This document shows positions 1-36,952 of a DNA stretch of 36,952 bases, piece by piece. The translations under genes were made by a program, and so were the position numbers. How positions within the stretch are numbered: position 1 is the first letter of the stretch; each line of letters begins with the position of its first letter. Under the pieces are notes generated by a model that saw only the letters and a program-made list of their open reading frames with translations, had not been told where the DNA came from and did no database searches. Source of the stretch: Gammaproteobacteria bacterium (lineage in GTDB: Bacteria; Pseudomonadota; Gammaproteobacteria; Ga0077554; Ga007554); assembly GCA_005240065.1 (NCBI GenBank), contig SBBG01000032.1:1-36952 (forward strand). The letters run 5' to 3'.

Positions 1-402
1 GTTGACGCCAAACGGCGAAACCCACGGCCGCCCATGCCGGCCGCGCCCGGCGCGTTGTCTTTCCGCCAGGCACGCCTGCCCGGACACCGCACCCAGTCTC
101 CCTTTCTGCATCAGGTGACGGTTGGTGGAGTCGATGTCGTGATGAATTTCGAGGCTGGGTACCAGCATGCGGGCATCCTCGTTCATGTGGCCAAGGATGG
201 TATCGCTATCGAGCAATTCCAGGGGGTCGGGCAAGCGATAGCCCTTGCCCGGCACGCTGTGCAGTTCGATACCCCACTCGGCGAGGGATTGCAGGTGTTT
301 CCAGATTGCGCTGCGGCTCAGGTTCAGCGCTTTGCCCATCACCGCACCGGAATGAAAGCGGCCATCGGCGAGGATGCGAAGAAGTTGGTGGTGTGGCTGC
401 AT
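1..402 (-). CDS. birA: Bifunctional biotin-[acetyl-CoA-carboxylase] ligase / biotin operon repressor BirA, N-terminal part
   Basis: The first 134 codons of BirA are present; the C-terminal part lies beyond position 1. BirA makes biotinyl-5'-AMP and transfers biotin to the carboxyl-carrier protein of acetyl-CoA carboxylase in the cytoplasm. Residues 1 to about 60 form a winged helix (GAVMGKALNLSRSAIWKHL is the helix-turn-helix), so this is the long, DNA-binding class that can also repress biotin genes. The catalytic domain begins with DSTN and is followed by the biotinyl-AMP loop GRGRHGRPW. The start is the ATG at 402, which gives the usual N-terminus; no strong ribosome binding site is visible upstream of it. 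The frame runs open to the window edge. Confidence 0.93.
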   Translation of the reverse strand, partial: MQPHHQLLRILADGRFHSGAVMGKALNLSRSAIWKHLQSLAEWGIELHSVPGKGYRLPDPLELLDSDTILGHMNEDARMLVPSLEIHHDIDSTNRHLMQKGRLGAVSGQACLAERQRAGRGRHGRPWVSPFGVN

Positions 403-482
403 GCGGGAGATTTTACAACAGCAGGTGTGTCTCTCGCACTACCGGCATGGTTATAATGGTGATGTAACCGCACCTTGCCAGA

Positions 483-905
483 CTATTTCATCTTGCCTTC
501 CAGCGCCCGGATATCTTTGACTTCTTCCGCGGAGTAGATTTCTTCCAGCGCCATCGACGAACCTCTATGCGGCATCAGCAGTAACTCGGCCATATCCCGG
601 ATGTTTTTTTCCGCGAGGTTTGCGTTGCCCGCGGCCAGTTTGTCGAGCGTTGCGGCATAGCTGTAACCGGCTTGCGCGAACACCATGTCGACAAATTTTT
701 TCCGTTTTTCGGGCGGCAGGTTGGCGGGAGGCATGCCCAGATGTTCCTGCTCCTCCACTGCGCGGTAGGCCGTGGCGAGCTTTTGTAGTGCGGTCTCGTC
801 GCCAAGGGGGGCGGCGGTCATTGGGCGTTGACCTTCACAGGCGGAGATGCCGGCGGCGAGGAGCGCGGCGAGCGCGCATCGGCTGAGTTTTTCAAGTGAT
901 ACCAT
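483..905 (-). CDS. Small predicted lipoprotein, unknown function
   Basis: I do not recognise this 140-residue protein. It starts with a short basic segment and a hydrophobic stretch rich in Ala and Leu ending in GISAC, which fits a lipoprotein signal with Cys23 as the lipidated residue, although the box is not the classical LAGC. The rest is soluble and mostly helical in appearance, with many Ala, Glu and Lys residues. Its ATG (903-905) directly abuts the TAA of the ankyrin gene (906-908) with no base between, so the two are probably cotranscribed and translationally coupled. An envelope location is inferred from the signal only. Confidence 0.75.
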   Translation of the reverse strand: MVSLEKLSRCALAALLAAGISACEGQRPMTAAPLGDETALQKLATAYRAVEEQEHLGMPPANLPPEKRKKFVDMVFAQAGYSYAATLDKLAAGNANLAEKNIRDMAELLLMPHRGSSMALEEIYSAEEVKDIRALEGKMK

Positions 906-1475
906 TTACAATTGTCCTCCTTTCTCGCGCCTCGCCTGATTGAGAAGATTCGCGGCGTCGGTCTGGTCTTCCTTCATCGCCAGCATCAGCGCCGTCATGC
1001 CTTCCCGGTTTTTGATGTCGATGTCGGCGCCCTTGGCGAGCAGCAGTTTGACGACCTCGGTGTGTCCGCCGTAGGCCGCCCAGTGCAGCGCGGCGCCGCC
1101 GCTGTTTTCCTGGGCGTTGATGTTCGCCCCGCGATTGAGCAGCGCAGCGACGATGTCTTTGTGCCCCTTTTGCGCCGCGCGTATCAGCGGTGTCCAGCCC
1201 ATATTGTCCTTGATGTCCACTTGGGCGCCATGGGCGAGCAGCAGATCGGTGATTTCTTTGTTACCCAGCCGCGCCGCGTGCATCAGCGCGGTCCAGTCAT
1301 AACGGTTTTTCGCGTTGGCATCGGCACCCTGGTCCAGCATCTGTTTGACGGCGGCCGTGTCGCCATCGATGATTTTTTGCATCAGGGGCGTATTCTCGTC
1401 GCCACCGGCCAGGAAAAGAACGGCCAGTGCGGCGACCATGAGCGTGACAATGGCAAGAATTCTGCGGCGGACCAT
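906..1475 (-). CDS. Membrane-anchored ankyrin-repeat protein
   Basis: About five ankyrin repeats fill the protein. Clear units are WTALMHAARLG...LLLAHGA, WTPLIRAAQKG...LLNRGA, and AALHWAAYGG...LLLAKGA, with weaker first and last repeats. The N-terminus MVRRR followed by a hydrophobic segment ending near FLAGG is a signal anchor or uncleaved signal peptide, so the repeats should be in the periplasm. Ankyrin repeats are protein-binding scaffolds; the partner could be the downstream lipoprotein, whose start codon touches this stop. I chose the ATG at 1475. A TTG at 1511 has an AGAGG four bases upstream and would add 12 residues (MNFRTITPSKKS), so that start is a real alternative. Confidence 0.85.
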   Translation of the reverse strand: MVRRRILAIVTLMVAALAVLFLAGGDENTPLMQKIIDGDTAAVKQMLDQGADANAKNRYDWTALMHAARLGNKEITDLLLAHGAQVDIKDNMGWTPLIRAAQKGHKDIVAALLNRGANINAQENSGGAALHWAAYGGHTEVVKLLLAKGADIDIKNREGMTALMLAMKEDQTDAANLLNQARREKGGQL

Positions 1476-1594
1476 GGATTTTTTGGATGGGGTGATCGTT
1501 CGGAAGTTCAAAGCGCCTCTATTCTAGCAGATGGGATGGACGAATATTTTCGCTTGTGAAAAAATCCTGCTTTTCTCCCCCTCAAGAGAGCGAT

Positions 1595-1897
1595 ATGCGA
1601 AATTTCACCTGTCCGCGCTGCAACGAGCGCACCATCTCTCCCAGCGACAAGTTCCGTGCCGGCTGGTGGCAATCCGTCCATTGCGGTCATTGCGGCGCCC
1701 GGCTGTCGGCGCTGCCGCTGGCGGTCATGCTGGTGCATTTCATATATGTCTGGATCGCGGCATGGATTGCGGGTATTTATGTATATCAGATCGACCCGGT
1801 CTATTATGCCGCCGCCATTGCGACGTGGGTGGTGATCGAATCCATCAATGTCATGCTCATGCCCTTGGTGATATTGAAAGCACTCCCGCAGAAGTAG
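1595..1897 (+). CDS. Small zinc-ribbon membrane protein
   Basis: This is a 100-residue protein with an N-terminal zinc-ribbon of two cysteine pairs (CPRC at residues 6-9 and CGHC at 30-33). Two strongly hydrophobic segments follow (about 37-62 and 68-93). It therefore looks like a small inner-membrane protein with a cytoplasmic metal-binding knob. I chose the ATG at 1595 because AAGAGAG lies five bases upstream; a GTG at 1556 in the same frame gives a 113-residue form with no better ribosome binding site. I do not recognise a specific function. It is divergent from the ankyrin gene and convergent with the kinase gene at 1917. Confidence 0.7.
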   Translation: MRNFTCPRCNERTISPSDKFRAGWWQSVHCGHCGARLSALPLAVMLVHFIYVWIAAWIAGIYVYQIDPVYYAAAIATWVVIESINVMLMPLVILKALPQK

Positions 1898-1916
1898 CGG
1901 CAGGTTTGGGCTGAAT

Positions 1917-2798
1917 CTACTTCTCCGCCAAAAGAGTGTCGATCATTCCCATTGCTTGCGACAGATAGCTCCCGCCGAACAGGTTGAGGTGGTTGAGCAC
2001 ATGGTAGAGATTGTAAAGATTTTTGCGGACCAGGTGACCACTGTCCAGCGGCCAGGCTTCGTTGTAGGCCTGATAAAACCTTGCGGTGAATCCGCCGAAC
2101 AACTCGGTCATCGCCAGGTCTGTTTCGCGGTCGCCATAGTAGATTGCGGGGTCGAAGATGACGGGGTTGCCGTTGGTGTCGACGCCGTAATTGCCCGACC
2201 ACAGATCGCCATGCAGCAAGGAAGGGGCGGGTGTATGGCCGGCGAAAAACGTGTTCATGGCGGCCAGCAATCGTTCGCCCTTGTGTTGCAGCGTGCCGTG
2301 ATAGCCATTGCGGGCGGCCAGTTCGAACTGTAAGCCGAGGCGGTGTTCGCGCCAGAAGGTGAGCCAGTCGTGATTTGGAATATTGATTTGAGGCGTGCTG
2401 CCGATGGTGTTGTCGATGCGCCAGCCGTGGCACGGCGCGGTGACGCGGTGCATAGCGGCGAGCTGTTGTCCCAGCCGTTCCTGGGTGGCGTTGTCGTTAC
2501 GCCCGCGCAGGTCGAGGTATGTCAGGACGAGGTAGGCGGTATCGCCAACGGTGCCATGGCAGACTGGTTCGGGCGTAAGGAGGGTGTTGGTCTGGGCGAT
2601 CTCGCGCAATCCTGCTGCTTCGGCCTCGAACATGGTGGCCAGTATTGCGTCATTGAGCTTGATGAAATATTTTCGACCGTGGCCATCTTCGATTATATGG
2701 GCGGAGTTGATGCAGCCACCAGCGGCGGGCAGACGCGTGCGCAATTCGAAGGGTGAATACGTCGCTGTCGAGATGTGTTCGCAGATTTGGGGCCACAT
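1917..2798 (-). CDS. Fructosamine kinase family protein (YniA-like)
   Basis: The 293-residue protein matches the fructosamine/ketosamine-3-kinase family in length and motifs. The N-terminal lobe has a glycine-containing ATP region (AGGCINSAH) and a KYFIKLN strand carrying the ATP lysine. The catalytic loop is LLHGDLWSGNYG, with Asp as the likely base, followed by the metal-binding DPAIYYGDRETDLAM segment typical of this kinase fold. Members phosphorylate protein-bound or free ketosamines and other small substrates and take part in protein deglycation; the true substrate here is not known. It is followed on the same strand by no closely spaced gene and is separated from transaldolase by a family B repeat. 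Confidence 0.9.
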   Translation of the reverse strand: MWPQICEHISTATYSPFELRTRLPAAGGCINSAHIIEDGHGRKYFIKLNDAILATMFEAEAAGLREIAQTNTLLTPEPVCHGTVGDTAYLVLTYLDLRGRNDNATQERLGQQLAAMHRVTAPCHGWRIDNTIGSTPQINIPNHDWLTFWREHRLGLQFELAARNGYHGTLQHKGERLLAAMNTFFAGHTPAPSLLHGDLWSGNYGVDTNGNPVIFDPAIYYGDRETDLAMTELFGGFTARFYQAYNEAWPLDSGHLVRKNLYNLYHVLNHLNLFGGSYLSQAMGMIDTLLAEK

Positions 2799-2845
2799 GC
2801 CGGCATTTTAGCAAGGAACCATTGATTTATTCAGAGGTTCCGCAG

Positions 2846-2918
2846 TTAGGGTGCGCCGTGCGCGCCACATGGTATTGCTTATGCTGGGCAATATTGTGGC
2901 ACGTGGGACGCACCCTGC
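2846..2918. repeat. Family B interspersed palindrome, copy 1
   Basis: The left arm GTTAGGGTGCGCCGTGCGCG and right arm ACGTGGGACGCACCCTGC flank a spacer of about 35 bases. The arms match the other GTAGGGTGCG...CGCACCCTAC elements in this window. This copy has the longest loop. It fills the gap between the fructosamine-kinase-family gene and the end of transaldolase. Similar palindromes are common in proteobacterial intergenic regions. Confidence 0.7.
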
Positions 2919-2925
2919 AGATGAA

Positions 2926-4074
2926 TTACGCCGATGCGCGCATCTGGCTGGTCATGACCGATGCCTTGATGTCGATGGCGTTGAGCAAGGTTTTGAAGGA
3001 GGCGATGAATGCATCCACGCCTTCGTCTTCCAGTTGCTGAGTGATGGCATCCAGGTCGATGCCGAGCTGGCCGAGTAGTTCGATATCCCGGCGCGCCTCG
3101 TTCCAGCCGTTTTTCAGTGTCGCTTGAGCCTTGCCATGATCCTTGAATGCCTTGTAGGTGGCGGGAGGAATGGTGTTCACAGTGTCGGCGCCGATCAGGT
3201 TCTCGATATACATCACATCGCTGTAAGCGGGGTTCTTCACGCCGGTGCTGGCCCAGAGCAGCCGCTGTGCATGGGCGCCGGCGGCGCGCAGTTTGACAAA
3301 GCGCGGCGAACTGAACAGTCTTTCGTATGCCTGATAGGCCATTTTGGCGTTGGCGATGGCGATCTTGCCCTGCAAGCCCTGGAGTTGGGCGTGCTGTTCG
3401 GCGGGGGCGGTCTTCAGTTTTTCATCGAGCAGTTTGTCGACCAGGGCATCGACGCGACTGACGAAGAAGCTGGCGACGGAGGCGATGCCGCTGAGCGGTT
3501 TGCCTTTTTTGTAGGCGGTCTCCAATCCGGAGATATAAGCTTCTACGACCTCCTCGTAGCGTTTCACCGAGAACAACAGCGTGACGTTGACGTTGATGCC
3601 TTCGGCGATCAGCGCGGTGACGGCGGGCAGGCCCTCTTTCGTCGCCGGTACCTTGATCATGAGATTGGGGCGATTGACGCGCTCGGCCAGACGCAACGCC
3701 TCGGTGACGGTGGTGGCGGTATCGTGGGCGAGGTCGGGCGAGACTTCCAAGCTGATCATTCCGTCGCAACCGCCGGTCTTGTCGTAGACGGGGCGCAGCA
3801 GATCGGCGGCCTGTTGAATGTCTTCGATGGCCAGGTGGTAGAACAGCTCGCGGCTGCTTTGCGCGGGATTTCTGGCGAGCAGGTCAGCCAGCGCATCGTC
3901 ATAGTCATTGCTGCCGTTGATGGCCTTCTCGAAAATGGTCGGGTTGGAAGTCACCCCTTTCAGGCCATCCTCACGGATCATCCGCTCCAGCTCGCCCGAG
4001 CGCAGCATGGCGCGCTGAATATTGTCATACCAAGGGCTTTGCCCGAAATTTTGTAACTCCAGCAGTGGGTTCAT
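2926..4074 (-). CDS. tal: Transaldolase
   Basis: Transaldolase moves a three-carbon dihydroxyacetone unit from sedoheptulose-7-phosphate to glyceraldehyde-3-phosphate in the non-oxidative pentose phosphate pathway. The 382-residue length fits the longer bacterial subtype rather than the roughly 317-residue E. coli TalB form. The active-site lysine is Lys141 in LMIKVPATKEGLPA, which forms the Schiff base. The N-terminal VTSNPTIFEKAI and the NVTLLFS strand are family signatures. The gene stands alone; its start ATG at 4074 lies just downstream, in the direction of transcription, of a family A repeat. It is probably constitutive; no regulatory site is evident. Confidence 0.95.
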   Translation of the reverse strand: MNPLLELQNFGQSPWYDNIQRAMLRSGELERMIREDGLKGVTSNPTIFEKAINGSNDYDDALADLLARNPAQSSRELFYHLAIEDIQQAADLLRPVYDKTGGCDGMISLEVSPDLAHDTATTVTEALRLAERVNRPNLMIKVPATKEGLPAVTALIAEGINVNVTLLFSVKRYEEVVEAYISGLETAYKKGKPLSGIASVASFFVSRVDALVDKLLDEKLKTAPAEQHAQLQGLQGKIAIANAKMAYQAYERLFSSPRFVKLRAAGAHAQRLLWASTGVKNPAYSDVMYIENLIGADTVNTIPPATYKAFKDHGKAQATLKNGWNEARRDIELLGQLGIDLDAITQQLEDEGVDAFIASFKTLLNAIDIKASVMTSQMRASA

Positions 4075-4119
4075 TGAGGTTTCTCCTGACGTTCTTTGGG
4101 TGGGGTGATTTTCCCTTAT

Positions 4120-4255
4120 GGCACCTCTAAAAATCCGCTGAAGCCGCGATGGCTACGTTGGAAATGCGCTCAAAATGCTCATGTACTCCGTGTACGCTCC
4201 GCTTTTGAGCGCATTTCCGCCTTGCCCTCGCGCCCTGATCGAATTTTTAGAGGTA
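4120..4255 (+). repeat. Family A interspersed palindromic element, copy 1 (short subtype)
   Basis: The ends CACCTCTAAAAAT and ATTTTTAGAGGT are inverted repeats. Inside them, GGAAATGCGCTCAAAA (4160-4175) and TTTTGAGCGCATTTCC (4203-4218) form a perfect 16-bp stem. The heptamer CCCTTAT occurs on both sides (4113-4119 and 4256-4262), either as a target duplication or as part of the ends. No coding potential of its own is convincing. It resembles a non-autonomous MITE- or ERIC-like element, with three further copies in this window. Confidence 0.85.
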
Positions 4256-4262
4256 CCCTTAT

Positions 4263-4521
4263 CACCATGTATCGGCCGCCGTTCGGCGTTTTTGAATGTC
4301 TTTCAGACGTGTATTTTCCCGGAAAGTTTCGCGTCACGAGATTGACGTTCCAATGACGTAGAAATCTATGCAATAGGAGTGCCACAGTATGTCATGATGC
4401 GCGCCGTTAAAGTCCCTACTTTATTTGCCGCTATTCTGTGATGTACGTCAAGGTAGTTTGCCTGTTGCTGTGAAACACTGAGCCTGCAGATGACTCCCGG
4501 TGTTCTTCTGGATGGTGCGAT
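4263..4521. other. Intergenic stretch without recognised features
   Basis: This gap follows the family A repeat and precedes the secreted hypothetical gene. I see a weak promoter-like TTGACG at 4342-4347 with a poor TATGCA 19 bases downstream, and no convincing gene, RNA or terminator. Confidence 0.4.
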
Positions 4522-5037
4522 ATGATGTGGGTACGCAAGCATTACTTGATGGTTTTGACGATGCTGATCGCCATTGGCGTTTTTTGCCCGTTCTGCGCCA
4601 TGGCCGATGACATACTCGGCCTTGCTCCCGCCAAGCCCGTGATCGGTTCAGTGGATTGTACAAAAATCCGCGAAGAAGTGCCCGCCTGCCCGCATGTGCC
4701 GCTAACGGCGCATCAGCGCGAAACGCTCCCGGCGTCAAACGTCAATCCATGGATGGTGGCGCGGCTGATCGTCAAGAGATTTTTCGGGCTTCCCGAAAAT
4801 CAGGCGTCTACCGGTGCTGCTGCTTATTCCCCGGTATATAGCCCTTATCAATTCGTTCCACAGCCCTTCAGCGTCCAGCGCGGTTTTGATGTCAAGATGA
4901 CCTTGGCCTATCCCGGTGTCAGCATGAATGTCGACATGGATGATCTGAATACCAACTGGGCGCTTTTGGGTGGTGCGGTCCGGCCCTTTAATAACAACCA
5001 TCCCTATGCGGTGATGAGGTTCAGCTACCGCTGGTGA
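4522..5037 (+). CDS. Secreted hypothetical protein
   Basis: This 171-residue protein has a clear signal peptide: basic start, hydrophobic core around residues 8-25, and probable cleavage after CAMA before DDILG. The mature part has two cysteines in the segment SVDCTK...PACPH that could form a disulfide. The C-terminal half has alternating hydrophobic/polar strands ending in the aromatic-rich VMRFSYRW, which resembles an outer-membrane strand but is too short for a full barrel. I do not recognise a family. The start could be either of the two adjacent ATG codons at 4522 or 4525. It is convergent with the phospholipase gene, whose stop lies 9 bases away. Confidence 0.7.
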   Translation: MMWVRKHYLMVLTMLIAIGVFCPFCAMADDILGLAPAKPVIGSVDCTKIREEVPACPHVPLTAHQRETLPASNVNPWMVARLIVKRFFGLPENQASTGAAAYSPVYSPYQFVPQPFSVQRGFDVKMTLAYPGVSMNVDMDDLNTNWALLGGAVRPFNNNHPYAVMRFSYRW

Positions 5038-5045
5038 GGGCGCTT

Positions 5046-6218
5046 CTATAAAATGCGCTTTTTTCTGTCGGGCTCGCGGGCGTGGCGGATGCTCAGACGT
5101 TCGAGCGCGATGTCCACCCTGCCCCAAAACCATTCAAGCACACGCCGGTACCAGGGGCGCATGCGCCATTCCGCGACATGGTATTCCCGGCTTGCCGCAA
5201 AATCGGTCATGAACATGGTCCGCACTTCAGTGGCGAATCCGGCGTCGTCCACCTCCTGATTGGCCTCCAGGTTCCAGTGGAAATTCCAGCGGTCCAGATT
5301 GCTCGAACCGATGGCGCTCCAGTCGTCGCACAGTAGCACCTTGGCGTGGGTGAAACGCGGCTGGTATTCGAAGATTCTCACTCTGTGACGCAGTAACCCG
5401 TAATAAAATCGCCGCCCGGCGTGGCGTATCGCTGGATGGTCGGTGTGCGGACCCGGCAGCAGCAGACGCACGTCCACACCGCGCCGTGCGGCGGTGCCCA
5501 AGGCGCGGCGGATTTTCCAGGAGGGCACGAAATAGGCGGTGGCTATCCAGATCGTCTTCCTGGCATGACGGATGCGCTGGAGGAGGGAGCGCTTGATCTC
5601 GGTGCGGGCGGCGCCGTGGGCGAGGGTGACACGGCCGCGCTGGATGCCCGCTGTTTCTTCTTCTTTGGCGGCGGGTAAAGGCTGATCACTGCGATGCCGC
5701 CAGTTTTCCTCGAACAGTATCCGCCAGTCCGCGACATTGGGTCCGCAGATCTCTATCATGGTTTCACGCCAGTGCTGGCCGGGGTTCTGCGCGGGATCGA
5801 ATTCGTCGGTGATCCCCGCGCCGCCGGTGAAGGCGACGTGGTCATCTGTCAGCAGCAGTTTGCGGTGATCGCGGAACAGGTTGTGGTGCAATCCGTGGTA
5901 GCGCAGCGGATTGTAATAGCCGACACGAATATCGTTTTCCTCCAGCCTCTGCCGGTCCTCTTTGAGCAGTTTTTTCGCGCCGTAATCATCGAGCAGCAGG
6001 TATACTTCCACGCCCCGCATTCTGGCGGCAATGAGTCTATCGATGAAACGGCTGGCGACGGCCCCCGATTCGAACAGATAGAGTTCCATGAAAATATGGC
6101 TGCATGCGGCGTCGATCGCGTCGAGCATGGCGGGGTAGAATTGGCCGCCGTCGATCAACAGCCGGAACCGGTTGCCGTCGCGCCAGGGGAAATGATATTT
6201 GGAATGGTCCGCTTTCAT
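5046..6218 (-). CDS. clsB: Phospholipase D-family cardiolipin synthase, ClsB-like
   Basis: Both HKD catalytic motifs of the phospholipase D superfamily are intact: His118-x-Lys120-x4-Asp125 in DHRKLLLTDD and His291-x-Lys293-x4-Asp298 in THAKVLLCDD. The 390-residue length and the lack of N-terminal membrane segments fit ClsB rather than ClsA. ClsB condenses phosphatidylglycerol with another phospholipid to make cardiolipin at the inner membrane. The C-terminus is basic and amphipathic (WYRRVLEWFWGRV), probably membrane-binding. The start MKADHSKYHFPWRDGN gives the family N-terminus. It is a single gene with no obvious operon partner. Confidence 0.88.
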   Translation of the reverse strand: MKADHSKYHFPWRDGNRFRLLIDGGQFYPAMLDAIDAACSHIFMELYLFESGAVASRFIDRLIAARMRGVEVYLLLDDYGAKKLLKEDRQRLEENDIRVGYYNPLRYHGLHHNLFRDHRKLLLTDDHVAFTGGAGITDEFDPAQNPGQHWRETMIEICGPNVADWRILFEENWRHRSDQPLPAAKEEETAGIQRGRVTLAHGAARTEIKRSLLQRIRHARKTIWIATAYFVPSWKIRRALGTAARRGVDVRLLLPGPHTDHPAIRHAGRRFYYGLLRHRVRIFEYQPRFTHAKVLLCDDWSAIGSSNLDRWNFHWNLEANQEVDDAGFATEVRTMFMTDFAASREYHVAEWRMRPWYRRVLEWFWGRVDIALERLSIRHAREPDRKKRIL

Positions 6219-6350
6219 CGTTTCAGGTTATGCTGCCGCAAGTGGCGTGAAGAGTCAAAGGAAGCCGCCTCTTCTTGAAGTACCGGCAAACAGTTATTAT
6301 GTGAGGATGTTTCCTCCTTTTTTTCAGGCGCCAGACGTGCGGGTTGAGTC

Positions 6351-6866
6351 GTGAATAGAGTGTTCTGGATGTTTGTCGATATCTGCCGTCTGCGCATCGG
6401 GCCGCAAGACCTGCCGACGTCGACGACACTGCTGGTGGTCTCATTGCTGGCGTATCTGGCGCTTGCCATCGTGCTCTCGCTGTTGCAGATGCCGGTCATC
6501 AAGTCGCTACTCGCGGCGGGTCTGGATACCCTGTTGTTCGCCGCCTTGTCCTATTTTCTGCTCTGGGCGAGGTTGCTCGCCAACCGCTGGGTGCAGACCT
6601 GCACCGCGCTGGCGGGCAGCGGCGTGGTGCTGCAACTGATCGCCCTGCCGTTCATGATCTGGCAGACCCGGCTCGGCCCGGAAAACAGTATGGCTATTGT
6701 TCCGACGGCCTTCATGATGGCACTGCTGTTCTGGAACCTGGTGGTGGTCGGGCACATCCTGCGCCATGCCTTGTCCACGACCATGGGCGCCGGTGCGGTG
6801 CTGGCGACGGTCTATATGTTTATTTCAATGAGCATCATCAGAATATTGTTTTTCACCGGTACCTAA
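6351..6866 (+). CDS. Inner-membrane protein with four to five helices, first gene of the mpl operon
   Basis: The 171-residue protein is almost entirely hydrophobic, with predicted membrane segments around residues 25-45, 48-70, 78-102, 113-135 and 142-168. The N-terminal segment RLRIGPQDLPTST is reminiscent of Yip1-like membrane proteins. The start is a GTG at 6351; an in-frame ATG at 6369 would remove six residues. It ends six bases before mpl, so the two are probably cotranscribed. I do not know its function; a role near cell-wall recycling would be inference from position only. Confidence 0.75.
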   Translation: MNRVFWMFVDICRLRIGPQDLPTSTTLLVVSLLAYLALAIVLSLLQMPVIKSLLAAGLDTLLFAALSYFLLWARLLANRWVQTCTALAGSGVVLQLIALPFMIWQTRLGPENSMAIVPTAFMMALLFWNLVVVGHILRHALSTTMGAGAVLATVYMFISMSIIRILFFTGT

Positions 6867-6872
6867 GAACAC

Positions 6873-8240
6873 ATGCACATTCATATCCTGGGGGTTTGCG
6901 GCACATTCATGGGTGGCATCGCGGTGCTGGCGCGCCAGCTTGGCTACCGCGTGACGGGCTCTGACGCCAGTGTCTATCCGCCGATGAGCACACAACTGGC
7001 GGAGCAGGGCATCGGGCTGATGGAGGGATATGACCCCGCGCATCTCGACCCCGCACCGGATTGCGTCGTGATCGGCAATGCCCTCTCGCGCGGCAATCCG
7101 GCTGTCGAGTACGTGCTCGAGCGTGGCCTCAACTATACCTCCGGTCCGGCCTTTCTTGCTGAGCATCTTCTACGAAACCGCTGGGTGCTGGCGGTGGCGG
7201 GTACGCACGGCAAAACCACCACCAGCAGCATGCTGGCGTGGATACTGGAATATGCCGGGCTCAAGCCGGGTTTCCTGATCGGTGGAGTGCCAGGCAATTT
7301 CAGCATCTCGGCACGTTTGGGCGAGGCGCCGTTTTTCGTCGTGGAGGCGGACGAGTACGACACCGCCTTTTTCGACAAGCGTTCCAAGTTCGTCCATTAC
7401 CGGCCGCGGACCCTGATCATGAACAATCTCGAGTTCGATCATGCCGATATCTTTCCCGATCTTGAGGCGATCAAGCGGCAATTTCATCATCTGGTGCGTA
7501 CCGTGCCGGGTAATGGCCTGATCATCGCCAATGGCCGGGACGACAATCTCGATGACGTGCTGGAGCGTGGACGCTGGACGCCGGTGGAGTATTTCGGCGA
7601 GGAAGACACGGCGGGCTGGAATGCGCGTGACGTGGCGCCGGACGGCAGCGGTTTCGATGTCTGGTGGGCCGATACGCATGTGGGACGGGTGGCGTGGCCG
7701 CTGCTCGGGCGGCATAATGTCCACAATGCCCTGGCGGCCATCGCCGCCGCGCGCCATGCCGGGGTGATGCCGCGGCACGCGGTGGCGGCGCTCGCGGAGT
7801 TCTCAGGCGTGAAGCGGCGCATGGAGCAGCGTGGTGTGGTCAACGGCGTGACGGTGTACGATGATTTCGCCCATCACCCCACCGCCATTCAGGTCACCCT
7901 CGAAGGTCTTCGCAAGCGTGTCGGCGGTCAACGCATCATCGCCGTTCTGGAGCCGCGCTCCAACACCATGCGCATGGGCGTGCATCAGCAAATGCTCGCG
8001 CCGTCGCTGGCGCTGGCCGACGAGGTGATTTTATACCAGCCCGCCGATATCGGCTGGGACGTGGCCGCCGTGGCGGCAGGCCTTGGTCCCAAGGCCGCCG
8101 TATTCGACACCGTGCCGGCTATCGTCGCCCATCTGGTGGCCCATGCCCGCGCGGGGGATCAGGTGCTGATCATGAGTAACGGCGGCTTTGGCGGTATCCA
8201 TGCCAAACTGATCGAGGCACTGAAAACCGATGAGCCGTAA
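6873..8240 (+). CDS. mpl: UDP-N-acetylmuramate:L-alanyl-gamma-D-glutamyl-meso-diaminopimelate ligase
   Basis: Mpl is a cytoplasmic Mur-ligase-family enzyme that reattaches the recycled tripeptide L-Ala-D-Glu-meso-DAP to UDP-MurNAc, using ATP. The N-terminal Rossmann part begins MHIHILGVCGTFMGG. The ATP-binding loop is GTHGKTTT at residues 110-117. The acidic VVEADEYDTAFFDKRSKF segment and FDHADIF are typical of Mpl as opposed to MurC. The C-terminal domain has DDFAHHPTAI and EPRSNTMRMG. The length of 455 residues is normal. It overlaps ubiX by 11 bases. Confidence 0.96.
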   Translation: MHIHILGVCGTFMGGIAVLARQLGYRVTGSDASVYPPMSTQLAEQGIGLMEGYDPAHLDPAPDCVVIGNALSRGNPAVEYVLERGLNYTSGPAFLAEHLLRNRWVLAVAGTHGKTTTSSMLAWILEYAGLKPGFLIGGVPGNFSISARLGEAPFFVVEADEYDTAFFDKRSKFVHYRPRTLIMNNLEFDHADIFPDLEAIKRQFHHLVRTVPGNGLIIANGRDDNLDDVLERGRWTPVEYFGEEDTAGWNARDVAPDGSGFDVWWADTHVGRVAWPLLGRHNVHNALAAIAAARHAGVMPRHAVAALAEFSGVKRRMEQRGVVNGVTVYDDFAHHPTAIQVTLEGLRKRVGGQRIIAVLEPRSNTMRMGVHQQMLAPSLALADEVILYQPADIGWDVAAVAAGLGPKAAVFDTVPAIVAHLVAHARAGDQVLIMSNGGFGGIHAKLIEALKTDEP

Positions 8241-8847
8241 CGCCATCGCCCTTGCCATGACCGGCGCCTCGGGAGCGGCCTATGGCCTGCGCCTGCTGGA
8301 GTGCCTGTTGCGGGCGGACAATCAAGTGTATCTGATGGTGTCCGCGCCGGGACAGGTGGTGGTGGCGATGGAGACGGATATGAAACTGCCGGGCCGGCCC
8401 GACGAGATGCAGGAAATGCTCACCATACACTATGCGGCCAAGCCCGGCCAGTTGCGGGTATTCGGCAAGGATCAGTGGACAGCGCCGGTCGCCAGCGGCA
8501 GCAATGCGCCGCGGGCGATGGTGGTGTGCCCCTGCACCTCCGGCACGCTGTCGGCCATCGCCAGCGGCGCCAGCAACAACCTGCTGGAGCGTGCCGCCGA
8601 TGTGATGATCAAGGAGCAGCGCAAACTGATTCTGGCGCCGCGTGAGATGCCACTGTCGGTGATCCATCTGGAAAACATGCTGCGCCTGGCGCGGCTGGGG
8701 GTGGTGATCATGCCCGCTAATCCCGGCTTCTACTATCGCCCGCAGCGCGTCGAAGACCTGGTAGATTTCGTCGTGGCGCGCATCCTCGATCATCTCGATA
8801 TAGAACATGATCTGATGCCGCGCTGGGGGGCTGAATATGACGAATGA
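8230..8847 (+). CDS. ubiX: Flavin prenyltransferase UbiX
   Basis: UbiX attaches dimethylallyl phosphate to FMN to make prenylated FMN, the cofactor of the UbiD decarboxylase in ubiquinone biosynthesis. The N-terminal FMN-binding MTGASGAAYGLRLLE, the middle CPCTSGTLSAIASGASNNLLERAADV and the C-terminal PREMPLSVIHLENMLRL and FYYRPQ segments are all family signatures. The length of 205 residues is usual. It overlaps mpl at its start and the LON-domain gene at its end, so the three are translationally coupled. Some such proteins are called PAD1; the biochemical role is the same. Confidence 0.95.
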   Translation: MSRNAIALAMTGASGAAYGLRLLECLLRADNQVYLMVSAPGQVVVAMETDMKLPGRPDEMQEMLTIHYAAKPGQLRVFGKDQWTAPVASGSNAPRAMVVCPCTSGTLSAIASGASNNLLERAADVMIKEQRKLILAPREMPLSVIHLENMLRLARLGVVIMPANPGFYYRPQRVEDLVDFVVARILDHLDIEHDLMPRWGAEYDE

Positions 8848-9427
8848 GTTGAGTATCCCGCTGTTCGCGCTACACACCGTACTCTACCCCGGCGGCCCGT
8901 TGCCGCTGCGCATCTTCGAGCCGCGCTATCTCGACATGGTGAGCGCCTGCCTGCGTCAGGGCAGCGGTTTTGGCGTGTGTCTGATCCGCAGCGGGAAAGA
9001 AGTCGGCATGGCCGCGCAGACTTATGATGTCGGCACGCTGTCGTCGATAGTCGACTGGCACATGCGCCACGACGGGCTGCTCGGCGTCACGGTGCGCGGC
9101 CAGCAGCGCTTTCGCATTGTCTCGGAACAGGTGCAGCCCAACCAGCTCATCATCGCCGATGTCGAGCTGATTCCCCCGGAGTCCGAGATGGATGTGCCCG
9201 CCGAGTACCTGTCACTGGTCGATCTGCTGCGGCAGATGATCGAGCAGATCGGCCATCATTACAGCAGCATCCCCAGAAAATTCGCCGACGCCAGTTGGGT
9301 CAGTTGCCGCCTCGCCGAGCTGCTGCCGATCCCCCTGGTGCAAAAGCAGCACCTGCTGCAACTCGACAACCCCTTGCAGCGCCTCGATCGGCTTGGCAAT
9401 ATTGTGGAACAGCTTGGGATACGGTGA
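8837..9427 (+). CDS. LON substrate-binding-domain protein
   Basis: The protein is only the N-terminal substrate-binding domain of Lon protease (196 residues), with no ATPase or Ser-Lys protease domain. The typical opening IPLFALHTVLYPGG.LPLRIFEPRYLDM is present, followed by GFGVCLI and the GTLSSI strand. Stand-alone LON-domain proteins are widespread in proteobacteria; their role is poorly known, perhaps in binding unfolded proteins. It overlaps ubiX by 11 bases and its TGA (9425-9427) shares a base with the ATG of the next gene. Confidence 0.9.
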   Translation: MTNELSIPLFALHTVLYPGGPLPLRIFEPRYLDMVSACLRQGSGFGVCLIRSGKEVGMAAQTYDVGTLSSIVDWHMRHDGLLGVTVRGQQRFRIVSEQVQPNQLIIADVELIPPESEMDVPAEYLSLVDLLRQMIEQIGHHYSSIPRKFADASWVSCRLAELLPIPLVQKQHLLQLDNPLQRLDRLGNIVEQLGIR

Positions 9428-10674
9428 TGCCGAGCGCCGCCTACGATATCGTCATCACCGGCGCCGGCATGGTCGGCGCGGCGCTGGCTTGCGCATTGGG
9501 CGCGAGCGGCCTGCGCATCGTGGTGATCGAGGCGCAGCCGCTGCCGGCCGGCATCCATCCCGGCGATGACTACGATCTGCGCGTCTCCGCCATCACTCGC
9601 GCCTCGCAGCGTATCTTCGAGTCGGTGGGGGCCTGGGACGGCATGTGCGCGCGCCGTATCAGCCCGTTCCGCGATATGCACGTCTGGGATGCCGCAGGTA
9701 ACGGCGAGATTCATTTCGACAGCGCCGAGATCGGCGAAGACACGCTCGGTCACATCATCGAAAACCGCGTTATCCAGCTTGCCTTGCTGGAACGGATGCG
9801 CGCTTTGGACAATGTCGAGCTGATCCTGCCGGCGCGCCTGATGGAATTCGCCACCCATGCCGATAGCGTGGAGCTTCGGCTCGATGACGGACGCTGTCTG
9901 GTGGCGCGGCTGGCGGTGGGCGCCGACGGCGCCGAATCCCATCTGCGGCGGCTGGTGGGTATTGCCACACGCGGCTGGAAATATGAACAGAAGGCGCTGG
10001 TCACCACTGTCCAGACCGAACTGCCGCACCGTGAGACCGCCTGGCAACGCTTCCTGCCCACCGGCCCGCTGGCCTTTCTGCCGCTGGCCGACGGGCGCAG
10101 CTCCATCGTCTGGTCCACCACACCGGAGCGGGCCGATACGCTGCTGGCCATGGATGAGAAAGGCTTTCTAGCCGAATTGGAGCAGGCGTTCGACGCCAGG
10201 CTAGGCTGCATGATCGCCAGCCCAGGCCCGCGCGCCGCGTTCCCGTTGCGTCTGCAACACGCCACAGCCTACACCGCCCCGCGTATCGCATTGATCGGCG
10301 ATGCCGCGCACATCATCCACCCCCTCGCCGGCCAGGGCGTCAATCTTGGCCTGTTGGACGCCGCAACGCTCGCTGAAGTGGTGCTCGACGCGCAACGCGC
10401 CGGCAAGGACATCGGCGCATTGGTCACACTGCGTCGTTACGAGCGCTGGCGCAAGGGCGGTAACCTCGCCATGATGGCCGCCATGGACGGCTTCAAACGC
10501 TTGTTCGGCAGCGACCTCACGCCGCTGAAACTGCTGCGCAACCTGGGCCTCAACATCACCAATGCCGCCGTGCCCGTGAAAAACATCGTCGTGCGTCACG
10601 CGATGGGGATGAGCGGGGATTTGCCGAGCATGGCGTGCGGGCCGATGAAAGCTGGTCAGTGCGGTTTATCGTAG
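9427..10674 (+). CDS. FAD-dependent ubiquinone-biosynthesis hydroxylase, UbiH/UbiI/UbiF family
   Basis: Members of this flavoprotein monooxygenase family hydroxylate the ring of ubiquinone precursors. The FAD-binding GAGMVGAALA is at residues 11-20, GADGAES lies in the middle, and the second FAD motif GDAAHIIHPLAGQGVNLG is in the C-terminal third. The length of 415 residues is normal. Which ring position it hydroxylates cannot be decided from sequence; the RFLPTGPLAFLPL segment is general to the family. I start at the ATG at 9427 because it overlaps the LON gene stop and gives the canonical N-terminus; the frame is open further upstream but reads through LON. The stop codon TAG and the last codons abut a family B repeat, so the extreme C-terminus (after about MACGP) may be altered compared with relatives. 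Confidence 0.93.
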   Translation: MPSAAYDIVITGAGMVGAALACALGASGLRIVVIEAQPLPAGIHPGDDYDLRVSAITRASQRIFESVGAWDGMCARRISPFRDMHVWDAAGNGEIHFDSAEIGEDTLGHIIENRVIQLALLERMRALDNVELILPARLMEFATHADSVELRLDDGRCLVARLAVGADGAESHLRRLVGIATRGWKYEQKALVTTVQTELPHRETAWQRFLPTGPLAFLPLADGRSSIVWSTTPERADTLLAMDEKGFLAELEQAFDARLGCMIASPGPRAAFPLRLQHATAYTAPRIALIGDAAHIIHPLAGQGVNLGLLDAATLAEVVLDAQRAGKDIGALVTLRRYERWRKGGNLAMMAAMDGFKRLFGSDLTPLKLLRNLGLNITNAAVPVKNIVVRHAMGMSGDLPSMACGPMKAGQCGLS

Positions 10675-10722
10675 GGTGCGCTGTGCGCACCGGACAAGTG
10701 GTGCGTATGACGCACCCTACGA
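10669..10722. repeat. Family B interspersed palindrome, copy 2
   Basis: TCGTAGGGTGCG (from 10669) and CGCACCCTACGA (ending at 10722) are perfect inverted arms around a spacer of about 30 bases. The TAG at 10672-10674 inside the left arm is the stop codon of the hydroxylase gene. The element could also fold into a transcript-end hairpin between the two convergent genes. Confidence 0.8.
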
Positions 10723-10734
10723 TATGCCGCCAGT

Positions 10735-11106
10735 TTACTTGCCCATCGGCGGATGGCCCTTCATCATGTCATGCCCCGGCATGTCTTTATGCATCTCCTT
10801 CCACTTATCCGCCATCTCCTTTTCTTTTTTCATGATCTCATCCAGGCGCGCAATGTTGTCGGCGAGTTTCTGGCGGTCGGAGGCGGAGGGTTGATGGTTC
10901 AGATCCTTCAGGATCACCATCACATCCTTCAGCATGCCCTTGACTTCCATCATCGTCTGCTGATGCTCTTTCATCATCCCGCGCCACATCGTCTTGTGGT
11001 CCTTCGTAGCCTCCCCCGTCGCGCCCGCGGTGTCGGCGGCGAAGGCATTGCCGGCGGACAGGGCGCCGGCCAGCGCGAAAACGGTGAATATTTTCGGTGT
11101 TCTCAT
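10735..11106 (-). CDS. Methionine/histidine-rich periplasmic protein, unknown function
   Basis: This 123-residue protein has a signal peptide (MRTPKIFTVFALAGALSAG, cleavage probably after AFA). The mature chain is helical, rich in Met, Lys and His. Examples are HKTMWRGMMKEHQQTMMEVKGMLKDVM and the tail HKDMPGHDMMKGHPPMGK written in short pieces: MMKEHQQTMME, MHKDMPGHDMMKGHPPMG. Met/His-rich segments in periplasmic proteins often bind copper or silver, so a metal-binding role is possible but not shown. The ATG at 11106 follows GAGGAGAGAG; a TTG start at 11121 gives no better context. It is convergent with the UbiH/UbiI-family gene. Confidence 0.75.
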   Translation of the reverse strand: MRTPKIFTVFALAGALSAGNAFAADTAGATGEATKDHKTMWRGMMKEHQQTMMEVKGMLKDVMVILKDLNHQPSASDRQKLADNIARLDEIMKKEKEMADKWKEMHKDMPGHDMMKGHPPMGK

Positions 11107-11293
11107 GGTCTCTCTCCTCAAGATGCGGTTATTGATTGATGATGTCTTCCATTACCTCCGGAACAAGCATATAGACTTGTAACCGATAGTTGTCAAGAAG
11201 GTTCGCGGCCCACAAAGTTCAAGCCGCTCTTGTATCCCGCCGTCTTCTGATGTACCATCTTGCCCCTTTACGCAGATTTTTGGAGCGATTCGG

Positions 11294-11722
11294 ATGAAAA
11301 CCTTTAGCGCAAACCCCACGACGGTCCGCCGTGATTGGTATGTGGTGGACGCCTCCGGCAAGACCCTGGGCCGCCTTGCCGCTGAACTCGCGCGTCGTCT
11401 GCGCGGCAAGCACAAGGCCGAATACACACCTCACGTCGATACCGGCGACTACATCGTCGTGGTGAACGCCGCCAAGGTGCGTGTCACTGGCAACAAGCTG
11501 GCGGACAAGATGTACCATCGCCACACCGGCTACATCGGTAACCTGAAAACCATCAGTCTCGGCAAGTTGCTCGACAAAACCCCCGAGCGCGCCATCGAGA
11601 TCGCTGTCAAGGGCATGCTGCCCAAAAACTCGCTGGGCCGCGCCATGTTCCGCAAGCTCAAAGTCTATGGCGGTGCCGAGCACAAACACACCGCGCAGCA
11701 GCCCAAGGCGTTGGAAATCTAA
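11294..11722 (+). CDS. rplM: 50S ribosomal protein L13
   Basis: The 142-residue protein is full-length L13, an early-assembling large-subunit protein. Signatures are the N-terminal [28 protein letters not shown] and the central [11 protein letters not shown]. The C-terminal [15 protein letters not shown] is also typical. A GGAGCGATTCGG segment precedes the ATG. It forms an operon with rpsI, as usual, but the spacing of 160 bases is unusually long and contains three hairpins. Confidence 0.97.
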
Positions 11723-11727
11723 TGGAA

Positions 11728-11828
11728 GCGCTGAATAATTCCATTCTGGAATTCTCAGCGCGCGGAAAGCGAAAAATGTCATTTTTGCTTTCCTTCATTT
11801 TTCAATCACTTGCCGTGATTGAAAAATG
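11728..11828 (+). promoter_or_regulatory. Three consecutive inverted repeats between rplM and rpsI
   Basis: Hairpin 1 (11728-11761) pairs GCGCTGA with TCAGCGC and AATTCCA with TGGAATT. Hairpin 2 (11764-11793) pairs GGAAAGC with GCTTTCC and AAAAAT with ATTTTT. Hairpin 3 (11796-11828) is a perfect 14-bp stem, CATTTTTCAATCAC with GTGATTGAAAAATG, around the loop TTGCC. None has a U-tract, so terminator function is doubtful. A role in mRNA stability, processing or uneven expression of the two ribosomal proteins is inference. Confidence 0.65.
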
Positions 11829-11882
11829 CTGGCACATCCATGTGCCGCAGAAACCGCAAAATTTAATCAGCAGGATATAGTC

Positions 11883-12275
11883 ATGGCACAAGCACAAAAT
11901 TACGGCACCGGCCGCCGCAAAAGCTCCACCGCGCGGGTCTACGTCCGTCCCGGTAGCGGCAAGATCGTCATCAACGACCGTCCCATCGAAGAATACTTCG
12001 GCCGCGAAACCTCGCGCATGATCGTTCGCCAGCCGCTGGAAAGCGCCAATCTGGCGGGCTCCGTCGATGTCAATGTCAATGTCGCCGGCGGCGGCAACAC
12101 CGGCCAGGCCGGCGCCATCCGCCACGGCATCGCCCGCGCCCTGCTCGGCTACGACGAAAACCTGCGCCCCGGCCTGCGCAAGAGCGGCTTCCTCACCCGC
12201 GACGCGCGCGAAGTAGAACGCAAGAAAGTCGGCCTGCGCAAAGCGCGCAAGCGTCCGCAGTTCTCGAAACGATAA
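11883..12275 (+). CDS. rpsI: 30S ribosomal protein S9
   Basis: The 130-residue protein matches S9 over its whole length. It begins [21 protein letters not shown] and ends with the conserved basic tail [17 protein letters not shown], whose last arginine contacts tRNA in the P site. I start at the ATG at 11883, which follows a purine-rich CAGGATATAGTC; the longer open frame upstream is the hairpin region. It is the second gene of the rplM-rpsI operon. Confidence 0.97.
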
Positions 12276-12320
12276 ATCAGTAGCGAGCTTCGAGTGCCAA
12301 GTGGCGAGATTCCGCAACGC

Positions 12321-12595
12321 ATGGAAGCGTTGGAGAATCTCGAGGTATGGAAGCGGAGCTGTCGGCTTTGTGTTCAATTACACGAGGTCATGGCAAGTTG
12401 CCCCGTGATTATGGCTTCAAGGATCAAGTTACCCGATCCACACTCTCCGTTCCTTCAATATTGCCGAAGGTTATGAGCGGGGTGGCCCGAAATAAATCGC
12501 ACGCTTTTTAAGAATCGCCAAAGGTTCTGTGGGGGGAGGGCGCTGAGTTGTCCAGGATCCTGCGAGGTCTTATCAAATACTACGAAACCAAATAA
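12321..12595 (+). pseudogene. Decayed four-helix-bundle (23S rRNA intervening-sequence-type) protein gene
   Basis: The start reads MEALENLEVWKRSCRLCVQLHEVMASC, which matches the opening of the small four-helix-bundle family (xLxVWxxSxxLxxxxY). The reading frame then shifts. RDYGFKDQVTRSTLSVPS follows in another frame, then NIAEGYERGGPK in a third, then EINR and FLRIAKGSVG, and finally LRGLIKYYETK followed by TAA at 12593-12595. At least four frame changes are needed to join these pieces, so the gene is not functional. The family includes proteins encoded in 23S rRNA intervening sequences; its role is unknown. It sits between rpsI and a tRNA gene. Confidence 0.8.
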
Positions 12596-12629
12596 AATCT
12601 ACCCTTCGTTACTCGCTGCTAAATCATAC

Positions 12630-12703
12630 TGGGGGATCGTCTAGTGGTAGGACTACGGACTCTGACTCCGTCAACCTAGGTTCGAATCCTAGTCCCCCAG
12701 CCA
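12630..12703 (+). tRNA. tRNA-Gln (anticodon CTG)
   Basis: The cloverleaf is complete. The acceptor stem TGGGGGA pairs with TCCCCCA. The D-arm contains AGTGGTAG. The anticodon stem ACGGA/TCCGT holds the loop CTCTGAC with anticodon CTG. The T-stem CTAGG/CCTAG holds TTCGAAT. The discriminator is G and CCA is encoded (12701-12703). CTG decodes CAG glutamine codons. Confidence 0.95.
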
Positions 12704-12735
12704 ATTTTTTCCGATTTCCTCTGAGGCTGTCCGCG

Positions 12736-13110
12736 CTACGCCGCTTTTCCCAGCAGCGGCAGATGCACCTCGATTTCATCCCAGGGCACGAAGACACGGC
12801 CATCTTCGTTGCGCTCGATGGCCAGCCACTCGATCAATGCGGCGACGTCACCGTGCACGTTTTTGTAGTTGCGCTTGAGGGCGCGGGCCAGTGCCGCCAC
12901 CGAAAGTGGTCCTTGCGCGCGCAGAAAGGCGACCAGCTCCAGCCGCTTCGGTGTGAAGACCGCCAGCATCTGCGGCAGTGACTCGAAGCTCACCCCGTAA
13001 TACGGCTCCGGGGTCTTGCCTTGTTGCAGCGCCTCCATCGTAACCTGCGCTCGATGCAGGCTTGCCGTCATCGGTTCGGCCACCTTTACATGCAGCACCT
13101 TGATCGTCAT
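12736..13110 (-). CDS. Winged-helix DNA-binding protein, probable antitoxin of a TumE-type module
   Basis: This 124-residue protein has a helix-turn-helix in its C-terminal half: LSVAALARALKRNYKNVHGDVAALIEWLAIER, seen here as the pieces VAALARALKRNYKNVHGDV and LIEWLAIER. It resembles the HVO_A0114-type putative DNA-binding proteins found next to TumE (DUF6516) toxins. The ATG at 13110 overlaps the end of the upstream gene by four bases (13107-13110), the usual coupling of toxin and antitoxin. I infer that it neutralises the neighbour and represses the shared promoter. It ends close to the tRNA-Gln gene on the other strand. Confidence 0.8.
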   Translation of the reverse strand: MTIKVLHVKVAEPMTASLHRAQVTMEALQQGKTPEPYYGVSFESLPQMLAVFTPKRLELVAFLRAQGPLSVAALARALKRNYKNVHGDVAALIEWLAIERNEDGRVFVPWDEIEVHLPLLGKAA

Positions 13111-13385
13111 CGCGCAGCCTCCATCACGTCGTTCCAGAAATCGCGGAGCAAGATGGGCACATCGACAAACGCGTAGGGCATTTCCTCTTCACCCAAGTGT
13201 TTGTGGTCGCCCTTGCCGCGCTCGTTGTCATAGCCCACGACCCGTGCCCCGTCCACCACGTATACCAGGCGGTACTTGAATCCATGTTCGGACGGCGGCA
13301 CGGGTTGCGGCACCCGCCAGATTATAATCTGCACGAACCCCGCCCCAAAAGCGTGTTTGTCGATAAGGATTGGGGTCGCGCTCAT
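13107..13385 (-). CDS. TumE/DUF6516 family putative toxin
   Basis: The 92-residue protein fits the DUF6516 (TumE) family: AFGAGFVQIIIWRVPQPVP near the start, then FKYRLVYVVDGARVVGYDNE and the GKGDHKHLG segment that carries conserved Asp and His residues. Family members are the putative toxin partner of the winged-helix gene that overlaps its end. The molecular activity is not established here. The start codon (13383-13385) is preceded by no ribosome binding site and lies next to a palindrome and promoter that would give a nearly leaderless transcript. Confidence 0.8.
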   Translation of the reverse strand: MSATPILIDKHAFGAGFVQIIIWRVPQPVPPSEHGFKYRLVYVVDGARVVGYDNERGKGDHKHLGEEEMPYAFVDVPILLRDFWNDVMEAAR

Positions 13386-13421
13386 ATGGTCTATGAGACC
13401 ATGGCGAACCTATGGTGTCAA
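13386..13421 (-). promoter_or_regulatory. Promoter and palindromic operator of the TumE-type module
   Basis: On the minus strand TTGACA (13421-13416, perfect -35) is followed after 17 bases by TCTCAT (13398-13393, a 4/6 -10). The palindrome ATGGTCT-ATG-AGACCAT (13386-13402) overlaps the -10. A start site about seven bases after the -10 would fall on or near the toxin ATG. This is a good candidate for autoregulation by the antitoxin. Confidence 0.55.
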
Positions 13422-13522
13422 GCGCCATTCCAGTGTGATGAGTCATTTTTGATGGAACGTACCGGTTGCACGGGAACGACAAAAAGTGAATTTTTAGAAG
13501 TGTCCTATATCGTTACTTTTTG

Positions 13523-13567
13523 TTGATATTGTTTCGAAATCAGTACAAACTGGTCTACAAACTGGTC
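13523..13567 (+). promoter_or_regulatory. Promoter and tandem-repeat operator of the Phd/VapC module
   Basis: TACAAACTGGTC occurs twice in perfect tandem (13544-13555 and 13556-13567), just before the ribosome binding site TTGGAGG of the antitoxin gene. TTGATA (13523-13528) is a 5/6 -35 and TACAAA (13544) a 4/6 -10, though the spacer is 15 bases. Phd antitoxins bind repeated sites at their own promoter, so this is a plausible operator. Confidence 0.6.
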
Positions 13568-13581
13568 TGATTGGAGGTGCT

Positions 13582-13824
13582 ATGAAAACGGTCGGTGCTT
13601 ATCAGGCAAAAACTCATTTGCCCGAGTTGCTCGATGAGGTGGCGAAGGGGGCGAGGGTGATGATTACCAAGCGTGGGGTGCCTGTCGCCATGTTGGCGCC
13701 AGTGCCGGTGTCCAAGGGAAGAAATCTGGCGGAAATCGCCGAAGGCTTCAGGAGAATACGGGAAGGCATGCCCAAAGTGGGTATGTCCATAAAGGATATG
13801 ATCGCGGAAGGGCGACGCTTCTGA
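13582..13824 (+). CDS. Phd/YefM-family antitoxin
   Basis: The 80-residue protein opens with the Phd/YefM DNA-binding signature: GAYQAKTHLPELLDEVAKG, then VMITKRGVPVAMLAPV. The C-terminal tail (RIREGMPKVGMSIKDMIAEGRRF) is the part expected to wrap around the toxin. GGAGG lies five bases before the ATG. The stop codon shares a base with the ATG of the PIN-domain gene at 13824, so the pair is coupled. It probably represses its own promoter through the tandem repeats upstream. Confidence 0.93.
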   Translation: MKTVGAYQAKTHLPELLDEVAKGARVMITKRGVPVAMLAPVPVSKGRNLAEIAEGFRRIREGMPKVGMSIKDMIAEGRRF

Positions 13825-14267
13825 TGCCTGGTCCCGTGCGTTTTATCTTGGATGCATCGGTGGCGCTGAGCTGGTGTTTTCCCGATGAGGCTGGCGATTA
13901 CACCAATGGCGTGCTTGCGCTGCTCACGCAGAGTGATGCTCCTGCCGCCGCCATGGCGCCCGCCATCTGGCCGCTGGAAGTCGTCAATGCGCTGCTGATG
14001 GGTGAACGTAAGCGGCGGCTGACCGAGGCGCAGACTCTGCAAGTGATCGAATACTTCGAGTCTTTGGATATCTCCGTGGACGAGGGTGGTCAGGAACGGA
14101 CATTTGGGGTGATTTTATCCTTGGCGCGCGAGTATGACTTGTCCAGTTATGACGCGGCGTATCTCGAACTGGCAATGCGTTCGGGATTGCCCATGGCGAC
14201 ACAAGATAAAAAGCTTGCGGCGGCGGCGCGGCGAAGCGGAGTGAAATTGCTGATACCGGGCGGGTAG
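13824..14267 (+). CDS. VapC-like PIN-domain ribonuclease toxin
   Basis: The 147-residue PIN domain keeps all four acidic metal-binding positions: Asp10 (FILDASV), Glu52 (PLEVVNAL), Asp110 (LSSYDAAYLELA) and Asp128 (ATQDKKLA). PIN toxins of this kind cut tRNA or rRNA; the target here is unknown. It is paired with a Phd-type rather than VapB-type antitoxin, a known mixed arrangement. All catalytic residues are intact, so the toxin should be active. Confidence 0.93.
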   Translation: MPGPVRFILDASVALSWCFPDEAGDYTNGVLALLTQSDAPAAAMAPAIWPLEVVNALLMGERKRRLTEAQTLQVIEYFESLDISVDEGGQERTFGVILSLAREYDLSSYDAAYLELAMRSGLPMATQDKKLAAAARRSGVKLLIPGG

Positions 14268-14364
14268 CGTGTGAAGAGATAGCTACGCCGTCTCGCGCTT
14301 GCGCATCGTTTCATAGCCAATGCAGGTCGGCCGCCATGCCCGTTTCGAAACGCGCCCAGCCAGT

Positions 14365-14414
14365 GTAGGGTGCGCCGCGCGCACCATCCGTGCGGTGCGT
14401 GAGACGCACCCTAC
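14365..14414. repeat. Family B interspersed palindrome, copy 3
   Basis: GTAGGGTGCGCCGCGCGCAC and GGTGCGTGAGACGCACCCTAC form the inverted arms. It lies in the 369-base gap between the PIN toxin gene and the first porin. The right-hand part of the gap holds the palindrome at 14471 and the porin leader. Confidence 0.8.
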
Positions 14415-14470
14415 GAAGCTCACGATAGTGCAATATTTGCACTTAAGTCAATCCGCACAGGGCAGGGAAG

Positions 14471-14598
14471 CCGGAAATTTCCGGGCTGTATCTTTTTTAC
14501 AACATCTTTTGTCCTTCTGTCGCATTTTTGAAAAAAGTTGTTGCGTTCGCGCAAAGCCATGATTTAGAGTCCACGCTACGTCATCCTTGGTGGATGAC
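14471..14598 (+). promoter_or_regulatory. Porin leader: palindrome and 5' UTR hairpin
   Basis: CCGGAAATTTCCGG (14471-14484) is a perfect 14-bp palindrome about 150 bases upstream of the first porin. It could be an operator, or a hairpin with the following TCTTTTTT. GTCATCC-TTGGT-GGATGAC (14580-14598) can form a 7-bp stem-loop in the probable 5' UTR. Promoter elements are not obvious. Function is inference. Confidence 0.4.
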
Positions 14599-14636
14599 TT
14601 TCTCAACCCAAACCAACTTCAAGGGAGAGTATACAA

Positions 14637-15773
14637 ATGCAGAAGAAACTGATTGCTTTGGCCGTTGCCGGTGCGCTGGCCGCCCCGCTGGCCGCGCAGG
14701 CGGATGTGGAGGTTTATGGTCAGGCGCGGATGTCGGTGGATTATAATAATAACGACACCCCGGTTACCGGTGATGACAAAAATGCCCTCGCCGTGTCCAG
14801 CAACAAGTCGCGCATCGGCTTCAAGGGCAGCGAGGATCTGGGCGGTGGCCTGAAGGCGCTGTGGCAGATCGAGCAGGGTGTGGAATTCGACACGGGCGCT
14901 TTTGCTGCTACGGCGCGTGACACCTTCCTGGGTCTGGGCGGCAACTTCGGCACCGTGCTGGCCGGCAAGCTGCGCACCCCGTACCGCACCTCCACCGAGC
15001 GTCTGGATGTGTTCATGGACACCAAGGCCGATTATAATGCCATCATCGGCAGCGCCGGCTATGGCATGCTGAGCGATAAGGACACCAATATCGGCAACCT
15101 GCGCACCAGCAATTCTCTGGCCTATGTGACCCCCGATCTTAACGGTTTCAAGGCCACGCTGGCCTTTGTTAGCAACTACAGCGATCTTCTGGACCAGAAG
15201 GGCGATAGCCTGCCCCGTTCCAAGGTGGAAGGTGACAGGAGCGCCTACAGCCTGAGCGGTACCTATGACAACGGCCCGTTGTACCTGGCGGCGGCCTATG
15301 AATCGCTGAGCAAGGCTGGTCTGGGCGCTAGCTTCTCCAGCCTCGGTAACATTCCTCCCATTACCCCCGGCAGCTACGCTGACACCAAGTCCTGGAAGGT
15401 TGGCGGCGGCTGGAACTTCGGTCAGGGTACCACGATCGGTGCGGTGTTCGAGAACATGGATCTGGGCGGCAATGTCAAGGACCGCAATGCCTGGTACCTG
15501 AGCGGCATGCACAAGATGGACGCCTTCAATGTCAAGGCGGCTTATGGCCAAGCGGACAATTGGAGCGGCACGGGCCTGAATGACACCGGCGCCACCTACT
15601 GGGCGATCGGCGGCGGTTATGAGCTGTCCAAGACCACCGAGGCGTATGCCCTGTATACCCAGGTCAGCAACGACAAGAATGGCAAATATGGTCTGGAGAC
15701 CATCAGTGGCTATAGCGACAAGGACGTCTCGTCCTTCTCCCTGGGCATCAAGCACATGTTCTCGTCCAAGTAA
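14637..15773 (+). CDS. Gram-negative general porin (first of a tandem pair)
   Basis: The 378-residue precursor has a signal peptide ending LAAQA before DVEVYGQARMSVDY, the usual start of general (OmpC/Porin_4-type) trimeric porins. SRIGFKGSEDLGGGLKALWQ and GTVLAGKLRTPY are family signatures. The final strand is SLGIKHMF followed by SSK. AAGGGAGAG lies upstream of the ATG. Such porins let small hydrophilic solutes cross the outer membrane. It is about half identical by eye to the next porin, indicating a local duplication. An intrinsic terminator separates them. Confidence 0.93.
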   Translation: MQKKLIALAVAGALAAPLAAQADVEVYGQARMSVDYNNNDTPVTGDDKNALAVSSNKSRIGFKGSEDLGGGLKALWQIEQGVEFDTGAFAATARDTFLGLGGNFGTVLAGKLRTPYRTSTERLDVFMDTKADYNAIIGSAGYGMLSDKDTNIGNLRTSNSLAYVTPDLNGFKATLAFVSNYSDLLDQKGDSLPRSKVEGDRSAYSLSGTYDNGPLYLAAAYESLSKAGLGASFSSLGNIPPITPGSYADTKSWKVGGGWNFGQGTTIGAVFENMDLGGNVKDRNAWYLSGMHKMDAFNVKAAYGQADNWSGTGLNDTGATYWAIGGGYELSKTTEAYALYTQVSNDKNGKYGLETISGYSDKDVSSFSLGIKHMFSSK

Positions 15774-15818
15774 TTGTGTGACGAGGACCGGGCGGCCTAT
15801 CGCGAATGAGGTGGGCAC

Positions 15819-15840
15819 GGCGGGAGTTTTGTCTCCCGCC
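15819..15840 (+). terminator. Hairpin after the first porin
   Basis: GGCGGGAG-TTTTGT-CTCCCGCC makes an 8-bp GC-rich stem 45 bases after the first porin stop. It lacks a U-tract and may act as a 3' stabiliser with the stronger terminator just downstream. Confidence 0.45.
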
Positions 15841-15884
15841 GCACCACATACCATCGCCAGCCGTTCGTAAGGCAGTATCCATCG

Positions 15885-15920
15885 ACGGGCATCTATTCGG
15901 TTAGATGCCCGTTTTTTTTT
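15885..15920 (+). terminator. Rho-independent terminator between the porins
   Basis: CGGGCATCTA, loop TTCGGT, TAGATGCCCG form a perfect 10-bp stem followed directly by nine T residues. This is a textbook intrinsic terminator, so the second porin may need its own promoter or partial read-through. Confidence 0.9.
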
Positions 15921-15969
15921 GCGGGGCGCGGGGGTGTGCCCTGCGTTTATTCATTTGAGAGAGGGGGAA

Positions 15970-17022
15970 ATGAAAAAAAGATTGATCGCTGTGGCGGTGG
16001 CGACCGCATTGATCGCGCCGCTGACCGCGCAGGCCGGGGTGGAGGTTTATGGCCAGGCGCGGATGTCGGTGGATTACGTCAACAATGACGATCCGACGGC
16101 GGGTAATGACAAGAGTGCCATGTCGGTGTCGAACAATGTGTCGCGCATTGGTTTCAAGGGCGATGAGGATTTGGGTAGCGGACTGAAGGCGATCTGGCAG
16201 ATCGAACAGCGGGTGGATTACGATACCGGCGGATTCGCCACCGGTGCGCGCAACACCTTTCTCGGGCTTGCGGGAGGTTTCGGCACGGCGCAGTTCGGTA
16301 AGTACGAGACGCCGTTGCGCCTGGTGACGCAGCGTATCGACATTTTTTCCGATACCCGTGCCGATTACAACGCCATCATCGGCAATGTCGGCGGCACATT
16401 GGTATTCGACAAGCGTAGCAATAATCTCATTTCCTACAGTTCGCCTGACATGCAGGGGTTCAAGGTGTCCGCCGCCTATGCGCCCAGCGACAAGACCGAT
16501 GACCTGCCCCGCACCACTGCTGACGGCGACAAGAATGTCGCTGGCGTGAGCGCGTCCTATGGAAATGGCCCGCTTTATCTGGGGGTTGGGTATGAGTCGC
16601 AGGGCAATTACACCGGCACGAATGATGCCAAGGCCACCCGTCTGGGCGGTTCCTGGGATTTCGGTCAGGGTACCACGATCGGCGGTGTCTGGGAGACAGC
16701 TGACAAAGGCGGCGCCAACGGCGACCGTAACGCCTGGTACGTTAACGCAGCGCACAAGATCGGATATACCACCCTGAAGGCGGCGGTGGCCGGGGCGGGT
16801 GATCTGGGTAGTACGGCGGATTCGGGGGCGATGCAATATTCGCTGGGCGCGTTCCATGCGCTGTCGAAGACTACCGAGGTCTACGCTCTGTACACGATGG
16901 TGAATAACGACAAGAACGGTGGTTATGGTCTGTGGAACGGTCAGTTGACGGCCAAGGGCTACGGTGACAAGAGTGTGTATGCCCTGTCGCTGGGCATGAA
17001 CATCAAGTTCTCGTCAAAATAA
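15970..17022 (+). CDS. Gram-negative general porin (second of a tandem pair)
   Basis: This 350-residue paralogue shares the signal peptide pattern (LTAQA before GVEVYGQARMSVDYV), the SRIGFKGDEDLGSGLKAIWQ segment and the final strand (SLGMNIKFSSK) with the first porin. It differs mainly in loops, where it is shorter by about 28 residues. The ATG at 15970 follows GAGAGAGGGGG. The longer open frame upstream reads through the terminator and is not used. A UUCG-loop terminator follows at 17061. Pore size or selectivity may differ between the two copies. Confidence 0.93.
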   Translation: MKKRLIAVAVATALIAPLTAQAGVEVYGQARMSVDYVNNDDPTAGNDKSAMSVSNNVSRIGFKGDEDLGSGLKAIWQIEQRVDYDTGGFATGARNTFLGLAGGFGTAQFGKYETPLRLVTQRIDIFSDTRADYNAIIGNVGGTLVFDKRSNNLISYSSPDMQGFKVSAAYAPSDKTDDLPRTTADGDKNVAGVSASYGNGPLYLGVGYESQGNYTGTNDAKATRLGGSWDFGQGTTIGGVWETADKGGANGDRNAWYVNAAHKIGYTTLKAAVAGAGDLGSTADSGAMQYSLGAFHALSKTTEVYALYTMVNNDKNGGYGLWNGQLTAKGYGDKSVYALSLGMNIKFSSK

Positions 17023-17060
17023 CAGAGGCGGGTTTACGTCTCTCCCTCTATTGTGGGGTT

Positions 17061-17087
17061 ATGGGCGCCTTCGGGCGCCCATCTTTT
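17061..17087 (+). terminator. Intrinsic terminator with UUCG tetraloop after the second porin
   Basis: ATGGGCGCC, loop TTCG, GGCGCCCAT make a 9-bp stem closed by C(UUCG)G, a very stable tetraloop, followed by CTTTTC. Confidence 0.85.
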
Positions 17088-17088
17088 C

Positions 17089-17239
17089 GGGTACACCTGA
17101 AAATTCGCTGAAGCCGTGATGGCGGCGTTGGAAATGCGCTCAAAATGCGGGCCGGGAAGCGGCGGACCTCGTGTACACGCCGCTCTTTTACCCATTTCCG
17201 CCTTGCCCTCGCACCTTGATCGAATTTTTACGAGTGCCC
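17089..17239 (+). repeat. Family A interspersed palindromic element, copy 2 (long subtype)
   Basis: It begins GGGTACACCTGAAAATTCGC and ends GATCGAATTTTTACGAGTGCCC. It shares the GCTGAAGCCG(T/C)GATGGC and CGCCTTG segments with the other copies. It has the extra GGGCCGGGAAGCGG segment that defines the long subtype. The internal stem is imperfect. It lies between the porin terminator and the Uma2 gene. Confidence 0.8.
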
Positions 17240-17328
17240 TTATTGATGAGGCGCGTGGAGTTTGCCTGTCCCGCCGCTTTAGAGCTATGATGTTCCCCAA
17301 CCAATTTTGATCTGGAGCAGGCTGGATT

Positions 17329-17889
17329 ATGGCGCTGAACGCCCATCTGTTGCCGCTGAGCGTAGAAGATTACCTGGAAGGCGAGTTGCACAGCGAGATA
17401 CGCCATGAATATGTGGCGGGCCGCGTGTTCGCCATGACGGGTACCAGCCGCGCGCACAACCTGATTGCCCTCAACATTGCGACGGCGTTGCACGCCCATC
17501 TGCGCGGCGGGCCATGCCGGGTATTCATGTCCGATCTCAAGGTGCGGGTGGAGAAGGCCGATGCCTTTTATTATCCCGATATCGCCGTCACCTGCCATCC
17601 CGCCGATACCCAACCCTATTATCTTACCCATCCCCGCCTGATCGTCGAGGTGCTTTCTCCTTCCACCGAGGGAATCGACCGGCGCGAGAAGCTGCTCGCC
17701 TACCAGTCGCTGGACAGTCTCGATGAATACGTGCTGGTGGCGCAAGACACCGTTCAGGTGGAGGTCTACCGCCGCGACGGCACGGGCGGCTGGTGGTTGT
17801 ACACCTGTGGCGAGGGCGAGGAGCTGCGCCTCGATGCGGTGGATCTCGTTCTACCTGTCGCGGCCATCTATCAGGACGTGCCGTTTTAG
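17329..17889 (+). CDS. Uma2-type (DUF820) PD-(D/E)XK nuclease-fold protein
   Basis: The 186-residue protein matches the Uma2/DUF820 family. It has HEYVAGRVFAMTG, then YYPDIAVTC with Asp84, LIVEVLSPST with Glu107, and REKLLAYQSL with Lys121, the expected nuclease-fold acidic and basic positions. GGAGCAGG precedes the ATG. These proteins are numerous in cyanobacteria and also found in proteobacteria; their true role is unsettled, with transposon-related or restriction-like activity suspected. The gene is flanked on both sides by long-subtype family A repeats (17089-17239 and 17943-18094), which suggests acquisition or movement as a unit. Confidence 0.9.
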   Translation: MALNAHLLPLSVEDYLEGELHSEIRHEYVAGRVFAMTGTSRAHNLIALNIATALHAHLRGGPCRVFMSDLKVRVEKADAFYYPDIAVTCHPADTQPYYLTHPRLIVEVLSPSTEGIDRREKLLAYQSLDSLDEYVLVAQDTVQVEVYRRDGTGGWWLYTCGEGEELRLDAVDLVLPVAAIYQDVPF

Positions 17890-17942
17890 AATCGGTTCAG
17901 TTTATCCTCCCCTATCCTTTTCCAGGGGGAGAAGGGGTAGGG

Positions 17943-18094
17943 GGTGATTCTAAAAATTCGCTGAAGCCGCGATGGCGGCGTTGGAAAGGCGCTCAAAATG
18001 CGGGGCCGGGAAGCGGTAGGCTCTGTGTACACTGCGCTTTTTCGCGCATTTCCGCCTTGCTCTTGCGCCTTGATCGAATTTTTAGAAGCGCCCC
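17943..18094 (+). repeat. Family A interspersed palindromic element, copy 3 (long subtype)
   Basis: It begins GGTGATTCTAAAAATTCGC and ends GATCGAATTTTTAGAAGCGC. Like copy 2 it carries the GGGCCGGGAAGCGG insertion. It stands directly upstream of the promoter of the cytochrome cluster and has the same orientation as copy 4 at the cluster's far end. Confidence 0.85.
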
Positions 18095-18098
18095 AGAA

Positions 18099-18128
18099 TT
18101 GACAGCGCAAAACCCCCTATGTTAGAAA
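18099..18128 (+). promoter_or_regulatory. Candidate promoter of the cytochrome cluster
   Basis: TTGACA (18099-18104) matches the -35 consensus exactly. TAGAAA (18123-18128) after 18 bases is a 4/6 -10. A start site near 18135 would leave the ribosome binding site AAGGA (18131-18135) at the very 5' end, so the real start may be slightly different. Confidence 0.45.
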
Positions 18129-18143
18129 GCAAGGACAACGAGG

Positions 18144-19007
18144 GTGGCAGAATTGAAAATAAATCGCCAAATACTATCGTTGCCTGGGAGAGGGCTCGTT
18201 GTCGGTGCATTGCTGCTGGTCGCGGCTGGTGCGGTGTTTTTCGCCGCCGATGGCGCGCGTGCGGGCATTTTCAACACCAAGCACAATCTCGGCAGCACCG
18301 GTCTGAACGCGGCCAGCCAGTTCAGCGGCACGCGGGAGATTTGCGTCTTCTGTCACACCCCTCATGGCGGCAACGAGGCTGCCGCGGTTCCATTGTGGAA
18401 CCGTACTCTTGATCCCAACGGCTTCCAGACTTACGACCAGATGGGGACGACCACGCTCGATGCCCACGTCGAGCAGATCGGTTCGGTGTCTCTGGCCTGC
18501 CTGTCCTGCCATGACGGCACCCAGGCGATGGATTCGCTGTTGAACGAACCCGGCTCGGGGCGGGTCTTTCCGGGCTTTTCGGGGGGCATCTGGAGCGGCC
18601 AGGCGGCGAGCGTCGGCGGCCGGATCGGTCCGCCGGGGGTCATCACCAATCTGGGCAAGGATTTGACCAATGACCACCCTGTAGGTATTCAATATGCAGG
18701 GGGCGGGTATTCGGCGTCCAACCCTTCCGGCCCTGGGGCGGACAAGGATTTCAATCAGGCCAATACGGCGGTTGTCGGTTCGGAGCGGGTATGGTGGGTG
18801 AATACTCCGGTGGAGGGCTCGCTGGCCTTTGAAAAAACGGATATGAAGCTCTATACCCGCATCGGCACGCGCGGCCGCTATGCCGGCGAGCCGCAGCCTT
18901 ACGTGGAATGTGCCTCGTGCCACGATCCGCATGTCGATTACAACCCGACGTTTTTGCGGATAGACCCCAAGGGCAGTGCGGTGTGCCTGACTTGTCATGC
19001 AAAATAG
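18144..19007 (+). CDS. Tetraheme c-type cytochrome
   Basis: The 287-residue protein has a signal sequence (hydrophobic residues 18-36, cleavage probably near ARA before GIFNTKHN). It has four CXXCH motifs with cysteines at 67, 119, 256 and 281. The arrangement ICVFCHTPHG, CLSCHDG, DLTNDHPVG, ECASCHDPH and CLTCH is that of doubled-CXXCH cytochromes, and it closely matches the N-terminal 300 residues of the 11-heme protein at 28166. The start is a GTG with AAGGA eight bases upstream. It overlaps the prolyl isomerase gene by 11 bases. It probably carries electrons in or across the envelope; exact location is unknown. Confidence 0.9.
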   Translation: MAELKINRQILSLPGRGLVVGALLLVAAGAVFFAADGARAGIFNTKHNLGSTGLNAASQFSGTREICVFCHTPHGGNEAAAVPLWNRTLDPNGFQTYDQMGTTTLDAHVEQIGSVSLACLSCHDGTQAMDSLLNEPGSGRVFPGFSGGIWSGQAASVGGRIGPPGVITNLGKDLTNDHPVGIQYAGGGYSASNPSGPGADKDFNQANTAVVGSERVWWVNTPVEGSLAFEKTDMKLYTRIGTRGRYAGEPQPYVECASCHDPHVDYNPTFLRIDPKGSAVCLTCHAK

Positions 19008-19983
19008 GAGTGGCCGTTTCGCCGCATTTGCTTTGATCGCTGGACTGATGGCGGGGGGCGCCGCCAGTGCGGGTGAAGGTGGCGTTGCGTCAGGCGTGCA
19101 GCAGCCCTTCGCCGTGGTCGGCGGCGAGGCGATCCCGATGGAGGCATATCAATCGGCGTTCCACGAGGGTGCGCGTCGCCGGTTTTTTCATGGCGCGCCC
19201 TCGCCCGAGCAGATGGCCGCCTGGCGGCGCGAGGTGGGCCAGGAATTGATCGACCGCGTGTTGCTGCGGCAGGAGGCGAAACGGCGCGGTTTGACGGCGG
19301 ATGAGGTGGCGGTGGCCGCCAAGCTGGTGCAATTAGAGGAGGGATTCCGCGAAAGCGCGCAGTGGCAGGCCGAGCGAGTGCAGGCGTTGCCGCGGTTGCG
19401 CGCCAGGCTGGAGGAAGGCGAGCTGCTGGAGCGTCTGGAGACCGAGGTGCGGCGCGTACCGGAGCCCAGCGCGGAAGAGGTGCTCAAGTATTACCAGACG
19501 CACCCCGGCAAGTTCACCGCGCCTGAGCGGACGAAGGTTTCCCTGATTCTGCTTAAGGTGGAGCCTTCCGCGCCGGTGGCGGCCTGGAAAGCGGCGGAAG
19601 AAGAGGCGGCGCGGCTGGTGGAGCGGTTGCGCCAAGGGGCGGACTTTGCCGATTTGGCGCGCTTGCATTCAGGCGACGCTTCGGCGGGAAAGGGTGGCGA
19701 TCTGGGCTATGTCCATCGGGGCATGTTGGCCAAGGAGGCGCAGCAGGCGCTCGATGGTCTCAAGCCGGGCGAGATTGCCGCGCCGCTGGTGTTGCTGCGC
19801 GGGGTAGCGATATTGCGCCTGGATGAGCGCATCGCGCCGGTGCTGAGCGATTTCGATGCGTCCCGTCAGCGGGCGCGCGATTTGCTGGCGAGGGAACGAG
19901 GGGGGATGGCATGGCAGGCGTTGATCGATCGATTGCGCAAGGAGACGCCGGTAGTTGTGAATGAGAAAGATGCGGCTCCGTGA
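18997..19983 (+). CDS. Parvulin-type peptidyl-prolyl cis-trans isomerase (SurA/PrsA-like)
   Basis: The 328-residue protein has a signal peptide (cleavage likely after ASA). It has an N-terminal chaperone-like helical region (LIDRVLLRQEAKRRGL is typical of SurA/PpiD) and one parvulin domain in residues of about 175-270. That domain shows RTKVSLILLKV, ADFADLARLHSGD, KGGDLGYVHRGML and GEIAAPLVL. It should assist folding of periplasmic or outer-membrane proteins. Its start lies inside the tetraheme cytochrome gene, so it is probably devoted to this cluster, for example to the beta-barrel encoded next or to the cytochromes. Confidence 0.92.
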   Translation: MQNRSGRFAAFALIAGLMAGGAASAGEGGVASGVQQPFAVVGGEAIPMEAYQSAFHEGARRRFFHGAPSPEQMAAWRREVGQELIDRVLLRQEAKRRGLTADEVAVAAKLVQLEEGFRESAQWQAERVQALPRLRARLEEGELLERLETEVRRVPEPSAEEVLKYYQTHPGKFTAPERTKVSLILLKVEPSAPVAAWKAAEEEAARLVERLRQGADFADLARLHSGDASAGKGGDLGYVHRGMLAKEAQQALDGLKPGEIAAPLVLLRGVAILRLDERIAPVLSDFDASRQRARDLLARERGGMAWQALIDRLRKETPVVVNEKDAAP

Positions 19984-20007
19984 GGACACGGGGCCGTCAG
20001 AACAAGT

Positions 20008-20133
20008 ATTAACCCGGCAATCAAATATAGATCGTCATTACCCGGTGTTGCGTAGTTTCGCAGGGTGCGTGAGACGCGCCCTACACATGGGAGAAAAGCC
20101 GGAAAAGTAGATGAATTTGATTGCCGGGTTAAT
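20008..20133. repeat. Element bounded by 19-bp perfect inverted repeats, containing a family B half copy
   Basis: ATTAACCCGGCAATCAAAT (20008-20026) and its exact reverse complement (20115-20133) bound a 126-base segment. Inside it, CAGGGTGCGTGAGACGCGCCCTAC (20061-20084, given here as arms AGGGTGCGT and GCGCCCT) is a short family B palindrome. It lies between the isomerase and barrel genes. It may be a small mobile element, or a large transcript hairpin that separates the first two genes from the rest. Confidence 0.7.
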
Positions 20134-20171
20134 TAACATTGTTTAATCAATAAAAAATTTTCGCTATTTGG

Positions 20172-22079
20172 GTGAGGGGCGCGCCGCTGCTGCGGTTGAC
20201 GATGCGAATGCCATACCGTATGTATATCGGCGGATCCGACGCCAGGCTGTGTGTGCTGGCGTTGCTCGTGTTCGCGTGGCCGGCGCGCGGCCTGGCGGTG
20301 ACGGTCGGGCCTGCCGAAGTAACCGGCAGCGTCGGCTACAACTATCGCGCGCTGAACGGGCCGGGAGACAACAAAACGGCCAGTAATCAGTTCCTCGTCA
20401 ATCTTCGTGCTAACTCCTATCTTTGGGAGCCTTGGCTTGCGACCGTCGAAGGCGGGGTGACCTTGACGCAGGATGCCACCGATCTCAAGAACACCAATCC
20501 CGCCAGTGGCGCCCGGAATACCGATACAAGCATTGTGACTGGCGAATTCAATCTCAACGTGTTGCCGCAAAGCCGCACGCCGTTCGGTCTGCGCTATCTG
20601 GCGAGCAACAGCCGTGTCGATGCCGGCCGGATCAGCAGCGCGCCGGTGATGTTCACCAATCTCGATTTCGACACCCGTCGCCTGGAGCTGCGGCAGTCCT
20701 ACCTCACCGAGCAGAATGACCGTTTTATGGTGCGCTATGATACATCGAGCTGGAGTTCCACCACCGATGGCAAGTACGACGATACGTTGTTTGGCGCGGA
20801 AGTCGATTTCCGGCGTCCCAAGCATAACCTGCTGGTCAAGCTGAGCCAGGGAACGACGGAGCATTCGCTGGCGAGCCTGCGCAACGAAAACCTGATTTTC
20901 GATCTGAGCCATTTCTATACCGCTTCGCCCGCCTTGCGCGTCGATACCAAGGCCAGTTATTACACGTTCGATCGTTCCTTCCGGGTAACCAGCGCCAGTG
21001 CCACCTACGGCACCAGCACCAGCGACATCGCGCAGCTTTCGAGCTTCCTATTTCTCCGCCCCGAGGGTGGACGCCTTTCGCTCAGTGGTGGCTTGCGTGC
21101 CTTCCGGCTGGAAGGCAAGACGGCTCTGGACAGCAACGATTCGCTCAATCTGAATGGCAATGCCGGGGCGTTTTATCAATACAATAAACGCTTGCGCTTC
21201 GATGGCAGTATCGCTGCCAACTACGCCGACAGCAGTAATATCGGAACCCGTACCACACGGCAGCAGGCGGGCGTGCTCTATCAATCGGATGTTGTCGATC
21301 TTTTTCAGGGTGGTGCGACCTGGCAGTGGTATGCCAATGCCTCGGCGGACAACCAGACCAATAAAACCGATCAGCCGGGCGCGAAGGGTGAGAGCCGCCA
21401 GTCTGCGTATGGCACATTGGCGCACAATGGGCAAAAAACGTGGTTCGCCAGCGAAACGTCTTCGATCAGACTGAGCTTGGGACAGTCCTTGAACGGTTTT
21501 TACCGTTTTGGTGGCGGCGAGACCATTACCACCCAGCAGGATCATCAGGGCACGCTGACCAATCGGCAGTTTTCCGGTATTTCCTCGGCTAACACCCGGC
21601 TGGATCATACCGGTACTCTGGCCTGGAATCAGTCAGCTGATGGAGGTAGTTCGAGCGCGATGCTGACGATGTCGGATTCGCGCAGCCTGTCCGATGCCAA
21701 GGACAGTCAGCAATTGGTCAATGTGCAGGTGATGCGCAGTCAGCCCATTACGGGTTCGAGTTTTTTGACCGGCAATCTGACCTTGCAGCAGGTACGGCTG
21801 GATTTTCCCGGCGCGGGGCTCGCCGCCAGTAATGTGACGACGGCGACCGGCCGGATCGATTACCAGCATTCCAATCTGCTCGGTATTGCGAACCTGCGTT
21901 TTTTGTCCAACCTGTTCATTTCCAGGGCGACTTCGCAGCAGGCGATCGACCGGGCCGAATGGGATAACCGGCTGGATTATGCGATCGGACTGCTGGATAC
22001 CAGCTTGAGCTTGCGTTTGATCCAGATCGACGGGCAAAATTCCAATCTGTTGATGTTCAGGGTTGCGCGACGGTTTTGA
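20172..22079 (+). CDS. Predicted outer-membrane beta-barrel protein of the cytochrome cluster
   Basis: The precursor is 635 residues, with a hydrophobic signal segment (LCVLALLVFAWPARGLA) before VTVGPAEVTG. The mature chain consists of repeated amphipathic strands with alternating polar and aromatic residues, such as NQFLVNLRANSYLW, FMVRYDTSSWSS and RVDTKASYYTFD. It ends in LLMFRVARRF with a C-terminal Phe, the usual BAM recognition signature. Its size is close to MtrB-type barrels (about 700 residues), but the N-terminal CXXC of MtrB is missing. I infer a barrel that could sheath cytochromes. The start is uncertain: GTG at 20172, or ATG at 20202, 20211 or 20220; none has a clear ribosome binding site. 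Confidence 0.8.
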   Translation: MRGAPLLRLTMRMPYRMYIGGSDARLCVLALLVFAWPARGLAVTVGPAEVTGSVGYNYRALNGPGDNKTASNQFLVNLRANSYLWEPWLATVEGGVTLTQDATDLKNTNPASGARNTDTSIVTGEFNLNVLPQSRTPFGLRYLASNSRVDAGRISSAPVMFTNLDFDTRRLELRQSYLTEQNDRFMVRYDTSSWSSTTDGKYDDTLFGAEVDFRRPKHNLLVKLSQGTTEHSLASLRNENLIFDLSHFYTASPALRVDTKASYYTFDRSFRVTSASATYGTSTSDIAQLSSFLFLRPEGGRLSLSGGLRAFRLEGKTALDSNDSLNLNGNAGAFYQYNKRLRFDGSIAANYADSSNIGTRTTRQQAGVLYQSDVVDLFQGGATWQWYANASADNQTNKTDQPGAKGESRQSAYGTLAHNGQKTWFASETSSIRLSLGQSLNGFYRFGGGETITTQQDHQGTLTNRQFSGISSANTRLDHTGTLAWNQSADGGSSSAMLTMSDSRSLSDAKDSQQLVNVQVMRSQPITGSSFLTGNLTLQQVRLDFPGAGLAASNVTTATGRIDYQHSNLLGIANLRFLSNLFISRATSQQAIDRAEWDNRLDYAIGLLDTSLSLRLIQIDGQNSNLLMFRVARRF

Positions 22080-22160
22080 TGGAATGTGTTAGAGTTCATG
22101 AAGAATAATCGGTAGAATTGTTATTTTATGGTTTGATAATCAAAACGGGAGGGTATGAGT

Positions 22161-22631
22161 ATGTTTGCTTTGAAAACTCGCCTTATGCTGCGTGCCGCAG
22201 TGATGGGGATCGTTGCATGGCTGGCGATATTGGCAATGCCGGCGCCGGCCCATGCGGAGTATGGCGATGTAGTGATCAACAACTTCTCCGACGCGGCGGG
22301 GATGAGACCGGCGGTATTCTCGCACTGGTTCCACCGTATCCGCTTTCGCTGCAAGGTCTGCCACGCCGATCTGGGGTTCCAGTTCAAGGCGGGCGGCAAC
22401 AAGATCAACATGGCCAAGATCATCGACGGCAAGTTCTGTGGCGCCTGCCATAACGGTGAAATCGCCTGGTCGGTGGAAAACTGCGGCATGTGTCATTCCG
22501 GCGTGCCGGGTTCGCCCACCCACTTCCATGGAAGCACGGTGCAAACCCTGGTGGCTCCGCCTTATCAGCCCCTGGGTGGTGCAGCGCCCGCCGCCGCGCC
22601 GCAGCAGGCCCCGGTTGCGCCCAAAAAGTGA
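22161..22631 (+). CDS. Triheme c7-type cytochrome, first copy
   Basis: This 156-residue protein has a signal peptide (cleavage after AHA before EYGDV). It has three CXXCH motifs with cysteines at 64, 93 and 108. The pattern FSHWFHRIRFRCKVCH, NKINMAKIIDGKFCGACH, CGMCH is that of c7-type triheme domains (the domain repeated in the Geobacter dodecaheme GSU1996). The C-terminus is a Pro/Ala tail. Two ATG codons compete; the one at 22161 is seven bases from GGGAGGG, the one at 22155 only one base, so I chose 22161. It probably shuttles electrons in the periplasm. Confidence 0.92.
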   Translation: MFALKTRLMLRAAVMGIVAWLAILAMPAPAHAEYGDVVINNFSDAAGMRPAVFSHWFHRIRFRCKVCHADLGFQFKAGGNKINMAKIIDGKFCGACHNGEIAWSVENCGMCHSGVPGSPTHFHGSTVQTLVAPPYQPLGGAAPAAAPQQAPVAPKK

Positions 22632-22650
22632 CAGATAGAGGAAAAAGAAC

Positions 22651-23388
22651 ATGAATCGTCAAACCAAAACTCTTTTTGTGACCTTTGCCTTGTCCCTGCT
22701 GCTGGCCGGTCCGGCGTGCAGCTCGCAGGCGCAGATGACGGCCCGCCCCGATGGTTCGGTGCCGGTGCAGGATTTGTCTTATGCGCCGAGCTACAAACCG
22801 GTCGACGAGGTCGCCCAGGCCGCGCCGCTGTTGCAGATCGCCGAGGTCTCGGATATCAACAGCTTCAATCGCAACCTGAAGAAGCGGCCGTTCCAGCTTC
22901 CTCCGGCGGAAGACGGTCTGCGTGATCCCGCCAACGAAGCCACTCACATCCTGGCGGCGCCCAAGCCGGCATTCGAAGGATTTCCCACTACCGAATTCGG
23001 CAATCGTGTCGATTGGGTGAAGACGCTGGAAGAAGGCAAGATCAGGCCGCGCTGGGACCGTGAAGACCCCGATGCCGAGCCGTTCGAGATGGATCTTGAT
23101 ATCGTGCGTCCGGTGAAGGCCTCCGTGCCCGATGTGGTGTTCCCGCACAAGCCGCATACCAAATGGCTGTTCTGCTCGAACTGCCATCCGGCGATCTTCA
23201 TTCCGCAAAAGGGCGCCAACCAGATCAACATGTCCGCCATTCTGCTCGGTCAGAAGTGCGGCGTGTGTCATGGCAAGGTGGCCTTCCCGATCACGACCAA
23301 GTCGTGCAAGAAGTGCCATTCCAAACCCAAGCCGGATGACTGGAAGCCGCCTTTGAGCGAGGCGACACTCAAGAATCCTTGGAAGTGA
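22651..23388 (+). CDS. Triheme c7-type cytochrome with N-terminal extension, second copy
   Basis: The 245-residue protein has three CXXCH motifs near its end (cysteines 175, 203 and 219) in the same c7 pattern as its neighbours: FPHKPHTKWLFCSNCH, NQINMSAILLGQKCGVCH, CKKCH. A heme-free region of about 130 residues precedes it, with LPPAEDGLRDPAN and VDWVKTLEEGKI, shared with the third copy but not the first. The signal segment ends LLLAGPACSSQA; this could be cleaved by signal peptidase I or be an atypical lipoprotein box. It follows the first copy by 19 bases. A strong hairpin lies downstream. Confidence 0.92.
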   Translation: MNRQTKTLFVTFALSLLLAGPACSSQAQMTARPDGSVPVQDLSYAPSYKPVDEVAQAAPLLQIAEVSDINSFNRNLKKRPFQLPPAEDGLRDPANEATHILAAPKPAFEGFPTTEFGNRVDWVKTLEEGKIRPRWDREDPDAEPFEMDLDIVRPVKASVPDVVFPHKPHTKWLFCSNCHPAIFIPQKGANQINMSAILLGQKCGVCHGKVAFPITTKSCKKCHSKPKPDDWKPPLSEATLKNPWK

Positions 23389-23401
23389 TCGCTAAATAGT
23401 G

Positions 23402-23439
23402 ATGCGGCGGAGCTGTTTTGGACGGCAGCTCCGCCGCAT
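23402..23439 (+). terminator. Strong GC-rich hairpin after the second triheme gene
   Basis: ATGCGGCGGAGCTG and CAGCTCCGCCGCAT form a perfect 14-bp stem around a 10-base loop. No U-tract follows, so it may stabilise or process the upstream mRNA rather than stop transcription fully. Confidence 0.55.
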
Positions 23440-23590
23440 TCATCTGATGGTCTGCAAGAAATTGTCTGAAAAAGCTGAGCGCGACCGTGGTGAGTAGGGG
23501 TATTTCTGTGCCATGGAAGGGCGGGTGGCAAACGCTCGTTGCACGCGTTGCAGTTTTTTCAAATAATTTCTTGGAGCAGCAAAGCAAGTT

Positions 23591-24916
23591 ATGACGGGAT
23601 TGTTCACAGATCGGCATGTTTTCGTAATTGTATCGATGATGTCTCTGTCTGTTTGGGGGTATTCGGGGGCTGCCTCGGCGGCTGGCGCGAACACGGAAAC
23701 CAAGTCATTCGTGGTGACCTCTGCCGAAAAAGACAGTACTCATCCCTTTTTTGGTCAAGGCAGCAAGATCGGTTTGCTTGTCGATGGCGTGCAGGGGAAA
23801 TCGATAGTGTTGACGCGGGGCATTGAATATACCTTCAATGTCAATACCGGCCCGCAGCACGACTTCTATTTCTCATCCAGTTCCGTCGGGCAGGGTGCCA
23901 GTACCATAACCGACGGAGTGACGGGTCAGTTCACCTATCGCGGCGCAGTGACGATCGCGCCCGGGGTATCCACGCCCGATGTCATTTATTATCAGTGCCG
24001 CAACCACAGAAACATGGGCGGCAAGATCCATGTTGTGGATAAAGGCAAAGCCCCGCCGGCCGATGCCCAGGCTGTGGTGCCCGCCACCACGGATAGCGAG
24101 GCTGCCCCCAAGGCGCCGGTCATTTCCCCGGCCGCCGCGGAGGCCCAGCTCAAGCAAAAGATAGATTTCGCCGGTTTGCTGGTGAGCAGTTCCAAGGGTG
24201 CGCAGCGTATCGCCGCGAGTGGCAATGCGCAGGCCAAGGAGATGCTTTCCCGGGCGCGTGATCATCTGGCGGCGGCGCAGAACATATTCAAGAGCGGCGA
24301 CATGACCAAGGCCCAGGGGGAGGTCGACGAAGCGCTGAGGCTGGCGAGCGCGGCCGGGCGTCTGGTGCCCGAATCGTCTCCCGACGCCAATGATCCGAAA
24401 GCCCGCCACAAGGAATTGCAGGATTCGATCAAGACGTTCGAGTTGTCCTATAAGCAGCATCAAGAGAAGCTCGGCTCGAAAAAGAGCGGCACTCTGGACG
24501 TGAAAAAATTCAAGGAGACGCTCGCCAAGGCGGAAGAACAGGCCAATGCCGGTCAATATGAAGAGGCGAACAAACTGCTCGCCAGCGCGCAGCGCACCAT
24601 CACCGGCGCGTTGAGCGCCTTGCTCAACGCGGAAACCGTGGTGTATGACAAAAGTTTCGCCACGCCCGCTGAGGAATACGAATATGAGCTGGCACGCTAC
24701 AAAAGCTATGAAGAGCTGATACCGTTGGCCTTTGAGCAAAAGAAACCACCGGCTTTCACCATCGAAAAGATGGATGAACTGTCGAAAAAAGCGAAGGAGT
24801 TGCAAGCGCAGGCGGAGAAGCTTGCCGCCAAGGGAGATCATTCTTCCGCGATCGGCGCGTTGCAGGAAGCCACCGTGCAGTTACAGAGGGCGTTGATGGT
24901 GGCGGGGGTGAATTGA
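23591..24916 (+). CDS. Cupredoxin-like domain fused to a helical coiled-coil region, exported
   Basis: The 441-residue protein has a signal peptide (cleavage near ASAAG). Residues 38-150 look like a cupredoxin with possible type 1 copper ligands: His90 in GPQHDFYF, then Cys136, His139 and Met142 in YYQCRNHRNMGG, a C-x2-H-x2-M loop as in amicyanin. After a Pro/Ala-rich linker (about 152-185) the rest is long charged helices with Lys, Glu, Ala and Gln, likely coiled coil. No heme motif is present. It sits between cytochrome genes, so a copper electron carrier on a stalk or scaffold is a reasonable inference. TTGGAGCAGC precedes the ATG. Confidence 0.85.
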   Translation: MTGLFTDRHVFVIVSMMSLSVWGYSGAASAAGANTETKSFVVTSAEKDSTHPFFGQGSKIGLLVDGVQGKSIVLTRGIEYTFNVNTGPQHDFYFSSSSVGQGASTITDGVTGQFTYRGAVTIAPGVSTPDVIYYQCRNHRNMGGKIHVVDKGKAPPADAQAVVPATTDSEAAPKAPVISPAAAEAQLKQKIDFAGLLVSSSKGAQRIAASGNAQAKEMLSRARDHLAAAQNIFKSGDMTKAQGEVDEALRLASAAGRLVPESSPDANDPKARHKELQDSIKTFELSYKQHQEKLGSKKSGTLDVKKFKETLAKAEEQANAGQYEEANKLLASAQRTITGALSALLNAETVVYDKSFATPAEEYEYELARYKSYEELIPLAFEQKKPPAFTIEKMDELSKKAKELQAQAEKLAAKGDHSSAIGALQEATVQLQRALMVAGVN

Positions 24917-24937
24917 AGGAAAGTTTCAACGCCAAAT

Positions 24938-24987
24938 GCAGGGTGCGTCTCACGCACTATCCGTGTGGTGCGTGAGACGCACCCTGC
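24938..24987. repeat. Family B interspersed palindrome, copy 5
   Basis: GCAGGGTGCGTCTCACGCAC and GTGCGTGAGACGCACCCTGC are near-perfect inverted arms. It lies between the cupredoxin gene and the third triheme gene. Confidence 0.85.
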
Positions 24988-25097
24988 GCTTGGGATACAT
25001 GATAGATATTTTGGCAAGGAATCCAACAGATTACTAAAGGGCGTCTCGGGGGAGGCGCTGCGGGAGAATAAGCCATTTTCTCCGGGAGTGGGTGACG

Positions 25098-25739
25098 ATG
25101 AACGAAAACAACGATCTCCGGTGGGCTCGTCTTCACGGGTATTCCGGCTGCGCAAATGAAAGGGGCGAGGCGTTCGCGCGCCTTATTCTGTCATTTGGCG
25201 TGCTCGTCATGCTCTGGTTGATGGCGGCCAACGCGCTGGCGGATGAGTTGATCTGGTCCAAGGGGCGCCATTTTCAGCTTCATGGCGAGGCCGTGCCGCT
25301 GGCGGAGGATGGCATCCGCGACCCCACCAATCCGGCCATCAAGTCCTTGCAGGATCCGGCCGAAGCCTTGGCGGACTTTCCCCGGGACTCCAAAGGAATT
25401 CTCGATTGGGTTAAGGTGCTCGATCAGGGGCTGATCGATCCGCGCAAAGGACTGCATGGCGAGGAGCAGATGTTCCCCGTCGATTTTGACATCATTTTCA
25501 AGAACACCGGTTCCATGCCGAATGTGCGCTTTCCGCACCGGCAGCATACTGAGTGGCTGACCTGCGCCAATTGTCATCCATTGATTTTCTTGCCTCAGAA
25601 GGGAGGTAATCCCGTCAACATGGCGGCCATCATCGAAGGCCGCTATTGTGGTGTGTGTCACGGTAAAGTCGCCTTCCCGCCAACCATGAACTGTGGCCGA
25701 TGCCATTCCGTACCGCGTCAATCCGCTGGCTTTCGCTGA
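25098..25739 (+). CDS. Triheme c7-type cytochrome with N-terminal extension, third copy
   Basis: The 213-residue protein repeats the plan of the second copy. It has LAEDGIRDPTN and LDWVKVLDQGLI in the N-terminal region, then the c7 triheme module with cysteines at 156, 184 and 199 (TCANCH, YCGVCH, CGRCH). The hydrophobic signal segment (LILSFGVLVMLWLMAANALA) lies behind an unusually long polar start. I chose the ATG at 25098 because GGGAG is nine bases upstream; the GTG at 25092 is too close. Its last 40 bases overlap the next gene. Confidence 0.9.
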   Translation: MNENNDLRWARLHGYSGCANERGEAFARLILSFGVLVMLWLMAANALADELIWSKGRHFQLHGEAVPLAEDGIRDPTNPAIKSLQDPAEALADFPRDSKGILDWVKVLDQGLIDPRKGLHGEEQMFPVDFDIIFKNTGSMPNVRFPHRQHTEWLTCANCHPLIFLPQKGGNPVNMAAIIEGRYCGVCHGKVAFPPTMNCGRCHSVPRQSAGFR

Positions 25740-27076
25740 CAGCGCTGAGCCTGTGCCTGGGGCTGGGGCAATACGGTTGCTCCGCGCCGGGGCCGAAACC
25801 GCTCCCGCCGTCTGCCGTGGCCGCACCGCAAGCGGGTCAACTGCAGCCGGCTGAGGCGATGCAAGCGCAGACAGCGGGAAGCATCCCATCCACACCGACG
25901 GAAACTCCGATGGATGAGGTGGTTGTTGGTGCGACACCACCCGCCGTGATGGCAGAGCCCGTGCCTTTGGCCGAGGGGCATGAGCAGGGCGTGCAAGAGG
26001 GATCGCCGTCGATGTCCGTTGAAGCGATCCCGGCGCAGGCTGTTACGGGTCGTCAGTTGGTGGAGCAGGGAATGGAAGCCGGTTCGGCGCCGCCGGTTGT
26101 CGGGGCAGCGCCGGAGGCGTCTGCGCAAGTGATCACGCAACCGTCCGAACAACAGAAAAGCGCTGAGGCGCAGTCCCCGGTGGTCCGGGAAGCGATCACC
26201 GTCTCAGCCACCGCCATGACGGCGCCTGGCGAGGTTCTGCTGCCGTTGGAGGCGGTGCGCGGCGGCGCCGAGGGGAATGCCGTGACTGGGGTTAGGCAGG
26301 TGCAATTCGTCCGGCCCATCTCGATCGCGGTGCGCGCGGGAAATTTGTTTGTGATGGACGCGGGGCAAGGCACGCTGTTCCGTTATCATCTCGCCACCAA
26401 GAGACTGTCGGCACTGCTGGATCTGCGCGGGGTGATAAGCGGTGACACGGCGGATCTTTATGTCGCCGGCGATCAGTCGCTTTACATCGCCGATACCTAT
26501 GGCGCGCGGGTGTTGCAATACGACCGTAAGGGACGGTTGTCGCGCACCTACAGCAACCGGCTCAACCTGGCGCGGCCGGTAGCTGTGATGGTGGATGAGC
26601 CGAGCGGCCGGGTATTTGTCGCGGATGCGTTTTACGATCACATTCTGGTGTTCGACAGCGCCGGAAACCTAGTCGCGTCGATGGGCGGGCGTGGCGCCGA
26701 TCCCGGACAGTTTCTCAATATCACAGCCATGGCGCAGGGGCCGGACGGATTTTATGTGACGGCGCGCATTGGCGAGCATGTTCAGGTGCTTGGCGAGGAT
26801 GGCCAGTACAATTATTCACTGCCACGGGAAGGTCTGATTTTTCCGACCGCCATCGCCGTCGATGCCGAGAATCGCGTCTTTGTCAGCGACTTCAGCGATC
26901 ATGCCATCAAAGTGTATGAGCGGGGACGTTTGGTGGGTCGTGCTGGGCATCCAGGAGGTGGATTGGGGCAGTTCAGGCATATCTCCGATTTGTGGATGGA
27001 TGAAGGGTTGCTGTACGTCGCCGATAGCTTGAACGGTCGTGTCCAGATCATGCGTGTGACATCCGAAAGCCGATGA
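25700..27076 (+). CDS. NHL-repeat beta-propeller protein with long Pro/Ala linker
   Basis: The 458-residue protein begins with a signal sequence ending LGLGQYGCSAP, possibly a non-canonical lipoprotein box. A low-complexity region rich in Pro, Ala, Glu and Gln covers about residues 30-185. Residues 195-458 form an NHL beta-propeller with repeats such as ISIAVRAGNLFVMD, LYIADTYGARVLQYD, VFVADAFYDHILVFD and VFVSDFSDHAIKVYE. NHL propellers bind proteins or ligands. NHL proteins are often encoded beside multiheme cytochromes in metal-respiring bacteria. The start overlaps the third triheme gene by 40 bases. Confidence 0.88.
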   Translation: MPFRTASIRWLSLTALSLCLGLGQYGCSAPGPKPLPPSAVAAPQAGQLQPAEAMQAQTAGSIPSTPTETPMDEVVVGATPPAVMAEPVPLAEGHEQGVQEGSPSMSVEAIPAQAVTGRQLVEQGMEAGSAPPVVGAAPEASAQVITQPSEQQKSAEAQSPVVREAITVSATAMTAPGEVLLPLEAVRGGAEGNAVTGVRQVQFVRPISIAVRAGNLFVMDAGQGTLFRYHLATKRLSALLDLRGVISGDTADLYVAGDQSLYIADTYGARVLQYDRKGRLSRTYSNRLNLARPVAVMVDEPSGRVFVADAFYDHILVFDSAGNLVASMGGRGADPGQFLNITAMAQGPDGFYVTARIGEHVQVLGEDGQYNYSLPREGLIFPTAIAVDAENRVFVSDFSDHAIKVYERGRLVGRAGHPGGGLGQFRHISDLWMDEGLLYVADSLNGRVQIMRVTSESR

Positions 27077-27086
27077 TGGAGTTGTC

Positions 27087-28169
27087 GTGAAGGTCGCTCG
27101 CCGAGGTTGGATTGGCCTGCTATTGCTGGCGGTCACGCTTCTGGCCGGCTGCGCCCCGACACAGACCGTGCTGCGCTATGAGGTGGAAACCAAACAGCCG
27201 GTGGTGTGGCCGCCCGCGCCGGAAATTCCTCGTTATCGTTATGTGGGCGAGCTGACGGGAGAGGAAAACATCCGCGCCGAGGGCGGCAGCGGACTGGGCG
27301 ACACCGCCGTGAAGGCGCTGAAATGGCTGGTGGGATTGTTTTCCGAGCGGCCTGAGGCGGTGATATTGCAGCGTCCACAGGCCGGAGCGGCCGGTGAAGA
27401 CGGCAGGATTTATGTCACCGATGTCAGCCGCCAGGCGGTATATGTATTCGACGAGAAGGCCGGTAAGCTGCTGGTGTGGGATAAGGCGCTGGAACATGCC
27501 CGCTTCGAAGCGCCGATCGGCATCGCACCGGGAGCGAACGGCGAAGTCCTGGTGGCAGATGCTTCGCTCGGTTTGGTAACGCGCCTGAACCGGGATGGCA
27601 TACCGGTGGGCAGTTTCGGCAAGGAGGTGCTGAAGCATCCGACCGGCTTGGCGCGCGATCCCGCGCGGGGCAGAATTTATGTGGCCGACGCCCATGCGCA
27701 CCAGATCAAGGTGTTCGACGATACGGGGGCCCTCGTCGACACCTTTGGTAAGGGAGAGCGCAGCGAAGCGCCGGGGGAGTTCAATTCTCCGACGCATCTG
27801 GCTTTTGCCGATGGCCGGTTGTATGTGTCGGATACGCTGAACGCGCGTATCCAGGTGTTGGCGCCGGAGGATGGCAAGGCGTTGCGGGTATTTGGCCGGC
27901 GCGGGCTGTTCGTGGGCGATCTGACCCGTCCCAAGGGCGTGGCGGTGGATCCGGCCGGTAACGTCTATGTGGTGGAATCCTATTACGATCATTTGCTAGT
28001 ATTTAACGCTGAGGGTGAGCTGTTGTTGCCGATCGGCGGCGGAGGCAGCGGGATCGGTGAGTTTTACCTGCCAGCCGGGGTGTGGGGCGATGGGCGTGGG
28101 CGGATCTATGTGGCCGATATGTTCAACGGCCGCGTGGTGATTTTTGAATATCTGGGGGAGGGAACGTGA
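27087..28169 (+). CDS. NHL-repeat beta-propeller lipoprotein
   Basis: The 360-residue protein has a classical lipoprotein signal (VTLLAGC, lipidated Cys22). It has about six NHL blades: GRIYVTDVSRQAVYVFD, GEVLVADASLGLVTRL, GRIYVADAHAHQIKVFD, GRLYVSDTLNARIQVL, GNVYVVESYYDHLLVF and GRIYVADMFNGRVVIF. It is paralogous to the gene just upstream but lacks the Pro/Ala linker. The start is a GTG at 27087. Its TGA overlaps the GTG of the 11-heme gene (GTGA), so the two are coupled and may act together, for example as a surface or outer-membrane partner of the cytochrome. Confidence 0.92.
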   Translation: MKVARRGWIGLLLLAVTLLAGCAPTQTVLRYEVETKQPVVWPPAPEIPRYRYVGELTGEENIRAEGGSGLGDTAVKALKWLVGLFSERPEAVILQRPQAGAAGEDGRIYVTDVSRQAVYVFDEKAGKLLVWDKALEHARFEAPIGIAPGANGEVLVADASLGLVTRLNRDGIPVGSFGKEVLKHPTGLARDPARGRIYVADAHAHQIKVFDDTGALVDTFGKGERSEAPGEFNSPTHLAFADGRLYVSDTLNARIQVLAPEDGKALRVFGRRGLFVGDLTRPKGVAVDPAGNVYVVESYYDHLLVFNAEGELLLPIGGGGSGIGEFYLPAGVWGDGRGRIYVADMFNGRVVIFEYLGEGT

Positions 28170-30904
28170 TCAAGAGGCTGTTCGCAAAACTGCCGCGTGG
28201 GCGTGATGCGCGGCCGGGCGATGTCCGTTCTCCCCGGCTGACGGCGGCCCGTTTCATTTTGCGGGCGATTTCCAGGTGGCGTGCAATCGCTGCCATGCTG
28301 CTATGCGCGGCTGGGTTGCTGCTGGGCGCGGTGAGCGTCCAGGCCGAGCGCGTGGCCGATATCCGCAACACCAAGCATAATTTTTCGTCCACCATTCTCC
28401 CGGTGTTGCCCGAAGGGGCGACACGCGAGGCCCATGCGGTGAACGAGTCGCAGATCTGCGCCTTTTGTCATACCCCGCACGGCGCGACCAACGAACCGAG
28501 AACGCCGATCTGGAATCGCAAGCTGTCGGGTGCGACCTATATTCCCTATTCTTCGACCTCGATCGAGGCCACGGATCTCGGTCAGCCGACCGGTAAGTCC
28601 AAGCTCTGTTTGTCGTGCCATGATGGCACGCTCGCCCTGGGTTCGGTCAATGTGCTCAACCGTGTCGAACGGCCGGTCATCGATTTCACCGGCCCCGGCA
28701 TCAGGTCAGACGGCAAGATCCCCGAAGGGCGCGGCCAGCACACCGGTTTCACGCGCCGCCTCGGCACCGATCTGAGCAACGACCATCCGATTTCCTTCAC
28801 TTTCGACAGTTCCCAGGCGCACCGCGATGGCGAATTGTACGATCCGGCGAGGGTGGGTCACCTGTCGACCCGCACGCCGGGTGTGAAGCCGACGTTGCCG
28901 CTCGAGGACAACAAGGTCGAATGCGTGGCTTGCCATGATCCCCATCTGCGCGACACATCGGGCGACAACATCAAATTCCTGCGGGTCAATCGTTTCCAGC
29001 AGCAGCCACCCACCGACAAGGTGTTCAACGAAAAGAACGATCTCATTTGCCTGGGCTGCCATGATAAGGCGGGTTGGGTCGGTTCGGCGCATGCCCATCC
29101 GGCGGTGGCCAACGAGCGTTACGCCGATGCCGCAGCCAAGCTGCGTGATTTCCCCAGGGGTTTGCCGGTGTGGCAGGCGGCTTGCCTCAATTGTCATGAT
29201 CCTCATACTGTGCAGGGATCGCGCCGGCTTCTGCGCGAAGGCACCGATGGCCCGACCATGACGACGGCCGATGGCGCCAAGTTCAAACAGGGTGGCAGGC
29301 CGGCTATCGAGGAAGTCTGTTACGCCTGCCATTCGACGGATGGCAATGTCCTGCAGGGTCAAGGGCTCAAGCCCGGTTTCGAGGTGCCGGACATCAAGAC
29401 CGATTTCACCACGCCCGGCTGGCGGCACATGCCGATCACCAGCATGGAGCAGCCGGCGGGGCGGGAGCGGCATGATATAGGGTCGGCCACGCCGGACCAG
29501 GCCAATGGCATCCAGAGCGGCAAGGATTTCGTCGAGTCGCCCGCCAACCTGGGCAAGGCATCGAAAGTGAACCGGCTGGGTGAGGCGGGGGGCTTGCAGA
29601 ATCGCCATGCTGAGTGTACGGACTGCCACAATCCGCACCGCGTGACAAAGAACCGCTTGTTCAACGCCGACACCTCGATACCGGATTCCGAGGGAACGCA
29701 CAACCATACCGCAGCACAGATCGCCAACAATCCGGAGCGTCATCACACCAATATCGCCTCGGGCGTGCTGCGCGGTATCACCGGCGTGGAGCCGCGCGGC
29801 TGGCCGAGCACCGAATTCGGCAGCGAGCCGACGGTCTTCGACCTGAAGCGTGGCGATCCGGGCGTGGGCGGCAGCACCGATGTGAGCGCGCCGTATGTGA
29901 CGCGCGAGTACCAGATCTGCATGAAGTGCCATTCCAACTATGGCTTCGACAAGCCTCCCATGCTGGGCTACTACCCAGGCGGCACTCCGCCGGGGACGAA
30001 CGCGATGTATCAGTACACCAACATGGGCATGGAATATCAGTCGCCCGACGACCATAAAGGCGAGGGTACGTCGCCCACTCCCAGCGGCGCGTTCAAGGGC
30101 GTGGCGCCGGGGCAGGGCTATAGCGTGGATTTTCAGACCGATAATCACCGTTCATGGCATCCGGTGCTGAAGGATACCGGGCGCACCATCGACGTGCGCC
30201 GTGTGGACAGTCCTAACATCTGGCGCGAGCCCTTCAATGCCGGTGTGGGCATCCAGACCATGTACTGCACCGATTGCCATGGTTCGACCACCGGCCCCGG
30301 CACGGCGGTTCCGGATGGCGGCGAGCAGGGCAATGTCTGGGGGCCGCACGGTTCGAGCAGCGACTTCCTGTTGAAGGGAGGTTGGGATGACAATACTGGC
30401 GAGAACCGTGTCAATGACATCTGCTTCAAGTGTCACAATTATGACTACTACGGCAAGAAATTCCCGCAGGGTCCGATCGCCGACAACCAGACACTCAAGA
30501 GCGGCTTTGCGCGCAACCCCAACGACGGGGCAGGGTTCGGCTGTCTGGCCGCGCAACGGGTCAACCTTCATACCGGTCATGCCCAGGTGGTGACGAATTT
30601 CCGCTGCACCTATTGCCACATCGCCGTGCCGCATGGCTGGAAGAATAAGAACTTCCTGGTCAACCTCAACGATGTCGGTCTGGAGGGCGGATTGCCGACG
30701 AGCACCCAGGTGCGTAACAACACTACCGCGCGCTACTACAACGGGCCTTACTATAATGGTTCGGTGCTGAAAGTGGCGAATTTCCGGCGCAGTGGCGAAT
30801 GGATGCCGCAAAACTGCGGATCGGTGGGTGTGCCGGGCAATGGTATCCGTGGTATTAGCTGGATGAACGGCAGCGGTGGTGAGACGTGCAGTAACTTGCC
30901 ATGA
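28166..30904 (+). CDS. Large 11-heme c-type cytochrome
   Basis: The 912-residue protein carries eleven CXXCH motifs with first cysteines at residues 98, 148, 253, 295, 340, 385, 484, 585, 701, 753 and 814. The first four form a module (CAFCHTPHG, CLSCHDG, DLSNDHPI, ECVACHDPH, CLGCH) that is paralogous to the tetraheme protein at 18144. Heme-free stretches of about 100 residues occur at 385-484, 485-585 and 585-701. The signal segment (MLLCAAGLLLGAVSVQA) follows a basic n-region of more than 40 residues, which is long. No outer lipid anchor is visible. It overlaps the NHL lipoprotein and ResB genes by four bases each. I infer an extracytoplasmic, possibly cell-surface, electron carrier. Confidence 0.92.
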   Translation: MIKRLFAKLPRGRDARPGDVRSPRLTAARFILRAISRWRAIAAMLLCAAGLLLGAVSVQAERVADIRNTKHNFSSTILPVLPEGATREAHAVNESQICAFCHTPHGATNEPRTPIWNRKLSGATYIPYSSTSIEATDLGQPTGKSKLCLSCHDGTLALGSVNVLNRVERPVIDFTGPGIRSDGKIPEGRGQHTGFTRRLGTDLSNDHPISFTFDSSQAHRDGELYDPARVGHLSTRTPGVKPTLPLEDNKVECVACHDPHLRDTSGDNIKFLRVNRFQQQPPTDKVFNEKNDLICLGCHDKAGWVGSAHAHPAVANERYADAAAKLRDFPRGLPVWQAACLNCHDPHTVQGSRRLLREGTDGPTMTTADGAKFKQGGRPAIEEVCYACHSTDGNVLQGQGLKPGFEVPDIKTDFTTPGWRHMPITSMEQPAGRERHDIGSATPDQANGIQSGKDFVESPANLGKASKVNRLGEAGGLQNRHAECTDCHNPHRVTKNRLFNADTSIPDSEGTHNHTAAQIANNPERHHTNIASGVLRGITGVEPRGWPSTEFGSEPTVFDLKRGDPGVGGSTDVSAPYVTREYQICMKCHSNYGFDKPPMLGYYPGGTPPGTNAMYQYTNMGMEYQSPDDHKGEGTSPTPSGAFKGVAPGQGYSVDFQTDNHRSWHPVLKDTGRTIDVRRVDSPNIWREPFNAGVGIQTMYCTDCHGSTTGPGTAVPDGGEQGNVWGPHGSSSDFLLKGGWDDNTGENRVNDICFKCHNYDYYGKKFPQGPIADNQTLKSGFARNPNDGAGFGCLAAQRVNLHTGHAQVVTNFRCTYCHIAVPHGWKNKNFLVNLNDVGLEGGLPTSTQVRNNTTARYYNGPYYNGSVLKVANFRRSGEWMPQNCGSVGVPGNGIRGISWMNGSGGETCSNLP

Positions 30905-31920
30905 AAAAGTTTCTCCGCGCCTTGGGTTCCATCCGCCTGGCATTGGTGGGTATGGTGCTGCTGGGAGTGGGCGCGGCGCTGAGTTACGATAATCCGGCGG
31001 GCACCCCGGTCTGGGTGTTGGTCGCGCCGCTTGCCTTGCTGGCCATCAATCTGTTCTGCGCCATTGCCACCAACCCGCGTATCAACCGCCGTCCGGGGCT
31101 GTTGGTATTTCATCTCGGGTTGTTCGCCATTATCGTGCTGGCGGGCATCGGCCGGCTCACTCATCTCGATGGGCAACTGGAAATCACCGAAGGCAGTGCT
31201 TTTTCTCCTGATGAACTGACCGAAGTAAAGAAAGGCCCGTTTCACGGTGATGGTCTGAGCAAGGTGGCTTTTATCCAGGGAAGCTACACGGTGGAGTATA
31301 ATGCCGGCATGGTGCGCGGATTGACCCACAGTCAGGTATTGATCCCCGACGGGCGTGGCGGAATGATATCCAGGGTGGTGGGCGATGATCGCCCGCTGGT
31401 GCTGGAGGGATATCGTTTTTATACGACTTACAACAAGGGCTTTGCCCCGGTGCTGACTTGGATGCCCGATCAGGGCGAGGCGATGACAGGAACGATTCAC
31501 ATGCCTTCCTACCCCCTGTTCGATTACAAGCAAGACAGCAACTGGACGCCGCCAGGCGGCAAGCCGCTCAGATTCTGGTTGCGACTCGATACCGGTTTGC
31601 GTCAGGACGCCGCCTGGTTGCTTGATGGCAAGAAGGCCAGCGGCGTATTGGTGGTGAATGCGGGAGAGCGGCGGGTCGAACTCCTGCCGGGGCAATCGCT
31701 GCGGCTGGAGGGCGGCAGTCTGCGCTACGAGCGCCTGACGAGCTGGATGGGTTACAAGGTGTTTTATGATCCCACCCTGCACTGGCTATTCGTCGCGTCG
31801 GTGGTGGCGATCATGGGATTGGGCGCGCATTTCTGGCGCAAATTCGGGGTGCGCATGCAGAGGACTCACGAGTCTTCCATAACCGATACCCCTGTAGCGT
31901 CGAGCGGGAGGATGCCATGA
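30901..31920 (+). CDS. resB: System II cytochrome c maturation protein ResB (CcsB/Ccs1)
   Basis: The 339-residue protein has the ResB plan: membrane helices near residues 11-31, 36-55 and 64-83, a large periplasmic domain, and a last helix near 295-317. Opening FLRALGSIRLALVGMVLLG, HLGLFAIIVLAGIGRL and the GYRFYTTYNKG and YKVFYDPTLHW segments are family-typical. With CcsA it delivers heme to apocytochromes in the periplasm. The start ATG overlaps the stop of the 11-heme gene (ATGA), which implies service to this cluster. Confidence 0.92.
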   Translation: MKKFLRALGSIRLALVGMVLLGVGAALSYDNPAGTPVWVLVAPLALLAINLFCAIATNPRINRRPGLLVFHLGLFAIIVLAGIGRLTHLDGQLEITEGSAFSPDELTEVKKGPFHGDGLSKVAFIQGSYTVEYNAGMVRGLTHSQVLIPDGRGGMISRVVGDDRPLVLEGYRFYTTYNKGFAPVLTWMPDQGEAMTGTIHMPSYPLFDYKQDSNWTPPGGKPLRFWLRLDTGLRQDAAWLLDGKKASGVLVVNAGERRVELLPGQSLRLEGGSLRYERLTSWMGYKVFYDPTLHWLFVASVVAIMGLGAHFWRKFGVRMQRTHESSITDTPVASSGRMP

Positions 31921-32825
31921 ATACCTTCGGCGATATCATTGGCCGGGCCACGGAATTGCCCTGGCTGTGGGCCGGACTGGTTGCTTATGGTCTGGCGACC
32001 ATCGTTGTCATTGCGGGTGTGATGAGGATGCCTCACCGCGCCGCCGGCGCGATGGCGGCCCATGACTCTTATGTCCCGAGCGAAAAAGCGCGCACCTGGC
32101 ACGGTCATGAAAAGTTGGTGCTGGTGCTGGTGTCCAGCGGTGTGGCGCTGATCGCAATCGCTCTGGCCGAACGCTGGGTACGCATCGGGCACGGACCTTT
32201 CGTCAATCTCTTCGAACTGCTGATGAGCCAGTTGTTCAGTCTGGGGTTGATATTCGCCATTACCTATTGGCGTGTGCCGGCGATGCGCGCCAGCGCGGTG
32301 GTGGCCTTGCCGCTGATCTGGGTGCTGGGAATATGGGTGTTGACGTTGCAGCCCGTCGATACGCCGCTGCCGCCCACCTACCATAATGACTGGCTGTGGG
32401 CGCATGTCGGCCTGGGTAAGATCTTTCTCTCGCTGTGCCTGATCGGCACGGGCCTGGCCGGGGTGATCCTGTTGCGGCATAGTGAGCGCTTCGCGCCGTG
32501 GTTCCGCCACATGCCCGCGAACGAGGTGCTGGACGGTCTGGCGTGGCGTTTCATGCTGCTGGCGTTCATCTTTCACAGCCTGATGCTGGTGGCGGGCGCG
32601 GTGTGGGCGCAAGACGCCTGGGGGCGCTACTGGTCATGGGATGCGCTGGAAACCTCGTCCTTTCTCAATTGGCTGCTGCTCGGCATGGGCCTGCATGCCC
32701 GCTTCACCTACCGTGTGCCGCTGCGCGCCGGGGCGGTGTTGATCATCGCGGTGTTCGTGTTCGCTTTCTTCACCTACTTCGGCACGCCGTTTTACAGCGA
32801 AGCCGCGCACAAGGGCGTGATATGA
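31917..32825 (+). CDS. ccsA: System II cytochrome c synthetase subunit CcsA (ResC)
   Basis: The 302-residue inner-membrane protein has about eight helices and the heme-handling WWD motif WGRYWSWD at residues 235-242. Nearby histidines 163 (WAHVGLGK) and 220 (FIFHSLML) are the likely heme ligands. It exports heme and, with ResB, ligates it to CXXCH cysteines. It overlaps ResB and the following TPR gene by four bases each. Confidence 0.95.
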   Translation: MNTFGDIIGRATELPWLWAGLVAYGLATIVVIAGVMRMPHRAAGAMAAHDSYVPSEKARTWHGHEKLVLVLVSSGVALIAIALAERWVRIGHGPFVNLFELLMSQLFSLGLIFAITYWRVPAMRASAVVALPLIWVLGIWVLTLQPVDTPLPPTYHNDWLWAHVGLGKIFLSLCLIGTGLAGVILLRHSERFAPWFRHMPANEVLDGLAWRFMLLAFIFHSLMLVAGAVWAQDAWGRYWSWDALETSSFLNWLLLGMGLHARFTYRVPLRAGAVLIIAVFVFAFFTYFGTPFYSEAAHKGVI

Positions 32826-33493
32826 CGACGTCTATGGACGCCGTTGTCAATCGCGGGCCGGTCGAAGCCGCAACGTCGATTATCTCGCTGCTGCTGGTGT
32901 TGGGTATGATCGCGCTGATTGTCGGGGTGACGCGCAATCCCGCGTTTGTCCCTCCCCCGCCCGCTCCCGAGGTGATGGCCGATCCGCAAAAGGATCCGCA
33001 AGGGCACGCCCGGCAGGCGCGCATGGCGGAGATCAAGCGCCGTTTCGAGCAGGCGGTGGTGATGCTGCACGCCAGGCAATACGAACACGCCGCGACGGCC
33101 TTGCACCGCGTTTTGCAGCTTTCACCGAACCTGGTGGACGCCCATGTCAACATGGGCTACGCCTTGCTGGGGCTGAAGCGCTACAAGGAGGCGGAAGGCT
33201 TCTTCAACACCGCCACCAATCTGCGTCCCTATCAGGCCAATGCCTATTGGGGCCTGGCAGTGACCCTGGAACAACAGGGCGATCTGCCCGGCGCGCTGGG
33301 GGCGATGCGCACCTACCTGCACCTGGCGCCGCCGGAGGATCCCTACGCACGCAAGGCCCGCAGCGCGCTGTGGGAGTGGGAGAACGCCCTGGCGCGCGGC
33401 CCGCTGCCCAAGGACGAGGCGGAATTCCTGGAAAGAAAAGGCAAGGAATGGACCGAGCGCAACAATCCGGCGGTGGATATGCCTGGACGATAA
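32822..33493 (+). CDS. Membrane-anchored TPR protein
   Basis: The 223-residue protein has one N-terminal membrane helix (about residues 17-38), a Pro-rich linker (FVPPPPAPE) and roughly three tetratricopeptide repeats, including QYEHAATALHRVLQLSPN, VDAHVNMGYALLGLKRYKEA and ANAYWGLAVTLEQQGD. TPR proteins of this layout often hold apocytochrome c, as CcmI does in System I, so a chaperone role in cytochrome assembly is a fair inference. I chose the ATG at 32822, which overlaps the CcsA stop; a much longer open frame from 32498 reads through ccsA and is not used. It is the last gene of the cluster. Confidence 0.85.
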   Translation: MTTSMDAVVNRGPVEAATSIISLLLVLGMIALIVGVTRNPAFVPPPPAPEVMADPQKDPQGHARQARMAEIKRRFEQAVVMLHARQYEHAATALHRVLQLSPNLVDAHVNMGYALLGLKRYKEAEGFFNTATNLRPYQANAYWGLAVTLEQQGDLPGALGAMRTYLHLAPPEDPYARKARSALWEWENALARGPLPKDEAEFLERKGKEWTERNNPAVDMPGR

Positions 33494-33634
33494 GGGTACC
33501 TCCAAAAATCCGCTGAAGCCGCGATGGCTGCGTTGGAAATGCGCTCAAAATGCTCAGGTACTCCGTGTACACTCCGCTTTTGAGCGCATTTCCGCCTTGC
33601 CCTCGCGCCTTGATCGAATTTTTAGAGGTGCCCA
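33494..33634 (+). repeat. Family A interspersed palindromic element, copy 4 (short subtype)
   Basis: It begins GGGTACCTCCAAAAATCCGC one base after the TPR stop codon and ends GAATTTTTAGAGGTGCCC. The internal perfect 16-bp stem GGAAATGCGCTCAAAA/TTTTGAGCGCATTTCC is the same as in copy 1. It has the same orientation as copy 3 at the other end of the cytochrome cluster. Confidence 0.88.
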
Positions 33635-33649
33635 TAAGAGAATTCACCT

Positions 33650-33706
33650 GTAGGGTGCGTCCCACGCACCAAAGTTCAACACAGACGGTGCGCATGGCGC
33701 ACCCTA
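33650..33706. repeat. Family B interspersed palindrome, copy 6
   Basis: GTAGGGTGCGTCCCACGCACC and GGTGCGCATGGCGCACCCTAC (arms quoted in part: GTAGGGTGCG and CGCACCCTAC) are inverted around a 17-base spacer. It stands between copy 4 of family A and the propeller gene. Confidence 0.85.
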
Positions 33707-33733
33707 CAAGTTGTCAGGTTGGAAAGGACCAAT

Positions 33734-35017
33734 ATGAACGCAACATTTTCTCCGGTTAGCTGGTCGTTGGTATGCTATGCCGGCGATGAACAAAACGGCG
33801 CGGTGCCGGTGATCCGGCACGATGGCGCGACGGGAAACACCGTCGTCAAAACGCTGCGCGTTCAAACGGAAAATACTCCTGATCCGCGCTGCATTTTCCT
33901 CAATACCGCTCACGACGATAGCGTGGTATTGCTCGATCCGGTAAGCAAGGAAATCCGGTTGCAAGACGCTTTTCCGATTGATGCCCGTCCCGACCACATG
34001 TACCGCGACGCCGAACAGGCCCAGCTTTGGCTGGGTAACGACGGCGACAAGATCACCGGCGCCGATCCGCTCAATTGTGGCGAACAGGGTTCGTCGGTCA
34101 CGGTGATCCAGATGGACAGCCAGGGAACGCCCGTCAAGGTACTGAAAACGCTCTGCGTCGGGCGCGGCCATCATGTGACGACCTTCACCTTCCCGTCCGC
34201 CGCTGCTCCCGCCGTGCCGCGGCGCGCTTTCATCAGCAATCTGATGGACGGCACGATTTCCGTGGTTGGCAACGATCCGGCCGATGCCGCCAGTTATCTC
34301 AAGGTGATCGCCATCATCGATCTGTGCGAGCCGGCGCGGGAAAAAGACGGCGCGAGCGGCGTGCCGAACAACGCCGCGCCGCACGGCATGGTGTATTCGC
34401 CGCTGACCGGCAAGGTCTACAACATGAACAACGGCTATGGCACCATCGCGGTGATTGATCCGCTGACCCATGCCGTGGAAGATTCCATCCACGTCGGCAC
34501 CAGCACCAACGCGCTGCTCAGCCCGGACGGACGCTTCATTGTCTGCAAGGGCGCGGACAGGAAGAGTGACGAGAACCATGTCATCGGCAAGATCACCGTG
34601 CTCGACGTGGTGACCAAGGCTGTGTCCGAAACGATCGATTTGGTCGATGTTTACCCGAGTGTCTACCGCTTCTCCGCCGACGGCAGGAAGCTCTATCTGA
34701 CCACCGCCTCCACCGGTAACAAGACGCAGAAAGCCAACCTGAAAATGAACACGCTGCTGGTGTTCGACAGCGCCGCTATGCCGACGCTGCGGTTGAGCAA
34801 GGAAATCACCGTCGGTATGGCCGATTGCGGCCGCCGCCCCATCGCGTTTCTGGAACAGGATGGCGTGTTCGCGCGTACCTTTGTCTCCAACCCCACCGAC
34901 GGCACGGTGTCCGTCCTGGATGGCGATGAGCGGGTGCTGGAAACAGTGACCGTATCGACCCAGGCGGTACCAGCGCTGCATTTCTACAGCAAGGAAGGCA
35001 GGTTGCTGGGAGCGTGA
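33734..35017 (+). CDS. YVTN-like beta-propeller protein without signal peptide
   Basis: The 427-residue protein contains repeated beta-propeller blades of the YVTN/YncE type: FLNTAHDDSVVLLD, FISNLMDGTISVVG, VYNMNNGYGTIAVID, LYLTTASTG...LLVFD and FVSNPTDGTVSVLD. The start at 33734 follows GGAAAGGA; a TTG at 33719 in frame adds five residues and is less likely. No signal peptide or lipoprotein box is visible, so it may stay in the cytoplasm, unlike the NHL proteins upstream. I do not recognise a specific function. Repeats A4 and B6 separate it from the cytochrome cluster. Confidence 0.8.
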   Translation: MNATFSPVSWSLVCYAGDEQNGAVPVIRHDGATGNTVVKTLRVQTENTPDPRCIFLNTAHDDSVVLLDPVSKEIRLQDAFPIDARPDHMYRDAEQAQLWLGNDGDKITGADPLNCGEQGSSVTVIQMDSQGTPVKVLKTLCVGRGHHVTTFTFPSAAAPAVPRRAFISNLMDGTISVVGNDPADAASYLKVIAIIDLCEPAREKDGASGVPNNAAPHGMVYSPLTGKVYNMNNGYGTIAVIDPLTHAVEDSIHVGTSTNALLSPDGRFIVCKGADRKSDENHVIGKITVLDVVTKAVSETIDLVDVYPSVYRFSADGRKLYLTTASTGNKTQKANLKMNTLLVFDSAAMPTLRLSKEITVGMADCGRRPIAFLEQDGVFARTFVSNPTDGTVSVLDGDERVLETVTVSTQAVPALHFYSKEGRLLGA

Positions 35018-35035
35018 TATTGTAGATTTAAGTAA

Positions 35036-35064
35036 GGCGGGTTAGCGCTGTTTCCTAACCCGCC
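35036..35064. terminator. Inverted repeat after the propeller gene
   Basis: GGCGGGTTAG and CTAACCCGCC form a perfect 10-bp stem with a 9-base loop, 18 bases after the propeller stop. There is no adjacent U-tract, so termination strength is uncertain. Confidence 0.55.
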
Positions 35065-35129
35065 AAACGTGCGAAGCACACAAGCTCTTTTTTATAGCGC
35101 TTTTTCCATTCAATCAAAGTGAATTCGCC

Positions 35130-36952
35130 ATGACCCCGAACAACCCTCTCCTGGAAACGACCGTCCTGCCGCGTTTTGCCCATATTCGTCCCGAGCATGT
35201 CGAGCCTGCCATCGATCAGGTGCTGACGGAGAATCGTGCGCGGGTGGAGGCGTTGCTGGCGGCGGGTGGGCCTTATACCTGGGATAATCTGGTACAGCCG
35301 CTGGAGGAGATGGGCGATCGGCTGGGGCGCGTCTGGTCGCCGGTTAGTCACATGAACTCGGTGGTGAACTCCGAGGCGTTGCGCGCGGCGTACAATGCCT
35401 GTCTGCCCAAACTCAGCGAGTATTCCACCGAGATAGGTCAGAACGAGGCGCTGTACCGCGCCTACCAATCCATTGCCGAGGGGCCGGAGTATGCACGGCT
35501 CGACACCGCGCAGAGAAAGATCATCGACAACGCGCTGCGTGATTTCCGTCTTTCCGGCATCGCCCTCAGTGCCGAGCACAAGGAGCGCTACAAGGCAATC
35601 ATGCAGGAGCTGTCGGCATTGTCCAGCAAGTTCGAGGAGAATCTGCTCGATGCGACGAATGCCTGGAAGAAAGCGGTCGAAGACGAGACATTGTTAGCCG
35701 GTCTGCCTGATTCCGCCAAGGCGATGGCGCGCCAGACCGCCGGGCGCGAAGGACAAGCGGGTTGGCTGTTCACGCTGGAGTTCCCGTCGTATTTTCCGGT
35801 GATCACCTATGCCGACAACCGCGAACTGCGCCGCGAAATGTACGAGGCCTATGTGACGCGCGCCTCCGATGCCGGGCCGCACGCGGGAAGGTGGGACAAT
35901 ACCCCGGTGATGGAAAACATTCTGCGCTTGCGTCACGAGGCAGCGCGGTTGCTCGGTTTCGCCAATTACGCGGAGCGTTCGCTCGCCACCAAGATGGCGG
36001 CCTCCGCCGCGCAGGTGCTGGATTTTCTGCACGATCTGGCGAAGCGTTCGCTGCCCATCGCGCGCCGCGATCTGGACGAGGTGCGCGCTTTTGCTCGTGA
36101 GCGGTATGGTATGAGTGAATTGGAGGCGTGGGACATTCCTTATTACTCGGAGAAGCTGCGCCAGCACAAATATGCCATCTCGCAGGAAGAGCTCAAGCCG
36201 TATTTTCCGGAAAACCGCGCGCTGGCGGGCATGTTTGCGGTGGTACAACGGCTTTATGGTCTGGACATCCGTGAAATCGAAGGCGTCGAGACCTGGCATC
36301 CCGATGTGCGTTTCTTCGAGATTCGCGATGAGCAAGGCGAGGTGCGCGGCCAGTTTTATCTCGATCTCTACGCGCGTCCGCACAAGCGCGGCGGGGCATG
36401 GATGGACGAGTGCATGACGCGCAAGCGCACCGCGCACGGCGTGCAGATTCCGGTGGCCTATCTCACCTGCAATTTCTCGCCGCCGATCGGCGGCGATCCC
36501 GCGCTGTTCACCCACGATGAGGTGCAGACGCTGTTCCATGAATTCGGCCACGGCCTGCACCACATGCTGACCCGTGTCGACTATCCCTCGGTGGCTGGCA
36601 TCAGCGGCGTGCCATGGGACGCGGTGGAGCTGCCCAGCCAGTTCATGGAAAACTGGTGCTGGGAGCGCGAGGCATTGGATCTGATCGCCGGCCATTACCA
36701 GACCGGCGCGCCGCTGCCGCAGGCTATGTTCGAAAAAATGATCGCGGCGAAGAATTTCCAGTCAGGCATGCAGATGGTGCGGCAACTGGAATTCTCGATC
36801 TTCGACTTCCGCCTGCACTTGGAATACGACCCGGCCAGAGGCGGGCGCATCTACGAGATCCTCGACGAGGTGCGCCGGCAAGTGGCGGTGATCCGGCCGC
36901 CGTCCTTCAACCGCTTCCCGCACAGTTTCGGCCATATCTTCGCCGGCGGCTA
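35130..36952 (+). CDS. prlC: Oligopeptidase A (M3 family zinc metallopeptidase), N-terminal part
   Basis: The first 607 codons are present; about 70 C-terminal residues lie past the window end. Oligopeptidase A degrades short peptides, including cleaved signal peptides, in the cytoplasm. The zinc site HEFGH is at residues 470-474, with the third ligand likely Glu500 in WDAVELPSQ. The opening NPLL.ETTVLPRFAHIRPEHVEPAI is family-typical, as is GGRIYEILDEVRR later. The ATG at 35130 gives the normal N-terminus, though no strong ribosome binding site precedes it. Confidence 0.95.
   Translation, partial: MTPNNPLLETTVLPRFAHIRPEHVEPAIDQVLTENRARVEALLAAGGPYTWDNLVQPLEEMGDRLGRVWSPVSHMNSVVNSEALRAAYNACLPKLSEYSTEIGQNEALYRAYQSIAEGPEYARLDTAQRKIIDNALRDFRLSGIALSAEHKERYKAIMQELSALSSKFEENLLDATNAWKKAVEDETLLAGLPDSAKAMARQTAGREGQAGWLFTLEFPSYFPVITYADNRELRREMYEAYVTRASDAGPHAGRWDNTPVMENILRLRHEAARLLGFANYAERSLATKMAASAAQVLDFLHDLAKRSLPIARRDLDEVRAFARERYGMSELEAWDIPYYSEKLRQHKYAISQEELKPYFPENRALAGMFAVVQRLYGLDIREIEGVETWHPDVRFFEIRDEQGEVRGQFYLDLYARPHKRGGAWMDECMTRKRTAHGVQIPVAYLTCNFSPPIGGDPALFTHDEVQTLFHEFGHGLHHMLTRVDYPSVAGISGVPWDAVELPSQFMENWCWEREALDLIAGHYQTGAPLPQAMFEKMIAAKNFQSGMQMVRQLEFSIFDFRLHLEYDPARGGRIYEILDEVRRQVAVIRPPSFNRFPHSFGHIFAGG

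Follow-up and report, generated by a model that had tools for sequence, protein, structure and literature searches.

Positions 18144–33493 of the window (the whole stretch of DNA analyzed, 36,952 nt) hold a run of 13 genes spanning ∼15 kb, all on the plus strand, that encode multiheme cytochromes, a predicted outer-membrane barrel, a PPIase, propellers, a cupredoxin fusion and a ResB/CcsA/TPR set (the genes preceding this set are lettered UetA to UetJ after the published cluster to which we assign them below). Five of the products are multiheme cytochromes, whose CXXCH motifs (4, 3, 3, 3 and 11; 24 in total) far exceed those of shuffled controls (mean of 0.006 for the tetraheme; mean of 0.03 and maximum of 2 over 2000 shuffles of the 11-heme protein). 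Neighboring genes overlap by 4–40 nt at the A/B, G/H, I/J, J/ResB, ResB/CcsA and CcsA/TPR junctions. Matches to Pfam and NCBIfam families were found for UetA and UetJ (Paired_CXXCH), UetB (Rotamase), UetD, UetE and UetG (nanowire_3heme/Cytochrome_C7), UetH and UetI (NHL) and the last three genes (ResB, Cytochrom_C_asm and TPR). A preliminary description of this DNA, made from the letters alone, had named the same five cytochromes with 24 motifs, the parvulin, the two NHL propellers, the cupredoxin fusion and ResB/CcsA/TPR, on a single strand with many overlaps, and all of these hold on recounting and family search. Promoter and terminator scans of the cluster gave results at chance level. A candidate mobile element marked by repeats flanking the cluster was dropped, the repeat being genome-wide with dozens of matches.

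The run opens with UetA (18144–19007), an exported tetraheme c-type cytochrome, and UetB (18997–19983), a periplasmic SurA/PrsA-like parvulin PPIase (Rotamase, 4e-16; SurA_N_3; SurA structures, E = 8e-12). Beyond the barrel gene uetC lie three triheme c7-type cytochromes: UetD (22155–22631; TIGR04257, 3e-18), UetE, which carries an N-terminal extension (22651–23388; 3.6e-17), and UetG (25092–25739; 1.4e-18). UetD matches the structures 3OV0, 3OUE and 1RWJ with E-values from 4e-45 to 3e-15. Between the second and third trihemes, the 441-residue UetF (23591–24916) joins an N-terminal cupredoxin-like domain (PF25489, 1.3e-7) to a helical region; 22 of 23 aligned proteins conserve its predicted copper ligands (H...C-x2-H-x2-M) and the remaining one is truncated; orthologues of the type found in the window retain these ligands, which were not found in the split F1/F2 proteins of other loci. 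UetH (25700–27076; NHL, 9e-15) is an NHL β-propeller with a Pro/Ala-rich N-terminal linker and UetI (27087–28169; NHL, 8e-27) a second, predicted to be a lipoprotein (lipobox LAGC). These are followed by UetJ (28166–30904), an exported undecaheme cytochrome, a ResB/CcsB-like System II cytochrome c maturation protein (30901–31920; PF05140, 2.5e-10), a CcsA-like heme-handling protein with a WWD-type motif, WGRYWSWDALE (31917–32825; PF01578, 4.6e-25), and a membrane-anchored TPR protein (32822–33493; TPR_2, 7e-14) whose similarity to CcmH/CycH is weak (TPR_CcmH_CycH, 5e-5, under its cut-off). ResB/CcsB together with a CcsA bearing the WWD core (WGRYWSWD) identifies System II, and no CcsX-type thioredoxin was seen in the 13-gene run. 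Because System I (Ccm)-like proteins are encoded elsewhere in the genome, the maturation genes of the cluster look dedicated to it.

UetC (20172–22079), a product of 635 residues when read from the GTG at 20172, though translation probably begins further downstream, has no sequence match in Pfam, NCBIfam or the PDB. AlphaFold2 nevertheless predicts an outer-membrane β-barrel of ∼28 strands (mean pLDDT 83.7, pTM 0.62), in agreement with the barrel proposed in the preliminary description. The top Foldseek matches are large outer-membrane barrels, among which MtrB (6R2Q_B) ranks third with a TM score of 0.37; the model resembles many such barrels at low TM scores (0.2–0.4) and the search does not single out MtrB. 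The sole cysteine of UetC lies in the signal peptide region, such that of the two traits of an MtrAB/MtoAB barrel, large size and an N-terminal CXXC, the first is predicted and the second is absent. Across the whole genome the best match to the MtrA/DmsE-family decaheme (TIGR03508) reaches 22 bits, where the family cut-off is 192, and the run contains neither a protein with more than 20 hemes (the largest has 11) nor a PCC3-type inner membrane protein. The earlier view that this is not a standard Mtr/Mto system agrees with these results. The weak NrfH and DmsE-type matches could be taken as signs of a periplasmic cluster for nitrogen or sulfur respiration, and nitrite and tetrathionate reduction likewise employ multiheme cytochromes; however, these matches fall far under their cut-offs, no catalytic subunit of such enzymes lies within the cluster, and the barrel and OmcE-family subunits (see below) point outward, making this reading very improbable.

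The gene content and order do match those of uetABCDEFGHIJ (Uet, undecaheme electron transfer), described in Candidatus Tenderia electrophaga and cathode-oxidizing Tenderiales (Eddie et al. 2022, PMC9599434) and, according to the available accounts, later found in Gallionella and Leptothrix. The parts given there are a tetraheme (A), a PPIase (B), a barrel (C), trihemes (D, E and G), NHL proteins (H and I) and an undecaheme (J), and the window encodes, in order, a 4-heme protein, a PPIase, a barrel, two 3-heme proteins, UetF, a 3-heme protein, two NHL proteins and an 11-heme protein. The 15-kb operon is thus a member of the Uet cluster, an assignment made by the gene content and order in the accessible part of the published accounts. 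The same accounts propose that Uet lets bacteria take electrons from outside the cell, and the trans-envelope electron transfer of a nonstandard kind suggested in the preliminary description accords with them. They also report that the trihemes, an adjacent TPR-annotated gene and the undecaheme of Ca. Tenderia carry neighboring locus tags and that the trihemes are among its most expressed genes on a cathode.

Indeed, the combination of a cupredoxin and an NHL pair with these cytochromes, which had been thought unusual, is both published and widespread. When the gene order was searched for across genomes, as had been proposed, the order A-B-C-D-E-F-G-H-I-J-ResB-CcsA-TPR recurred at ∼30–80% identity in most of the loci read across the class, and the parts of the cluster can therefore be said to travel together. 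In the loci compared, UetJ and all three trihemes occur in strict linkage with the barrel; a variant form, in which UetF is split and one further triheme is present, has a wider distribution across the phylum. UetC orthologues were found in 37 of 369 sampled genomes of the class and UetJ in 24 of 399 sampled genomes of the phylum, which suggests that Uet is widespread and no curiosity of a single order. A search of plasmids for UetJ gave no matches.

What the preliminary description missed, while placing the cytochromes in trans-envelope electron transfer as the Uet accounts do, is the nanowire-type nature of the tetraheme and of the N-terminus of the 11-heme protein. By sequence, UetA falls in the family of OmcE, the nanowire subunit of Geobacter sulfurreducens (phmmer: 7TFS, E = 3.8e-23; 9YUQ, E = 1.5e-26). 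The N-terminal four hemes of UetJ form an OmcE/UetA-like tetraheme module (residues 55–261 against OmcE, E = 1.2e-18), and the C-terminal seven form a separate region. The four CXXCH motifs and four distal histidines (eight of eight ligand His) are invariant in 34 UetA proteins, 33 UetJ modules, OmcE and 9YUQ. In a tree of UetA, the UetJ modules and OmcE, the first two each form one group, on long branches that leave their order relative to OmcE unsettled; an AlphaFold2 model of UetJ with 20 relatives reached a pLDDT of 33, from which no structure was inferred. UetA probably polymerizes into an extracellular heme filament, although an OmcE-like sequence by itself is no proof of polymerization. 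One heme in each of OmcE and OmcS takes a histidine ligand from the adjacent subunit, a bridge known only in solved filaments; in UetA the N-terminal Lys-His histidine is the candidate for such a bridge. OmcE filaments have a helical rise of ∼34 Å. What cytochrome filaments do physiologically is itself under dispute (PMC11077965). A paralogue of the OmcE family elsewhere in the same genome adjoins an NHL gene.

From the observed gene content, order and conservation, the OmcE homology and the full conservation of heme ligands, we infer polymerization of UetA, an adapter role for UetJ, the localization of the parts and the direction of flow, and we consider it likely that the Uet operon is a self-contained module that assembles, anchors and charges an OmcE-type cytochrome filament, by which an organism carrying RuBisCO and an oxidase takes up electrons. 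Exported UetA would form the filament, whose base UetJ would probably join to the outer membrane through its UetA-like module; UetC would be the outer-membrane site of export, anchoring and/or electron passage; UetD, UetE and UetG would ferry electrons in the periplasm together with the cupredoxin UetF; UetB and the propellers UetH and UetI would aid folding and assembly; and ResB, CcsA and the TPR protein would attach heme. The complete electron route between periplasm and exterior put forward in the preliminary description is a candidate only, as the barrel may serve to export or anchor the filament and contain no heme chain. A more specific version, which we hold only tentatively, makes Uet a complete, self-contained nanowire module in which UetJ is a fused terminal subunit plugged into the UetA filament via the shared intersubunit histidine, with UetC, UetB and the NHL proteins providing export and anchoring.

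The usual description of Uet in the available literature, which groups it with porin-multiheme complexes, is instead that UetC and UetJ (or the trihemes) form an MtrCAB-like porin-cytochrome conduit in which hemes line up inside the barrel, leaving UetA as a monomeric surface cytochrome. UetC is a large predicted barrel with MtrB among its fold matches, and UetJ has hemes enough to span a membrane. Against this, UetA and the N-terminal module of UetJ fall in a filament-forming family with all ligands kept, UetC and its genome lack the CXXC and MtrA of the Mtr systems, and the trihemes resemble c7 domains, which in Geobacter are short and periplasmic. We regard this conduit as possible, at somewhat less than even odds. 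Slightly less probable is that UetC, UetB, UetH and UetI are mainly a filament assembly and export machine, electrons passing via the filament or another conduit, as could be argued from the eight-gene block GSU2500–2493 adjoining omcS in Geobacter. This block reportedly contains a PPIase, channel-like proteins and a β-propeller. In the accessible part of its source it is assigned to OmcS nanowire maturation and secretion, and the NHL gene beside the OmcE-family paralogue would fit such a machine; yet the likeness to the Geobacter block is an analogy of described gene content, and the strict linkage of UetJ and three trihemes to the barrel suggests electron flow here too.

Under the filament reading that we prefer, the net direction is most likely electron uptake from an outside donor (Fe(II), a mineral or a cathode) for autotrophy, the same genome encoding a form-I-like RuBisCO and heme-copper oxidase (COX1). 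The direction could be outward, toward Mn/Fe oxides at low oxygen, because undecaheme cytochromes are also cited, in the sources available, for a manganese-reducing Dechloromonas, and multiheme conduits are in principle reversible; given that the best-documented hosts in those sources oxidize cathodes or iron, and given the RuBisCO and oxidase genes, we consider this improbable. For the route of electron entry in neutrophilic iron- and cathode-oxidizing bacteria, the tie between Uet and OmcE brings a direct test (heme filaments of UetA) and a reason for the accompanying PPIase, propellers and dedicated heme-attachment genes. Were the self-contained module to prove true, aerobic lithoautotrophs among the Pseudomonadota would commonly take up electrons through OmcE-type wires, a device then not confined to metal reducers.

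Compared with the Tenderia cluster as far as it is described in the available accounts, the operon shares heme counts, PPIase, barrel, two NHL proteins, the gene between the second and third trihemes and the overall order; it differs in a host from another lineage, in a UetF with a recognizable cupredoxin domain where the Tenderia counterpart is annotated as TPR, and in the ResB/CcsA/TPR genes, which belong to the conserved run here and go unmentioned in those accounts. Like the MtrCAB/MtoAB, PCC3 and OetABI conduits, it clusters a barrel with multiheme cytochromes, whereas it departs from them as a group in lacking an MtrA-type decaheme, a CXXC in the barrel, a >20-heme protein and, within the run, an inner membrane protein of the PCC3 type. 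UetD shares its triheme domain with the Geobacter c7 multidomain cytochromes (3OV0, 3OUE and 1RWJ; down to E = 4e-45), which fuse several such domains where the run has single ones. As in the OmcS-companion block, a nanowire-type cytochrome adjoins maturation and export genes, a likeness by description only; OmcS is a hexaheme and UetA a tetraheme. The closest counterparts of UetA are OmcE (7TFS) and 9YUQ, with which it shares ∼35–39% identity over ∼195 residues, four CXXCH motifs and four distal histidines; it differs by a ∼40-residue insert ahead of the third heme motif, and OmcE is a solved filament whereas UetA is a predicted one.

Thirteen plus-strand genes span positions 18144-33493, and domain scans, heme counts and an AlphaFold2 model confirm the cytochrome, barrel, propeller, cupredoxin and maturation set that the preliminary description had seen there. 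Its count of CXXCH heme motifs in the five cytochromes (4, 3, 3, 3 and 11) was reproduced and far exceeds the shuffled expectation; the scans identify UetB as a parvulin (a SurA-like isomerase), UetD, UetE and UetG as c7-type trihemes, UetH and UetI as NHL propellers, and also ResB, CcsA and TPR. UetD matches c7 domains of the Geobacter multi-domain cytochromes 3OV0/3OUE/1RWJ. The 635-residue UetC has no family match in these scans, and its AlphaFold2 model (22 sequences) has ~28 beta-strands with a pLDDT of 83.7. UetF (441 residues) begins with a cupredoxin-like domain, and close relatives keep its copper ligands. Six gene junctions of the run overlap by 4-40 nt, as in a translationally coupled operon.

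The tetraheme UetA matches the OmcE filament subunit of Geobacter sulfurreducens (PDB 7TFS; E=3.8e-23) and the relative 9YUQ (E=1.5e-26), and residues 55-261 of the undecaheme UetJ also match OmcE (E=1.2e-18). When 34 UetA and 33 UetJ N-terminal modules are aligned with OmcE and 9YUQ (OmcE letters being taken from the search-tool alignments of UetA and UetJ against OmcE), eight histidines never vary, one in each of the four CXXCH motifs and four outside them, and no other histidine is shared. In both OmcE and OmcS the adjacent subunit supplies a histidine ligand to one heme; with these eight residues, UetA has by sequence the full ligand set that such a polymer requires, and so does the UetJ N-terminus. 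UetA and the UetJ modules each fall into a group of their own in a tree whose long branches do not fix their order relative to OmcE. A second OmcE-family cytochrome, with five CXXCH motifs, is encoded on another contig of the genome (locus L073 on C6, 6426-8404); its distal histidine beside the first heme is replaced, an NHL-propeller gene directly follows, and weaker matches akin to it occur in six sister genomes. The locus may represent a second filament-type system.

The cluster is present in every genome of the family but one, which is incomplete, and the closest named records are Gammaproteobacteria MAGs (e.g., Ga0077554). In a class-wide sample of 369 genomes, 37 match the barrel profile, and most loci read keep the gene order of the window up to and including ResB, CcsA and TPR; parts are absent from a few loci that are truncated at contig ends or belong to divergent lineages. 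UetB has no blastp match in three loci, and in one locus lacking a barrel match a 597-residue barrel-like reading frame occupies the barrel position. Across class loci, the barrel changes most rapidly, with a median identity of 38%, and the most slowly evolving proteins are UetA (71%) and UetD (76%). In a phylum-wide sample, 24 of 399 genomes have UetJ, and the usual run there, [NHL]-A-B-C-D-E-F1-F2-G-D'-I-J-ResB-CcsA, differs from the window in having UetF split into two genes and an extra triheme at the UetH position. Because the split F proteins of other loci showed no cupredoxin ligands, this domain of UetF looks like a lineage addition.

The UetE position carries four CXXCH motifs in two class members (L110, 8265-9221, and L109); in L110 the triheme domain follows a monoheme N-terminus that resembles cytochrome c and may hint at its periplasmic redox partner. 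A fourth, UetG-like triheme c7 protein lies outside the cluster on contig C136 of the genome that holds the window (L074, 6269-6841). Formylglycine/SUMF-like C-termini, recognized by eye, occur near oxidase genes at L114 2702-3910 and L074 625-1653, the latter behind CXXCH-type motifs.

An imperfect palindromic intergenic repeat of ~150 nt (4104-4263, 17097-17242, 17950-18093, 33489-33648) has two copies closely flanking the run; it was rejected as a mark of the cluster because dozens of matches are scattered over the genome, and it is an interspersed (MITE/REP-like) element. One copy of a second short palindromic repeat (GTAGGGTGCG...CGCACCCTAC; 10670-10721, 14364-14415, 24937-24988) sits between uetF and uetG. 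Two tandem Porin_4 porins (14637-17022) lie upstream of the run, as do porin genes in three named MAGs, and just downstream is a 432-residue propeller-like protein (33719-35017; repeat pattern only, no Pfam match) that is not kept there in other loci read.

The genome encodes RuBisCO, apparently form I by sequence, and has three COX1 matches and none to MtrA, in keeping with an oxygen-using autotroph that takes up electrons, as Tenderia does; we infer that flow is inward. Electrons from outside would be taken up by a UetA filament or surface array and handed to UetJ; after crossing at UetC they would reach the inner-membrane chain through UetD, UetE, UetG and the copper protein UetF, with the UetB isomerase and the propellers acting in folding and assembly and ResB/CcsA/TPR in heme loading. 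This local maturation set looks dedicated, since the genome has a further PF01578 protein elsewhere, and also System I (Ccm)-like proteins, whose 689- and 267-residue frames share a contig. An eight-gene block beside omcS in Geobacter has been linked to nanowire maturation and secretion; we take it to encode a prolyl isomerase, channel-like proteins and a beta-propeller. By analogy, UetB, UetC and UetH/I would be counterparts of these proteins, and the UetC barrel may be an export or anchor channel, an electron conduit, or both.

A review gives the name uetABCDEFGHIJ and assigns the cluster a role in extracellular electron uptake. In Candidatus Tenderia, locus tags in the range Tel_16515-16545 fit the order in the window, with three trihemes, an undecaheme and, between trihemes two and three, a gene annotated as TPR; on a cathode those trihemes rank among its most highly expressed genes. 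Because content and order match, the cluster in the window is identified, on these two grounds, as a Uet cluster. The trans-envelope electron-transfer interpretation in the preliminary description stands in outline, while the combination it considered unusual belongs to a system already described. The accessible literature contained no statement of an OmcE link, which the founding Uet paper, outside that scope, may contain. What this analysis adds is that UetA and the UetJ N-module belong to the OmcE family, with every ligand conserved, and that the 13-gene run, heme-attachment genes included, is widely conserved.
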